DNA of 64,000 nt from Rhodospirillaceae bacterium. Its GTDB lineage: Bacteria; Pseudomonadota; Alphaproteobacteria; Rhodospirillales; Rhodospirillaceae. The stretch lies in contig JAPKDQ010000007.1 in the NCBI GenBank assembly GCA_028822445.1, forward strand, positions 1-64,000, given 5' to 3'. The notes under the pieces were generated by a model that saw only the letters and a list, made by a program, of their open reading frames with translations, made no database searches and was not told the DNA's origin. The translations under genes and the position numbers were made by a program. Position 1 is the first letter of the stretch; each line of letters begins with the position of its first letter. Below are positions 1 through 64,000 of the stretch, in pieces.

Positions 1-74
1 TTACGCGCATTCGGTTTTGAGCAATACCGAATTGCTAGGTGTTGCATGGCGATGTTTTAGGGAATGGGAAGACA

Positions 75-863
75 ATGGTTACAAAAGGATATGCGAATTG
101 CTCCGAGGGTCAGGTGCATTATCGGGAAGCCGGTTCCGCTGACAAACCGGTGATTTGTTTTTTCCATCAGACGGCTAGTTCCAGTGCAATGTATGAGAAA
201 GTGATGATGTCGTTGGCTAACGATTATCACTGCTATGCCTTCGACTCCCCTGGGTTTGGCGGGTCTTATCATCCTAAGGCGATCCCGGATATTGCGTTTC
301 TCTCAGACCGCCTGTTAGAGGCGATCGAAGATCTAGGGATTACGTCTTTTCACGCTTGTGGACACCACACGGGCGGTTGCATCGCAATGGAAATGCCGGG
401 GAAAGCGCCAGAGAAGGTCGCGAGTCTTTCAGTCATTGGCCCGGTGTTGGTCAATGAGGAAGAGAAAGTTAAGTACATGAAAACTTTTGTACAGCCTTTC
501 AAAATCGAGCCGACCGGTGAGTTTCTCTCAACAGCTTGGGGCTACCTCAAGATGATCGGTGCCTCAACCACGCTCGATCTCCACAATCGGGAATTGGTGG
601 ACCATCTCATCGCGCACGAAACCATGCCTATGGCGTTTACTGCGGTTTGGAACCAAGACGTCGAAGGATTGTACAAATCGATATCTTGTCCGTTGATGAT
701 TATGTGTTCCAAGGACGATGTCCTGTGGCCGCTATTTGAGCGCGCCGGTGAAATGCGTCCTGACGCCCGGCAGTGCATCGTTGGTGGTGCGGATTATCAA
801 CCAGACAATGATCCGGAAAGCGTTGTCAAAGGCCTGCAGGAATTCTACGCAGAACTTGCCTAG
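75..863 (+). CDS. alpha/beta hydrolase-fold protein with atypical GHHTG elbow
   Basis: ORF 39..863; likely ATG at 75 (MVTKGYANCSEGQVHYREAG). Fold motifs HQTASSS, DSPGFGGS, GHHTGG. Similar to the two hydrolases at 46-47.7 kb. Confidence 0.8.
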   Translation: MVTKGYANCSEGQVHYREAGSADKPVICFFHQTASSSAMYEKVMMSLANDYHCYAFDSPGFGGSYHPKAIPDIAFLSDRLLEAIEDLGITSFHACGHHTGGCIAMEMPGKAPEKVASLSVIGPVLVNEEEKVKYMKTFVQPFKIEPTGEFLSTAWGYLKMIGASTTLDLHNRELVDHLIAHETMPMAFTAVWNQDVEGLYKSISCPLMIMCSKDDVLWPLFERAGEMRPDARQCIVGGADYQPDNDPESVVKGLQEFYAELA

Positions 864-907
864 CTTGGTGTAACGCCTCACTGAGTAAACGGTTGGCCCA
901 TTATCGT

Positions 908-2014
908 TTATCTTCGCCACCACAGAATAAATCCAGTGACAAAGAGGGCTGGGAAAAACAACCCGGCGACAAACATGATCAGTCGCCCCGGCAAACCGGC
1001 GATTGCGCCGCTGTGGAGGCTAGCGGCAAAGTCAGCGGAGAGCAGTGATGTCCATGTGGGCGCGGCTGGGGCAGAAACGCGAATTATGCTGCCATTGTAC
1101 CGGTTCACGAAAACTGTAGTTTGCTTGCTTACGGCATTTTCGCCCACGGGAAAGACCCGGATGAGGTAGAAGGGCTGGGGGCCAAGGGGTCTCAGAATGA
1201 AGCCGAGCCATGTATCTGGAACCGCAGTCAAGGCAGCATCTGCGGCTTGGTGCCAGGGAATGGTCGGCGGCGGACCCCCAGTCTGCTCACCAGTGGACGG
1301 TCCTTTAGTTCGAGTACCGTTAGGGCCTGATGCGGGTGCTGAAGAACCAGCTGGCGGCCCGATTTCCGGGGTCGTCAGTTTCCAAACAATGGGCGGAACG
1401 GTTAAAGCCGAAATGAAGAGGAAGACAAACAGGTAGACACCGCTCGTATTGTGTAAATCACGAAGCAAACGGCGTGAACCACCGTTCCACTTGACGGATA
1501 GAGCCGTCTTCACTCTTCCTTTGCGCGGCCACCAGAGCACGAGCCCTGCGACGAACATGGCCATAAGGACTATTGCCAAAATGCCAAGCGTATTCTCTCC
1601 GACAGCTCCCAGGGTGAGATCACCGTGGAGACGTCGGATCAACGCCATGGAAGATAGGCTGGAGCGCGTGCCAATGATCGAGGCGGTATACGGATCAATG
1701 AAAATTTGCTTCTCTTCCCCGTTGGCAAGTCGCAGTGTGACGATAAATGTTCGTTCACTCGCGTCGTCGAGGCGGGATACACGGAGAGCCTTCCAAGCCG
1801 AGTCTTCTCTCTCGGCAGCTGAGACAAGCTGGTCAAGAGGTAAGTGATTGCCAAAGGGGGAAACCGTATACATTTCGGCATTGAAAGCGACATCTAACTC
1901 ATCTTCGAATATCAGGATTGAACCAGTAATGCCGACAAGGACGATAAGAAGCCCGGGGATAATCCCAGCCCATCGGTGAAAGAAGAGCCAAGCCTGTTGC
2001 GTTCTCGCCTGCAC
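908..2014 (-). CDS. PepSY-associated TM helix domain protein (PiuB-like iron-regulated membrane protein)
   Basis: N-terminal RTQQAWLFFHRWAGIIPGLLIVLVGITGSILIFEDELD, HxxW pattern and several TM helices. Confidence 0.8.
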   Translation of the reverse strand: MQARTQQAWLFFHRWAGIIPGLLIVLVGITGSILIFEDELDVAFNAEMYTVSPFGNHLPLDQLVSAAEREDSAWKALRVSRLDDASERTFIVTLRLANGEEKQIFIDPYTASIIGTRSSLSSMALIRRLHGDLTLGAVGENTLGILAIVLMAMFVAGLVLWWPRKGRVKTALSVKWNGGSRRLLRDLHNTSGVYLFVFLFISALTVPPIVWKLTTPEIGPPAGSSAPASGPNGTRTKGPSTGEQTGGPPPTIPWHQAADAALTAVPDTWLGFILRPLGPQPFYLIRVFPVGENAVSKQTTVFVNRYNGSIIRVSAPAAPTWTSLLSADFAASLHSGAIAGLPGRLIMFVAGLFFPALFVTGFILWWRR

Positions 2015-2393
2015 TTATAGTCACCCACATCCTGTGAATCCGAACTTATCTAATTCGCTACAGCTTGCCTGAACAATGTGCAACGAGATTATTATAATTT
2101 ATATCCGCAAGCATAAATTCAACGACGGTCGCATAGACTATCTCCACCTTCTCGCGGCTTGCGACGCTTCGAAAGACTGGCTGTCAAGGTTGATTAGGAA
2201 TCGAATGTTATATTCATGATTTGACCGATTTTAGATCAGGCCACCCGGGCCATCGGCACAGCCTGGGACGAAGTCCGCAATGCCCTGAAGCCGGGCTCTG
2301 CGATTATCCACCGAAGCAGGCCGGGTTAATTTTCCTTTCCGGTGCGAAAGAACAGGCGTAGCCTGCAAGCTTATCTCATAAGAGAGGCCCGCC

Positions 2394-3581
2394 ATGCTCC
2401 CTGTAATTGACCAGCCATTTCCTCACGACCTCATGCCCATTCCCGACCACGACGAACATGCGCGCGAAGATTTTACCGTCACGCTGAAGCTGTACGCGTC
2501 GGAACACCTTTATCCTTATGACGAGGTCGTTTACGAAAAACGAGCCAAGCCAAAGTTCATTAAAGAGAACGGCCGCGAGCCAGAGAATTGCGATGAAGTG
2601 CATCGCTTAATGATGGACGATCCGTTCACCCAGTTCTGGAGCGGTATCGCCCGCAACATGCAGGAGTCTCTTTGGGATACCCAAGGCCGCATTGCTGAAC
2701 GGCAACTCGATCGCATTGAAGCAGAAGCAAAAAAGAACAGCGCCGATCCTATCGGCAGCTTAACGCTAGATCCGGATTTCAAGACGCCGGCATACCTTGA
2801 AGCGGTGGACATTCACGCTATGCCCGGCGGGTACCAGATCACTCTTTCTGAAGATGACGTTTTTCAGGGCGCAGTCTATGACCGTGGTGCCTACTACTAC
2901 ACTAAAGGCATGGTCGGGCGGCATGGCCAGGGTGGCGGCACGGCCATGGTAATGGCTGTAAAAGACCTCTATCCAGACTTGAAGCCGAAGCGCATTCTTG
3001 ATGTGGGCTGCGCCATTGGCTGGTCGACGGCACCCTTGTTGCACGCTTATCCCGACGCCGAAGTCTACGGCATTGATGTTGGCGCAGCGATTCTACGCTA
3101 CGGTCATGGCCGCTCGGAATCACTCGGCGATAAAATTCATTATCTGCAAATGAGCGGCGACGACATCAAATTCCCCGATGGTTATTTTGACCTGGTGGTC
3201 AGTGGTGGGGTGTTCCATGAAACATCAAACAAGGGCGCCAAAAAGATGATTGCCGAAATGCACCGTGTCACGTCGCCGGGCGGTGTGTGCATGAATTATG
3301 ATATTCCTTACGGGGGCGCATATAACCTGCATGCCCAGTTCATGCTCAACTGGGACTGCTATTACAACGCCGAGCCATTTTGGCGGCAATGGACGAGCTG
3401 GGACCGCACCGAATTTATGGCCAATGGCGGTTTCGAACAGGACACTGTGCAGGAATGGTGGGCGGACCGAGATCATCACGGAAACTTCAAGCTCTTCAAA
3501 GACCCGTTTGATGACCTCCACACATCAGCCCGTGGCGGCATCGGCCGGGTGCATTTCTTTGGAGCTAAAAAAGTCGCCTAA
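2394..3581 (+). CDS. class I SAM-dependent methyltransferase
   Basis: 395 aa; SAM motif I RILDVGCAIGWSTAPLL, later acidic YGIDVG, FDLVVSGGVFHE. Confidence 0.8.
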   Translation: MLPVIDQPFPHDLMPIPDHDEHAREDFTVTLKLYASEHLYPYDEVVYEKRAKPKFIKENGREPENCDEVHRLMMDDPFTQFWSGIARNMQESLWDTQGRIAERQLDRIEAEAKKNSADPIGSLTLDPDFKTPAYLEAVDIHAMPGGYQITLSEDDVFQGAVYDRGAYYYTKGMVGRHGQGGGTAMVMAVKDLYPDLKPKRILDVGCAIGWSTAPLLHAYPDAEVYGIDVGAAILRYGHGRSESLGDKIHYLQMSGDDIKFPDGYFDLVVSGGVFHETSNKGAKKMIAEMHRVTSPGGVCMNYDIPYGGAYNLHAQFMLNWDCYYNAEPFWRQWTSWDRTEFMANGGFEQDTVQEWWADRDHHGNFKLFKDPFDDLHTSARGGIGRVHFFGAKKVA

Positions 3582-4267
3582 CGTAAGGCTAAAACCTCCT
3601 GCACTTTGGCAGCGCAGTTCTCGGCGCTGTCATCGCCGTCATACTCTTGTTGAAAATGGAACTGCACGGACGAGCGTTGCACAGCCACGTCGAACCACGC
3701 CTCTAGGCTGGCGTTACCCACACGCCAATTGTAGTCACGCGGCACCGGGTCGGGCACGTACTTGGGTACACAGACATCTAAATACGTTAAGGCATGGATC
3801 GCCGCTGCATCCCCGATGTCGAAGGTATGTTCAGTTGCAGCGTCCGCGTTCATGGTGGCAACACAGCGCTTCACCTTGGGCCACAGCCAATTGATGAACT
3901 TGGGCCGCGGTGCGTCTGAATAGTCGTCATCGGTGGTCAACTGCGTAGTCGCCTCGAACATTATATCCGCCAAGGCCAAGCGGCGTAGCGCATCCCAGCG
4001 CGCTGGGCCCGGCGCCGGATAAAGAGACCTCCCGCCCGGCGCCAAACTGTCCAAATACTCAACAATAGCCTGGCTGCCGTAAAGCGCCCCACCGTCGTCC
4101 AGAGTCAGGGTCGGCACCTTGTTAAGCGGGTTGAGCACGGTGATGTCATAGCCAGCGCGAAACGGATAAACGGCGACGGGTTCGATGCGATCCCATACGC
4201 CGACTTCATGAGCAGTGATTAGCGTTTTGTGGGCGAAGATATGTATGGGTGTATAAAATAGTTTCAC
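3578..4267 (-). CDS. glutathione S-transferase family protein
   Basis: MKLFYTPIHIFAHKTLITAHEVGVWDRIEPV...NPLNKVPTLTLDDGGALYGSQAIVEYLD: GST N-terminal thioredoxin-fold pattern. Confidence 0.85.
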   Translation of the reverse strand: MKLFYTPIHIFAHKTLITAHEVGVWDRIEPVAVYPFRAGYDITVLNPLNKVPTLTLDDGGALYGSQAIVEYLDSLAPGGRSLYPAPGPARWDALRRLALADIMFEATTQLTTDDDYSDAPRPKFINWLWPKVKRCVATMNADAATEHTFDIGDAAAIHALTYLDVCVPKYVPDPVPRDYNWRVGNASLEAWFDVAVQRSSVQFHFQQEYDGDDSAENCAAKVQEVLALR

Positions 4268-4446
4268 AGCACGCCTCCCTGAATGTGTTCAATGGAGTGT
4301 AGGCGAAAGTGGCCCGGTTGGCTAACCCACTCGCTTCTGTCGATCTTGCTTCTACCGTAGAATTCTTCCACGCCCCAACCATGAGAAAATTAAGTCCACC
4401 ATGAAGTGCGGTTGCATAGCTTTGCCTTTTCTCCGAAAGTGTCACC

Positions 4447-4953
4447 ATGATTGAACCTATTGTTTTGTATGCCAGTGTCACGATGCTAACGGTTGGCCTA
4501 GTCACCTTGGCATGGGTGGATTTTAAGACCGGCTACTTGCCTGATAGCCTTCAGGTTGCATTAACAGTAGCGGCGATTGCAATTATCGCACTTGGATCCC
4601 CGATCAGTGTTAACTGGACCGACGCTTTACTTGGCGCACTCATCAATGGCACTGCGTTTTGGAGCCTACGATGGATAATGACGCGCATTAAAGGCCGTGA
4701 AGCAATGGGTTTAGGCGACGTTAAACTCGTCGCAGTCGGAGGGCTTTGGTTAGGCCCATGGGCCCTTCCCTACATCATGGCCCTGTCCGGTACCGTCACG
4801 CTTATAGCAATTGGGCTCACCGCACTGGTTCTACGCAAGCCAACTTGGCAGGGCGAGATCCCCTTAGGGCCTGGAATTGCCATTGGGATTCTTGCCGCGT
4901 ATCTGGCTGCCATCGCAGGCATTCCTGGCATCACCGGTCCCGCACAGTTGTAG
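4447..4953 (+). CDS. A24-type prepilin peptidase (short form, no N-methylase domain)
   Basis: 168 aa membrane protein with WVDFKTGYLPD and GLGDVKLVAVGGLWLG (the two catalytic Asp motifs of A24 aspartic peptidases). Confidence 0.85.
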   Translation: MIEPIVLYASVTMLTVGLVTLAWVDFKTGYLPDSLQVALTVAAIAIIALGSPISVNWTDALLGALINGTAFWSLRWIMTRIKGREAMGLGDVKLVAVGGLWLGPWALPYIMALSGTVTLIAIGLTALVLRKPTWQGEIPLGPGIAIGILAAYLAAIAGIPGITGPAQL

Positions 4954-5138
4954 ATCTGCTAGCAGTTCGCCCTGAAGCCTCTAAGCGTTTTCTATGCCTG
5001 AAACGGTCCATTATCTCATAGAAACAAGGGGTTGGCGTTTAGCGGTACAGAGATGTTCTTTTGCCGTGGCCCGCCCAAACGCAACCTGTTTGAAAAAAAT
5101 AACAGGCGAAGCCGGGCAGAAAACATCTCAGCAAACAA

Positions 5139-6122
5139 TTAGTTAGTCGGGTTCGCCGCTAGGCCAATAATTGGTTCAAGAAATTCTGCGAATAACTTAT
5201 TCGCATAGGAATTTGGGTGTGGGTCGGGAACCGTTACCCAAAGATCGCTCGGGTTTTGCCCCTGCACGGCTGGTAGAACCGAGACATACTCAACATTAAG
5301 ATCAGCTGCCAACGCAGAGACTTTCTCCGACACCTCGTCGAAGGGGTACGGCTCCAGCTCTCTTAGCTCGGGGTAATCTACAACAATTAGCGGAATATTA
5401 TTCGCTCGGCACATTTCGGCTAAATTACTTATAGACCACTGCATCACCTGCCATCCTGCAGCATCTGGCAGGTAGAGGTTCGTGTAGTAATCTTTCCAAT
5501 CATGACCGCCAAAGATAAGGCGCCGAACCGTATCAAAAGCACCAAATAGGATGACGCGACTATATAAAATCGTGTCATACCAATGAACAACTGCTGGGGT
5601 GGGGGTTTCTTCAGCGTCATTTATAAACACATTGAGCACAACGAGATCAGGTTTCATCGCTAGGCCATACTGCTCAAACCACGCCACTTCCATTGAAGTA
5701 TTATAGTTTCCTACCCCGCTATTAATGACGGAGACAGCCCTACCCATGCCTTGAGATAACGATGATTCTAGGCGTTGGGATACAGTTTCATTTTGCGGCA
5801 CCCCCCATCCAAAGGTGATCGAATCACCAAGCATTAGAATCTTAGTGGCGTCGGCACTTCTTCCATTTCGACTGTCATCGCGCAGCCCATCAGCGTTGAT
5901 GCTGACATCAACACCCATAAGCCTTGCCATACTAGAAGGCTTGTGGCGGTGTCCAATAGTTGGATCATCAGCGACCTCTTTTACGGATACTGCGTACTTC
6001 CACATTTCAAGGTGGTAGTGCATGCCGGTATCAACAATCGTCCGGCACGCAAACTCAAACAAACCAACAGCAATGGCAAAAGACGCTGCTATCAAAACTA
6101 TGGAAGATAAAACTGAGCGCAT
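5139..6122 (-). CDS. SGNH/GDSL-type hydrolase with N-terminal TM segment
   Basis: Likely start MRSVLSSIVLIAASFAIAVGLFEF (ATG at 6122). Block I ILMLGDSITFGWGV; C-terminal DPHPNSYANKLFAEF (DxxH). Confidence 0.8.
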   Translation of the reverse strand: MRSVLSSIVLIAASFAIAVGLFEFACRTIVDTGMHYHLEMWKYAVSVKEVADDPTIGHRHKPSSMARLMGVDVSINADGLRDDSRNGRSADATKILMLGDSITFGWGVPQNETVSQRLESSLSQGMGRAVSVINSGVGNYNTSMEVAWFEQYGLAMKPDLVVLNVFINDAEETPTPAVVHWYDTILYSRVILFGAFDTVRRLIFGGHDWKDYYTNLYLPDAAGWQVMQWSISNLAEMCRANNIPLIVVDYPELRELEPYPFDEVSEKVSALAADLNVEYVSVLPAVQGQNPSDLWVTVPDPHPNSYANKLFAEFLEPIIGLAANPTN

Positions 6123-6127
6123 CGGCC

Positions 6128-7141
6128 TTATCGATTCTCCAGATTCTCTTGGACACCAAGGTTGCTCGCCATCCAGCGCGCTACACACGTTGAAAAATGA
6201 GAATGAAGCATAGCATTAGGATGACCATTGCCACCTAGCAAGTAGTCATCCGAGGCTTCTCTTGCAAATTCTGAGCAATCCAGCACTGGGGGCTCGAAGC
6301 CGTCAAACACCTCAGCGGAAACTTGAGCACGGTCCTCCAGAATAACAACAAGAAAATTTGCACCTATTTGTTCTGCAAACGCAGCAAACCGCGACAGAAT
6401 TTTTTGAGTTACAGCAACCCCTTCACTACCAGAATTAAACTGAAAGCTCTGCATCCAAATGTGATGAATTAAAGTAACCATGGCAGACGACGTTTCAAGA
6501 ACCCATGGCTCGATCGTCTCGAACGGGCGAAACACAAGCTCACCGTTCACAACTCTGTAGTGCGGTGGCGAAACAAAGCGGCCCTCAGAATCAGATATGC
6601 TGTAGACCCAGGATTGATCCGATACGTTTCGGGCGACATGTGAATCTGCAAACGTCAGAATAATCAATTCTGGCTGCTCATCCTTGTAAAAATTAGAAAC
6701 GGCGCGCTCTGCCATTAGCAATGCCTGCGCTGTGCTGTAACCACCATTGCCGAAATTCTCTATCCACAATGCTGGGAACAATTGGGCTAGAAGGAACGGG
6801 AAAGACTCTTGATCAACGACACCATAGGATTGGGCGTTACTACCCCCAACGATCATAACCGGGCGGTTTTTACTTTCGGCATCACTGTTTAGCCTCGTTG
6901 CACGGCGACCATGATCCCAAAATGTCATGGGAGCGTTGCCGTGTTCCAGAGAGACCGATACTCCGGGCTTGTTGACCCACCCAAGTTCACCGTCGGGTTC
7001 TGACCAAGTCGCCTCATCCCCTTCGACAAAAAAACGGTTTGCCTCCAAAACACGCGGTTCAAACCCTGAAAATCTCAGGACATACTCAGCAGACAAAGCA
7101 GAGACAACCAGAGACAAAAAAAGTAGTGACAGATTTCTCAA
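6128..7141 (-). CDS. SGNH/GDSL-like hydrolase with N-terminal TM segment
   Basis: VMIVGGSNAQSYGV (block I variant), GNGGYSTAQAL, GGNGHPNAMLHSHFS; adjacent to and apparently paralogous with the previous gene. Confidence 0.7.
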   Translation of the reverse strand: MRNLSLLFLSLVVSALSAEYVLRFSGFEPRVLEANRFFVEGDEATWSEPDGELGWVNKPGVSVSLEHGNAPMTFWDHGRRATRLNSDAESKNRPVMIVGGSNAQSYGVVDQESFPFLLAQLFPALWIENFGNGGYSTAQALLMAERAVSNFYKDEQPELIILTFADSHVARNVSDQSWVYSISDSEGRFVSPPHYRVVNGELVFRPFETIEPWVLETSSAMVTLIHHIWMQSFQFNSGSEGVAVTQKILSRFAAFAEQIGANFLVVILEDRAQVSAEVFDGFEPPVLDCSEFAREASDDYLLGGNGHPNAMLHSHFSTCVARWMASNLGVQENLENR

Positions 7142-7388
7142 GAAAAGAACCCCATATTACCCGCCACACGCAGCATTTCACGCGGTACGGGAAAAACACT
7201 GCACAGTTATGACCTAAACGACGGGGTGCGGTCAAAAATGATGCATTTCCAGGGCCTTACTTATTTGTCATTGTTAAAATTGCGCTAGGTTGTGGGATTG
7301 GCACAGCCTTTGGTTCCACGTAGGTTAGCCATCTATTATAGATTACTAAAGGCCGTGGTAGAATCCGCCCTACTATTTACAATGCAAG

Positions 7389-7718
7389 ATGAAACCCATG
7401 CTAGAGTTTCCCGTAAACGTGACGAAATCAGAAGACGGCGATTACATCGCCCGCTTGGCCGATAGAGCCAACGGACCGCAGGGCAATGGCGTCGACCCTT
7501 TTGCCGCACTCAATGATCTAAAGGCGCAGGCGATCGCAGATTTAGCCCTTCTTGATAAGGATGGACGTTTGCCGATACCGTCAAACGCAGATGACAGGCC
7601 AGTCATTATTTATGAAAATCAACCTAATGATGCAAGTGGGTTAGAGACCAGCATCATTCGGCAAGGGCAAATGTTGGGTTACTGCTGGACAAATGACATC
7701 GTGTTTTCAGAAAAATAG
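7389..7718 (+). CDS. HicB-like domain protein (no HicA partner visible)
   Basis: MLEFPVNVTKSEDGDYIARLADRANGPQGNGVDPFAALNDLKAQAIADLALLDKDGRLPIPS matches the HicB N-terminal domain pattern. Stop overlaps the gspE start. Confidence 0.55.
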   Translation: MKPMLEFPVNVTKSEDGDYIARLADRANGPQGNGVDPFAALNDLKAQAIADLALLDKDGRLPIPSNADDRPVIIYENQPNDASGLETSIIRQGQMLGYCWTNDIVFSEK

Positions 7719-9463
7719 TGGTGGCTAATACTATGACTGACGCTGCACACGATTTCTTGTCACCTGCACCACCGTTAGGTGAGATGCTGGAATCCGCTGG
7801 CCATATCTCATCGGCCGACTTAACCAAAGCATTATCCTTTCAGGAGCAGTTCGGCGGGCGTCTCGGCGCCATCCTTATTAGAATTGGTGCCGTCGCCGAG
7901 CAGGACGTTCTTATCGCATTATCGGAGCAGCTTGGGTTCGTCATAATCGACCGGGCCACACTCCCTCAAGACCCAGCAGTTTATGCAGACTGTTTAAGCG
8001 GCACGTCCATCACCCCCATGTGGTGGGTGGATGCCAGCGCCCTTCTTTGGCGAAATGCAGGTGACGGCACACCTAATTGCATCAGCCGCGACCCCCTAGA
8101 ACCTAGCCTACAAGAAACCGTGAGTGGAGCCTTTAGCGACGAACCCGTGACATGGTGGCTAACATCTAGCCGTGACCTAGATTTCATGCTTGATCTCGTT
8201 AAACAGCACATTATTGGCGACACGATCGATATAGGCGACGACGTCGCGCTTCTGAGGGAGTTGGCTGAAGAAGCGCCTGTTGTCGAGCTTGTTTCCAACA
8301 CGCTCGCGCAAGCTGTTAACGAAGGCGCGTCTGATATTCATGTGGAACCGCGCGAAAAGGACTTCGATATTCGATATCGCGTTGACGGCGTTTTGCAAAC
8401 CCGCCTGACGCTGCCACGCAATAGGTTTGACGCGGTAGCATCTCGTATCAAGTTGATTTCTGGCATTGATATTGCCGAACGTCGCCTCCCACAGGACGGC
8501 CGTATTGGAATGCGCATCAGCGGCAAAGACCTTGATGTTCGTGTTTCATCCCTACCAGGCGTTTGGGGTGAGTCCATCGTCATGAGGCTACTGCTGAAAG
8601 AACAAAAGGACTTTTCTCTTGATCGCATAGGAATGGCTCAAGACCATTTCGAGGTCTTCTCCACCCTTGTCAAAGAGCCATACGGAATTGTCCTGGTTAC
8701 AGGGCCGACAGGCTCGGGAAAGTCCACAACGCTGAAGGCAACACTCGAGCACATCATCGACGGCAAGAAGAAAATCATCACGGTCGAAGATCCAGTTGAG
8801 TACAACATTCACGGCGTCACACAAGTCCAAACCAAGTCCGAAATTGATTATACGTTTGCACGAGCGCTAAGGTCTATTCTCCGGCAAGACCCTGACACAA
8901 TTATGATCGGTGAAATACGTGACCTAGAAACTGCAGAAATTGCTGTCCAAGCGTCATTGACTGGCCACATGGTGTTCTCGACCTTGCACACCAATGATTC
9001 TCTAAGTGCGTTTACCAGGCTAATAGACATGGGCGTGGAACCGTTCTTAGTGGCATCTTCAGTGAGGGCGGTTATGGCCCAACGTCTCGCCAGACGCGTA
9101 TGCACAGAGTGCAAGACTGTATCTACACCGCCAAAGCCGATTGTTGCGAAATACAACTCGATTCAAAGCCGGTTCTCAAATCTCGTCACAGCGTCACCTG
9201 AATGGGTCACGTCAGTTGGTTGTGACGCTTGCCAGCATACGGGATACCGCGGGCGTATGGGCCTATATGAAATGGCCGCAGTAACTGATGGCATCGCAGA
9301 CCTGGTAATGCAAAACAGGCCTGTGCACGAACTGCACAAATCCGCCGAACAAGACGGCTTCCGTACGCTTTTAGAAGATGGCCTTATTAAAGCGGCCATG
9401 GGCTTAACATCTGTTGAGGAGGTAATAAGGGTCGCTGGTCAGGTCGGGATGGATGACAAATAA
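7718..9463 (+). CDS. gspE: type II secretion ATPase GspE
   Basis: N-terminal MshEN-like region; Walker A GPTGSGKSTTL; ITVEDPVEYNIHGVTQVQ; RQDPDTIMIGEIRDLETAEIAVQASLTGH; CTEC...CDAC zinc motif. Possible alternative ATG at 7733. Confidence 0.97.
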   Translation: MVANTMTDAAHDFLSPAPPLGEMLESAGHISSADLTKALSFQEQFGGRLGAILIRIGAVAEQDVLIALSEQLGFVIIDRATLPQDPAVYADCLSGTSITPMWWVDASALLWRNAGDGTPNCISRDPLEPSLQETVSGAFSDEPVTWWLTSSRDLDFMLDLVKQHIIGDTIDIGDDVALLRELAEEAPVVELVSNTLAQAVNEGASDIHVEPREKDFDIRYRVDGVLQTRLTLPRNRFDAVASRIKLISGIDIAERRLPQDGRIGMRISGKDLDVRVSSLPGVWGESIVMRLLLKEQKDFSLDRIGMAQDHFEVFSTLVKEPYGIVLVTGPTGSGKSTTLKATLEHIIDGKKKIITVEDPVEYNIHGVTQVQTKSEIDYTFARALRSILRQDPDTIMIGEIRDLETAEIAVQASLTGHMVFSTLHTNDSLSAFTRLIDMGVEPFLVASSVRAVMAQRLARRVCTECKTVSTPPKPIVAKYNSIQSRFSNLVTASPEWVTSVGCDACQHTGYRGRMGLYEMAAVTDGIADLVMQNRPVHELHKSAEQDGFRTLLEDGLIKAAMGLTSVEEVIRVAGQVGMDDK

Positions 9464-9519
9464 TACCCATGCCATAAGCCGAGCAACGCCCGGCCACCTT
9501 TATGTAGTGCCAGCCTGAC

Positions 9520-11547
9520 GTGCCTGACGGTATTTCAGAAATTTACTCAGATGCAGTTGAGGCGCATCAGCGAGGCGACCTTGATGCAGCAGAACGCGGA
9601 TATCGCGCCATACTTTCCGCTAAACCGTCTGAAGCCGAGGTTCAGTACTTGCTAGGGGCCCTCCTCTTGCAACGGAGCGATGCGGAAAACGCGGTTCCTT
9701 TGTTACAGGCATGTCTTCGCGCTCAGCCAAATCATATTGCAGCCCTAGGCACACTTGGTGCGGCGTTCGCGGCCCTTGGACTGACGGACCAGGCCATTCA
9801 GGAATTCGGGCGGGCAGCGAATGCGTCACCGGAAGACCCGAAAACTTTGTTTAACTTGGCAAAAGCCTGCCTTGATTCTGAGCGTTTCGATTTGGGCGCA
9901 GAAACGCTTCAAAGATTTCTAAAGTTAAAACCAAGTCACGCCGTTGCAACGCAGGCATATGCATCCTGCCTCATAGGCCTGGACCGCATCACCGAGGCAA
10001 TTTACGTACTCGAGGACGCCATAAAAATCCACCGTGAAAACCCTGGCTTGGTCGAGAGTTATATTCAACAGTTACTCAATGTAGGGCGGTTCGATGAAGC
10101 GTTAGAGCATTTGAACACCGCACGAAAACGCTGGCCTTCCAACGACACCATGTTACTAGCGCAAGCAACCACTTTTCGCTTATTGAACAGACACGAAGAC
10201 GCCCTCGCCACCTTTGAATCACTAGTTGAGCGAGCGCCCAATAATGAAAATTATCTGAATAGCTTTGGTGGCTACTTGTATGACACTGGAAAATGGAAGG
10301 ACGCTGAATCACTCGTAGTTCGTTCTCTAAAAATTAAGCCGGATTCACACAGCGCCTTAACCAATATGGGGCGCATTCGGCAGCAAAGAGGTGACTTTAG
10401 CGGAGCAAACCTCTGCTATCAAAAAGCACTGGGATTAAATCCAAGCTATGCCGACGCACACAATAATCTAGCTAATTTATTTTCATATATGGATGAGGCC
10501 GATCAAGCGCTGGTGCATTTTGATCGCGCCATTGAACTAAAGCCCAACTCAAACGGTATCCGTTACAACCGAAGCCTGGCAAGAATGACCGCGGGCGAGA
10601 TTAGTTCAAGCGTACCCGAACACAGACATCGGTTTGATAAAGAAAACCCGTCCGTCGGTCGAGAATGGGAATGGCCGTCATGGGCAAACGAGCCTATGGC
10701 TGGGAAAAAGGTCCTGCTCTGGGGTGAACAAGGTATGGGGGACCAAGTGATTTTTGCGCGGTGCGCTCCAATCATTGCATCTAAGACAGAATACTGTGCC
10801 TTGGAGTGCTCACCAAGACTTACTGCCCTTTTTAAGCGATCCTTTCCAGGCGTAGACATTTACTCTTCTTCCAACCCACCACCTGAGGAACTGAGCGAAA
10901 AATCCTTCGATTTTCATTGTTCAACTCTGGACATGACCTGTTCTCTGTATGAAAACCCGGCGGATATTTCTTCAAAGCCTTACCTCAAAGCCGACCCCGA
11001 GTTAACACGATCAATTCGCGAGAAGTATAAGGCCTCCGCGGGCAACGCGCCCTTAATCGGGATTTCATGGTGGAGCGGGCTCACCAGTCAGGCACACTTC
11101 AAATCAACTCCGTTGAAACAATGGCAGTCTATTTTAACTGATACACCGGCAACATTCGTCAGCCTGCAATACGGCGAAGGAAGAGATGAGGTCGAACCGA
11201 TAAAGAGCATGCCCGGAATAAACCTTATCGACGATCGCGACATTGACCCGATGGGCGACCTTGACGTGTTTGCCGCTCAGATCGCCGCAATGGACATGGT
11301 TATCACCATTTCTAATACAACCGCCCACATAGCAGGTGCCCTAGGCGTGCCGACATGGACACTAACGCCGACGGGGCCTGGTCGAGTTTGGTACTGGTTC
11401 ACAGAAGGGCAGACCAGCCCGTGGTATGAATCAATGACACTATTTCGTCACGAGTATAACGAAGGGTGGGATGGGGTTTTCAAGGATGTTGCGGATCGAT
11501 TACGCCAAAAAGAAACGGCATTAATCACGCCCTCCACCACAGACTAG
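9520..11547 (+). CDS. TPR-repeat glycosyltransferase (GT-B/GT9- or GT41-like C-terminal domain), copy 1
   Basis: Many TPR units, then VLLWGEQGMGDQVIFA, IGISWWSG, VSLQYG, DLDVFAAQIAAMDMVITISNTTAHIAGALGVPTWTLTPTGPGRVWYWF. GTG start. Confidence 0.85.
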   Translation: MPDGISEIYSDAVEAHQRGDLDAAERGYRAILSAKPSEAEVQYLLGALLLQRSDAENAVPLLQACLRAQPNHIAALGTLGAAFAALGLTDQAIQEFGRAANASPEDPKTLFNLAKACLDSERFDLGAETLQRFLKLKPSHAVATQAYASCLIGLDRITEAIYVLEDAIKIHRENPGLVESYIQQLLNVGRFDEALEHLNTARKRWPSNDTMLLAQATTFRLLNRHEDALATFESLVERAPNNENYLNSFGGYLYDTGKWKDAESLVVRSLKIKPDSHSALTNMGRIRQQRGDFSGANLCYQKALGLNPSYADAHNNLANLFSYMDEADQALVHFDRAIELKPNSNGIRYNRSLARMTAGEISSSVPEHRHRFDKENPSVGREWEWPSWANEPMAGKKVLLWGEQGMGDQVIFARCAPIIASKTEYCALECSPRLTALFKRSFPGVDIYSSSNPPPEELSEKSFDFHCSTLDMTCSLYENPADISSKPYLKADPELTRSIREKYKASAGNAPLIGISWWSGLTSQAHFKSTPLKQWQSILTDTPATFVSLQYGEGRDEVEPIKSMPGINLIDDRDIDPMGDLDVFAAQIAAMDMVITISNTTAHIAGALGVPTWTLTPTGPGRVWYWFTEGQTSPWYESMTLFRHEYNEGWDGVFKDVADRLRQKETALITPSTTD

Positions 11548-11593
11548 GTGATCGAGCATCAGATGCATTCCTTTCTGTACAGCGACATACCGA

Positions 11594-11855
11594 GTGACCA
11601 TGAATTCTAGTCTCGAAGACGCTCTATTGAATTTTGAGAACCGACGTTTTTTAGACGCGGAGCGACAGTGTGCTTCTGCACTTGAAGCTGAGCCAGGTAA
11701 CGCAACCGTGCATGTTGCTGGTGCAATAGGCCTTGATGTATGGACCCTAGTTCCAGACGGCGCCGGCTCAGCCATGGCATTGGTTTCTCGACCGGTCCGA
11801 TTGCTTGTGGTACCCGTCGATGAAACTCTTCCCGCAACCGAATGCAGAGAATTAG
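11594..11855 (+). pseudogene. TPR-glycosyltransferase remnant: N-terminal TPR joined to C-terminal GT tail, with 1-nt frameshift
   Basis: Frame of 11594 reads ...FLDAERQCASALEAEPGNATVHVAGAIGLDVWTLVPDGAGSA; a 1-nt shift near 11774 restores WHWFLDRSDCLWYPSMKLFPQPNAEN* (stop 11853-11855), matching the WYWF...SPWYPSMxLF tail of intact paralogs. Confidence 0.85.
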
Positions 11856-11905
11856 TTAGCGCCCCTTTCCGCCGTACGGCAAGAACTAGAGGACTGGATA
11901 GTTAA

Positions 11906-14900
11906 TTGGCCCCGCCTCAAATAAATGTAGCGCCTATTTTGGCCCACGCATCGCAGTGTCATGGCGCAGGTCAACTCGCAGAGGCCGAGAAAGGATATAG
12001 ACAGGTACTGCAAAGTAATCCTGAACATCCGGACGCTCTCCACCTGTTGGGTGTTCTTGTCGGACAATCGAACGACGTTCAGGCCGGCATTAATTTAATA
12101 AACAAAGCAGTCCAACTGCGGCCCAATTTTCCAGGGGCTCTCCTTAACTTGGGCCTACTTCTTCAGAATAACGGCCTAATTTACGAGGCCGCCCTGTCAT
12201 ATACACGCGCTGTACGACTTGACCCTAAAAGGGCAAGTGCATGGAACAATTTAGCGATATGCTTTAGTGATCTCGGCCAAATTGATGACGCCTCATCGAC
12301 CATAGAAGAAGGCATCGCACGAAATCCAACCAGCGAAAGCCTCTATGATAGCGGGTGTACGTTTCATAAACGGAAAGGCCAATTTTTGGCCTGCATTGAT
12401 TTAGTGGATAGAGGCATTCGGCGTCTCCCCGAATCAAGTCGATTATGGATGCACCGAGCTGATGCATGCTTCGCACTCGAACGACTTGGTGAAGCGTGGG
12501 ATGCGTATTCATGGCGCAAACGGGCTCCAGAAAACCCAAACCAAGCACCCGAATATCCACTGCCCACCTGGCAGGGAGAAGACCTAACCGACAAATCAAT
12601 TCTAATCTGGACGGAACAGGGTCCCGGGGAAACTTTTCTCTTTTCCAGCCTGATCGATGACGTCACAGAATCAGCTAGGTTGTGCACAATCGCAACCACA
12701 GAGCGCCTAAAACCTATTCTTGCACGATCATTTCCAAGGGTCACAGTTGTCGATGGCGAAACGTATACCGCGACGCCGGAAACCGCTGACTTTCAATGCT
12801 CGCTAGTGGACCTTGCTAGATGGATGAGGCGGTCACTAAATGACTTTAAGGTTCGTGCCCCACATATAAAAATTGACCAAGCCCGTGGTCAGAAAGAGAG
12901 CAAGAGCAGTTCGCTAGCGCGCGATGAATTCTTAACGGTAGGAATAGCGTGGCGCAGCATAAACGTTCAATCAGCAGCAGAGAAATCTTTAACCCTTGAT
13001 TCCATAAGGGCTATCCTCGCCGTGCCTGGAATTAAATTTGTCAGCCTTCAATATGGAAATGTACAAGAAGAAATCGAAAACCTTAGGTCCACAACAGGGC
13101 TGCATGTCGACTACAAATCTTCGATAGACCCCATAGCTGATCTTGATGGGCACCTTACGCAAATAGCCAGCCTTGACCTAGTGATCTCTACATCAAACAC
13201 AGCAGCACATGCTGCCGGGGCCCTCGGTGTTCCAACCTGGGTCCTCTTGCACCACACCATTGGCGAGGGCCTCTATTGGCCTTGGCTTACAGAAAGAACA
13301 GACAGTCCCTGGCATAGATCTGCAACACTATATAGACAGCCAACTAGAGGTGACTGGGCGACACCAATCGCTAAAGCAGCAATCGACCTTGCACGCCTTA
13401 GATCTCAAAAAAAACCTGGTTTTGATTTGGGTAAACACCTTTCAAGTCTAGCGTTCGCCTACTTCAAATCGCAACAAGGAGTTCAGGCCGGCCTAGTCGC
13501 CAACGCTGCATTGAAGGCCGGCCATGAAGACCTGAACCTCAACCGACTGGCAGCAAAATATTACTCTGATATCGACCAGCCAGAAAACGCACTGAAAATC
13601 CTCAACGCCACCGCGCGCCTCGGTATAGAATCCGTCGACTTCCTTATTGACCGTGCCCGCGCGCTAAAGGCCACCGGCCGCCTGGACGATGCAATAGAAG
13701 ATTTAGAGCTTGCCCTGACAATTAACCCCGATCAAATTGCAGCCTTAGACAGCTTGGCAAAAGCGCGGCGAGAAAACGGACAGTTGCAGTCAGGCCTGGA
13801 CGCATTACTAAAAGCGCACGCGTTAGAGCCAGGCATGGTTGGAATTAGAATGTCACTCGGCACATTCCTATTAGAGCTCGGCAGAACCATTGAAAGCAGC
13901 GAGATATTTAGCGGGCTTATTAAAGAGAAGGAGGGCGTTGCAGATGCGGCATCCTCTCTTGCCATGGCGCTGTTACTAGACAACCGCTTCAAGGAGGGCT
14001 GGCCATTGCTACGTCATCGCCTTGGCAGAGCCGGAACGAATATAGTTTATGCCCACTTTCCTTTTACTATATGGAACGGCGAAAGCCTGGATGGAAAACA
14101 CGTTCTTGTATGGACTGAACAAGGAATTGGGGAAGAAATTCTCTCCGCTACTATGATGCGAGACTTAGCAAAAACCACCAAAGCCATAACTCTGTTGTGC
14201 TCTAGGCGAATGGTGCCAGTCTTAAAAAGAAGTCTAAAAGGGGTGCGCGTTGCCGAACGCAAACAACCCTTGCCTCCGGAGGCATTAGACAAAGGCATCG
14301 ATATACAAATGTCTCTCGGCGACCTTGGGCATCTATTACGCCCATCGATTCAGTCCTTTGGTTCAAATTCAGACACTCCGGCCCTGCGACCGAATTCCCA
14401 AAAACGGAAAAAGCTGCGCCGAAATTATGAAGAGCAAGCGTCAGGAAGGCCGCTGATTGGGTTGGCATGGCATAGCAGCGCTCCGGAATTAGGGGCCCTA
14501 AAGAGCCTTGGGCCAGATGTCGCGGCATCCATAATTAAAAACACCGACGCCCAATATATTTCCCTTCAATACAGCCCCTCAGCCGAAGACGTAGCGGTGC
14601 TTTCCAACGCGGGTGCCGATCGTTGGATCCACGACACGTCTGTGGATCCACTGGTTGATATGGAACTGGCAACTGCTCAAGTCGCAGCCATGGATTTTGT
14701 AGTGACAATCAGCAACACCACAGCACATATTGCCGGCGGACTGGGTATTCCTACAGCCTTACTGATACCCAGGCATACGGGCCGTTTTTGGTATTGGAGC
14801 AGAGATCAGCCTATGAGTTTGTGGTACCCATCAGTGCAGGTATACGAATCTGATGGTGCCTTTGATTGGACCTACGCACTTACACAGATTACGGAAAGAA

Positions 14901-14926
14901 TAAATCATCTGAGCCAAGCACAATGA
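11906..14926 (+). CDS. double-module TPR-GT-TPR-GT protein (1006 aa)
   Basis: Two complete modules: TPR...WQGEDLTDKSILIWTEQGPGE...SNTAAHAAGALGVPTWVLL, then TPR...WNGESLDGKHVLVWTEQGIGEE...SNTTAHIAGGLGIPTALLIPRHTGRFWYW. TTG start in ORF track. Confidence 0.85.
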   Translation: MAPPQINVAPILAHASQCHGAGQLAEAEKGYRQVLQSNPEHPDALHLLGVLVGQSNDVQAGINLINKAVQLRPNFPGALLNLGLLLQNNGLIYEAALSYTRAVRLDPKRASAWNNLAICFSDLGQIDDASSTIEEGIARNPTSESLYDSGCTFHKRKGQFLACIDLVDRGIRRLPESSRLWMHRADACFALERLGEAWDAYSWRKRAPENPNQAPEYPLPTWQGEDLTDKSILIWTEQGPGETFLFSSLIDDVTESARLCTIATTERLKPILARSFPRVTVVDGETYTATPETADFQCSLVDLARWMRRSLNDFKVRAPHIKIDQARGQKESKSSSLARDEFLTVGIAWRSINVQSAAEKSLTLDSIRAILAVPGIKFVSLQYGNVQEEIENLRSTTGLHVDYKSSIDPIADLDGHLTQIASLDLVISTSNTAAHAAGALGVPTWVLLHHTIGEGLYWPWLTERTDSPWHRSATLYRQPTRGDWATPIAKAAIDLARLRSQKKPGFDLGKHLSSLAFAYFKSQQGVQAGLVANAALKAGHEDLNLNRLAAKYYSDIDQPENALKILNATARLGIESVDFLIDRARALKATGRLDDAIEDLELALTINPDQIAALDSLAKARRENGQLQSGLDALLKAHALEPGMVGIRMSLGTFLLELGRTIESSEIFSGLIKEKEGVADAASSLAMALLLDNRFKEGWPLLRHRLGRAGTNIVYAHFPFTIWNGESLDGKHVLVWTEQGIGEEILSATMMRDLAKTTKAITLLCSRRMVPVLKRSLKGVRVAERKQPLPPEALDKGIDIQMSLGDLGHLLRPSIQSFGSNSDTPALRPNSQKRKKLRRNYEEQASGRPLIGLAWHSSAPELGALKSLGPDVAASIIKNTDAQYISLQYSPSAEDVAVLSNAGADRWIHDTSVDPLVDMELATAQVAAMDFVVTISNTTAHIAGGLGIPTALLIPRHTGRFWYWSRDQPMSLWYPSVQVYESDGAFDWTYALTQITERINHLSQAQ

Positions 14927-16539
14927 ACGGTAGCATGTCAGATGGTATTATAGCTGGTATAGTTAACCAACTCGTCAATGCACGCAGTAAACTAAAGGAC
15001 GGGAAGTTCATTGAGGCGTATCATGATTTCAAAGTCGTGACACAGGTCCATCCAGAAGAACCGCGCGCATGGGAAGGGCTAGGACAGAGCTTAGAACAAC
15101 TGGGCAAACCAAACGATGCAGTTGATGCATATGCGCGGTCAATCTTTTTTGATCCTAAAAATTACACGGCTACCCTTCATCTAGGGAACCTTCTGATAGA
15201 ACTAAACGAAAATGAAAAAGCCATCCCTGTATTGTCGAAGGCTCTTGACTTAAATCCAAGCTCAGTAATTGCTCTCAGTAACTTAGCCGCGGCCTACATG
15301 AACCTGCGGCGCTTTTCTGATGCTGCTTTAAATTTCCAGCGCGCCCTAGCACATAACCCAAAATCGATACCCGCGCTTCTAAACCTTGGCACGTGCATGC
15401 GCGAAAGTGGCAAGCCCGAACTGGCGGTCATAGTCTTCGAGAACGCTCTTTCAATCGACCCGGATTCATTGGATGCCACAGCGCGACTAGGGTCCACACT
15501 ATCAGATATGAACAAGACTGACGCGGCTCTAGCCGCCTTGAACAAGCACATTGAAAAACACCCGCAGGACGCTGAGTGTCACCAAATCAAAGCGCTTGTA
15601 TTGCTTCGGGCAGGCATCCTGGATGATGGGCTGCGTGAATATGAATGGCGGCACTACCCCACAAGCCTTAGCGTACCTGCACGGCCGTTAAATGTTCCAA
15701 GTTGGAACGGTGACGATATAAACAACAGAACTTTGCTGATCTGGCTGGAACAAGGGATTGGCGACGAACTGCTGTCACTAAGCGCCTTGCGTCAGCACCT
15801 AAGCACGCCTGATAAGCAGGCGATCATGATCGAGTGCGACCCACGAATTTATAGCATAGTGAGCCGCTCATTTCCGTTGGTACGTGTAATACCTCGACAA
15901 AGCCCACCCTCGGACGAAACCAAATTTGCGGATATAAGTTGCCCAGCGTGGACAGCCGTCAGGCATCTCAAATCAGACAAAGATATATCGACCGAGCCCA
16001 GCGGCTACCTTCAAGCAGAGCCAGCTACAACATCATCGCTGAGATCACGATATGAGCAGCGTGCGAATGGACGGAAGATTATAGGGCTATCCTGGACCAG
16101 CAGTGGACGCACAGGAAACCTGAAGACCCCTCCCATTCAAAACTGGTCCCAACTCCTTGCAGTCGACGATTATTTCTTTGTCAGTCTTCAATATTTAGCG
16201 TCGGCAGACGATTTGCTAGCCATATCCGAATTTTCGGGTGGAAGATTCTTTTGTGATGAGACGATCGATGCCGCTAATGATTTAGATCAAGTCGCCGCAC
16301 AAATCGCAGCAATGGACGCAGTAATAACGATTAGCAATTCTACGGCGCACATGGCTGGAGCCCTTGGGGTGCCGGTCGCCACTTTAGTGCCAAGCGGTTA
16401 CGGCGGATTCTGGTACTGGTTCAGAGGGCGGGCGGACAGCCCTTGGTACCCGTCAATGAGAATATGCCGCCAAAACATGCCCGGAGATTGGACTCATGCA
16501 ATACTAGAGGCCATAGACTGGCTTAAGCGGTTAAACTGA
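14923..16539 (+). CDS. TPR-repeat glycosyltransferase
   Basis: ATGA overlap with upstream gene; TPRs then WNGDDINNRTLLIWLEQGIGDELLSL, IGLSWTSSG, VSLQYL, AAQIAAMDAVITISNSTAHMAGALGVP, FWYWFRGRADSPWYPSM. Confidence 0.85.
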   Translation: MNGSMSDGIIAGIVNQLVNARSKLKDGKFIEAYHDFKVVTQVHPEEPRAWEGLGQSLEQLGKPNDAVDAYARSIFFDPKNYTATLHLGNLLIELNENEKAIPVLSKALDLNPSSVIALSNLAAAYMNLRRFSDAALNFQRALAHNPKSIPALLNLGTCMRESGKPELAVIVFENALSIDPDSLDATARLGSTLSDMNKTDAALAALNKHIEKHPQDAECHQIKALVLLRAGILDDGLREYEWRHYPTSLSVPARPLNVPSWNGDDINNRTLLIWLEQGIGDELLSLSALRQHLSTPDKQAIMIECDPRIYSIVSRSFPLVRVIPRQSPPSDETKFADISCPAWTAVRHLKSDKDISTEPSGYLQAEPATTSSLRSRYEQRANGRKIIGLSWTSSGRTGNLKTPPIQNWSQLLAVDDYFFVSLQYLASADDLLAISEFSGGRFFCDETIDAANDLDQVAAQIAAMDAVITISNSTAHMAGALGVPVATLVPSGYGGFWYWFRGRADSPWYPSMRICRQNMPGDWTHAILEAIDWLKRLN

Positions 16540-16619
16540 GGTGGTCGACACTTGTTTTGAGTGTGGGCTTAGGGTTTAAGACTCACATGCACACGAACCA
16601 GGGCCACGGGGACTAGACT

Positions 16620-17300
16620 ATGATCCGCGTTTTCATCGGATATGATAGCAGAGAGGCTGTAGCCTTTCATGTTTTGTCGCACAGCATTCACACGCGAGCC
16701 TCTCAGCCCGTTGAAATTTCTCCGCTGTTGCTGTCGCAATTAAAAGACGTGTTTCACCGCGAAAATCACCCCCTGCAGTCCACAGAATTCTCGTTTTCGC
16801 GTTTTCTAGTCCCGTACCTTTCTGATTATCAGGGTTGGTCACTGTTTTGCGACTGCGACATGCTCATGCTAGACGACATAGCCAACCTGTGGTCGATCAG
16901 AGATGATCGATATTCCGTCCAAGCTGTCAAACATAAACATGAGCCAAAGGAAGATATAAAATTCCTGGATCAACCACAAAGCAAATACGAGAAAAAAAAT
17001 TGGTCGAGCGTAATACTATTCAACAACGCTCGCTGCAAAGCACTTACGCCTGAATATGTTAATTCGGCAACAGGGTTAGAGCTTCATCAGTTTAAATGGC
17101 TAAATGATGATTCTCTGATTGGTGAATTACCAACTCGCTGGAACCACCTTGTAGACTATGATGCTAAATTGCCGCCAGAAGAGTTGTCGCTCCTTCACTA
17201 CACTGAAGGCGGGCCGTATTTTGAGGATTATAAAGACTGTGGGTACTCAGATTTATGGTTCGAGGAACGCGATGCAATGGGTTACTCAGGAATTAGGTAG
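16620..17300 (+). CDS. glycosyltransferase, GT-A-like with DxD motif
   Basis: MIRVFIGYDSREAVAFHVLSHSI; WSLFCDCDMLMLDDIANLW (CDCDM DxD); W-N-hydrophobic acceptor region. Confidence 0.7.
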   Translation: MIRVFIGYDSREAVAFHVLSHSIHTRASQPVEISPLLLSQLKDVFHRENHPLQSTEFSFSRFLVPYLSDYQGWSLFCDCDMLMLDDIANLWSIRDDRYSVQAVKHKHEPKEDIKFLDQPQSKYEKKNWSSVILFNNARCKALTPEYVNSATGLELHQFKWLNDDSLIGELPTRWNHLVDYDAKLPPEELSLLHYTEGGPYFEDYKDCGYSDLWFEERDAMGYSGIR

Positions 17301-17370
17301 GGCACCTTTGAAGGTTATACATTGTCTTTTGCCCGGCATTACAAATGCCAACGCTGCGGGTTAGCTCTAT

Positions 17371-19026
17371 ATGAAGCGCGCACTCCCACGTATCGATGAA
17401 GGAAATTTCTTGGTAGAGGCGGTTAAACGCCACCAAGCAGGTGATCTCGCGGGCGCAAGGGACCTGTATCGGGCGATCCTGACCCAGAACCCCAAGCATG
17501 CAGATGCTATATTCAGAATAGGTACAATCGCATTACAGGTTAACCAATACGATAAGGCCGCTGATTATATACGGCAGGCTATTAAGGTCGGTCCGGTCAC
17601 AAGTGCCATGTTGATCAACCTTGGGGCAGCACTTCGGGGTCTAGAAGAGTACAAGTCTGCTATCAGAGCGTATGATCGCGCCATCAAGCTCAATGTTAAC
17701 CTGGCCGATGCCTACTACAATAAAGGCCGCGCCCTTCAATCTCTAAAAAAGTTCGAAGAAGCCAAGGATAGTTACAAACTTGCTTTGTCGGTCAATGATA
17801 AAGAAGCAGACACCTGGATAAACCTAGGCACTGTCCAACGTGAATTAGGCGAAGCAGACGACGCACTCTATGCATTTGAAGTTGCAATGCGGCTCAACCC
17901 AATTATGGCCGCAGGCTACAGTAATGCGGCAGCAATATATTTTGACAGTGCATTGTTCGAAAAGTCGATGGTTATGATGGACAAGGCGATCGAACTCGAG
18001 CCAGAGAATTACGCCTACAGGGAAAAGCTTGGGTTTTTCCTCCGCTCGGTTGGGAATTTAGAACGAGGCTGGGTAGATTTTGATATTCGCTTCCTTGCCC
18101 ATGAAGAGGCAAAGGCTAACCGGAGACCTGAGCCTCCACCTTATTGGAACGATGAAGACTTGAGTAATAGAAAGATACTCTTATGGACTGAGCAAGGACT
18201 AGGGGAGGAAGTTTTTAGCGCCGGCATAATTCCAGACCTGCTAGAAACCGGGGCGCAATGCGTCATCGAATGCTCGGAGCGTATGCAGCCACTACTCCAG
18301 AGAAGTTTTCCGTCAATTAAAGTTACGAGATGGTTAGATAACCGGGAGACGGTAAATCAAGCGTCCCCCCCATTTGAATTTCAGTGCCCCGCTTTAAGCA
18401 TGGTTAAAACTTTCCGCCCAACAGTAGATAGCATCACGAACCATGTTCCATACATTAGAGCAGACCCAAAGTTAGTCGTCGATCTCCGCTCGAAATATGA
18501 AGAACTGGCGCAGGGCAAACGTATAATTGGCATTTCCTGGCGCAGTAAGAATCCAGAATTAGGCAAAGACAAGACTGTCCCAATAATGGGTTGGCGCCCA
18601 ATTCTAGATGCGGAAGATGTTTTCTTTGTAAACTTGCAATATGGCGAATGTACTGAAGAAATTGAAGAGGTGAAAAGTAAACTCGGCGTGGACATATTCG
18701 TCGACCCTGATGTGGATGCATTGGGAGACTTAGATCCCGTGATCGCGCAAATCGCAGCAACAGATTTGATTATATCTGCTTCAAATTCAAACGTTCACTT
18801 CGCAGGCGCAATGGGAACCCCTGTCTGGTCGATGCTGCCCAAATCCCGGGGTTTATTATGGTTTTGGTTTATGGATCGGAGTGACAGCCCTTGGTATCCA
18901 TCAGTTCGGTTATTCCGTCAGCAATCTGCACCGTCTCAAGATCACTCCTGGTGGACAGAGGTTATTGACGACGTTGCTGCAGCACTGCCTCAATGGCTGG
19001 CTGCACCGCTGGCGCCACGGCCGTAG
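17371..19026 (+). CDS. TPR-repeat glycosyltransferase
   Basis: TPRs then WNDEDLSNRKILLWTEQGLGEEVFSAG, IGISWRSKNPELGKDKTVPI, VNLQYGE, DLDPVIAQIAATDLIISASNSNVHFAGAMGTPVWSML, LWFWFMDRSDSPWYPSVRLFRQ. Confidence 0.85.
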   Translation: MKRALPRIDEGNFLVEAVKRHQAGDLAGARDLYRAILTQNPKHADAIFRIGTIALQVNQYDKAADYIRQAIKVGPVTSAMLINLGAALRGLEEYKSAIRAYDRAIKLNVNLADAYYNKGRALQSLKKFEEAKDSYKLALSVNDKEADTWINLGTVQRELGEADDALYAFEVAMRLNPIMAAGYSNAAAIYFDSALFEKSMVMMDKAIELEPENYAYREKLGFFLRSVGNLERGWVDFDIRFLAHEEAKANRRPEPPPYWNDEDLSNRKILLWTEQGLGEEVFSAGIIPDLLETGAQCVIECSERMQPLLQRSFPSIKVTRWLDNRETVNQASPPFEFQCPALSMVKTFRPTVDSITNHVPYIRADPKLVVDLRSKYEELAQGKRIIGISWRSKNPELGKDKTVPIMGWRPILDAEDVFFVNLQYGECTEEIEEVKSKLGVDIFVDPDVDALGDLDPVIAQIAATDLIISASNSNVHFAGAMGTPVWSMLPKSRGLLWFWFMDRSDSPWYPSVRLFRQQSAPSQDHSWWTEVIDDVAAALPQWLAAPLAPRP

Positions 19027-19031
19027 CCCTC

Positions 19032-20726
19032 ATGGCACCACAAACTCTCGCGCAACTTCTCGAGGCAGCCGTCAATCATCATCAAGCTGGCAATCTAAAG
19101 AAGGCTGAACAGCTATACCTAAAAGCCCTTAAGCATGACCCTAACCAGCCAGACGCGCTCAATTTACTCGGCGTTCTTACTCAGCAACTCGGCAACACCC
19201 CAAAAGCGCTGTCCTTATTCGAGCAAGCAATTGAAGCCGCACCGCACCTTGCAAGCATTCACTTCAACAAGGGTAAATCTCTACACGATGACGGACGCAT
19301 AGAAGGTGCTAAAGCAGCATACGAAATGGCATTGTCTTGCGACCCAAGGTTTCCAGGCGCAATTCTTAATCTTAGCGTATTATTACAAGAGAAAGATCAG
19401 ACCGAGGAAGCACTGAAGTATTTAAACACCCTGATTAAACTCGCCCCAGACCATCAAAAAGCGCACTACAACATTGGAAAATGTTACCAGGCTCAGTGTC
19501 GCTTCGATGACGCCCTAATCGCATTTAACAAAGCGTTAGGCTTTAACCCTAATGACCATGACGCTCATTTCGCGATCGCCAACACCTTCAGCGACATCGC
19601 AAACTATGACGACGCCATCAAGCACATCAAAATTGCCATCACCATCAAACCAGGTTGGGCTCAAGCTTATAACAACTGGGCAAATTACTTAGCAGGCCAG
19701 GACAAACACGAAGAAGCGGTATCCGTTTTCGATCAAGCAATCTCATGCGAACCGAACAACATCAATGCTCGCGTAAATCGAAGCCTATCTTTACTTACCC
19801 TCGGGAAATTAGAGGCTGGTTGGAAAGACTATAAGTACCGCGCCGAATCTGACGCGCCTTATTACCGCACTGTTGCGAGCGAACTCCCGCGTTGGGATGG
19901 CTCAGACCTCAGAGATAAATCTATTTTAGTATGGAATGAGCAAGGCCTAGGGGAAGAGATCCTCTTCGCTAGCCTACTTTCTGACCTCGCTAAAATTGCT
20001 AGCCGCTGCACCCTATTATGCTCACCCAAACTCTATCTGGTTTTTAAACGGTCCTTTTCTCACTTCCCAGGCCTAGAAATTACGAACAGTGAGCACACGC
20101 AATTTACCGATTCAGATTTCGACTTCCAGACGTCTTTAGCCGATTTAGGGCGGTTTTTTAGATCGTCCCTATCTAAATTTCCAAAGCCAACGCCTTACCT
20201 AACTTGGAATCCAGCACTTAGAAACTCTTTCAGAGCGGACTTAGAAGAACGGTTTGGCAAAAACCGAAAATTCGTTGGGATATCCTGGGCTAGCGATAAT
20301 CCCATCATAGGTAAGGAGAAGACTGTGCCTCTGGGCCAATGGCAGACATTGCTATCTAGCCCTGGCGTGACGTTTATAAATGTACAATACGGTAGCGCGG
20401 CAATGGATACCGCAGTTCTGCCACCAGAACTCAGACGCAATATTGTGACTGTGAATACTGTGAACCTTGATGGCGACCTTGAGGACACTTTGGCCTTACT
20501 CGGCGCGCTTGACGAATTCGTAACCTCCAGCAACACGACAGCTCACCTAGCCGGAGCAGCAGGCGTTCAGACCCACGTCATGGTCCCCCGCGCGCGCGCG
20601 CGCATCTGGTACTGGTTTCTTGAAGGATCAAGCGGCCCTTGGTATGCGGCAGTTCATTTGCATCGCCCAAACCGGGCCGGCACATTTGAGGACGCTATGG
20701 GCAACATAGCAAAAGGCCTTCTGTGA
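19032..20726 (+). CDS. TPR-repeat glycosyltransferase
   Basis: ATG at 19032 (MAPQTLAQLLEAAVNHHQAGN). TPRs then WDGSDLRDKSILVWNEQGLGEEILFASLL, VGISWASDNPIIGKEKTVPLGQW, INVQYGS, TSSNTTAHLAGAAGV, RIWYWFLEGSSGPWYAAVHL. Confidence 0.85.
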   Translation: MAPQTLAQLLEAAVNHHQAGNLKKAEQLYLKALKHDPNQPDALNLLGVLTQQLGNTPKALSLFEQAIEAAPHLASIHFNKGKSLHDDGRIEGAKAAYEMALSCDPRFPGAILNLSVLLQEKDQTEEALKYLNTLIKLAPDHQKAHYNIGKCYQAQCRFDDALIAFNKALGFNPNDHDAHFAIANTFSDIANYDDAIKHIKIAITIKPGWAQAYNNWANYLAGQDKHEEAVSVFDQAISCEPNNINARVNRSLSLLTLGKLEAGWKDYKYRAESDAPYYRTVASELPRWDGSDLRDKSILVWNEQGLGEEILFASLLSDLAKIASRCTLLCSPKLYLVFKRSFSHFPGLEITNSEHTQFTDSDFDFQTSLADLGRFFRSSLSKFPKPTPYLTWNPALRNSFRADLEERFGKNRKFVGISWASDNPIIGKEKTVPLGQWQTLLSSPGVTFINVQYGSAAMDTAVLPPELRRNIVTVNTVNLDGDLEDTLALLGALDEFVTSSNTTAHLAGAAGVQTHVMVPRARARIWYWFLEGSSGPWYAAVHLHRPNRAGTFEDAMGNIAKGLL

Positions 20727-20895
20727 TCTTACCTTATTAGTAAGGACTTATTCTTTTTGTTCTGAGTTTACAGTACCAATGCTGGTAGCCCTGACATATA
20801 CTTCTTAATGATGGTCTAGGCAGACACTCGAAAGCAGAGCTCAAAAGGCCGTTACTGAATGTTGCCTTTTTGCCACATGGCCCTAGATTTTCCTA

Positions 20896-20927
20896 TTGAC
20901 TTTAACCCACTGGGACGTTGTTATACG
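20896..20927 (+). promoter_or_regulatory. candidate promoter for the 473-aa exported protein gene
   Basis: TTGACT at 20896-20901 and TTATACG-type box at about 20921-20927; spacing 19-20 nt is longer than ideal. Confidence 0.3.
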
Positions 20928-21009
20928 TATGTGCTGACGGGCGCTCGCGCGTATGCATGCGCGTACCTTTTAAATCAGATATCTGGAAACTCAAGGGGAT
21001 CCTTTTGAA

Positions 21010-22431
21010 ATGAAACGACAAACTCTTCTAAGCGGTAGTGCACTGTTGGCAACAACGGCACTATCAACAGCTGCAGTAGCAGGAGCATTTGTTCCGCTGG
21101 TAGCAGCTGGTGGCATTGTAGCTACAAAAATGACGGCTATTGGCCTATCTTCTCAGGTCTTCGGTGGAACTGCTCCAGAAACGCTCGTACTTGGCGGCTC
21201 TATAAGTGGCGGACAGATTGCTCTCGATTTCACCAACACCATCACAAGCACCTTTGACGTCACGGTCACACCAACCGGTGCGAACTTCGTTAGTGCATCA
21301 ACGGTTAAAGTGGCTTCTTACAAAAAAGACGCTAATAAATCGCTTGTTCTCGACACTAGCTTGGTTGGTTGTACCGTTCAGGTCTTGACTGATCGCATTC
21401 TGATCGAAGATTGCGCAGTTAGTGCGGCATCAGCAAAATCTGACGTTCTCCTGATTTCTGGACTTCAGTTCAACGAAGCTAATGGTCTTGCAACAGTAGG
21501 CAGCAGCATTTCGTTGAGTGCCGTTGTACAAGCCGCAAACGGTGGAACAACTTTTGAAACCGTTGCTTCTACAGCGATCATCACGAGTAAGGACTCGGTC
21601 GAAACTACGATCAAGGCTGGCACAACTGGCAAGTTGATTAATACATCAGTACCGCCATTTGCTACGTTTGCTTCTGCAGCAACAACCGTGTCACTGGCCA
21701 ACATCAAAAACAGCTCATCTGCTGCCGTTGGTGCTGACCTAGCAACAAACCTTGCCGCAGTACCTTCTGCCATCACAAATACTGTTGAGCTTACAGTCAC
21801 TCACGGCGTTCTCACGGACGCAGCGACGACTCAGCTCGTGGCAGGTGCAGTAACGGTTATAGCGTCGAACTTTAAATCAAACGTCGCTTCGTTTACGTTT
21901 GTAGGCGCTGCAACGATTACGTCTTATGACATAAGCGTTGCGTTTAATGGCACTACAGCAGTCGGTAACTGGGCTGCAGGCACCGTCGCCGTCGTGTTCA
22001 CTAAAGGCTCCGCACTTGCAACAGGTATTGCTAATGCAAGTGGGGCTCTCGCCGCAATCGCACGTAGCGGTATGTCAACTTCCATCAACACAGCTAACTC
22101 ATCCGTAGCTGGTGGAACGGCCTTCCAATCCTTGGTCCGTATCACTAACAACGGCTCAGTATCTGGCGCAGCAACCGTCATTGTTCGCAATGATAAGACT
22201 GGTGTCATTCTCGGCACCTTCACAACTGCTGACATTGTTGCCAATGGAACACTGCAAATCAGTATGCCTACGATTGAAGGCGCAACTGGTATTACACCAG
22301 CTGGTCAATACAACCTTGCAATCAGTGGACCATTTACTGGTTACGCACAGCACGTCATGTTCAACTCGACTGCTGGCACGTTTGTTGATCTGTCCGGTTT
22401 CCGGAAGGGCGCTGGTACAAACGCACCTTAA
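21010..22431 (+). CDS. exported Ala/Thr/Ser/Val-rich protein, candidate surface protein or T2SS/glycosylation substrate
   Basis: Signal peptide-like MKRQTLLSGSALLATTALSTAAVAGA; low-aromatic, Thr/Ser/Ala/Val-rich body; AAGGGGA ribosome-binding region; own intergenic region and terminator. Confidence 0.75.
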   Translation: MKRQTLLSGSALLATTALSTAAVAGAFVPLVAAGGIVATKMTAIGLSSQVFGGTAPETLVLGGSISGGQIALDFTNTITSTFDVTVTPTGANFVSASTVKVASYKKDANKSLVLDTSLVGCTVQVLTDRILIEDCAVSAASAKSDVLLISGLQFNEANGLATVGSSISLSAVVQAANGGTTFETVASTAIITSKDSVETTIKAGTTGKLINTSVPPFATFASAATTVSLANIKNSSSAAVGADLATNLAAVPSAITNTVELTVTHGVLTDAATTQLVAGAVTVIASNFKSNVASFTFVGAATITSYDISVAFNGTTAVGNWAAGTVAVVFTKGSALATGIANASGALAAIARSGMSTSINTANSSVAGGTAFQSLVRITNNGSVSGAATVIVRNDKTGVILGTFTTADIVANGTLQISMPTIEGATGITPAGQYNLAISGPFTGYAQHVMFNSTAGTFVDLSGFRKGAGTNAP

Positions 22432-22446
22432 GGCTTCTAAAAATAA

Positions 22447-22464
22447 CAGCTTTTTCGAAAGCTG
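22447..22464 (+). other. UUCG-loop hairpin in 3' UTR of the exported protein gene
   Basis: CAGCTTT-TTCG-AAAGCTG, perfect 7-bp stem with TTCG tetraloop. Confidence 0.75.
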
Positions 22465-22468
22465 GACT

Positions 22469-22500
22469 AAAGGGGAGAGCTTTGCTCTCCCCTTTTTTTT
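22469..22500 (+). terminator. rho-independent terminator
   Basis: AAAGGGGAGAGC-TTT-GCTCTCCCCTTT perfect 12-bp stem followed by a T run to 22500. Confidence 0.95.
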
Positions 22501-22645
22501 GCCTACTCTTCTGGGAATACTTTTACCGTAATTATCCGCAGAGACCACAATCGCTCTAAATCCAATTTATGACATTCGCTTAACTTCCCATTGTGGTCGC
22601 CAAAAGGTTACAAGTTAGTCTTAGCCTGAAAGGGAGACGGTAACC

Positions 22646-23857
22646 GTGTCACGTTTTGATTATGAGGCAGTAGACCACGCTGGAAAGCCGCTGGTTGGCC
22701 AGGTATCGGCGGACACTCAACGCGATGCGTTAAGGCTACTGTCTGATAGGGGTTTGACCACGGTTTCTATCGCAACGTCGAAGCCACCCCGCCAAGTCTC
22801 CAGGCACCTCACTTTTAAACGCGCGCCGAAGACACAAGATTACATTCTAACGGTAAAGCAATTAGCGCTTTTACTGAACTCGGGTGTCCCACTCATCGCA
22901 GCGGTCGACACGCTGAAATCTCAAGGCCTCCACCCAGACCTCATGGCTGCCTTTGATGGCATGTCAAAGTCTCTTCGGTCAGGCGCGTCCTTCTCGAACG
23001 CATTCAAGAAAACACTGCCCGAGCTTCCCTCTTATGCTGCCCAACTCTGTGCTGCCGGAGAGTCTATTGGTGAATTGGGCCCTGCACTTTCTGATACAGC
23101 CACTCAAATGGAATATGAATACCGCGTTAAGCAGGACATTCGAAACGCGCTGACCTATCCAGCAATTCTTGTTTCAGCCGGACTCGCAGCCGTACTATTC
23201 ATTTTTCTAGTCGTTGTGCCTCGGTTTTCAGCGATGTTGGCAAGCTCTAAAGAGCCCTTGCCATTTCTTTCAGAACTCGTGCTATCGACCGGAATGGCAT
23301 TAAGTGAAAACCGCTCACTAGTCTTTCTCTCCCTCGCATTACTCATCGGGGTGTCTATATGGCTACTCAAACAATCTGCGGTTCGGGAGGCACTACATCA
23401 ATACATGACATCTGTGCCGTTACTAGGGTCGTGGCTAAGAGAGTCAGAACTAGCCAGGTGGTCATCCATGCTGAGCACTATGCTCAAACACGGCGTCGAC
23501 CTAATTAAGGCTTTGGAGTTCGCGCGTGGAACGATTGCGATTAAATCCATTAGCACACGCATGGAACAAGTCAGCAAACTTGTACGCGGCGGGAAATCAC
23601 TTTCAATTGCGATGCGCGAACAAGAAACATTTTCTGATACAGCATTGAGTCTAGTGCAAGTAGGCGAGGAATCGGGTGAGCTCGCGAGCATGCTCGGTTC
23701 ACTTGCAAACTTATATGAAGAATCTGGGCGGCAAAGAATGAAGCGCTTTTTACTAATACTAGAGCCGGCTGCGATCATTCTGATTGGCATCGTGATCGGT
23801 GGAATCGTAACGGCCATTATGTTAGCAATCACCAGCATCAATCAGGTCTCATTGTAG
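22646..23857 (+). CDS. gspF: type II secretion inner-membrane platform protein GspF
   Basis: MSRFDYEAVDHAGKPLVGQVSADT...; two GspF domains, SFSNAF, VGEESGELASML, LLILEPAAIILIGIVIGGIVTAIMLAI. GTG start. Confidence 0.95.
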   Translation: MSRFDYEAVDHAGKPLVGQVSADTQRDALRLLSDRGLTTVSIATSKPPRQVSRHLTFKRAPKTQDYILTVKQLALLLNSGVPLIAAVDTLKSQGLHPDLMAAFDGMSKSLRSGASFSNAFKKTLPELPSYAAQLCAAGESIGELGPALSDTATQMEYEYRVKQDIRNALTYPAILVSAGLAAVLFIFLVVVPRFSAMLASSKEPLPFLSELVLSTGMALSENRSLVFLSLALLIGVSIWLLKQSAVREALHQYMTSVPLLGSWLRESELARWSSMLSTMLKHGVDLIKALEFARGTIAIKSISTRMEQVSKLVRGGKSLSIAMREQETFSDTALSLVQVGEESGELASMLGSLANLYEESGRQRMKRFLLILEPAAIILIGIVIGGIVTAIMLAITSINQVSL

Positions 23858-23869
23858 GATTACGGCGTC

Positions 23870-24337
23870 ATGCAGAAAAGCTACAATTCAGAGAAACGTA
23901 CTAAGAAATTAGTACAGCAAGGCGGGTTTACTTTACTCGAAATGCTTGTAGTGCTTGTCATCATCGGCCTTGTCGCAAGTTTAGTGGGGCCCCAGTTACT
24001 TGGGCGCGTAGATAGCTCTCGCGTTACAGCAGCGGATACGCAAATTCGTATGCTTAAAGGCGCACTGGACACGCTTCGGCTCGACGTTGGCCGATACCCA
24101 ACAGCAGAAGAGGGGTTAGGCTTACTGATGAGGCAGCCATCGGATGAGCGAACTCAAAGGAAATGGCAAGGGCCTTACCTTGCAGAATCAGTGCCCCCGG
24201 ATCCATGGGGGAATCCTTACCAATACAAACCAAGGAACTCTACGAACATAATACTTTATAGCTTTGGCGCGGACGGCAAGATTGATGGAGAAGGAATTGA
24301 TGCAGATGTCGGGTTCCTGGATTCTAAAGCCAAATAA
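23870..24337 (+). CDS. gspG: major pseudopilin GspG
   Basis: QGGFTLLEMLVVLVIIGLVASLVGPQLLGRVDSSRV; YPTAEEGLGLL; DPWGNPYQYK; GADGKIDGEGIDADVGF. Confidence 0.96.
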   Translation: MQKSYNSEKRTKKLVQQGGFTLLEMLVVLVIIGLVASLVGPQLLGRVDSSRVTAADTQIRMLKGALDTLRLDVGRYPTAEEGLGLLMRQPSDERTQRKWQGPYLAESVPPDPWGNPYQYKPRNSTNIILYSFGADGKIDGEGIDADVGFLDSKAK

Positions 24338-24821
24338 AAACAACCCCGCTGCTAACGGTTTCTCGCTGTTGGAAGTGCTGGTCGTGGTCTTTATTATAGG
24401 TCTCGCCGCTTCTCTTGTTATGCCTAATTTTCCGTTACTTTTTGACAGATTAGTCTACGCAAACCAGCGGGATACTTTTCTTCGCGAAATCAACACGCTT
24501 CCATACTCAGCATTCATATCAAATCAGGATCTAGTCCTAGCCAGCGGTACTCTGGAATCTAGCCCAGGTAAGGCAGAGAATGACGAGAGCGACGTCAATA
24601 GAACAATAGACATAAGCGACCTAGAACTGGAGGGCTCCTATAGGGCTCCAAATATACGCCCGGTCAAACTCGACATACCTAAAGGATGGACCATACGGGT
24701 ATCACAGCCCATCATCTACCGGGCCTCTGGCTTCTGTACCGGTGGCACGATCGATATTCTCGCCGGAGAACTAAGCTACGAATACGACCTAGCCCCCCCC
24801 TATTGCCAAGCCACCCCCTAA
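24306..24821 (+). CDS. gspH: pseudopilin GspH
   Basis: ANGFSLLEVLVVVFIIGLAASLVMPNFP, type III signal G/F with E5. ATG at 24306 overlaps the gspG 3' end. Confidence 0.88.
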   Translation: MSGSWILKPNKNNPAANGFSLLEVLVVVFIIGLAASLVMPNFPLLFDRLVYANQRDTFLREINTLPYSAFISNQDLVLASGTLESSPGKAENDESDVNRTIDISDLELEGSYRAPNIRPVKLDIPKGWTIRVSQPIIYRASGFCTGGTIDILAGELSYEYDLAPPYCQATP

Positions 24822-24827
24822 TTCAAG

Positions 24828-25283
24828 ATGAGCAGCTTAAGCCTACCCAGAGCCAAAAAAGGAAGCCAGGGCTTCACCTTTATTGAAGCGATTGTAGCTA
24901 TGGCAATCGTAGGCATGGCTGCATTGCCAATTTTGTTGCTCATTAGCCAATCACTTGACCAACTTACGAGGTCTGCCGACGCCAATGAACGCGCCTCAGC
25001 AATGCAATCAGCCATCGCAATAATAGATCCTATAAATCCTATGAATACGCCATCCGGTGAAACCTCTATGGGTACAATCTCGTTTACATGGACCAGCGAG
25101 CTCCTTGTTGCACCTAATGACGGAGAGCAGGTTGGCGCCGGGCTGCCAGGTTACCGCGTTGGTTTCTACAAGGTAACAATTGATGTGACCAAGATGGGAA
25201 GCCCTTGGTTTAACTTCGATATGCGCAAGGTAGGCTATGAAAAAATTCAGTATGGTTTGCCATTTGAGCGGTCAGGACTATGA
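24828..25283 (+). CDS. gspI: pseudopilin GspI
   Basis: SQGFTFIEAIVAMAIVGMAALPILLLI; length and position between gspH and gspJ. Confidence 0.85.
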   Translation: MSSLSLPRAKKGSQGFTFIEAIVAMAIVGMAALPILLLISQSLDQLTRSADANERASAMQSAIAIIDPINPMNTPSGETSMGTISFTWTSELLVAPNDGEQVGAGLPGYRVGFYKVTIDVTKMGSPWFNFDMRKVGYEKIQYGLPFERSGL

Positions 25284-25906
25284 CAAGGAATAATCGCAAC
25301 CGGCAACGCGGGTTCACACTCTTGGAGGTGATCGTTGTTCTGATGATCTCAAGCCTGATCGCTACTATTCTTGTCCAAGGGCTATCACTTGTTCTGAATA
25401 CAAGGTTTCGGGTAATGAGCGCACTTACCCGGATTGAGACAGCAGGCCTCCAAACTAACATCATCGTAACGCCACTAAGAGGTTTGCTGCCGGACCACCA
25501 AGATGAGCTTGGCTTCTTTGCCGGAAATACACGGCAATTAAAGGGGCTAACCCTAAGTCCATTGCACGGGACAACGGGTGCGCCGACGGTATTTTCCATG
25601 GCACTTGAGCACAAGACTAGAGATGACGAGACGGTCCTCAATTACTTAGAAAACGGGTATGAGCCAGTAGAGTTGGCAAGGTGGCCAGGTAACGTCGGAG
25701 AATTTTCTTATGTTGGCCGTGAAGGTGTTTGGAAGAATAGATGGCCAGTAGTTTTACCAACCGATGCCGAAAAGATGCTCCAGGTACCAAGAACAATACG
25801 CCTAGACACTGGGTTAGAAACCCGGCCGGTTCACGTCGTTAGGGTAATGGGTCCTCACAATCGCCCCGTACGCCTTCAAGACACGCCGTTTAGAACCAGT
25901 CAGTGA
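25280..25906 (+). CDS. gspJ: pseudopilin GspJ
   Basis: RQRGFTLLEVIVVLMISSLIATILVQGLSLVLNTRFRV; ATGA overlap with gspI. Confidence 0.88.
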   Translation: MTRNNRNRQRGFTLLEVIVVLMISSLIATILVQGLSLVLNTRFRVMSALTRIETAGLQTNIIVTPLRGLLPDHQDELGFFAGNTRQLKGLTLSPLHGTTGAPTVFSMALEHKTRDDETVLNYLENGYEPVELARWPGNVGEFSYVGREGVWKNRWPVVLPTDAEKMLQVPRTIRLDTGLETRPVHVVRVMGPHNRPVRLQDTPFRTSQ

Positions 25907-27828
25907 CGCTGATGAAAAACTCTCGTGAGGCTAAGCTCGACCAGGCAATGCGGTACCTACAATCGGGCCACCCTCAGGAAAGTGAAAAGCTTTGCCTAGA
26001 GATATTACGCGGCGCCTCGAAACTAACTGACGTTCAACATATCCTAGCCCTTGCCTATCGGGCGCAAGGCAAGCTGTCCGATGCGGAACGGTCGATTAGA
26101 CGAGCACTGTCACGATCGAAGGATAATCCCTCTATTCTGAACAGCTATGCTTTGATACTTCTCGATCAAAACCGCCCAAAAAAAGCAATCAAAGCCTTAC
26201 GGAAAGCGCTAACCATTAACAGCGCGATGTCTGCTGCACATGCCAACCTGGGACATGCACAGCGGATGCTCAACGCACCTAGGGAAGCTGAGACTAGCTA
26301 TAGAAATGCGTTGCGCATCACCCCAGGACACGAAGATACCCTTATTCAGCTGGCTCTCTTACTTCGAGCTAATCATCGACTTGAAGAGATAAACTTTCTT
26401 CCTCCGCTTAAGGCAGGGAGTGCGCCTGAAAACCCAGGCCTAGCAATGGTCTACGGCCTCATGGAACTTGACCAGAACGCTCCAGAGCACGCTGAAATAC
26501 TTTTCAGAAAGGCTCTCGAGAAACAGCCGTTTTCTATAGAACTCCTCGTCAATTTGGGTCTTTCCTTAGCAAAACAGGAAAAAGTCGCAGAGGCGAAAGC
26601 AGCTTACGAAAGTGCTTTGAAGTTAGACCCGACAGCCGCCGAAGCACATATAAACTTAGCTGATTTACTCAAGTATAGCGACCCAAGCCAAGCCCGAACT
26701 CACCTTACAGAAGCTTTGAAACTAACGCCCGGCGATAAGTCTGCCCACGACATGCTTGGGTTTGCATGGTTCATGGAACGAAACTTTGACGCAGCTGTGA
26801 AGGAGTTTGACCACGCTATTGATATAGACCCCCTGTATGAGAGAGCCATTTCACACAAAGCTGGTGCCCTGTTTCTGAAGGGTGCCCTCCCCGCCGCATG
26901 GCATGAATACAATCGCTGCCGCTATGGACCGAACGGAATAGCGTTTAGCCCAGTAGGGAATTCTTTGCCACTCTGGAATGCTGATGAGAGAATGGCCGAG
27001 CCCGTATTAGTATGGACAGACCAAGGCCTTGGAGATGAGGTTTTACAACTAGGGTTCGTGAAAGATTTATACGAAACAGAGCGCCCACTCGTGATCGCGA
27101 CGAGTGAACGATTGGTTGAAATTACTCGCCGGACTTTTCCAAGAGCCCACTGCATTAGCAAGGAGGCTGTTTCTGGCGGAGCACCTTTTGATAACCAGCC
27201 ATCAACACAATGCCCCGCTACACTGATAGCGCCCATTTATAGAAAGTCTTTAGATAGCTTTCCAAAGAGAGAGTCATATTTAGTCGCCAATGAAGAAAAC
27301 TCAAAATCCATGAGAAGCGATTATCTCCGCGGACGCACAGACAATTTGTTAATCGGTATTTCATGGCGTAGTTCCAACCAAGTCTTCGGCAAGCAGAAAT
27401 CGATCCCGGTAACCGACCTAATCCCAATACTCAGCGTTCCAGGGTTCACATTCATCGATCTTCAGTATGGTGAGACCGATATCGAGAAAAAAGGCCTCCC
27501 CCTTGATATTCAAGGCAAAATAATCCGAGATACCAACGTAAACCCACTAAAAAATATGACTACGTTTGCAGACCAAGTTCGCGCATTAGATCTAGTTATT
27601 ACTACAAGCAATACGACAGCACATGTGGCTGGTGCCCTTGGGCGCCCTACATGGACGCTTGTCCCTAGGCTAGGTCCCGGTTGGCTTTGGTATTGGTTTG
27701 ACCAGACGGAACAATGCCCCTGGTACCCGAAAATGAACTTATTCCGCCAAGAAAACAACGGAAGTTGGCAGAGCCCAATATCGGATGTCACCCAAAGACT
27801 CATAAGCTTTTCAGATACTTACCAGTAG
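25903..27828 (+). CDS. TPR-repeat glycosyltransferase embedded between gspJ and gspK
   Basis: GTGA overlap with gspJ. TPRs then WNADERMAEPVLVWTDQGLGDEVLQLGFV, IGISWRSSNQVFGKQKSIPV, IDLQYGE, DLVITTSNTTAHVAGALGRPTWTLVPRLGPGWLWYWF. Confidence 0.87.
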   Translation: MTLMKNSREAKLDQAMRYLQSGHPQESEKLCLEILRGASKLTDVQHILALAYRAQGKLSDAERSIRRALSRSKDNPSILNSYALILLDQNRPKKAIKALRKALTINSAMSAAHANLGHAQRMLNAPREAETSYRNALRITPGHEDTLIQLALLLRANHRLEEINFLPPLKAGSAPENPGLAMVYGLMELDQNAPEHAEILFRKALEKQPFSIELLVNLGLSLAKQEKVAEAKAAYESALKLDPTAAEAHINLADLLKYSDPSQARTHLTEALKLTPGDKSAHDMLGFAWFMERNFDAAVKEFDHAIDIDPLYERAISHKAGALFLKGALPAAWHEYNRCRYGPNGIAFSPVGNSLPLWNADERMAEPVLVWTDQGLGDEVLQLGFVKDLYETERPLVIATSERLVEITRRTFPRAHCISKEAVSGGAPFDNQPSTQCPATLIAPIYRKSLDSFPKRESYLVANEENSKSMRSDYLRGRTDNLLIGISWRSSNQVFGKQKSIPVTDLIPILSVPGFTFIDLQYGETDIEKKGLPLDIQGKIIRDTNVNPLKNMTTFADQVRALDLVITTSNTTAHVAGALGRPTWTLVPRLGPGWLWYWFDQTEQCPWYPKMNLFRQENNGSWQSPISDVTQRLISFSDTYQ

Positions 27829-27856
27829 CCTTACAGGTAATTAACTGGGAGACGAA

Positions 27857-28011
27857 GTGCGGCGGCCGTAAGGTGCATTCATGGCTAAGCTCCTAACTTC
27901 ATAAGAAGACATGAAACTGGGGCATCCGAAGGTAGGGCTGCTTAAATCTTGAAGGGGTTCCAACTAGATCCATAGATGGTTGGGATGGCGTAAGACGATG
28001 AAACCTAAGCC
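27857..28011 (+). other. non-coding candidate structured RNA or possible 5' fragment of a group II intron
   Basis: Only sizeable gap in gspF-gspD; purine-rich, no ORF track support in + strand; starts with GTGCG (5' group II intron consensus GUGYG). Needs a covariance-model test. Confidence 0.3.
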
Positions 28012-29106
28012 GTGACGCGCAATAGCAACCATACTCGGGGTTTTATACTCCCGCTCACTCTTTGGATAATCGCAGCGATGGGATTTGCTGCAGCCGTACT
28101 ATCTGAATGGGTGTCCGAAGCTGTTCTCAATGCAATCGCTATTCAGGACAAAGCTGAAGCTGAGCTGTCCTTTGCAAACGTCCGCAACGAGTTGGTTTTC
28201 ACCCTAGCACGCAAACCCATGACACGACGCGGCCTAGAGGTTGGAGAGCTTGTGTCCGGACCCACCGGGACGTCCTTACAAGAGGTTATGAATGCCGACT
28301 ACACATCGGATGGAGTTGTTACTCTTGATGGCCAAGTCCACGTAATGGCTAGCAATCAGCAATATGCCGTTAGCCTTCAGGATGGTAGGGGACTACTTAA
28401 TATAAACGCAGCGACGGCTGAAGATTTGAGGGGGTTCTTCGAAGCTCTTCAACTCGAAGATGAGAATTACTCTCTGTTAATTGACACTTTAATGGACTAT
28501 CGAGATGAGGACGATCTCTCACGCCTCTCAGGCGCAGAGAAAGCAGATTACACTCGCCGAAACCTATATCCACCGGCAAATAGCCAACTCATGTCTCCAT
28601 GGGAAGCGCAACGTATCATCGGGTGGACTAAATCATCTGAGCTTTGGAACATGCAGTTTGAACGACCAGTCATGACGACTTGCAGTTCACCAGGATTCAA
28701 TCCGAACACTGCACCACCAGAAATCCTAGCAACCTTTATTGACGGGTTATCAATAAGAGACGCAGACAGGCTCGTCGAGCAACGTAAGGCTATGCCGTTC
28801 AGAAACGCTAGAAATGTAGGCGATGCAGCAGGTCTAATACTTGTAAACCAACCCTTTTTCTTTAGCTTCAGTCCGGGCCGCTGCATCGTCGTCGACCTAA
28901 TTGATAGAGAAACGAACGAACGAATACGATTTTCGCTAACGCTACTTCCCATGCAACGTGAACAACCTTGGCAAATAGACTATGTCCTTAAAATTCCCAA
29001 AGCATACACGCGATTATTGGATCAAATTGATCCAGAGGTCACTTTCCCCAGCCCCGAAGAGATTGTTGGAGCAACAGGAAAAACTGGAGGTTTTAGAGGG
29101 CTCTGA
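28012..29106 (+). CDS. gspK: GspK minor pseudopilin
   Basis: RGFILPLTLWIIAAMGFAAAVLSEW (no E5, as usual for GspK); helix-hairpin-helix region INAATAEDLRGFFEALQLE; NPNTAPPEILATF. GTG start. Confidence 0.9.
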   Translation: MTRNSNHTRGFILPLTLWIIAAMGFAAAVLSEWVSEAVLNAIAIQDKAEAELSFANVRNELVFTLARKPMTRRGLEVGELVSGPTGTSLQEVMNADYTSDGVVTLDGQVHVMASNQQYAVSLQDGRGLLNINAATAEDLRGFFEALQLEDENYSLLIDTLMDYRDEDDLSRLSGAEKADYTRRNLYPPANSQLMSPWEAQRIIGWTKSSELWNMQFERPVMTTCSSPGFNPNTAPPEILATFIDGLSIRDADRLVEQRKAMPFRNARNVGDAAGLILVNQPFFFSFSPGRCIVVDLIDRETNERIRFSLTLLPMQREQPWQIDYVLKIPKAYTRLLDQIDPEVTFPSPEEIVGATGKTGGFRGL

Positions 29107-30085
29107 CAGACGCTTGATCTGGGTACCAGCACGCCGAACACTTAAACACACGCTCTTCACCGTTCCAGAACAGCTTAGCAATCGCAAAAGAACCTCAGCT
29201 CTTGAACTCAAAATAAGTGCCTGGTCGCCTTTCCATAACACTCGCTTTTCCGCAATCTGGTCTGGCAATGTCGCAAGCGTTTTCGCCTGGGATCAGGACG
29301 CACTAAGTGAACGCATTAGCGAACACGGCTACCTTCCATCAGAATGTGAGATCGTTCCTGAAGCGTTTATAAGAGCCCCTGAGAGAGATTCCGTTAGGCT
29401 TGTTGCCTGTGACGCCGGGGTAGAAGCTCAAGTCTGGGACGGGGGTTTCTTGCGCGCTTGCCGGTGGTGGTCGACTGTTCCAAAAGCCAAAGAATGGGCC
29501 TTATTCGCTCGGTCAACAAACAGCACCGTAAACACCATCATTCCTGACCTGTCAGAGCCAGAGTGGCTTGAACTGCCCTGGCATGTTCAGGAAGCCGGTG
29601 CTTCGATGATTAATCGAGCACTCAAGAATGAACGTATTCTGGTTGGTCTCGCGATGATATTACTGGCACCCTGCATCTACTATACGGCCCAGTGGCTCAC
29701 ATACTCCACGCTGGATATCGGTATAAACCGAGAAATTGTAGCCATTGAGACTAACAGCCGCACCGTAAGGGCTGACAGATCCAGCGCCCTATCAAGCCTG
29801 GAGAGAGCAGAAGACCTCATCGCACTAAATCGGTATCCACACCAGTTAGAGATACTTTCACGGGCCCATAGCCTACTTCAAGGACACCCAGTAACAATAT
29901 CGAATTGGGATTATGATGATGGATCACTAGAATTTGGATTAGAATCAAAGCGGGACATGGATGCACGAGTGTTCATTTCTGATTTCGAGAGAGACCCACT
30001 CTTTACATCAGTAAGCTCTGGAACCCGGGGTGAACGCCTAGTCTTAAGAATGAACGTCCTCGATACGCTGGAAGCCAAGAAATGA
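28982..30085 (+). CDS. gspL: GspL-like T2SS assembly protein
   Basis: Cytoplasmic actin-like N-terminal region, TM around VGLAMILLAPCIYYTAQWL, periplasmic ferredoxin-like end; gene order K-L-M. Real start is probably a TTG near 29066, avoiding the long gspK overlap. Confidence 0.75.
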   Translation: MSLKFPKHTRDYWIKLIQRSLSPAPKRLLEQQEKLEVLEGSDRRLIWVPARRTLKHTLFTVPEQLSNRKRTSALELKISAWSPFHNTRFSAIWSGNVASVFAWDQDALSERISEHGYLPSECEIVPEAFIRAPERDSVRLVACDAGVEAQVWDGGFLRACRWWSTVPKAKEWALFARSTNSTVNTIIPDLSEPEWLELPWHVQEAGASMINRALKNERILVGLAMILLAPCIYYTAQWLTYSTLDIGINREIVAIETNSRTVRADRSSALSSLERAEDLIALNRYPHQLEILSRAHSLLQGHPVTISNWDYDDGSLEFGLESKRDMDARVFISDFERDPLFTSVSSGTRGERLVLRMNVLDTLEAKK

Positions 30086-30720
30086 TTATCCGTATATCCA
30101 TTCCGGAACCCATCAAAACCCTCATCTCGCAATCAAGTGACAGAGTTAGCCAGGAGATCGCGGGGAACGAACGACTTCGTTGGTTACTTTGCCTAAGTGG
30201 CCTAACCCTTTACTGCGCTCTCGTAATCTACCTATCCGGACTATCTGATAGTGCGCAGAGAAGCCTCCAACTATCACAGTCTCAGCTCGCCAGGGTCACC
30301 CTGCAGACGGAAGATACGCAGTGGCCAGAAAGAGCAGCTGAGGCTAGAAAACTCGTGGTGGGTTTGGAAACAAGGCTTTGGCCTGGCGACACACCCGGGC
30401 TGGCGGAGGCAGGGTTCGAGAGGTGGATTAGGCGTACCTTCGAAGAATATGGCGTGCAAGTTAGGCAGGTTCAGCTAACGCGGGGACCTGCGTTGGAGGA
30501 CAGGGGTGATTTCACGGCAACAAACCTTTCATCAATCCAGAGAATTCGGGCAAAAGTTGTCAGCCCCTTGAACGAGCCCGCTCTTGTGAATTTCCTCAAC
30601 GACAGCGCCAATCAGAAAGCTTGGGTTATTGTTGAACAGCTCATAGTTAGGCCCGGCCGCAACGCTCGCTTGGAAATAGATTTAGCTACACTCTATAAGA
30701 TAACAGAGCAAAACCAATGA
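30082..30720 (+). CDS. gspM: GspM-like T2SS protein
   Basis: Single N-terminal TM (WLLCLSGLTLYCALVIYLSGL), GspM-sized, ATGA overlaps on both sides, K-L-M order. Confidence 0.75.
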   Translation: MIIRISIPEPIKTLISQSSDRVSQEIAGNERLRWLLCLSGLTLYCALVIYLSGLSDSAQRSLQLSQSQLARVTLQTEDTQWPERAAEARKLVVGLETRLWPGDTPGLAEAGFERWIRRTFEEYGVQVRQVQLTRGPALEDRGDFTATNLSSIQRIRAKVVSPLNEPALVNFLNDSANQKAWVIVEQLIVRPGRNARLEIDLATLYKITEQNQ

Positions 30721-31220
30721 GCTACGTTCGAATCACGAGCATGCTAAAGTTACGCGGACTAGTAGGCCGGTATACTTATCACCTCACCAGCATAGCGATG
30801 TGTGCGGTGCTCGGTATCGCCGTAGCCACTTTGAGCGCTAACCAGAAACTGCGTGAAACAAATTTAGAAAACAAATGGGCTCTGCCAGCTGACGACATCC
30901 CATCACTAACATCGGATGTGGACACAATTCTTGCTAATCCACTTTTCGGTGGTGAACCATTTCTTACAGCAGCCTCAGCAGCAGCCGTCGATCCAGACGC
31001 AACAGTCATAGAAGACTGGCGATTGATCGGGATTGTCTCCAAAGGTGGTCAGACAAAAATTATTATAATGAACGATACCATCAATAAACTTCAAAGTGCT
31101 CATGTAGGCGATACTTTGCCGGGTGGAGAAATTTTGATCAGCATAGCAGAGAACAGTATAGAATTTAGAACGGGCGACGCTCTTACCGGCATTGCTTTGT
31201 TCAGAGATATTGAAAGATAG
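30717..31220 (+). CDS. gspC: GspC-like protein (homology-region domain, no PDZ)
   Basis: N-terminal TM, NPLFGGEPF, DWRLIGIVSKGGQTKIIIMNDTINKLQSAHVGDTLPGGEILISI, as in T2SS C/PulC HR domain. Confidence 0.75.
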   Translation: MSYVRITSMLKLRGLVGRYTYHLTSIAMCAVLGIAVATLSANQKLRETNLENKWALPADDIPSLTSDVDTILANPLFGGEPFLTAASAAAVDPDATVIEDWRLIGIVSKGGQTKIIIMNDTINKLQSAHVGDTLPGGEILISIAENSIEFRTGDALTGIALFRDIER

Positions 31221-31231
31221 AGGGCCACACG

Positions 31232-33277
31232 ATGAGTCTCATAGACAGTATAAGATGCCCAACCTTATCCGTTCGTTCATACGTTACGGTCGGGTTATGC
31301 TTAATCTTAGCGGGCTGCACTACAACACTACCTCGCACCCCTATGACACCTACTATGCAGATCAGTAAGAGCAATGACTCTGATGATACCAAGCTACTTT
31401 CGGGCGCAGCGACAGCTCGGGATTCTATAATGTCTCAACCTGGATTGCGCACTCCCAGTGGCAGAAAATCAGCGGCTCCGGTAACAAGCAACCAATCCCC
31501 CCCGCTCAGCGGCCAAGACATAACTATAAATTTCGAAGGTGTTTTACTTCCGGCCTTCATCAACACTGTCTTTGGCGACCTATTGGATGTGACTTTCGAG
31601 ATTGACAGCGCCGTCCTCGATCGGCAGCAACTTGTCACTTTACGTACTGCCGAACCCACTGACCCAGAAGGGTTTTATCAACTTATTACACAGGTGCTTG
31701 CGAACTACGGGGTCAGCATCGCCTATCAGAACAATGTTTACCGCATCGTAGAGAATTCTCAGGCCCAACAAGAGGTCCCCCGAATCATACGGTCTCGCGC
31801 CTTCAGTAACGTTCCGGGCGACATGAGACCAATTTTCTATTACGCGACGATTAATAACATTCGCGTGAAGACCATGACGGTATGGCTACAACTAACGCTG
31901 CGTGACAGGGTGCAAGTTGTCTCTGTTCCTTACTCAGCTTCTCTCCTTTTACTGGGGAACGCCGAAGACATATCTGCTGCCGTCGAAGTGATCGAAATTC
32001 TTGACCAACCCAATTTGGCAGGCAGTCGAAGCCTAAGAATTTCACCCGCTTTCTGGAGCGCAGACAAACTCATGTTGCAGCTTATTGAGGTCTTACGCGC
32101 AGAAGGGTATTCAGTCGACCAGGGGGCTATGTCCGATGCTCCTATCAAATTTATTCCTGTTCAAGCTCTCAATACAATTATTGTCTTTGCATCGACTGAG
32201 CAAAATCTACAACACGTACTTGATTGGGCTTCAGAGCTCGATCAGCCTGGCCAAACGATCAACGCCTCGGGTGTATATTACCACCAGGTCAAGAATACGA
32301 ATGCAGAAGAACTTGCGCTAATTATTGAAGAACTCTTAAACGGGGGTGAAGAAGACAGTCCGGGCCCAGGTCAAGTAGAAGAGGGTAAGTCCAAAACATC
32401 TGTAATAGTAGACAAAGCACGGAACGCTATTATTTTCCAAGGCTCTGCCGAAGAATACGCACAATTCAGGTCCTTGGTTGAGCAAATGGATCGCGCTCCT
32501 TTTGAGGTCTTAATAGAAGCGACTGTTGCAGAAGTGACCCTTGATCAAGGTGAATCTTTGGGCATGGTCCTTAACTTTAATAATGCTGCCGCTGCATCAG
32601 CGAATGGCACAGTCATTCAATCTAGTTCAGGCCTGCAAATGAACCTGATACGAGACACCGGAAGTTTCACGGCAGCTCTGAACGCCGCCGCAGATGAAAG
32701 CCGCGTTTCCATTCTCTCTAGTCCGAGGTTAATAGCTGCAAGCGGTAAAACTGCGACCATGCAAGTCGGTACGCAAGTACCCGTCATCACAACTCAGCAA
32801 ACCGCACCTAGCGGAATCACCGGGGGAACAAGCAACATACTTCAACAGATCCAGTACAGAGATACAGGCGTCGTTTTAACAATTTCTCCAATAGTAAATT
32901 CCAGCCAGCGCGTCGAACTCACGGTTTCTCAAGAGGTAAGTGAAGCGCAGGGAAATGACACATCAGGCATTCAGAGCCCCATCATTTTGACGCGTAGTTT
33001 TAGCACGACGTTATCCATCGACGATGGCGAAACTGTTATGCTTGCTGGTCTAATTTCTGAGAATTTTAGCACTGGAGAGAATGGCATTCCTTATTTAAAG
33101 GATATCCCCTTGATCGGAAATTTATTCAAGAACAGCTCTCAGTCGATTCAAAGAACTGAACTTATAGTGCTTTTGACACCCTACATTATCGACGGTAGAG
33201 ACACGTCAAGATCCGTGAGAGATGCATTCAGATCTCAACTGGGAGAATTTTCTGCATCCTTTGACGGTATCGAATGA
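31232..33277 (+). CDS. gspD: secretin GspD, lipoprotein form
   Basis: LCLILAGCTTT lipobox; N-domains; VEVLIEATVAEVTL-type secretin core, STTLSIDDGETVMLAGLISE, GIPYLKDIPLIGNLFKNSSQ, ELIVLLTPYII. Confidence 0.95.
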   Translation: MSLIDSIRCPTLSVRSYVTVGLCLILAGCTTTLPRTPMTPTMQISKSNDSDDTKLLSGAATARDSIMSQPGLRTPSGRKSAAPVTSNQSPPLSGQDITINFEGVLLPAFINTVFGDLLDVTFEIDSAVLDRQQLVTLRTAEPTDPEGFYQLITQVLANYGVSIAYQNNVYRIVENSQAQQEVPRIIRSRAFSNVPGDMRPIFYYATINNIRVKTMTVWLQLTLRDRVQVVSVPYSASLLLLGNAEDISAAVEVIEILDQPNLAGSRSLRISPAFWSADKLMLQLIEVLRAEGYSVDQGAMSDAPIKFIPVQALNTIIVFASTEQNLQHVLDWASELDQPGQTINASGVYYHQVKNTNAEELALIIEELLNGGEEDSPGPGQVEEGKSKTSVIVDKARNAIIFQGSAEEYAQFRSLVEQMDRAPFEVLIEATVAEVTLDQGESLGMVLNFNNAAAASANGTVIQSSSGLQMNLIRDTGSFTAALNAAADESRVSILSSPRLIAASGKTATMQVGTQVPVITTQQTAPSGITGGTSNILQQIQYRDTGVVLTISPIVNSSQRVELTVSQEVSEAQGNDTSGIQSPIILTRSFSTTLSIDDGETVMLAGLISENFSTGENGIPYLKDIPLIGNLFKNSSQSIQRTELIVLLTPYIIDGRDTSRSVRDAFRSQLGEFSASFDGIE

Positions 33278-33312
33278 ACACATAAGGTAAATAAACATAC
33301 ATCGGATTAACA

Positions 33313-34092
33313 ATGCTTGAAAAAATAAACAACTCAAGAACACTCTCAGCAGTCGCAACAATTTTTCTTGGCCTATCGATGAGCGCTTGCTCGACTGATA
33401 GGACACAGCAGGAAACACTACAGCTTTGGTTCCCCAACCAAGACCTTCATCAAACCATGACAACTGATGAGCTTGGAAACGCCGCACAATCATCTCGCGA
33501 AGCGACAATACAGCTAGCCATAAGACTAATGACAGGGGACCGCACCGAAAGCGATCTAGAACGCGGTTATGGGATATTTAAGTCGCTAGCAGAATCTGGT
33601 GATGCCAGAGCCCAGTTTTTCTTAGGCACATCCTATATGCAAGGTTCGGGCGTAGAGCTAGACGAGACTATCGCAGTCAACTGGTTCAAGAAGTCAGCAG
33701 AAGGCGGTTACGATATTGGCCAATACTGGTATGCGTTTATGCTTTCAAGAGGCCGTGGCGTTCCTGAAGAGGACTGGAAGGCCTCAATGAAATGGTTTCT
33801 AAAAGCAGCCAAACAAGGGCACGCAGAGGCTCTTTTCTCGATGGGCGAAATTCATGAATCTTGCAGGGCTGGCCTAGATCGAGATTTTGACCAAGCGGCA
33901 AATTGGTACCGCAGAGCAGATGGCCCGCAAGACAGCATGCTTTCTCGATGGAATCTACGCCGGCTGATAGACCTCGGTCTGGTAGAATGGCTACCTGGTG
34001 ACCCTGGCGAACCTGCAACGATATTTGTAAATTTGGATAAGACGTTTTTTACGACATGCGACCCCGGCGCCAGAGACCCGCTTCTTGAGTAG
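33313..34092 (+). CDS. Sel1-repeat putative lipoprotein
   Basis: Lipobox-like GLSMSACS; Sel1 repeats AQFFLGTSYMQGSGVELDETIAVNWFKKSAEGGYDIGQYWYAFMLSRGRGV. Confidence 0.8.
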   Translation: MLEKINNSRTLSAVATIFLGLSMSACSTDRTQQETLQLWFPNQDLHQTMTTDELGNAAQSSREATIQLAIRLMTGDRTESDLERGYGIFKSLAESGDARAQFFLGTSYMQGSGVELDETIAVNWFKKSAEGGYDIGQYWYAFMLSRGRGVPEEDWKASMKWFLKAAKQGHAEALFSMGEIHESCRAGLDRDFDQAANWYRRADGPQDSMLSRWNLRRLIDLGLVEWLPGDPGEPATIFVNLDKTFFTTCDPGARDPLLE

Positions 34093-34151
34093 CCCGGCCG
34101 ACTCAAGTCCTGTATGTTTAAAATAATTAGAATTTAGATAAATTAACCATC

Positions 34152-34385
34152 ATGACTAATCAGATAGAACTGATCATAACGATAGCTATTCTCTTAGCAG
34201 AGTGCGGGCTATTCGCACTATTCTACTACCGTTCGAAACAACCGCCTGATCCACTCAAGCCAAGAATTCTGAACTACGGTCTGATTATGGTTATGATGTC
34301 CTTAGTCTTATTAGCGACACTTGCGCATATAGTTACTTTGGTCACCGGATCACAAGTGCAGCCTCGACGAAGACGTGGCATGTAG
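34152..34385 (+). CDS. small two-TM membrane protein, hypothetical
   Basis: 77 aa; two hydrophobic segments; basic tail QPRRRRGM; not overlapping another gene. Confidence 0.5.
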   Translation: MTNQIELIITIAILLAECGLFALFYYRSKQPPDPLKPRILNYGLIMVMMSLVLLATLAHIVTLVTGSQVQPRRRRGM

Positions 34386-34437
34386 GTTTTTGAGCATCTT
34401 GTAACTAATTCTCTATGACTGCATTTATCTTGAAAAA

Positions 34438-34461
34438 TGTCAGTGCAATTTAAAACTGACA
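34438..34461. terminator. candidate bidirectional terminator between convergent genes
   Basis: TGTCAGT-N10-ACTGACA perfect 7-bp inverted repeat with A/T flanks. Confidence 0.45.
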
Positions 34462-34483
34462 CAACATGAATCAGCAGTAAAAA

Positions 34484-35146
34484 CTATGCGGACGCAGATG
34501 CGCACTCATCAAATAGCCGACGATACTCTGGGTTTTCAGGGTCCAGCTTGATAGCCTTTGATATCAAATCCTGCGCAGCTTTAGTGTCACCTGAAGCGCT
34601 ACTAACAAGAGAGAGGCCATAAAAAATCTGCGGGACCGTATCGTTCACGGACGCAGCCTTCTCAAGGTAGTACGTGGCTGTTTCATTATCCCCGGAAAAA
34701 ACCGCGCTCAAACCGGCACCAACCTGGTAATTCACATTGGACACATCCAGTGCGACAGCGCGTTCATAGGCGTTGAGTGCCTCAGGGAAATTCTGTAGAT
34801 GCTGGAATGTATCACCGATTACCCCGTAAACATCTGCCCGACTAGGGTCCAGCTCCCCCGCTTTCACGAGAGATTTAATGCCATCTTCAACACGACCGGA
34901 GGCAAGATAACTACGACCTAATACATAATGGTACTCAGCTACCGTATCGTCGACTTCGATGGCTGCTTCGATGTAGTTAATTCCATCATCAAATTTGCTC
35001 AATTGGCAGGAAAGAACTCCCAATAGCTTGAGCGCCTCGGCATTCCTTGGATCGTCTACTAAAATGTCGAGATATGCCTGCTCAGCTTCCTCTAGCTGTC
35101 CCGACTGATGAAGATTTAGTGCCTGCTCTACGGCTAGTTTGGTCAT
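34484..35146 (-). CDS. TPR-repeat protein without GT domain
   Basis: LHQSGQLEEAEQAYLDILVDDPRNAEALKLLGVL and further TPRs; same N-terminal signature as the TPR-GT proteins. Confidence 0.85.
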   Translation of the reverse strand: MTKLAVEQALNLHQSGQLEEAEQAYLDILVDDPRNAEALKLLGVLSCQLSKFDDGINYIEAAIEVDDTVAEYHYVLGRSYLASGRVEDGIKSLVKAGELDPSRADVYGVIGDTFQHLQNFPEALNAYERAVALDVSNVNYQVGAGLSAVFSGDNETATYYLEKAASVNDTVPQIFYGLSLVSSASGDTKAAQDLISKAIKLDPENPEYRRLFDECASASA

Positions 35147-35395
35147 TCTATTACTCTACTTAAAAGCTTCCCCTATACAGTAAATGTACAGATGGAATCG
35201 GGTTGATTGATTGGTGATAAGTTCTAGCTAACAGATAATAATAGTTCAAATAGAAAACAGAACTAGACTGCTAGAAAAGCTAAATCACGGCCCTAAAAAC
35301 CCATAAACCTCCCACAGAACAGCCACGTTTCAGGCGGCCTGCAACCCTCTAGCGGCCTTGACCATCAACACAAATCGGTTTAAAAAAATAAATAC

Positions 35396-35449
35396 CGTGG
35401 TGATTTGAAGACCGGATTGCGGCCACGTTAAAAAACGCTAAAAGGTCGG
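35396..35449 (+). ncRNA. SAM-II riboswitch (metA motif) upstream of metZ
   Basis: CGTGGTGATTTGAAGACCGGATTGCGGCCACGTTAAAAAACGCTAAAAGGTCGG: P1 CGTGG/CCACG; pseudoknot GACC (35410-35413)/GGTC (35444-35447); conserved TGATTTG, TTGCGGCCACGTTAAA, GCTAAAA. Confidence 0.9.
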
Positions 35450-35458
35450 AGGGATCTG

Positions 35459-35486
35459 CCCCCGCCTCACCGGTCGGGGGTTTTTT
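35459..35486 (+). terminator. rho-independent terminator/attenuator between riboswitch and metZ
   Basis: CCCCCG...CGGGGG stem followed by TTTTTT, 21 nt before the metZ ATG. Confidence 0.75.
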
Positions 35487-35506
35487 AGTGCCGAAAAGGA
35501 CGCGCA

Positions 35507-36700
35507 ATGACCATCGATTATGAGAGCCAGCGCCAGTGGCATAGCGAAACTCAAGCCGTTCGCGGCGCCACCACGCGCAGCCAATTTGACGAGACCAGCG
35601 AGGCTCTCTTCCTCAGTTCTGGCTATGTCTATAAAAGTGCGGAGGAAGCTGAGTCAGCCTTCAACCAAGAATTAGAGCGTTTCGTATACTCGCGATTTGG
35701 CAACCCGACAGTTGCAATGTTCGAGAACAGATTAGCGCTCCTTGAGGGCGCTGAAGAATGTCGCGCCATGGGCAGCGGTATGGCAGCTGTTTTCGCTGCG
35801 CTTGCGAGTCATCTCAGCTCCGGCGACAGACTCGTCGCATCACGCGCGTTGTTTGGCTCGTGCCAATATATTTGCGAAGACTTGCTTCCGCGATACGGCA
35901 TTATTACGGAAATTGTGGATGGAACCAATCTCGATGAGTGGAAAACAGCACTTTCGAAGCCGGCGAAAGCGGTATTTCTGGAATCTCCGTCTAACCCAGG
36001 CCTTGAGATAATCGATATTACAGCTGTTTGCGACCTTGCCCATAACGCAGGCGCAACCGTGTTCGTTGACAACGTTTTTGCAACACCTGAACTTCAAAAG
36101 CCCCTGGAGCTAGGTGCGGACGTTATAATTTATTCAGCAACCAAGCACATCGATGGTCAAGGGCGATGCCTAGGTGGCGCAGTTCTGGGCACTAAATCGT
36201 TCATTGAAGACACAGTGAGCCCCTTTATTAGACACACGGGGCCTGCGTTGAGTCCGTTTAACGCCTGGGTCCTTCTGAAAGGTTTGGAGACATTATCACT
36301 ACGGGTCAGCAGACACTGCGATTCAGCAGCAAAAATTGCGACCCATCTATCCGCCCATTCAGACATAAACAAACTTCTCTACCCTGAACTGGCCTCGCAC
36401 CCTCAGCACAAGTTAGCAATGCAACAAATGAAACGTGGGGGTACGGTCATTGCCTTCGAATTAGACGGCGGAAAAGAGCGGGCTTTCCGGTTTTTAAACA
36501 ATCTCAAAGTCATAGATATTTCCAATAATCTGGGGGACGCAAAGAGTTTAATTTGTCACCCTGCCACTACAACTCATCAGCGCTTGACCGATGAGAACAA
36601 AGTGAAAGTCGGCATAACCCCAGGCTTTATTCGCTTATCCGTTGGCCTTGAATCTGTGGATGATTTGATCAAAGACTTGGATCTGGCTCTATCCGCATGA
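35507..36700 (+). CDS. metZ: O-succinylhomoserine sulfhydrylase
   Basis: Cys/Met metabolism PLP enzyme; SATKHIDGQGRCLGGAVLG PLP lysine; TTHQRLTDENKVKVGITPGFIRLSVGLE; SAM-II upstream. Confidence 0.93.
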   Translation: MTIDYESQRQWHSETQAVRGATTRSQFDETSEALFLSSGYVYKSAEEAESAFNQELERFVYSRFGNPTVAMFENRLALLEGAEECRAMGSGMAAVFAALASHLSSGDRLVASRALFGSCQYICEDLLPRYGIITEIVDGTNLDEWKTALSKPAKAVFLESPSNPGLEIIDITAVCDLAHNAGATVFVDNVFATPELQKPLELGADVIIYSATKHIDGQGRCLGGAVLGTKSFIEDTVSPFIRHTGPALSPFNAWVLLKGLETLSLRVSRHCDSAAKIATHLSAHSDINKLLYPELASHPQHKLAMQQMKRGGTVIAFELDGGKERAFRFLNNLKVIDISNNLGDAKSLICHPATTTHQRLTDENKVKVGITPGFIRLSVGLESVDDLIKDLDLALSA

Positions 36701-36798
36701 GAAAGAGTTGAGAAATCGGCTAACGACACTACCTTGGCAAGGCAATATGAGAGTATATGTAGTATGTCACGACAATAGCGGGTACGGCCAAAAACATA

Positions 36799-37191
36799 AT
36801 GTACGAAAAGACCACACGCGCAATTACGATAACGGTTCGTCCGTTTTATCTGGACGAACAATCTGAGCCAGATGAAGAGCGCTATGTTTGGGCGTATAAA
36901 GTATCAATCGAAAATTCAGGTGAAGAAACTGTCCAGCTTCTTAACAGACACTGGAGAATAACCGACAAGCTCGGTCGATTGCAGGAAGTAAAAGGCTCAG
37001 GCGTCGTTGGAGAGCAACCAGTGCTAAAGCCGGGAGATTCCTTTCAGTACACGAGTGGCACGCCGCTTCAAACACCCTCAGGGATTATGATAGGGAGCTA
37101 CGAGATGGAAAGCTCAGAAGGTGAGCGTTTTGACGTGGAAATACCCGCATTTTCTCTAGACAGCCCCTACGATTCCGCTCCAATTAATTGA
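36799..37191 (+). CDS. apaG: ApaG (Co2+/Mg2+ efflux-associated)
   Basis: ITVRPFYLDEQSEPDEERYVWAYKVSIENSGEETVQLLNRHWRITD...GVVGEQPVLKPGDSFQYTSGTPL. Confidence 0.95.
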   Translation: MYEKTTRAITITVRPFYLDEQSEPDEERYVWAYKVSIENSGEETVQLLNRHWRITDKLGRLQEVKGSGVVGEQPVLKPGDSFQYTSGTPLQTPSGIMIGSYEMESSEGERFDVEIPAFSLDSPYDSAPIN

Positions 37192-37264
37192 TCCGTCAGG
37201 CTAGCGGTTTCGTAATAAGAACATAGAATTATTAAAAAGATGAAAGCGCTTAAACGTACGCGCA

Positions 37265-37921
37265 GTGCTAAAGGGACACATCATGACCCAGATCCGCCCA
37301 GGCTCCTCGGAGAGGATTGTTAGAGACCACGGAGAGAGTAAGTCAGCGACTGACCGGCCCAGCCGAAGTGAAGCAGAAGAGGCCGTGCGGACGCTTATTC
37401 GTTGGGCTGGTGACGACCCTACTCGTGAAGGATTACTTGGCACTCCTGATCGTGTGGCTAGGTCGTACGGCGAGTTTTTTGCGGGGTATCGGCAGGATCC
37501 AGAATCCATACTTCTCACGACTTTTGAAGAAACAGAAGGTTACGATGAGATGGTCGTCCTCCGGGACATAGATTATGAGTCTCATTGCGAGCATCATATG
37601 GTTCCTATAATTGGGCGTGCACATGTGGCTTACTTGCCAAACAGTCGTGTAGTGGGGATTTCAAAGTTAGCACGCGTTGTTGAAGCCTATGCAAAGAGGC
37701 TGCAGATCCAAGAAAAGATGACCGCACAAATTGCGAACACCATAAACAATGTTCTTGCCCCAAAGGGGGTTGCAGTCGTGATTGAAGGAAATCATGAATG
37801 CATGAGCACTCGCGGCGTTCATAAGCCGGATATTACGATGATAACGAGCACGATGCTGGGCGCTTTTCGCGAAGACCCATCAACTCGCAAAGAGTTCCTT
37901 GCCTTTATCGGCAAGTCGTAA
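37265..37921 (+). CDS. folE: GTP cyclohydrolase I
   Basis: [58 protein letters not shown]. Confidence 0.96.
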
Positions 37922-38062
37922 ACACTCAAGAATTAGCGCCTCAATATTAATTGTAACGCTCTTTTGGGTGTTACGAGACTGGTTTATGGTAAGGCAACCG
38001 CTTGCGCCCCAGCTATACTTTTTCCTGGGCGCATTAGGAAACAGTAAGCAGGCCCTGACTCA

Positions 38063-39523
38063 ATGACGATTATAATAATCGACTTTAGGCCAGTATTTCT
38101 TGTACTCGGAATCTTGCTCATTGTTCTTTCAGCAGGCATGGGAATACCCGCCGTCGTCGACCTTTATAGCGGAAACCCAGACTGGGCAGCCTTCGCAGTC
38201 TCCGCGGCCTTCACTCTATTTGTCGGTGCAGCAACAGTCATGACAACACGCACAGGGGAAGTCACATTAACCCTGCGCCAAGCCTTCTTGCTTACAACAT
38301 TGTCTTGGGTCGTACTTCCAGCATTCGCCTGCCTACCGTTCATGATCTCCGATTTCCGATTATCGTTTACTGACGCGTTTTTCGAAGCAATGTCAGGGAT
38401 CACGACAACGGGCGCTACCGTGATAACTGGCTTGGACTCTGCGCCGCCTGGATTATTGCTATGGCGCAGCATCCTGCAATGGCTGGGCGGGCTCGGTATC
38501 ATCATCATGGCCTTGACGATCTTACCAATGCTCAAGGTCGGTGGCATGCAGATGTTCAAAGTCGAAGGCTTCGAGGCTCAAGAAAAAGTCCTTCCCCGAG
38601 CAACCCAGGTCGCCGCTGCACTTGTAATGGTCTTCATCGGCCTAACAGCGCTATGGGCCCTATTATATTGGGCCGCAGGCATGAACAGTCTAGACGCTAT
38701 AACGCACGCCATGACAACGATCGCAACCGGCGGATATTCGACGCATGACGCTTCAATAGGACATTTTGATAGTGGCACAATCGACTTTATAGCCACCGTT
38801 GGCATGATAGTGGGCGGCATTCCCTTCCTGCTGTATGTCCAGGTTATGAGAGGTCGATCCGATGCTCTATGGAAAGATAGCCAAGTACAGTGGTTTGTTG
38901 GCACCGTAATTGTTTTCGTTACATTGATTGCGGCTTACCTAACCTACACTGGCACCTACAGCCCTCTCACGGCGCTTCGCTTTGCATCGTTCAATACGGT
39001 TTCAGTCATCACAGGTACTGGATACGCGACAGCTGACTTTGGACAATGGGGCGGCTTTGTTGTCGTCGTTCTCTTTATGCTTATGTTCGTTGGCGGGTGT
39101 GCAGGGTCGACCACATGCGGAATAAAAATATTCCGCTTTCAGGTCCTGTTTGAAGTCGCTCGCGTTCAGCTACGGCAGCTTTTGCAGCCAAATGGCGTCT
39201 TTATTCCCTATTTCAATAAACGACCCATTGACGACTCCGTCGCCACTTCGGTCATGGGTTTCTTCTATCTATACGCCCTAACCGTCTGTTTATTGGCCAT
39301 AGCCCTTGCCGCTTTAGGGCTTGATTTCACCACCGCCCTATCTGGCGCTGCTAGCGCTGTCTCAAATGTCGGCCCCGGCCTCGGCTCTGCTATTGGTCCG
39401 GCAGGCACTTACAGCCATTTACCTGACGCCGCAAAATGGCTACTCGCTTTAGGTATGCTGCTAGGCAGGCTTGAACTCTACACAGTATTGGTACTCGTCC
39501 TTCCGCGGTTCTGGCGCGGCTAA
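38063..39523 (+). CDS. trkH: TrkH-family potassium uptake protein
   Basis: EAMSGITTTGATVITGLD, THAMTTIATGGYSTHDAS, SFNTVSVITGTGYATAD, GGCAGSTTCGIKIFR, AASAVSNVGPGLG. Confidence 0.94.
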   Translation: MTIIIIDFRPVFLVLGILLIVLSAGMGIPAVVDLYSGNPDWAAFAVSAAFTLFVGAATVMTTRTGEVTLTLRQAFLLTTLSWVVLPAFACLPFMISDFRLSFTDAFFEAMSGITTTGATVITGLDSAPPGLLLWRSILQWLGGLGIIIMALTILPMLKVGGMQMFKVEGFEAQEKVLPRATQVAAALVMVFIGLTALWALLYWAAGMNSLDAITHAMTTIATGGYSTHDASIGHFDSGTIDFIATVGMIVGGIPFLLYVQVMRGRSDALWKDSQVQWFVGTVIVFVTLIAAYLTYTGTYSPLTALRFASFNTVSVITGTGYATADFGQWGGFVVVVLFMLMFVGGCAGSTTCGIKIFRFQVLFEVARVQLRQLLQPNGVFIPYFNKRPIDDSVATSVMGFFYLYALTVCLLAIALAALGLDFTTALSGAASAVSNVGPGLGSAIGPAGTYSHLPDAAKWLLALGMLLGRLELYTVLVLVLPRFWRG

Positions 39524-39533
39524 GCGATAAGCT

Positions 39534-40496
39534 TTAAGGCGCAGTAGGAGCGCTAAACTCTTCTCTCGCTTTTCTGGCGACGTCTTGCAGTTCGGACTCT
39601 TTAAATTCGTACACTGACTCACAAAATTCACAGGTCATCGACACGACCCCATCTTCTGCCATGGAAACAATTTCATCCATTGGAAACGACGCCAATATCT
39701 TAGCTGACCTTTCTCTAGAGCAACGACAACCACTAGATAGGCTGCGTGAGTCTAGGGCCCTGCCACCTATCGTTCCAAATAGGCGAGCTAGGACATCTTT
39801 TTCAGTCAACTCAGAGCTCAACAGCTCTGCATCAGAAATACTACTTAGAAGAACAACGGCAGTTCGCCATGCATCTTCATCAGCTTCCGTTGGTGGAAGA
39901 CCACCTTCACTTGGCATCCTTTGGATAAGTAGCGCAGAGGCCTGCCACGCAGAATCTGGATCTCCTGTATCGACCCTACCCGCAACGATCTTAATCGCGG
40001 TTTCTATTTGTTCAGATTGTTGAAAATACTGGTGCACACAGTCCCCGATCGACGTACCTAAGAGTTCTATAATACCCTGATAGCGCTCCATATCTGGACC
40101 CTGGTCCACCGTGAACGCAATATGGCCAGACCCCATTAATCGCTGCAGGTTTTTATCGTCCACGCCTTCAGTGTCAGGCAGCTCATCTAACCTGAAACTA
40201 GCACACCCCCTCATAACCCGATCATTGGTTATGTCTGCAACTAACGTATGAAGCGGTCCATTGCCTTGAATCTGCAACGTGAACGAACCATCAAATTTTA
40301 ACCCATCGGCCAGAGCGGCTGCGGCAGCCATTGCCTCACCCAGAATTCGTGTAACCTGCTCGGGATAATTGTGATGAATACCAAGTGCTTTACTGGCGAC
40401 ACCATTAAGACGGACCAGCCTTCCCCGCACCGCGCCGTCGTAAAGGAAAAAAGGTTGGCTGATGCCAGGACGATTAGGGATTTGGTTATCACCCAT
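39534..40496 (-). CDS. hslO: Hsp33 redox chaperone
   Basis: Likely start MGDNQIPNRPGISQPF (40496). Zinc motif CRC ... CEFC; Hsp33 core. Confidence 0.92.
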   Translation of the reverse strand: MGDNQIPNRPGISQPFFLYDGAVRGRLVRLNGVASKALGIHHNYPEQVTRILGEAMAAAAALADGLKFDGSFTLQIQGNGPLHTLVADITNDRVMRGCASFRLDELPDTEGVDDKNLQRLMGSGHIAFTVDQGPDMERYQGIIELLGTSIGDCVHQYFQQSEQIETAIKIVAGRVDTGDPDSAWQASALLIQRMPSEGGLPPTEADEDAWRTAVVLLSSISDAELLSSELTEKDVLARLFGTIGGRALDSRSLSSGCRCSRERSAKILASFPMDEIVSMAEDGVVSMTCEFCESVYEFKESELQDVARKAREEFSAPTAP

Positions 40497-40506
40497 GAAG
40501 CAAGCG

Positions 40507-41418
40507 CTAGCTGAGACACCAATGAAGAATACCCTTTTGTGCGTGCATTCGATTTTCCGCCTCATCCCAAACCACGGACCAGCGCCCATCTATGACTTCG
40601 TTCACGACTTCCTCACCTCTATGAGCGGGCAAGCAATGCATGAACAGCGCATCATCTTTGGCATGCCCCATCAGGTCTTCGGTCACACGATAGGGTGTCA
40701 GGAGCTCAACACGCCCCGCCTCCTTATCATTCATCGAGACCCAAGTATCTGCGATCACGCAGTCAGCCTGGTCTACAGCTTCTGCCGGGTCGGCCGTTAC
40801 AGTTATGTCCGCACCACAATCTACTGCCCATTTTAGAATACTGGCATCGGGTCGTAGCGACTCTGGACACGCCAAACGTAGAGAAAAATCAAACTTAGTC
40901 GCCGCCTGAATGAAACTATTGGAGACATTGTTACCATCACCCGTCCACGCGAAAGTGCGGCCAGCAACCGGCCCTCGGTGCTGCTCAAAGGTCATCACAT
41001 CGGCCATAAGCTGACACGGGTGAGTCAGGTCGGTTAGGCCGTTAATAACAGGAACCGTCGCATACTCAGCGAGCTCATCTAGTTTTCTTGGATCATCAGT
41101 ACGAAGCATGATGGCATCTACAAACCGTGACAAAACCCGCGCTGTATCCGCGATTGTTTCACCCTGACCCAACTGAGAATCACTTTGAGACAACACGACG
41201 ACTTCGCCACCAAGCTGCCTCATACCAACTTCAAACGAGACACGCGTACGTGTCGACGGCTTCTCAAAAATCATCGCTAACGTCTTACCAGAAAGTGGCT
41301 GTGACTTAGCATATAATGAAAGGTCGCTCTTGATTGCCACGCCCAGATCAAGGATGTCTCTCAGCGTTGATTTGTCGAATTTATCTAGATCCAGAAAGTG
41401 CTTTACCGACTCTGTCAT
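40507..41418 (-). CDS. argF: ornithine carbamoyltransferase
   Basis: [51 protein letters not shown]; start [10 protein letters not shown]. Confidence 0.95.
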
Positions 41419-41419
41419 C

Positions 41420-42595
41420 TCAGTCTGCCAGCGCTTTCGCGGCCGACCCAAGCTTGGACAACGCTAGATCAATTTCATCGTCGGAAACGGTCAATGGTGG
41501 AAGAAGCCGGACCACATTGTCCCCGGCCACGACTGTTAACATATTATCGTTGATCAACATGTCCACAACGTCTCCGTTAGGAACTGAGCACTTAAGTCCG
41601 AGCATAAGCCCCCTACCCCTGACACCTTCAAAAACACTCGCGTACGTCTCAACGAGAGATTCAAGCCCATGTGATAGTCGAGATGCCGCTTGCTGCACCC
41701 TCGCCCAAAAACCCTCTTCCGTCATGACATCAAGAACAGCATTAGCTGCTGCCATGGCCAAAGGGTTGCCACCGAATGTTGACCCATGGGTTCCAGGAAC
41801 CATGTGTTCAGCCGCAGCAGACGTCGCCAAGCATGCTCCAACAGGAAAACCGCCCCCCAGAGCTTTAGCCAACGACATTATATCTGGTGCAACGCCTGAC
41901 TTTTCATAAGCAAAAAGGTCACCTGTACGACCCATTCCACATTGCACCTCATCATAGATAAGCAGCAGCCCGAACTCATCTGCCATGGCTCGCAAGCCTT
42001 TGAGATAACCGTCAGATGCGACCGCAAGCCCGCCCTCACCTTGTACAGGCTCCACAAGAATAGCTGCCGTCTCCGCAGTGATGGCAGCGCGGGCCTCGTT
42101 TAGGTCGCCGAAAGGTATACGATCAAACGCTTCTACTACCGGAGCGAAGCCATCAAGATGCCTAGCTTGCCCTCCCGCCGCGATCGTCGCCAGGGTCCGG
42201 CCATGAAAGGCGTTTTCGGCTGTGATGATACGGTACCTCTCAGGGCGCCCACCGGCTTGATGATAGCGCCGCCCAATCTTGATCGCACACTCCAACGCCT
42301 CTGCACCGGAGTTGCAAAAGAATGCGGTGTCCGCGAAAGAGAAACTTATCAGACGGTCAGCCAGTTTTTCTTGGCCATCTATCCGGTACAGGTTTGAGCA
42401 GTGCCAAAACTTACCCGCCTGATCTTGCAAAGCTTTGACGAGATGCGGATGAGCATGCCCAAGAGCATTCACAGCGATGCCACTATTGAAATCGAGGAAA
42501 CGTTGGCCGTCAGAGGCTATTAGCCAAGACCCTTCGCCTCGCTCGAATACGATATCCGTTCTCGCATAAGTGGACATGACAGCCTGAGTCGACAT
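41420..42595 (-). CDS. argD: acetylornithine aminotransferase
   Basis: Class III PLP aminotransferase; [50 protein letters not shown]; adjacent to argF. Confidence 0.94.
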
Positions 42596-42623
42596 GGCTT
42601 CACCCTCACTGTTGAAACACAAG

Positions 42624-42650
42624 ACCCCGCGCACTGTTGGTCCGCGGGGT
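42624..42650 (-). promoter_or_regulatory. leader hairpin upstream of argD
   Basis: Perfect 8-bp stem ACCCCGCG/CGCGGGGT; loop contains CACTGTTG, repeated at 42607-42614. Confidence 0.5.
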
Positions 42651-42689
42651 ATCAATCATTGGTCACATGCCCGTTCTTCACAATTAAAC

Positions 42690-42726
42690 ACTGTGAAAAA
42701 TAGACGGGCGGCCAAAAGACCGCCCG
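42690..42726 (-). terminator. candidate terminator after the ABC permease
   Basis: Minus strand CGGGCGG-N8-CCGCCCG followed by T-rich TCTATTTTT. Confidence 0.55.
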
Positions 42727-42801
42727 AGTTCTGCCGTTTTATCGCTCCGAGGTAGGCATTGTCAATGATAGGGAAGCCTGCTCGCCTAACCCATGAGAAC
42801 C

Positions 42802-43617
42802 CTATGCTTTAAGTTTATAGCCACTCTTAAGCATCAAGTACGTTATTATTAGGGCGGCCAGAGCCGTTAATCCAGTCACAGCAATGCCCAATCCAACCTG
42901 AGTGGAGGCCTGCCCCAAGAACCCATGGCGGAACCCATCAATAACGTAGAAGAACGGATTATAGTGACAAATAAACCGTAATCCCTCGGGTAAACGGTCA
43001 ATTGTATAGAAGGTCCCAGACAAAAACGTCAGCGGTGTGATTACGAAATTCGTTACGGCTGCCATATGATCGAACTTATCTGCCCAGACAGCACCAATAA
43101 TTCCGCCGCACGCCATAAAGATAGCACCCATCAAAGCGTGATAGACGATAAGAAATGGGCTGTGGACATGTATTTCTGCAAAAAATGACATCGCTACCGC
43201 TGAAGATATACCAACGACTAACCCGCGCGTTACAGCTCCACCGGTCCAAGCAACCGTCATCTCAACTGCACTGAGAGGCGGCATCAGGACGTCGACGATA
43301 TTGCCCTGTACTTTCGCGATTAGAATAGATGACGACGTGTTAGCGAAGGCGTTCTGGACAATCGACATCATGATCAACCCCGGCACGAGAAAGTCGCTAA
43401 ATGGCACGCCGGCTAAGGGGGGGCGGTCAAATGCAAACGTAAATATAATCAAAAAGAGTACTGTGGTAACCATCGGGGCACCAACGGTCTGCGTCGCCAC
43501 TTTACTGAAGCGGCGCACCTCTTTCATATACAACTCCCACATACCTAGCCAATTCACGACGCCGACATCTCTTGGAAGAGGAATAGAGAATTCGCGATCT
43601 TGTACCGTATTAGTCAA
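42802..43617 (-). CDS. ABC-2 type transporter permease
   Basis: Six-TM ABC-2 permease pattern: FSDFLVPGLIMMSIVQNAFANTSSSILIAKVQGNIVDVLMPPLSAVEM...PLTFLSGTFYTIDRLPEGLRFICHYNPFFYVIDGFRHGFLG. Confidence 0.9.
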   Translation of the reverse strand: MTNTVQDREFSIPLPRDVGVVNWLGMWELYMKEVRRFSKVATQTVGAPMVTTVLFLIIFTFAFDRPPLAGVPFSDFLVPGLIMMSIVQNAFANTSSSILIAKVQGNIVDVLMPPLSAVEMTVAWTGGAVTRGLVVGISSAVAMSFFAEIHVHSPFLIVYHALMGAIFMACGGIIGAVWADKFDHMAAVTNFVITPLTFLSGTFYTIDRLPEGLRFICHYNPFFYVIDGFRHGFLGQASTQVGLGIAVTGLTALAALIITYLMLKSGYKLKA

Positions 43618-43686
43618 CTGTCACCTCGTGCCTCTAGAGTGACTTTGGTTTAGGCTGCGTTTCACCGGAGATCAAGAGGCAGATCC

Positions 43687-44280
43687 ATGACTGACTCGGC
43701 AAAAGAAACACCTAAGCCGCCTGCCTATGCCGCGGAAAAGCGCCAAAAGAAGATACCCCGCCGCATAACCAAAGACCGGCTGCGCAATATCGCGCTCTAT
43801 CATCTCCAACGCTATGCGACCAGCGCGGCTAATCTCAATAACGTCCTCTACCGACGAGTACTCAAAACTGCGAGACACCACGAAACTGACATGGACGAAG
43901 CAAAAATCTGGATTTCTGACGTTATTGATGGCCTGGTGCGATCAAGCGCGATCGACGACACCCGCTATGCGGACGGAAAAGCACTAACAATGCTCCGTCG
44001 CGGCCAATCACCCCGAAAGGTCCAAGCCTACCTAGCGTCCAAAGGGATAAATCCAGATACAATTAGCGCCGCCTTATCTGCTGCAGGAGAAGAGATTGGA
44101 GATGTTGACCTTAAGGCGGCAGAGGCATACGCGATGAGACGGCGACTAGGCCCGTTCCGCATTGACGGCCTCACTCAAGAAAAGAAAAAGAAAGAACTCG
44201 CAATCTTAGGAAGAGCAGGATTTCGATATGAGACAGCTCTAAAGATCGTTGAAGCCGACACAGAAGACGACCTTTATTAG
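43687..44280 (+). CDS. recX: RecX-family regulatory protein
   Basis: YHLQRYATSAANLNNVLYRRV, IDDTRYADGKALTMLRRGQSPRKVQAYLASKGI. Confidence 0.85.
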   Translation: MTDSAKETPKPPAYAAEKRQKKIPRRITKDRLRNIALYHLQRYATSAANLNNVLYRRVLKTARHHETDMDEAKIWISDVIDGLVRSSAIDDTRYADGKALTMLRRGQSPRKVQAYLASKGINPDTISAALSAAGEEIGDVDLKAAEAYAMRRRLGPFRIDGLTQEKKKKELAILGRAGFRYETALKIVEADTEDDLY

Positions 44281-44306
44281 TTCAGAGAACCAATGATGGG
44301 TAGGGC

Positions 44307-44828
44307 CTACCGACGCGACAACAAGGCAGCGTTTTCAATTTTAGTTCTATGAGCGAGTAAGACTGCATTCAAAACCGTGTAGACGCCGGCGATCTCCCAG
44401 GCACCGATGACGCTGGGCAAAAGGGCGACCTCGCAGACGACAATCCAGTAATTCGGGTGCCGTGCATATTTGTAAGGTCCCGATACAATGAGTGGCGCAT
44501 CTGGAAGCGAGATAATCCGGGTTGTCCAGAAGCGACCCAAGGTAAGTAGCACCCACGCTCTACCAACTTGTAAGAAGATATATAACCCGCACAGCAGCCA
44601 ATTTAGTGAAGGCTCCACTACCAGGGCCCAGACGAACAAGCTCAACAGCCACGAACTATGAAGTAGAATGAATAGGGGGTAGTGCCGAGGGCCGTGTTCG
44701 ACCCACCCATGCTCCAAAAGCGCACGCGTATTTACACAACCTAAAACAAGCTCACAGAGCCTTTGGCCTGCCACACAAAGCAGCAAAATTAGAACAGGCC
44801 AAGACATCTCATACCCGCCATCCGTCAT
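44307..44828 (-). CDS. isoprenylcysteine carboxyl methyltransferase-family protein (SrsB/BpsB-like)
   Basis: ICMT-like VSGPYKYARHPNYWIVVCEVALLP; ATGA overlap with the type III PKS. Confidence 0.85.
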   Translation of the reverse strand: MTDGGYEMSWPVLILLLCVAGQRLCELVLGCVNTRALLEHGWVEHGPRHYPLFILLHSSWLLSLFVWALVVEPSLNWLLCGLYIFLQVGRAWVLLTLGRFWTTRIISLPDAPLIVSGPYKYARHPNYWIVVCEVALLPSVIGAWEIAGVYTVLNAVLLAHRTKIENAALLSRR

Positions 44829-45910
44829 AGCAAATTCAATAGGGCCATACCGGCCGTGAACCCGGGGCCAAGTGCTGTCATGAGGTGGTGTCCCTTTTCA
44901 CGCGACTGAATTGCTTGCTCCAAGACCGCGAGAACTGTGACTGCCGACATGTTACCGCGGTCACGCAAGACAGTCCGTGCATGGATAAGAGCGTCATCGC
45001 TAAGGTCAAGCGCGCCCTCCAAGGCTGCAAGCACCTTCTCTCCTCCAGGGTGGCAAAGTACGCCATCAAGGTTTTCCAATTCCAAATCATTTCTTGCGAG
45101 AAACGCGTCGGTCACCGGCCTAAGTTCTTTACGCACAGCATTCGGAATATCAGGTGAGAAAACAACGCCCAGTCCATCTTCTTCGACACGCCAACCCATC
45201 ATAGCGCGAGAATTTGGCCAGGTATGCTCACCCCAAGCGTTAATTGTAGCTACCGGCGCACTTTCCTGAACGTTGCCACCTACGCTGGCCTTCACCAAGA
45301 TCGCAGCCGCGCCATCGCCGAAAATCGCCGTACCTATCAAATTCGCTTTGCTGTCATCTGATGCGCGGAACGTTAGGCCACATAGCTCAACGCACAAGAA
45401 CAGAACCCATTGACCCGGCATAGAGCTTGCTAAAGCTGCGGCTCGGGACAAACCAATAACTCCACCGGCACACCCCAGACCGAAGATCGGCAAGCGCTGC
45501 ACGGTTGGCTTTAAACTTAGTGGCCCTTGAATAAGTGAGTCTAAACTCGGCGTGACGATGCCAGTGCTCGAAACAACGACAGTTGCACCAATTTCATCCG
45601 CGCTCACCTTAACCGAACCCATACACGCTACAGCTGCCTCTTGAAGCAAGGCGATGGAATGCTCTTCATACAATGCTGTCCGCTCAGGCCAGCCATGAGG
45701 CTCAAGATACCAGTCTAGTGGAACACAGGAGTGACGCCTCTCAACGCCCGCATTGCCATAGGCTTTCGCCATCCGTCTAAAATACTCCGGCTTATGTCCA
45801 AAAATATGAGCGGCCTTTGCCGCCACGTCATCTTGGCGCAGGATGTGTTTAGGGTACGCGGTCGCAACCGCATAAACATTCGCAATGCTTTTGGGGGTCT
45901 GGGGAGCCAT
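44825..45910 (-). CDS. type III polyketide synthase (chalcone/stilbene synthase family)
   Basis: Cys-His-Asn triad contexts: FGLGCAGGVIGLSRA, GVLCHPGGEKVL, RDRGNMSAVTVLAVLE. Confidence 0.93.
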   Translation of the reverse strand: MAPQTPKSIANVYAVATAYPKHILRQDDVAAKAAHIFGHKPEYFRRMAKAYGNAGVERRHSCVPLDWYLEPHGWPERTALYEEHSIALLQEAAVACMGSVKVSADEIGATVVVSSTGIVTPSLDSLIQGPLSLKPTVQRLPIFGLGCAGGVIGLSRAAALASSMPGQWVLFLCVELCGLTFRASDDSKANLIGTAIFGDGAAAILVKASVGGNVQESAPVATINAWGEHTWPNSRAMMGWRVEEDGLGVVFSPDIPNAVRKELRPVTDAFLARNDLELENLDGVLCHPGGEKVLAALEGALDLSDDALIHARTVLRDRGNMSAVTVLAVLEQAIQSREKGHHLMTALGPGFTAGMALLNLL

Positions 45911-46089
45911 AAATCCACACTATCAGAGATCGACTAAACTTTCTTTTTGGGTCTAATAAAAAAAATAAAACCTAGTTTTTATATAATTCTTGCAGTTGCG
46001 GTCTTTCTTTCTATTTTTCTACTTCATTTATTTTCTTTCCAGAAAAATCAACGAATACGCCTATTATAGCCGAGTAATACGGGGCCACC

Positions 46090-46878
46090 TCACACGCCTT
46101 TGATGAATGCAACAACGGCTTCTGCCCATGCTTTGGGCTGTTCATCAACAATATCATGAGTACCACCCGCCAATTCGGTGAAGGCCATGTCAGGCCGCAT
46201 ACCCCGAGCTCGGCAGCTGAGGTGATAAATATCGTCACCGGTATTAGTAAGGATTAGCGTAGGAATCTTAAGACCCATAAAGGCATCTGTTATATCGTAC
46301 TCGAACGCCGCCTTATGGCCGTGCCAAAATGTCTCGCCTGACCATAACGTCTGCATAAAATTGTGATGCATCGCATCGATATCAGTCCACCCATCAGTTG
46401 CCGCCATACGGGCATTCCATCGCGTTTTAAAGTGGCTGCCGTCCGGCTCAACCTTCATCGGTCCCGGCGCACCGACGCGACCATCGCGTTCCGCCTCAGA
46501 AAACACGGGGGGCCCGTTCAATATGAGAGATTTAACGCGATTAGGGTGAAGGTGTGCAAATTCAGTAACGTTCGCAGCACCGGTGTGGTGACCTAAAAAA
46601 TGAGCCTTCTCGAGACCAAGACGGTCGAGGACAGGTCCAAAAGCGCTGGAGTAATCACGAACCGAGGGGCGCAGCGCGGGCACTTCTGAACCTCCGAAGC
46701 CGGGCGTATCAATACCAACCGCCATAATACCTGAAGCCGCAAGAAACGGGTAAGCCTTGCGAAACATGTTGGATGAACTCGGTGACTGGTGAGAGAGAAT
46801 CAAGGGGATTCCCTCACCCAGAATCTGGAAATGAATCTGACCCGTCGGACCGTCGACATACGCGCGACGTGGCTTCAT
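46090..46878 (-). CDS. alpha/beta hydrolase-fold protein with GHHTG elbow
   Basis: ILSHQSPSSSNMF, IDTPGFGGSEVP, FLGHHTGAANV, GGTHDIVDEQP; 4-nt overlap with next gene. Confidence 0.85.
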   Translation of the reverse strand: MKPRRAYVDGPTGQIHFQILGEGIPLILSHQSPSSSNMFRKAYPFLAASGIMAVGIDTPGFGGSEVPALRPSVRDYSSAFGPVLDRLGLEKAHFLGHHTGAANVTEFAHLHPNRVKSLILNGPPVFSEAERDGRVGAPGPMKVEPDGSHFKTRWNARMAATDGWTDIDAMHHNFMQTLWSGETFWHGHKAAFEYDITDAFMGLKIPTLILTNTGDDIYHLSCRARGMRPDMAFTELAGGTHDIVDEQPKAWAEAVVAFIKGV

Positions 46879-47666
46879 GAGTTCGCCCCTAAAACGTGGT
46901 CAGCAACGAATGATGCCCAGCGCTCCGCTTCTTCAAAAATAATGTGAAATGTTCCGCCATCCAACTCTGAATAAGTGATGTCCGGCCGAATTTCGCGAAG
47001 ATATGGCATCCGTTCATGCAAGACGTCACCAGTATTTGAAACTACGACTGTTGGTACGGTAAGCGATTTAAAATCGGCTTCCATATCGTACTTAAATGCC
47101 GCGTGATGGCCGAACCATTCGTTAGACCCAGCCCAAAAGAAGTGCACAAGTGACCAATGAAGTGCTTCAGGGGTCGCGGACCCACCGGACACCGTGTCAC
47201 CTAAAACCCAACGATCTGTAAAATGCGAGCCGTCTGCCCTTGGTGTTTGATCAAAATGTGGTTTGGCAAGGCGTTCTGCACGCTTCTCCGGCGTGTAAAT
47301 TGGCACGCCATGAAGCAACAATTGGCTCACCATCTCAGGATGGGATGACGCAAAGGCTGCTGCAATGGACGCACCAGTGTGGTGTCCAAGAACGGCAGCT
47401 TTTGGAAGCCCAATTTTCTTAAGTGTTTCGGCAAGTGACTCCGCGTAGTCCTCAATCGAGGGAGGGTCATAAGGTCCATCGGACAGCCCAAAGCCTGGGG
47501 TGTCAACCGCAACGCAGCGGATACCGCGTTTAGCCAGAAAGGGCATTGCATGCTTAAACTGGAGCGAAGACCAAGCTGTTTGGTGCAAAAGGACAAGCGC
47601 TGGACCTTCGCCCAGTTCGCGCACATGAACCTGACCCATCGGGCCATCTATATATTTATTTTCCAT
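46875..47666 (-). CDS. alpha/beta hydrolase-fold protein with GHHTG elbow
   Basis: LLHQTAWSSLQF, VDTPGFGLSDGP, VLGHHTGASIAAAF, GGTFHIIFEEA; likely ATG at 47666 (MENKYIDGPMGQVHVREL). Confidence 0.85.
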   Translation of the reverse strand: MENKYIDGPMGQVHVRELGEGPALVLLHQTAWSSLQFKHAMPFLAKRGIRCVAVDTPGFGLSDGPYDPPSIEDYAESLAETLKKIGLPKAAVLGHHTGASIAAAFASSHPEMVSQLLLHGVPIYTPEKRAERLAKPHFDQTPRADGSHFTDRWVLGDTVSGGSATPEALHWSLVHFFWAGSNEWFGHHAAFKYDMEADFKSLTVPTVVVSNTGDVLHERMPYLREIRPDITYSELDGGTFHIIFEEAERWASFVADHVLGANS

Positions 47667-48154
47667 GGCTCTGAGCATAACGGCTTGTGCCACGAGACCA
47701 AGCAAGAAAGACGCTAATCAGCGGGAACCCGAAACTCTAACTGCCCCTCGTCCGGTGTCTCGGGCAACGCTTAATTACTAGGAATCCGCTCGATGGCGGG
47801 CTCCAGCAAAGACCTCAAATACTCCGCCACTCCGGAGCTATTCTCACTCGCGCAGCCTGAACACGAAACAAAAGCACCCTAATCGCGGTCGAACAGGAGA
47901 ATATCAGGACCCGCTTGGAGCACCTCAAACGCCTAACCCAAACTATCACGCCATCCACACCGGTCCATTCTGGACTTACACCAGTATTCCACAGCGGAAA
48001 GACACCAACAGTTTCTTGCAAACCCGCAAGCACCTCAGAATCTATTAACATTAAGCGTGGCGCCCATCCTTCTGCGCTGGCTGCAAAGGTCTTCTATTAG
48101 GCCCCCCGACCAGTGAGCCAGAAATCTTTTCCGATAACTTGCCAACAAGCGCCA

Positions 48155-48844
48155 TCAAGAATCTCCACATTCGTGGGGGGAAACTAATATAAGGCGCGCC
48201 AATACGATATTGACTGCGACAACAATGATACCAGCAAAAATGATGTCGCTAAGAAAGTGGGCGCCTTCGGCCATGCGCGCGATACCCATAAGCAAGCCAA
48301 TCCCCACACCGGCAGAAATTATCGGAGACCTTTGGCCAACAGGAAGCAGAAAGGCAAATGCCGTGACCCAAAATACCAACGCCGCATGCCCTGAAACGAA
48401 TGAGCAATTACGCACACACGCATCCGAAAGCCAGAGGGCTGGCGTGAAGGGATCATCACCGCTAAATGGCACGACATCTCGCGGCCTCGCCCGGCCATGG
48501 AACACCTTGAGAAAACTCTCCACGATCAAGCCAGGTCCAATCAATAGCGTTGTTACGAGATAGGCGGCCTTACGGCCGGTTACGCTCCAAAAGGACTGAC
48601 CAAGAACACGCCCTGCCACCCACAGAATCAGAATAAAAAGAAGCATGCCAATAATAAGCGGCGGCACACCGCTCCTAGCAAACTGCATTAAGTTCGAACG
48701 TGGGGTCCAAGCCGCGGCGCTACCGTCAAAGAATAAGCCACTCACCCACAGGTCCAACTGCGGAAAGACGCTCACCAACACGGCACAAACGATAGCCACC
48801 CACCACGGCCGTGCAATCACCTGGGCTATAATCACACTCAACAT
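48155..48844 (-). CDS. PAP2-family phosphatase, membrane
   Basis: KVFHGRARPRDVVPF (KX6RP-like), CSFVSGHAALVFW (PSGH-like), SDIIFAGI (SRX5H-like region). Confidence 0.85.
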   Translation of the reverse strand: MLSVIIAQVIARPWWVAIVCAVLVSVFPQLDLWVSGLFFDGSAAAWTPRSNLMQFARSGVPPLIIGMLLFILILWVAGRVLGQSFWSVTGRKAAYLVTTLLIGPGLIVESFLKVFHGRARPRDVVPFSGDDPFTPALWLSDACVRNCSFVSGHAALVFWVTAFAFLLPVGQRSPIISAGVGIGLLMGIARMAEGAHFLSDIIFAGIIVVAVNIVLARLILVSPHECGDS

Positions 48845-50355
48845 TAGTTGTAGCCTCGAAAATCACTAAGCAGATACGCGCTGAGCTCAAGCGCATTACC
48901 AGAGTATGACCTAGACCGGAAGGTAGCGATCAGGCGGCTATCGGTAAAAGACATACTAGCTCTCTCCGGAGAATCATGTCGCACCACATAGAGAAAGTTC
49001 TCCCCAACTGCTGTGCTGAGCTCTGTCATAATCTCGTAGTGATTATTGCGCTTTACTGTAGGATTCCACATGACCGCATCGAAGGGATTTGGTCGCGCGT
49101 AATAAATCAGCGCTGACATGACTTTGCGGTCATCAAAAAGTAGCCTTACTCCCGGAAACTCAATTTGTAACTCCGTCGCCCAGTCACCAGCATGGTCCCA
49201 TCCGCGCATTCTACGGGCAGGGTCTAATATAGGTGTAATCGGAATATTTAACGTACGTGCAATCAGATCAAAATTATAGAGAAGGATCGCAGCAAAGACA
49301 TGAACAGCAAGCGACGCTTTCAGCCACCCAACACGATTTATTTTCAAAGCCTCACCGGCAACCAAGACCGTAGCGGCAACATAAGCAGTCGCGGCCCAAT
49401 TAGCGTGAGCACGCGTAAAAAATGCCTCAATCGTAATCAACACTACAATCGGCAAAGAATACGCGAACAGTCTCCGCTGGGTGTCGTCTAGCAATGGGCG
49501 GTCTTGCCCCAGGACCAAACGGCGAAACACAATGATGAGGTACATCGTGAACAACACTGGCCCGAACACCGCGAATTGGCTGCTGAAAAACTCCAGCGCC
49601 TTTAAGGGATTAAGATGATCGCCACCTATATTGATGTTCTCGCCGGTATGGATGTAACTGGAAAAACCACTTGACCAATTCCACATAAAATTCGGGATGT
49701 ACAAAACCAGAGCAAGGGTTGTCGCCGACCAGAATTTTGTTCGCTTCCAGACTGGGTCAGCTGAATGGCGCCATACAGCATCCACAACAATACCGAGCAA
49801 GAAGAAAACCATCGCGTATTTGCTCAGAAATCCAAAGCCCAGCGCCGCGCCAAACAGAAGCCACCACGCCCAGCGGTCCGTTGCCTCAGCCCGGAGCAAC
49901 GCAAGCAATGCAATTGCCCAAAAGAATAATAGATAAACATCCGTCGAGACAATCATCGAAGAAAGGCTAATACCAGGCAGTAACGCAAATGATCCTGCGG
50001 CCCAGAACCCAGCGCGACTGTTATAAAGCGCGCGCGCCAACAAAAATACGAGCATCGATGTTCCGCCATGAAAGAGCGGAGCACTAACTCGCACACAGCC
50101 TTCACCATCGCCACACAGCGCTGTTGTTCCAGCAATAACCCACGCAATAACAGGTGGCTTTGAGTAATATCCGAACGCCAAATCTTGCGCCCAAATCCAA
50201 TACTGTGCTTCGTCAAAGAACAGCGGGAACGGAGACGATGCCACGACGAGGATACGAAACATCGTAACCGTAAGCACTGTGGCCAATGCCATAGAAAACC
50301 AAACCGGGTTGTTCTCGTCGGTCAAACTATCCGTCGTCATGCCCTGGCTAGCCAT
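48844..50355 (-). CDS. GT39/ArnT-like membrane glycosyltransferase
   Basis: FFDEAQYWIWAQDLAFGYYSKPPVIAWVI, typical DEAxYW...GYYxKPP motif; multi-TM. Confidence 0.88.
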   Translation of the reverse strand: MASQGMTTDSLTDENNPVWFSMALATVLTVTMFRILVVASSPFPLFFDEAQYWIWAQDLAFGYYSKPPVIAWVIAGTTALCGDGEGCVRVSAPLFHGGTSMLVFLLARALYNSRAGFWAAGSFALLPGISLSSMIVSTDVYLLFFWAIALLALLRAEATDRWAWWLLFGAALGFGFLSKYAMVFFLLGIVVDAVWRHSADPVWKRTKFWSATTLALVLYIPNFMWNWSSGFSSYIHTGENINIGGDHLNPLKALEFFSSQFAVFGPVLFTMYLIIVFRRLVLGQDRPLLDDTQRRLFAYSLPIVVLITIEAFFTRAHANWAATAYVAATVLVAGEALKINRVGWLKASLAVHVFAAILLYNFDLIARTLNIPITPILDPARRMRGWDHAGDWATELQIEFPGVRLLFDDRKVMSALIYYARPNPFDAVMWNPTVKRNNHYEIMTELSTAVGENFLYVVRHDSPERASMSFTDSRLIATFRSRSYSGNALELSAYLLSDFRGYN

Positions 50356-51454
50356 CTTCTCGATGAAATAAGTAGGCCAGACCTAGAAGGGCGGCCACAG
50401 TTGTCGGTGCCCAGGCCGCCAGAGGAAGGGGCAAAATCGCAGACAACCCAAGCGCATATGTAAGACGCGAAAAAAAGTAGAGCATAAAACCCGCACCCAG
50501 GCCGGCTAACCCGCGCTTCATCCAACCACCCAAGCGATTATTGGTGGTCAAGTAGAAAGCTGACGCAACGAGCACCATGGCGCAAAATAGAAACGGCGAT
50601 GCCAACAAAGAGTGCCAATACAGGCGATGAGGTCGTGTCGAAAACCCGGATTCCTCGGAGAACCTTATGAACTTAGGCAACTCCCAGAACGACATAGTTT
50701 CAGGGGCCGCAAAACTTTCTTGAACTTGGCTTATCGAAATTTTTATAGGTAAGAATAGTTCTTCGTGGAACGCAGGCTTCACTTCTGGAGCACTTTCCCA
50801 CACGCGATCAAGCTTTAAGAACCCATCCAGCAATTGTCCTGTCTCAGCTTCAAACCGCCTTACAAACCTATCAGCCTTATCCATCTCGAATAAGCTAACG
50901 CCCGTGACGTATAGAATACTGCCGTCTTGACGAACGCCGCGCGAATGCACAACGATTTGTCTGTCTTTAGATGTTTCTCGTAACCACATACCACCGACAC
51001 CAATATTCAAGGTGTTCACGCGTTTAAGAAGCAACTCGTCTTTCAGCCGCTCATACGTCTGGTAAAGGCTTGCTGAGAACGGATTGACGGCCATGAGGTT
51101 AAAAATACCGAGACCTGCGACCAGCAGCATGGTCGGTGCCAGAAACTGCCAAACCGACACACCGGCAGAACGCATCACGATAAGTTCCGAATTTCTCGCC
51201 AGACGGAATAGCGCAAACATCATGCCAATCATGACCGCAAACGGGAGGACATCTTGCAGGGTATGCGGTAGCTTTAAGGCGGCCAAGCCGACTAATGTCC
51301 CCAGCCCTAAGTCACCAGCAGTCACCGAGCGGCGCACCAGTTCAATGAGGTCGAACAACATGATTAACCCCATAACCACAAGCAACACGCTGACAAAGGC
51401 GACAATAAATTGCCAGCCAATGTACAGAGACAGTGTGGGTGCGAGCCTATTCAA
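50348..51454 (-). CDS. lptG: LptF/LptG-family permease
   Basis: LYIGWQFIVAFVSVLLVVMGLIMLFDLIELVRR...LPHTLQDVLPFAVMIGMMFALFRLARNSELIVMRSAGVS. Confidence 0.88.
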   Translation of the reverse strand: MNRLAPTLSLYIGWQFIVAFVSVLLVVMGLIMLFDLIELVRRSVTAGDLGLGTLVGLAALKLPHTLQDVLPFAVMIGMMFALFRLARNSELIVMRSAGVSVWQFLAPTMLLVAGLGIFNLMAVNPFSASLYQTYERLKDELLLKRVNTLNIGVGGMWLRETSKDRQIVVHSRGVRQDGSILYVTGVSLFEMDKADRFVRRFEAETGQLLDGFLKLDRVWESAPEVKPAFHEELFLPIKISISQVQESFAAPETMSFWELPKFIRFSEESGFSTRPHRLYWHSLLASPFLFCAMVLVASAFYLTTNNRLGGWMKRGLAGLGAGFMLYFFSRLTYALGLSAILPLPLAAWAPTTVAALLGLAYLFHREDG

Positions 51455-51568
51455 GTGAAGAATGCCTATATCATGAGCGCCAGAGTGGTAACATACTGGA
51501 AAACATACGAACGGTGAACGCCAGCCGAAACTATTCTACACCGTGATTTAATCCGATGGACCCTACAG

Positions 51569-52153
51569 ATGGTAAAACTCAACAAAATCTATACGCGCAC
51601 GGGAGATAAGGGTGAAACCGGGCTTGGCGATGGCACCAGGCTCCCAAAACACGCCCCAAGGGTCGCGGCCTATGGCGATATCGATGAAACCAACGCAATA
51701 CTGGGCTTGGCGGTCATTGCGCTTCAAGAGGGCCCTGACGACCAATCAGACATCGTTTCAATCCTGGCTCGTATTCAGAATGATTTGTTCGATCTGGGTG
51801 CTGACCTCTGTGTACCAGCGCATGATGCTGAAGAACCCGGCACTAGCCTAAGAATGACGACCTCTCAAGTTGAAGCCCTTGAGCACAATATTGACAACCT
51901 TAATGCTGGACTAGAGCCTTTGACATCTTTCGTGCTGCCTGGTGGCACTGCAACCGCGGCGCACCTTCACCACGGAAGAACCGTGGCACGAAGAGCTGAA
52001 CGAACGATGACTGACCTCGCCACTCAAGCGCCAATTAACGAGCACGCCCTAACCTACATAAACCGTCTTTCAGACCTACTCTTCGTCATGGCAAGGGTCG
52101 CAAATAGAGCTAGTGTCGGAGACGTACTCTGGAAACCTGGCGGCAAACGCTGA
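51569..52153 (+). CDS. cob(I)yrinic acid a,c-diamide adenosyltransferase (PduO type)
   Basis: VKLNKIYTRTGDKGETGLGDGTRLPKHAPRVAAYGDIDETNA; FVLPGGTATAAHLHHGRTVARRAER; NRLSDLLFVMAR. Confidence 0.95.
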   Translation: MVKLNKIYTRTGDKGETGLGDGTRLPKHAPRVAAYGDIDETNAILGLAVIALQEGPDDQSDIVSILARIQNDLFDLGADLCVPAHDAEEPGTSLRMTTSQVEALEHNIDNLNAGLEPLTSFVLPGGTATAAHLHHGRTVARRAERTMTDLATQAPINEHALTYINRLSDLLFVMARVANRASVGDVLWKPGGKR

Positions 52154-52234
52154 ACGCACAGTTAAACGACCTCGGAGCAACCCACGTCATCGAAAATAAC
52201 CCCTCCTAAGACGCCGCTTTACAGGGTGAACGCA

Positions 52235-52251
52235 ATGCTGCATCGCAGCAT
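52235..52251. promoter_or_regulatory. palindromic operator-like site ATGCTGC-ATC-GCAGCAT upstream of etfBA
   Basis: Perfect 7-bp inverted repeat, 3-nt spacer; fits CTGC-N3/4-GCAG motif reported for PhaR regulators (recalled knowledge). Confidence 0.4.
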
Positions 52252-52380
52252 ATTGAGCATTGACTCACCACGACCAAAGGATTAGGTGTGTACACTTAAA
52301 TGGCTGTGTATAACGTTTTTTTGCATAGCCGCAGCGCTAAATCTCCCGGTTTTTTTTAAAATGTATACGGAACCCTCACC

Positions 52381-53133
52381 ATGAAGGTCCTGGTCGCCGT
52401 TAAACGTGTGGTCGACTACAACGTCAAAGTTCGCGTCAAAGGGGATAATTCCGGCGTTGAGCTCGCAAATGTCAAAATGTCCATGAACCCATTCGACGAA
52501 ATTGCAGTCGAAGAAGCGGTTCGCCTCAAAGAGGCCGGCACGATTGAAGAGGTCGTAGCTGTCAGTATGGGTGTTCAACAGTGTCAAGAAACAATTCGAA
52601 CGGCCCTAGCGATGGGCGCAGATCGAGGCATCTTGGTGCAAACGGAAGATGAACTTCAGCCTCTCGCCGTTGCCAAAATGTTAAAGGCCATCGTTGATAA
52701 AGAGAGCCCCGACATGGTGATCGTCGGTAAACAAGCCATTGATGACGACGCGAACCAAACCGGTCAAATGCTCGCTGCTCTGATGGGTTGGCCCCAAGGT
52801 ACTTTTGCTTCGAAAGTCGAATTGTCTGATGGCAAAGCCACTGTTACACGTGAAGTTGATGACGGGCTCGAAACGGTAGCCCTTTCCATGCCTTGCGTCG
52901 TGACCACAGACCTTCGGCTAAATGAGCCACGCTACGCATCTTTGCCTAATATTATGAAGGCAAAGAAGAAACCAATCGACACAGTCACACCAGAAGACTT
53001 GGGTGTAGATCCAACCCCCCGAATTACAACGCTTAAGGTTGAAGAACCACCGAAGCGCGAAGGTGGTGTCAAAGTCGCCGACGTGGCTGAACTTGTCGAT
53101 AAACTCCGTAATGAAGCCAAGGTGATCTCATGA
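52381..53133 (+). CDS. etfB: electron transfer flavoprotein beta subunit
   Basis: [57 protein letters not shown]. Confidence 0.97.
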
Positions 53134-54059
53134 CCTGCCTGGTTGTTGCTGAACATGATAACGCAGAGCTTAAGCCTTCAACACTAAGCACTGCGCAAGC
53201 TGCCATAGCAATCGGTGGTGATATTCACATTCTTGTTGCAGGCTCAGAGTGCGCCTCTGTCGCAGAACAAGCGGCCAAGGTGGCTGGCGTCACATCAGTC
53301 AAAGTAGCGGATGATGCACAGTATAAGCATCAAATGGCAGAGCCAGTTGCAGCTTTAGTGACAAGCCTTTCGAGCGATTACACTCACATTCTGGCGTCAG
53401 CGACAACATTCGGTAAGAACTTCATGCCGCGTGTATCGGCGCTTCTAGACATGGCTCAGATCTCCGATATCTCTGCGGTGGTATCAGTCAACACCTTTGT
53501 TCGGCCAATCTATGCCGGTAACGCACTCGCTACAGTGCAAAGTAATGATGCCATCAAGCTAATTACTGTACGCGGCTCCTCGTTTGATAAAGCGGCTGCT
53601 GACGGCGGGTCGGCTTCTGTTGATAGCATTTCTGCCTCTGAAGACCCTGGCGTTTCCACATTCATTAGCCAGGAACTCTCTAAATCAGAACGCCCAGAAC
53701 TAACGTCTGCAAGTATCGTGATCTCTGGTGGACGCGGCGTCGGAAGTTCAGAGAACTTTGCAATCATTGAAGCCCTTGCGGACAAATTAGGCGCCGCAGT
53801 CGGCGCGTCTCGCGCGGCAGTTGATGCTGGCTATGTGCCAAATGACTACCAAGTTGGGCAAACAGGAAAGATTGTCGCCCCTGACCTTTATGTCGCTATC
53901 GGCATTTCAGGCGCTATCCAGCATCTCGCTGGTATGAAAGACAGCAAAGTCATTGTCGCCATTAATAAAGACGAAGATGCTCCAATTTTCCAAATCGCAG
54001 ACTATGGCCTTGTCGGCGACCTCTTTGACGTAGTTCCAAGGTTATCCGACGCCCTTTAA
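53130..54059 (+). CDS. etfA: electron transfer flavoprotein alpha subunit
   Basis: [88 protein letters not shown]. Confidence 0.97.
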
Positions 54060-54086
54060 GTCGCGTATACTCACAAGAATTGTTAA

Positions 54087-55028
54087 ATGAATGACGGTGG
54101 CGGCCGTACAATGGATTCCAGAAAGGACGAGATCCGAGTGTCTAAATCAGATTACGAGATAAAAACGATTGGCGTCATCGGCGCTGGACAAATGGGCCGC
54201 GGAATTGCTCACGTCGCATCTTTGGCAGGCTATGAGGTTAAGGTCTTTGATATTAGCGAAGACCAACTCAAGGAAGCGATTTCCGGTATTGATAAAAACA
54301 TGGCGCGTCAGGTCAGCAAAGAACGCATTACAGCTGAAGCCAAAGACGTAGCAATCGATAGAATTAAGACGTCAACAGCACTCGACATTATGGCCGACGT
54401 TGACCTGGTGATCGAAGCTGCGACCGAAAAAGAAGACGTCAAACGTAAAATTTTCGATGACGTTTGCCCGATTCTCAAAAAAGACGCCATTCTTTGCTCC
54501 AACACATCTTCAATTTCAATTACACGCCTTGGCGCTGGTACAGATCGCCCCGAGCGTTTCATGGGCCTACACTTCATGAACCCCGTTCCGGTGATGAAAC
54601 TCGTAGAACTCATCCGCGGGATAGCAACCGGAGAAGACACCTTTTCTGCTGTTCGCGAAGTCGCCGTACGGCTTGGAAAACAGACGGTATCCTCGGAAGA
54701 TTTTCCAGCGTTCATCGTAAACCGCATTCTCATTCCGATGATCAACGAAGGCATTTATACGCTCTACGAAGGCGTTGGTTCTGTCTCGGCCATCGACACG
54801 GCTATGAAGCTGGGTGCGAACCATCCGATGGGTCCGTTAGAGCTAGCTGACTTCATTGGGCTGGATACCTGCTTATCTATTATGACCGTACTTTACGAAG
54901 GCTTAGCAGACTCAAAATATCGGCCTTGCCCTCTTCTGGTTAAATATGTCGAAGCTGGGTGGCTTGGGCGCAAAACCGGTAAGGGTTTTTACGATTACTC
55001 AGGCGACGAACCCTTTCCAACACGCTAA
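54087..55028 (+). CDS. hbd: 3-hydroxybutyryl-CoA dehydrogenase
   Basis: [70 protein letters not shown]. Confidence 0.94.
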
Positions 55029-55069
55029 CCAAATTTGGTTTGCTTAAGAGTTCTCTTGCGTTTAAAGGG

Positions 55070-55098
55070 CGGCCTCCAATGCAATGGAGGCCGTTCTT
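55070..55098 (+). terminator. rho-independent-like terminator after hbd
   Basis: CGGCCTCCA-N6-TGGAGGCCG 9-bp perfect stem followed by TTCTT. Confidence 0.65.
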
Positions 55099-55609
55099 GC
55101 ATGCGGACCTAGAAACTGCAGACGTCACGAACACCCAACATCAGTAATTCCACCCATTTATGGTCTTAACAGCGCCCTATATTCAAACAGCCGATGAGGG
55201 CCCGTTTGCAAGAGCGCTTGGAGAAATATGTTATGATGTTAGCCAATGCCTATAAGCTATCAAGTAATGGCAATCGTCCTTTCTGAATATCTGGTAAGCC
55301 TTCCCCTCTTCGATGAGACTAAGCTAAGACATTGAAGAGGCTAGGAAAAAATACCTGTTGAGCCCACGGTTACCATGACTACCTCTGTGTAACGATGTGG
55401 CGTTGTCCAGAATACCGAAGTGCTGCCCATGATTCATTCACTTCGGAAACAAGCACGCCGCCTATTGATTATTACTCTAACTGGGGGCTTTATTAGCTCC
55501 ACTATGTATGCGTCTTTTGCAATGAGTTTTGGCGCTGGAACCAATTAGGTTAAGGTTTACATTATACCCTAATGTGGAATTTATAGACTTCGAGGATGGA
55601 GTACTCACC

Positions 55610-57196
55610 ATGAAGCACGGTATTACGACGCTTTCATTGTTCCTATCGCTTGCAGCTTTCCCCGTGGTCGCGCAAAGCCCACAAGAGCAGTGCTTGGCAT
55701 TGAGCACTCCAGGTGCTGCAATTGAGCATCGCATGGTCGCCATGCCAGATGCACCAACTCGAATATTGAAGTCTACAATCGATGCAGCCGTTGACGGCCT
55801 GCCAGAGTCCTGCCGCGTGTCGGGCCTTATCGCACCGCATACCCATTTCGAACTCCGCATGCCAACGAAAAACTGGAACGGCAAGTTTCTCATGCTCGGC
55901 TGCGGAGGGTATTGCGGTAGCATAGACTCTAGAAGAAGCGACCCAGGCCTGGCCCGCAATTACGCCGTCGTCCTCACTGATATGGGTCACCAAGGTAGCA
56001 GCTGGTTGTTCGCATACAACAACTTACAAGGCGAAATTGATTTCGCTTATCGATCCACACACACTGTCGCGGTCGCGTCGAAGGAAATCATTGATGCCTA
56101 TTACGGCAGCCGCGCAGACAAAAATTATTTTATGGGCTGCTCCACGGGCGGGAGGCAAGCCATGGTGGAAGCACAACGTTTCCCCCGCGATTTTGACGGT
56201 ATCGTCGCTGGTGCACCGGTATATGACGAGACCGGTGACGGCGCTTACTTCGTATTATGGAGCGCACTCGCCAATATAGGTCAAAACGGAAAACCAATTT
56301 TAAGTCCAGAAAAATTACCGTTAATTCGCAACGCCGTTATGGAACAGTGTGACGGCGCTGACGGTCTGAAAGATGGCGTTCTGCAAGACCCTCGCCAATG
56401 CACCTGGCAACCATCCGACATGCAATGTGGGCTAGGACAAAGCACAGACAAGTGTTTGACGGCTGACGAAGTGGGTGTGGTCAATAAAATCTATTCCGGA
56501 GCGACAAACTCTGATGGCGATCCATGGTATTTTGGAATGTCACTGGGGTCGGAATACACCTGGACACCGGAGTTCATCGGCCAAGATGGCAAGATTGGGG
56601 ACTGGCTGGAGGGGCCACAAAGTTTTGGTGAAGAGTTTATCACCACGATGCCGTTCTTTTATGACCTGCCCATCGGTACACCGGCCGCAACCTTTGACTT
56701 CGATACTGATCCGCCACGCATGGGTCTAACGGAAGTTTTGTACAATGCGCAAAATCCAGATTTACGGAAGTTTAAAAAGAACGGCGGAAAACTTCTGCTC
56801 TATCACGGCTGGGATGACGACCAGATTCCCCCGGGGATTAGTGTCGACTATTACGAAACTTCGACACGGACCATGGGCGGGCCGGATCAAACGACAGATT
56901 TCTTCCGGATGTTTATGATTCCGAGTATGCTCCACTGCATTATGGGTGGCCCCGGCGGCACCGAGGTTGATTGGATTACAGCCATTGAAAATTGGGTGGA
57001 AAAAGACGAAGCACCGGAACAGATCGTGGTCCATCGCATGAAAACGACTGGATACAGCGTGCCGCGTGCCAGACACCCGCTTGATCCAGACGAATACGAT
57101 CAAAAGCGGCCCGTTTACCCTTATCCCGCTATCGCAAGGTTCAAAGGTGTAGGCGACCCTAATGATCCCGATGCGTGGCAAAAAACAGAAGAGTGA
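55610..57196 (+). CDS. tannase/feruloyl esterase family protein, exported
   Basis: Signal peptide MKHGITTLSLFLSLAAFPVVA (start 55610); GCGGYCGS, YFMGCSTGGRQAMVEAQRFPRDFDGIVAGAPV, HGWDDDQIPP. Confidence 0.92.
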   Translation: MKHGITTLSLFLSLAAFPVVAQSPQEQCLALSTPGAAIEHRMVAMPDAPTRILKSTIDAAVDGLPESCRVSGLIAPHTHFELRMPTKNWNGKFLMLGCGGYCGSIDSRRSDPGLARNYAVVLTDMGHQGSSWLFAYNNLQGEIDFAYRSTHTVAVASKEIIDAYYGSRADKNYFMGCSTGGRQAMVEAQRFPRDFDGIVAGAPVYDETGDGAYFVLWSALANIGQNGKPILSPEKLPLIRNAVMEQCDGADGLKDGVLQDPRQCTWQPSDMQCGLGQSTDKCLTADEVGVVNKIYSGATNSDGDPWYFGMSLGSEYTWTPEFIGQDGKIGDWLEGPQSFGEEFITTMPFFYDLPIGTPAATFDFDTDPPRMGLTEVLYNAQNPDLRKFKKNGGKLLLYHGWDDDQIPPGISVDYYETSTRTMGGPDQTTDFFRMFMIPSMLHCIMGGPGGTEVDWITAIENWVEKDEAPEQIVVHRMKTTGYSVPRARHPLDPDEYDQKRPVYPYPAIARFKGVGDPNDPDAWQKTEE

Positions 57197-57255
57197 AATG
57201 ATGCAGACGCGGCGATGGTTTGAGTGAAACGGACAACGCGTTTGCTTAAAAAAAA

Positions 57256-57819
57256 TTAGTCGGCCTTAACGATCAGCGCAGACAACGCCTCTTTAATCTC
57301 CGGGTCATTCCACTCAGACGTTCCCTCCAGTCGAGCAACCTCTCGACCATCGGCGCCAATAATCAGGGTCGTTGGTAATCCACGGATATTAGCCGCTCGC
57401 GCGAACGTTGTTCCGTCAGAAACATACAGGCTAAGGTTTTCCCATCCATTCTTAGCCATGAAAGGTTCCGCTACGCGTGCGCCCTCTCGATCCTGTGATA
57501 AAGCAATCACGTGAAAGGTATCGCCGCCAAGGTCAGCTTGCAGTGAATCAAGCGTTGGCATTTCACGAATACACGGGGCGCACCAAGTCGCCCATAGATT
57601 GACGACTAACACCTTACCTGCGAAATCGGAGAGAGTGAGTGTAGTGCCTTCACCGTCCTGAAATGGCGTATCTGGGACCATTCTAGGCTCGTTATGCCAT
57701 TTGAGCTTTTGAATCCCCGAGCCTGCTGCGCTGGACACAGGCGCCGACACGATGGTAAGCACCGCGACGCACGTAAAAGCAGTTAAACACTGCATCGCAT
57801 AATTTAAGGCCTTCGGCAT
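57256..57819 (-). CDS. TlpA-like thioredoxin-fold protein
   Basis: [40 protein letters not shown]; signal peptide-like N-terminus; WCAPC active site. Confidence 0.93.
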
Positions 57820-57861
57820 CGTTTAGTCCTTGTATACTGCCCTGAAGGCAGGAGGGTACTC

Positions 57862-59256
57862 ATGACCAGCCAGATCTGGGGCGGTCGGTTTTCCGGCGGT
57901 CCATCTGACATAATGGAATCTATAAACGCGTCTATCGACTTCGATAAGCGCCTCGCCGAACAGGATATCAGAGGCTCCAGGGCTCACTGCTCGATGCTGG
58001 TTGCCCAGGGCATTCTATCGAAAGACGATGGTGAGGCCATTATTAATGGACTGTTCAAGATTGAGAAAGAGATAAGAGACGGCAACTTCTCATTCAAGAG
58101 GTCTCTTGAAGACATCCATATGAACATCGAAGGCCGGCTGAGCGACCTCATCGGTGAACCCGCAGGGCGGCTACACACTGCGCGGTCTCGGAACGACCAG
58201 GTTGCCACAGACTTTCGACTCTGGGTGCGAGCCGCAATAGATGCGCTAGACGAGCAACTGCTGGGGCTACAATCATCTCTCATAGATAAGGCTGAAGCGC
58301 ATGCGGATACCATTATGCCTGGCTTCACACATTTACAGGCTGCCCAACCGGTAACATTCGGGCATCACCTTCTGGCCTATGTTGAAATGATTGGTAGAGA
58401 CCGTGGCCGGTTCAAGGACGCTCGCACACGCCTAAACGAAAGCCCTCTCGGCGCAGGAGCGCTTGCTGGCACATCGTTCCCACTTGATAGAGCGCGGACG
58501 GCCAAAGATTTAGACTTTGATAGGCCTATGGCCAACTCGCTAGACGCAGTCTCAGATCGCGATTTTGCCTTAGAGTTTCTATCCTGTGCTTCAATATTAT
58601 CTGTGCACCTTTCTCGGTTGGCAGAAGAGCTTGTTATTTGGGCCAGCGCGCAGTTTGGGTTTGTATCCTTTACGGATGCCTTTTCAACGGGCAGCTCGAT
58701 GATGCCTCAAAAGCGCAACCCGGACGCCGCTGAGCTCTTACGGGGCAAAGTTGGTCGCATTATCGGGGCGATGAACGGGCTTTTAATCGTCGTGAAAGGC
58801 CTGCCGCTCTCTTACTCAAAGGACATGCAGGAAGACAAAGAACCCGTATTCGATGCCTTCGACACGCTAGAGCTTTGCCTTGCCGCTGCTACGGGAATGA
58901 TAGTAGATATTAGCGTCAACAAGGAACGGATGCGCAACGCAGCGGGCGCGGGATACACCACAGCGACAGACCTCGCCGACTGGCTTGTAAGGGAACAGGA
59001 AGTGACCTTTAGAGACTCCCATCACATCGCCGGACAGGTGGTTAAATTGGCAGAGGACAAAGGCTGCGAATTAGAAGAGTTGTCCCCGGAAGAACTGAGT
59101 GAAATCGACGAGCGATTGACTGCAGACGTGCTAGCCGTTGTGACGGTCGACGCATCTGTGAATAGCCGCACCAGCTACGGTGGGACTGCCCCAGATAATG
59201 TACGTTCACAAATTTCAGCCGCACGGGCCCGTTTCTTAGTCAAGGATGGCACATGA
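57862..59256 (+). CDS. argH: argininosuccinate lyase
   Basis: [56 protein letters not shown]. Confidence 0.97.
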
Positions 59257-59390
59257 TGCGAACGGCACGACACACACTTTCGTTTATCGCTATCGTTCTT
59301 CTTTTAGGCACGCTATCTGCGTGCGGCAAAAAGAGCGCCCCTACGCCGACGGCAGAGCCTGAGTATACGAAACAGTACCCGCGGCGATAA
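59253..59390 (+). CDS. lptM: small LptM/YifL-like lipoprotein (not in ORF track, 45 aa)
   Basis: Direct translation [45 protein letters not shown]; lipobox [14 protein letters not shown] overlap with argH; argH-lptM-lysA order. Confidence 0.85.
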
Positions 59391-59408
59391 ATTTACGGAC
59401 ATCGATCA

Positions 59409-60680
59409 ATGCATCATTTCCAATATCACAGTGGAGTTCTTCACGCCGAAGACGTTCCTTTACCTAACATTGCAGCAGCCATAGGTACGCCTTTTTATTG
59501 CTATTCATCAGCCACACTTACCCGCCATTATAAAGTCTTTACCGATGCGTTGGCAGGGCTAGATTCCCTCGTCTGCTTCTCAGCTAAAGCAAATGGAAAT
59601 TTAGCAGTCTTACGCCTGCTCGGTGATCTTGGCGCTGGGTGCGACGTCGTTTCAGGCGGAGAGCTTAAGCGCGCCCTAGCAGCCGGTATTCCGGGCGAGA
59701 AAATCGTGTTTTCCGGCGTCGGAAAGACGTCAGAAGAATTAACGCTAGCATTGGAAAACAGCGTTGGTCAGATCAACGTTGAATCTGAACCTGAATTAAA
59801 TCGTCTCAATGGAATAGCAACCAAGCTCGGGAAGTCAGCGCCAGTTGCGTTACGCGTAAACCCGGATATCCATGCCGCCACGCATGACAAGATCGCAACC
59901 GGTCGCAGAGAAGACAAGTTTGGCGTCGCATGGGAAGATGCGCCGCGCCTATATAAAGCTGCACACGATATGAACGGCATAGACGTTCGTGGCATTGCTG
60001 TTCACATCGGCTCACAGATTACTGATCTAGCACCTTTCGAAGCCGCTTTCTCTAAAGTAGCAGGCCTCGTAAATAAAATACGGGACACAGGCATCGATAT
60101 TCGCACCATCGACCTTGGCGGCGGCCTTGGTGTTTCCTACAAACATGACAACGCGACCCCACCGAGCCCCGCCGAATATGGAGAAGTCGTCAAACGCACC
60201 GTCGGCGATCTCGGCTGCAAAGTGATATTTGAACCAGGCCGGGTTATTGCCGCAAATGCCGGTATACTTGTAACTAAAGTTATCTACGTGAAACCTGGAG
60301 AAACGAAAGAATTTGTTATCGTCGACGCGGCGATGAACGACCTCATTCGACCGGCCATGTATGGCGCCCATCACGACGTCTTACCCATTTCCGAAGAAAA
60401 TGCAGGCTCTCCAAAAACCAAAATGGATATAGTCGGCCCCGTCTGCGAAAGTGGGGATAGGTTTGTTCGCGATGCATCACTAGCTGCCCTGAAAGAGGAA
60501 GACCTTGTCGTCTTCATGACAGCGGGGGCTTACGGCGCTGTCATGTCGTCCACATACAATGCCAGACCACTCATACCCGAGGTGCTCGTCCACGGTGAAT
60601 CTTTCGCCGTGATACGGAAAAGACCAAAGGTCGAAGACCTGTGGGTACTTGAAAGCCTGCCTGATTGGATGGATGACTAG
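59409..60680 (+). CDS. lysA: diaminopimelate decarboxylase
   Basis: FCYSSATLTRHYKVF...CFSAKANGNLAVLRLL; HIGSQITDL; PGRVIAANAGILVTKV; GPVCESGDRF. Confidence 0.96.
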   Translation: MHHFQYHSGVLHAEDVPLPNIAAAIGTPFYCYSSATLTRHYKVFTDALAGLDSLVCFSAKANGNLAVLRLLGDLGAGCDVVSGGELKRALAAGIPGEKIVFSGVGKTSEELTLALENSVGQINVESEPELNRLNGIATKLGKSAPVALRVNPDIHAATHDKIATGRREDKFGVAWEDAPRLYKAAHDMNGIDVRGIAVHIGSQITDLAPFEAAFSKVAGLVNKIRDTGIDIRTIDLGGGLGVSYKHDNATPPSPAEYGEVVKRTVGDLGCKVIFEPGRVIAANAGILVTKVIYVKPGETKEFVIVDAAMNDLIRPAMYGAHHDVLPISEENAGSPKTKMDIVGPVCESGDRFVRDASLAALKEEDLVVFMTAGAYGAVMSSTYNARPLIPEVLVHGESFAVIRKRPKVEDLWVLESLPDWMDD

Positions 60681-60739
60681 AAAACGGTTCGGCCCGTTCT
60701 GGAATTGAACCCCACCCACCGTCCAGACTACACTCGAGA

Positions 60740-63244
60740 ATGTCTAGAGATTGGCACGAACTCCTGCGGCTCCGCCGCCTTATCACTCGCCGGCTGCTGT
60801 TTTCTCGCCTTAGCCTAGGCTTAGAACAGTTAACGGCAGCGCTATGGGCTCCTATCATCCTCATAGGCTGTTTCGCAGCGACTGCACTATTCGACGTCCT
60901 TCCCTCTTTCCCAGCGCTCATTCACGGTATCACCCTGTTGCTCTTTGCCTTGTGTTTCGTATGGTTATTGCGGAACGGGTTTGCCTCGTTTTCTTGGCCA
61001 TCCCTTTTACAAGCCCGACACAGGCTGGAAACGGCGTCTGGAATTAACCACCGACCTCTAACCGCATGGGAGGACAATCTGGGTTACAAGGCCGGGCCTG
61101 GGCAAAATACACTATGGCTGGCGCACCGGCTTCGCATGAAGAGTATCATTGAACGACTACGAATTCCTAAGCCAGCTGGCATAGTCGCAGAACGGGATAC
61201 ATTCGCTCTTCGCGGTTTGGTTGGCTTGGTGTGCGTTTTTGGAGTTCTTGGTGCGAAGGGCGACGTTGGGCCCCGATTTGTGCGCGCGCTGAACCCGGCG
61301 CTTACTAAAGAGACAGGCCCAATAGATATAAAAATATGGTTGACGCCGCCCGCTTACACAAACCGCCCGCCCGTCATGCTCGATCCATTTGTAGAACGCG
61401 TTTCTAAAGATCCGATTGTCATCCCTGATGGAACGCAAGTTCTAGCCGTCGTGACGGGCACAAGAAGACAAACCCGATTAATTGTGGGTGGCGCAGAAAT
61501 TGAACTCACGACTACAAATGACGAAAGTCAGAGTTACCAGGGACCGCTCCCAACGGGGCAAAGGTTAGAAATCAGGCAGACGAGTAGAGCCTTAGCTGCT
61601 TGGGCTCTAGACCCGTTAAAAGATAGCCCTCCAAGCATTGAAATAAGTGGCCCTCCAAGCGAGACAGGGCGATACCGCCTCGGGTTAAAATACAAAGCTG
61701 CAGACGACTATGGCGTTACTGAGGTTTCAGGCCAAGTCAACAGACCAGGAGAGACGAGGCCTTATGCAAAGAGTTGGGCCACTCATATTTCCATCCCTGT
61801 CCCACCTCTCACACCCCTAAGTTTCGAACATCAATCTTTCCATGACTTAACAGCGCACCCCTGGGCAGGCAGAGACGTAGCATTGGTTCTAACAGCCAAG
61901 GATGCAGCAGGTCAGACGACATCGACTAAATCGATAGAGTTCCGCCTCCCGGAGCGAACCTTCTCGCATTTGGTCGCAGCGAGCATAATTCAGTATCGCA
62001 AAGACTTGATTGAGAACCCGTTGACGGCCCCGATGGCGGCACGTGCCTTGACCAGACTCATGGAAGTTCCAGAAGGATACGATGGTGATATAATCGCCCA
62101 CCTCGCAATGGCCAGCGCACGCAGCAGACTAGACCTTAAAGATGCAACAGACGTTTTAGACAGTGTTATCGACTTAATGTGGAAAGCAGCATTGCGGATG
62201 GAAGACGGCTCCATGGCTGTCGCAGAACAAGCACTTAACGATACAGAACAAGCGCTCAGTGACGCCATAGAGAATGGGGCATCGCCGGGGGAGATCAGTC
62301 GGTTAATTGAACGCCTCCAGCAAGCGTTAGTGGATTATTATCAAGCGGTGGCTGAAAAGATGACAGGGGGTAGCCTTCCGCTGAATAGCCAAGCCGGTAA
62401 GATGCAAACGATGCGGTCTGAAGACCTTGCGCAAATGATGGAACAACTCCGTCAACTCACAGAAATGGGCGCAGAAGACGCAGCGAAGACAATATTATCC
62501 GAGCTCAAGAACATGCTAGAGACATTACGCAACACGGCGACGAGCCCCATGGACGACCCTAACGTTGCGGCCGCCCACCAAGTGATGGAAGACCTTAAGG
62601 GTATTACGCAAGACCAGTCTGACATGCTCCAAGAGTCTTTTGAACAGGCACGCCAGCACGCACTAGAGCAAAGCAAACCCGGACTGAACGACATTAATAA
62701 TTTTGAAAAGAATCGGGTTTCGACACAAACTACCGGCTCAAAGAACCCCCAAAGACAAGGCAAGAAAGCCGCGCAGGAACAGGATAAATTGCGGCAACAG
62801 CTGGGAGATTTAATGAGCCGTATGGCCGAAATGACCGGCCAACTTCCCAGCGAACTTCGCGATGCCGACCAGGCCATGCAGGATGCGGAAGGTGCATTGC
62901 GCCAGAAATCATGGCGCGCAGCATCAGACGCGCAAGCTGAAGCCCTAGCAGGACTGCAGAGCGGCATGCAAAGCGCTGCTCAACAAATTATGCAAACGTT
63001 AGCAGAACAGGGACTTTCTGGTTTAATTCCAATGCCAGGCCACGCGGCTCAGCCACTCGGTGCCATCGGTCCAAATCTTGGTCCAGACGACGGCGATAAA
63101 ACGGAGCTTCCGACTGATCCAGACACAAGGGGGTTATCACACCGGTCTAGGGGTATTCTTGAAGAAATACGCAGGCGCGCTGGGCAGCGCGTCAGATCTC
63201 TTGAAGAAAGACAATACTTAAAACGTCTACTCGAGCAGTTTTAA
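60740..63244 (+). CDS. TIGR02302/DUF4175 family membrane protein
   Basis: 834 aa with N-terminal TMs and long Gln/Met-rich C-terminal coiled region (QLRQLTEMGAEDAAKTILSELKNMLE; GLSHRSRGILEEIRRRAGQRVRSLEERQYLKRLLEQF). Confidence 0.85.
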   Translation: MSRDWHELLRLRRLITRRLLFSRLSLGLEQLTAALWAPIILIGCFAATALFDVLPSFPALIHGITLLLFALCFVWLLRNGFASFSWPSLLQARHRLETASGINHRPLTAWEDNLGYKAGPGQNTLWLAHRLRMKSIIERLRIPKPAGIVAERDTFALRGLVGLVCVFGVLGAKGDVGPRFVRALNPALTKETGPIDIKIWLTPPAYTNRPPVMLDPFVERVSKDPIVIPDGTQVLAVVTGTRRQTRLIVGGAEIELTTTNDESQSYQGPLPTGQRLEIRQTSRALAAWALDPLKDSPPSIEISGPPSETGRYRLGLKYKAADDYGVTEVSGQVNRPGETRPYAKSWATHISIPVPPLTPLSFEHQSFHDLTAHPWAGRDVALVLTAKDAAGQTTSTKSIEFRLPERTFSHLVAASIIQYRKDLIENPLTAPMAARALTRLMEVPEGYDGDIIAHLAMASARSRLDLKDATDVLDSVIDLMWKAALRMEDGSMAVAEQALNDTEQALSDAIENGASPGEISRLIERLQQALVDYYQAVAEKMTGGSLPLNSQAGKMQTMRSEDLAQMMEQLRQLTEMGAEDAAKTILSELKNMLETLRNTATSPMDDPNVAAAHQVMEDLKGITQDQSDMLQESFEQARQHALEQSKPGLNDINNFEKNRVSTQTTGSKNPQRQGKKAAQEQDKLRQQLGDLMSRMAEMTGQLPSELRDADQAMQDAEGALRQKSWRAASDAQAEALAGLQSGMQSAAQQIMQTLAEQGLSGLIPMPGHAAQPLGAIGPNLGPDDGDKTELPTDPDTRGLSHRSRGILEEIRRRAGQRVRSLEERQYLKRLLEQF

Positions 63245-63271
63245 TCCCAATCAACCCCCAGACCCTGTGTA

Positions 63272-63292
63272 GTTTCAGCGAGCTGCTGAAAC
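63272..63292. terminator. hairpin between convergent genes, candidate terminator
   Basis: GTTTCAGC-GAGCT-GCTGAAAC perfect 8-bp stem just after DUF4175 gene; no clear T-tract. Confidence 0.35.
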
Positions 63293-63522
63293 CCGGTCCT
63301 GCATTGCAACCTAGTGTTAGGTTCTATAACTGGGAACGTCGGTGCCTGAGACGTTTCTACGACTACTTCATTATCCTTATTCACCAGAATCAGTTTGGTA
63401 TTTGGTACAATTTAAATTTCAGGCGTTAAGCTCGTAATGAACCCAGACACGACCAAAGCCTACACCTCAACCTTCATAATCCGCAACGGTTGCAGCGCAG
63501 ACAAGCGTAGTCCTTGCGATAA

Positions 63523-63996
63523 TCATTCGTCAAAAATTAGTGCCTCATAGACAACTTCAATACCAGGCCAGAGTTCAGTAAGTCGATCACGTGCAAGAAA
63601 AAGTATGCTGCCTATCAGAATGGCGCCAACTGCAAGAACACCTACAATAATGTGGGCCGGATCTATTCTCTTGCTTTTCTCTTTAGGCTTCTTCTTCTCG
63701 GCTTTTCCCGCTGCTTTCGCGTCACCACCCGCAAGGGGGGCGTCATCTAGGTCATGATCACCGTCACCTAATTTTTTCCCCGTGCCGCCAAAGCCTGGGT
63801 GACCTTCATCGGGGCCTACTAGGTCTTCATCATCATCCCCACCGGATTTATATTTACTTGCTTGGAAGATGGCATCGTCACCTTCGGCTTTCTCTCCTGA
63901 CAGAGGGCCGCCATCTAGATCGCCTTCAGCACTCACTTGCACAAGGCCACCCATCGCCCCCGGGGCGCCTGGCATTGCCGCAGGCATACCTGGCAT
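63523..63996 (-). CDS. hypothetical protein with C-terminal TM; 5' end may lie outside window
   Basis: Acidic/Gly-rich linker then KSKRIDPAHIIVGVLAVGAILIGSILFLARDRLTELWPGIEVVYEALIFDE; resembles C-termini of zinc-ribbon (MJ0042-type) membrane proteins. Confidence 0.55.
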   Translation of the reverse strand: MPGMPAAMPGAPGAMGGLVQVSAEGDLDGGPLSGEKAEGDDAIFQASKYKSGGDDDEDLVGPDEGHPGFGGTGKKLGDGDHDLDDAPLAGGDAKAAGKAEKKKPKEKSKRIDPAHIIVGVLAVGAILIGSILFLARDRLTELWPGIEVVYEALIFDE

Positions 63997-64000
63997 CCCG

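Follow-up and report, generated by a model that had tools for sequence, protein, structure and literature searches.

S-layer proteins linked to type II secretion systems (T2SS) have published precedents. Experiments have shown that Slr4 of Pseudoalteromonas tunicata is an S-layer protein, and its gene lies next to a conserved T2SS cluster (PMC7821379). The npdA gene of Paracidovorax citrulli also encodes an S-layer protein beside a T2SS cluster (PMC10765051), and the S-layer gene vapA of Aeromonas is cited in the same paper as having such a neighbour. Two other described families are relevant to the locus studied here. FlmG, which combines TPRs with a glycosyltransferase, glycosylates flagellins in the cytoplasm of Caulobacter (PMC7591256). 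The ASRAH superfamily was named by De Souza et al., who predicted that its members bind sugars, and its non-solo members are always dyads or tetrads (PMC2739507).

We analysed a stretch of 64,000 nucleotides from a member of the Rhodospirillaceae, hereafter the window, which encodes a T2SS cluster interspersed with TPR-glycosyltransferase-like genes (Table 1). The gene of interest, ORF473, lies inside this cluster. A sequence-only reading had proposed that it encodes a secreted T2SS substrate or surface-layer protein. ORF473 shares with the T2SS-linked S-layer genes their linkage to a T2SS cluster. NpdA and VapA are, like its product, signal-peptide proteins (about 50 kDa) encoded beside gsp clusters, and NpdA has no recognised domains; they belong to other lineages and are likened to ORF473 by description.

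Table 1. Positions, in the window, of the T2SS genes, of ORF473 and of the elements associated with it.
Feature	Position	Strand	Remarks
T2SS cluster	gspE (7718) to gspD (ends 33277)		
gspE	7718..9463	+	
TPR-glycosyltransferase-like gene array	9520..20726	+	genes at 9520, 11906 (two C-terminal domains), 14866, 17371 and 18993
GT8-like gene within the array	16620-17300	+	
Promoter-like element	20896..20924	+	TTGACT (20896-20901), 17 nt, TGTTAT (20919-20924)
Leader hairpin 1	20931..20944	+	GTGCTGACGGGCGC (GCGCTGACGGGCG(C/T) in other species); begins 6 nt past the -10 element
Leader hairpin 2	20946..20963	+	sequence varies between lineages, pairing kept
Invariant AAGGGGATCC	20993..21002	+	presumed ribosome-binding region before the ATG
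ORF473	21010..22431	+	ATG at 21010, stop 22429-22431, 473 aa
Layout of the ORF473 product			signal peptide, residues 1-25; variable all-beta body, residues ~26-358; then the C-terminal module
C-terminal ASRAH-like module	22117..22407	+	residues ~371-464
Intrinsic terminator of ORF473	22469..22502	+	12-bp stem 22469-22495, then T-run
gspF	22646..23857	+	next gene downstream of ORF473; fixed neighbour
gspG, gspH, gspI, gspJ	23870..25906	+	G by PF08334; H-J by order and prepilin-type N-termini
Further TPR-glycosyltransferase-like gene	25903..27828	+	between gspJ and gspK
gspK, gspL, gspM, GspN/C-position gene, gspD	28012..33277	+	K and D by family match; M by weak match; L and N/C by position

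Orthologues of ORF473 were found in 16 of the 61 genomes searched (its own included), all from one family, with 27-66% identity. Five orthologous loci were also present in public contigs, named as metagenome-assembled genomes or single cells of Rhodospirillaceae or Alphaproteobacteria; four of these five are records already in the genome set. The carriers form one clade of largely uncultured alphaproteobacteria, and the 13 of them sampled in the rpoB tree group together with an SH-aLRT support of 100. Because the carriers form one clade, the co-occurrence of the T2SS, ORF473 and its C-terminal module may reflect one evolutionary event, and we did not count the joint presence of module and T2SS as an independent line of evidence. 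G015, a member of the family with a GspG, lacks both the module and ORF473.

The gene is directly upstream of gspF in all 14 fetched loci and on the AG-426-B21 contig, i.e., in every locus that shows the neighbour. TPR-glycosyltransferase-like genes precede it in all fetched loci except one (G022), where a divergent gspK lies upstream and gspF is still downstream. The flanking genes named by the sequence-only reading, as well as the terminator it had assigned to ORF473, are where it placed them. Within the genus GspF is 74-93% identical, whereas ORF473 is 46-65% identical, and this faster divergence fits a cargo or surface protein rather than a part of the machine. In one genome (G007) contig breaks interrupt ORF473, and additional copies or pieces are present (L051, L052, L183), which result either from duplication or from an assembly break; L051 has a leader-like hairpin and no intact reading frame at its start.

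The product begins with MKRQTLLSGSALLATTALSTAAVAG. Its basic start, its hydrophobic core and the A-V-A before a G mark it on inspection as a Sec-type signal peptide, and the orthologues keep such a peptide by the same criterion. The mature protein is made of 15.6% Ala, 14.1% Thr, 10.5% Ser, 10.5% Val and 10.0% Gly, with Ser and Thr summing to 24.6%, charged residues to 8.9%, and Tyr and Trp to 1.1%. This bias is not due to chance, since it recurs in each of the 18 homologues in the alignment (Ser+Thr 24-29%, charged 4-10%). The same alignment shows that length and composition are conserved although the sequence diverges. The open reading frame, the signal peptide and the composition noticed earlier are confirmed. 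A disulfide had also been suggested between the two cysteines, Cys 121 and Cys 135 (GCTVQVLTDRILIEDC). They are both present in 15 of the 18 homologues, both missing in the other three, and placed on neighbouring predicted strands, a pattern that suits a hairpin disulfide.

The model of the full-length protein is all-beta (pLDDT 72), in agreement with the beta-sandwiches that had been expected. Its Foldseek matches (Ig-like domains, pilins, adhesins) were diffuse, with TM-scores of about 0.2, and were not used; a match to a PUA domain (E 0.026) was below the cut-off and was dismissed as chance. Pairwise identity is 61% in the signal peptide, 49% in the C-terminal module and 29-37% in the body, which diverges fastest. 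The signal peptide (window positions 21010-21081) is more conserved than every mature part, and it is conserved at the DNA level too. The codon usage of ORF473 is outside the top 10 of the 48 window genes for likeness to ribosomal proteins, in a genome with weak codon bias. As a test of high expression it is uninformative to negative and lends no support to abundance.

The sequence-only reading had recognised no known domain in ORF473. That does not hold for the C-terminal 94 residues (371-464), which form a module shared with other proteins and predicted to have an ASRAH-like fold. Residues 362-468 matched two secreted proteases of the same genome, one trypsin-like and one subtilase-like, with two copies each. 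Our profile of the module (A3) identified between 5 and 37 copies in every one of the 16 carrier genomes and none in the other 21 family members. Beyond the family, where the order, 288 genomes of the class and 398 genomes of the phylum were covered, it gave nothing but weak matches in G043, G316 and G700. No Pfam family was found for residues 371-464.

We read around 60 proteins with the module. They have signal-peptide-like N-termini wherever they are complete, and their modules are paired or fourfold, apart from two sites with a broken frame. No family but ORF473 has a single module; the other intact ORFs read carry two or four. Among the partner domains are reprolysin-like, subtilase, trypsin-like, C-type lectin, beta-helix, BNR/sortilin-like, FG-GAP and MauG. 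A C-type-lectin-like domain is fused to a module dyad in L085, with similar proteins in other genomes (L094, L116). The module is mostly C-terminal, yet it is N-terminal on MauG-type proteins: L078, L080 and L100 start with a dyad, followed in L100 by a MauG/di-haem cytochrome c peroxidase domain. These fusions weaken the idea that the module is strictly a secretion signal at the C-terminus. L055:40-2019, from another alphaproteobacterial family, encodes unannotated paired domains (..VVRLINRS..GFLTAMHDVV / RLRLVNPG..PSGHLVNLS), which matched the module with a probability of 95 and an E-value of 4e-8 in hhalign. By this profile comparison the paired domain is a distant further relative of the module.

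The AlphaFold2 model of the module is of high confidence (pLDDT 92) and corresponds to a beta-sandwich of the type of ASRT, the sensory rhodopsin transducer of Anabaena. Foldseek placed Thermotoga TM1070 (1nc7) first, and ASRT (2ii7-2iia) recurred within the best 41 matches. These were the best hits by probability (1.00) and TM-score (0.60-0.66), but had E-values of 0.02-0.24. Scored on the query, their TM values were 0.60-0.64. The module profile also aligned over the full length of ASRT 2ii7 in hmmsearch, with a borderline E-value of 0.017, keeping an Asn and a QH motif. This strand-end Asn is near-invariant in 24 modules and aligns with the Asn of ASRT. The module did not match the ASRT family in Pfam, and its sequence matches to fucose lectins and FD15 were rejected as partial and composition-like. 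The module thus shares with ASRAH domains the fold, the strand-end Asn and the QH motif, but the published His/Cys ligand contacts are not kept. Three residues before the Asn, where the published contact is a Cys, the ORF473 orthologues have an invariant Arg (Arg377), a candidate ligand-binding residue. By analogy of fold and motif, the module may bind sugars. The dyad or tetrad habit of non-solo ASRAH members is that of most module proteins here, whereas ORF473 itself has one module.

The search for remote homologues, which the sequence-only reading had advised, gave ASRAH domains (by structure, and by sequence at the borderline) and, as a possible relative, the C-terminal domain of Slr4. Slr4 (PF19526), the S-layer protein of P. 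tunicata and relatives, resembles ORF473 in its signal peptide, its length of about 470 residues, its richness in Ala, Thr, Val and Ser, and its gene beside a T2SS cluster. The C-terminal domain of the Slr4 homologues that we fetched aligned with the module with an hhalign score of 35.1, mainly over the N-terminal half of the domain. None of 100 column shuffles scored above 17.8, and the reversed profile gave 11.3. The N-terminal part of Slr4 scored 18.6 against the module. Full-length profiles of the two proteins aligned solely at the C-terminal domain, in the same place. Matches of PF19526 to isolated modules were weak (best E 0.0089, another 0.21), and the C-terminal profile of Slr4 had no convincing match in the PDB. 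We did not class ORF473 as Slr4, because none of 18 full-length members matched PF19526 at E ≤ 1 and the N-terminal bodies have no similarity by profile. Judging from these comparisons, ORF473 is not assigned to the Slr4 family but is built and placed like its members, as an analogue with a possibly homologous C-terminal domain. The two loci differ: slr4 is at the end of its T2SS cluster, whereas ORF473 is inside, before gspF, and the TPR-glycosyltransferase array and the RNA leader are features of the ORF473 clade.

The region 5' of ORF473 is unusually well conserved. Among genus members, the 150 bp upstream are 78% identical, compared with 34% for the preceding 150 bp and 48% for the 150 bp 5' of gspF. 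Conservation extends into the gene: identity is 84% over the initial 72 coding bases and drops to 49% over the 228 that follow. Conservation at the DNA level may explain part of the oddly high conservation of the signal peptide. The conserved block (window positions 20896-21028) comprises a promoter-like element and a 5' leader with two hairpins. The layout TTGAC(T/A)-17 nt-TNNTAT is present in 15 of the 16 orthologous loci read (G030 deviates), and hairpin 1 (consensus GCGCTGACGGGCGC) lies 6 nt past TNNTAT. Transcription thus probably begins at hairpin 1 or right next to it, with a predicted start at about 20931. Our claim of a promoter rests on conservation, because a sigma-70 scan upstream of ORF473 found none.

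Similarly, the claim for hairpin 2 rests on covariation, because the folding energies of single leader sequences are mostly not significant in the genus of the window. With an alignment fitted to the structure, six of the seven modelled pairs of hairpin 2 have substitutions in both partners, and 97% of the cells pair. Covariation in this fitted alignment exceeds that of all 500 shuffles and of all slid controls. RNAalifold predicted both hairpins unaided from six divergent leaders. Each of the 16 carrier genomes has exactly one copy of the joint promoter and leader pattern, always on ORF473, and the pattern was found in none of the 45 other genomes and in no other of 385 genomes of the class. 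The leader had no match in Rfam. It could be a new cis-regulatory RNA family. Hairpins at the 5' end are known to stabilise mRNAs, e.g., that of ompA in E. coli, and by analogy the leader hairpin may serve the abundance of the ORF473 mRNA.

The TPR-glycosyltransferase-like genes and the GT8-like gene are embedded in the gsp cluster through most of the clade. The genome of the window encodes 11 copies of the glycosyltransferase-like C-terminal domain, of which seven are in the T2SS locus (in six genes). The GT8-like gene is strongly conserved, with 71-88% identity. The TPR part of the genes neighbouring ORF473 is clear, and the C-terminal domain showed a weak GT9-like similarity in one protein (E 0.0021) and no match in the PDB, which gives weak support to an assignment of the catalytic family. 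FlmG has the same order of a TPR N-terminus and a glycosyltransferase-like C-terminus; the likeness is one of architecture. FlmG modifies flagellins, whereas the putative enzymes here may, by analogy, glycosylate ORF473 before export.

The proposal of a secreted T2SS substrate or surface-layer protein is thus partly supported and is the best-supported reading, given the linkage to gspF, the S-layer-type composition, the all-beta model, the Slr4-like C-terminal domain and the conserved promoter and leader. We lean, with moderate confidence, towards ORF473 being a structural S-layer-type surface protein, a T2SS cargo resident in the locus, with a saccharide-binding-type C-terminal anchor common to exported enzymes. 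This is supported by a linkage to gspF that holds through large sequence divergence and by the published precedents (slr4, npdA, vapA). It is weakened by a codon usage unlike that of ribosomal proteins, by the negative PF19526 search and the dissimilar N-terminal bodies, by an association of T2SS, ORF473 and module that spans a single clade, by matches to ASRAH and Slr4 sequences that are individually weak, and by Foldseek E-values no better than 0.02. The same all-beta multidomain model, with its diffuse matches to pilins and adhesins, and the same ASRAH-like module, which is found on diverse secreted proteins, would also suit a T2SS-exported adhesin or matrix protein, secreted or at the surface, that binds glycans and forms no lattice. 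We regard this as rather unlikely: there is usually one ORF473 per genome, and its fixed place, conserved length and dedicated leader suit a structural protein better.

Attachment proteins with a C-terminal domain are part of the type IX secretion system, and ORF473 could by analogy be an accessory part or surface docking factor of the T2SS, its single module recruiting or attaching cargo with dyads or tetrads. It is always within the gsp cluster, it is the sole family with one module, and its module is better conserved than its body. Yet a part of the machine would hardly evolve so much faster than the machine genes, for which GspF is the measure, or have its own promoter and terminator, which makes such a role unlikely. 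The signal peptide is the sole certain localisation feature, and it would also suit a periplasmic or outer-membrane-associated protein incidental to the gsp cluster. The linkage to gspF maintained across the clade despite large divergence and the composition typical of surface proteins leave this explanation very little credit.

The analysis shows the gene, its linkage to the T2SS locus, the module with its relatives, and the leader with its covariation. For the S-layer-type protein that we favour, the route of export, the abundance, the anchoring through sugars, the lattice and any glycosylation by the neighbouring TPR-glycosyltransferases are inferred, and we propose the following course. 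ORF473 would be transcribed from its own conserved promoter, with the 5' hairpin leader probably stabilising or tuning an abundant mRNA. The protein would cross the inner membrane via Sec. Once in the periplasm it would fold as a row of beta-sandwich domains, one of them holding a disulfide hairpin, before export through GspD. Its ASRAH-like domain would then bind an envelope saccharide (LPS or polysaccharide) and anchor it at the surface, where paired and fourfold modules would hold exported proteases and other proteins. A more complete coat system can be envisaged, although we consider it unlikely as a whole. It would combine the T2SS, an S-layer-type ORF473 that receives glycans from the TPR-glycosyltransferase array while still in the cytoplasm, ASRAH-like modules docking exported proteases, lectins and oxidases onto that glycan (or onto the same envelope saccharide), a leader RNA family specific to ORF473 that sets its expression, and the C-terminal domain of Slr4 as the same kind of anchor.

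The well-known S-layer of alphaproteobacteria, RsaA of Caulobacter, depends on type I secretion. If ORF473 is an S-layer-type cargo, S-layers exported by T2SS would extend to an alphaproteobacterial clade. If the complete coat system is true, an ASRAH-like anchor would be common to the T2SS-exported S-layers of two proteobacterial classes. The locus offers a proposed anchor domain in common with Slr4 and a candidate family of leader RNAs that goes with a single probable surface protein. The module family, absent from Pfam, may predict proteins that are exported or held at the surface by such a T2SS. The long-standing question of cargo recognition by T2SS would become testable through a module common to the candidate cargo of this clade.
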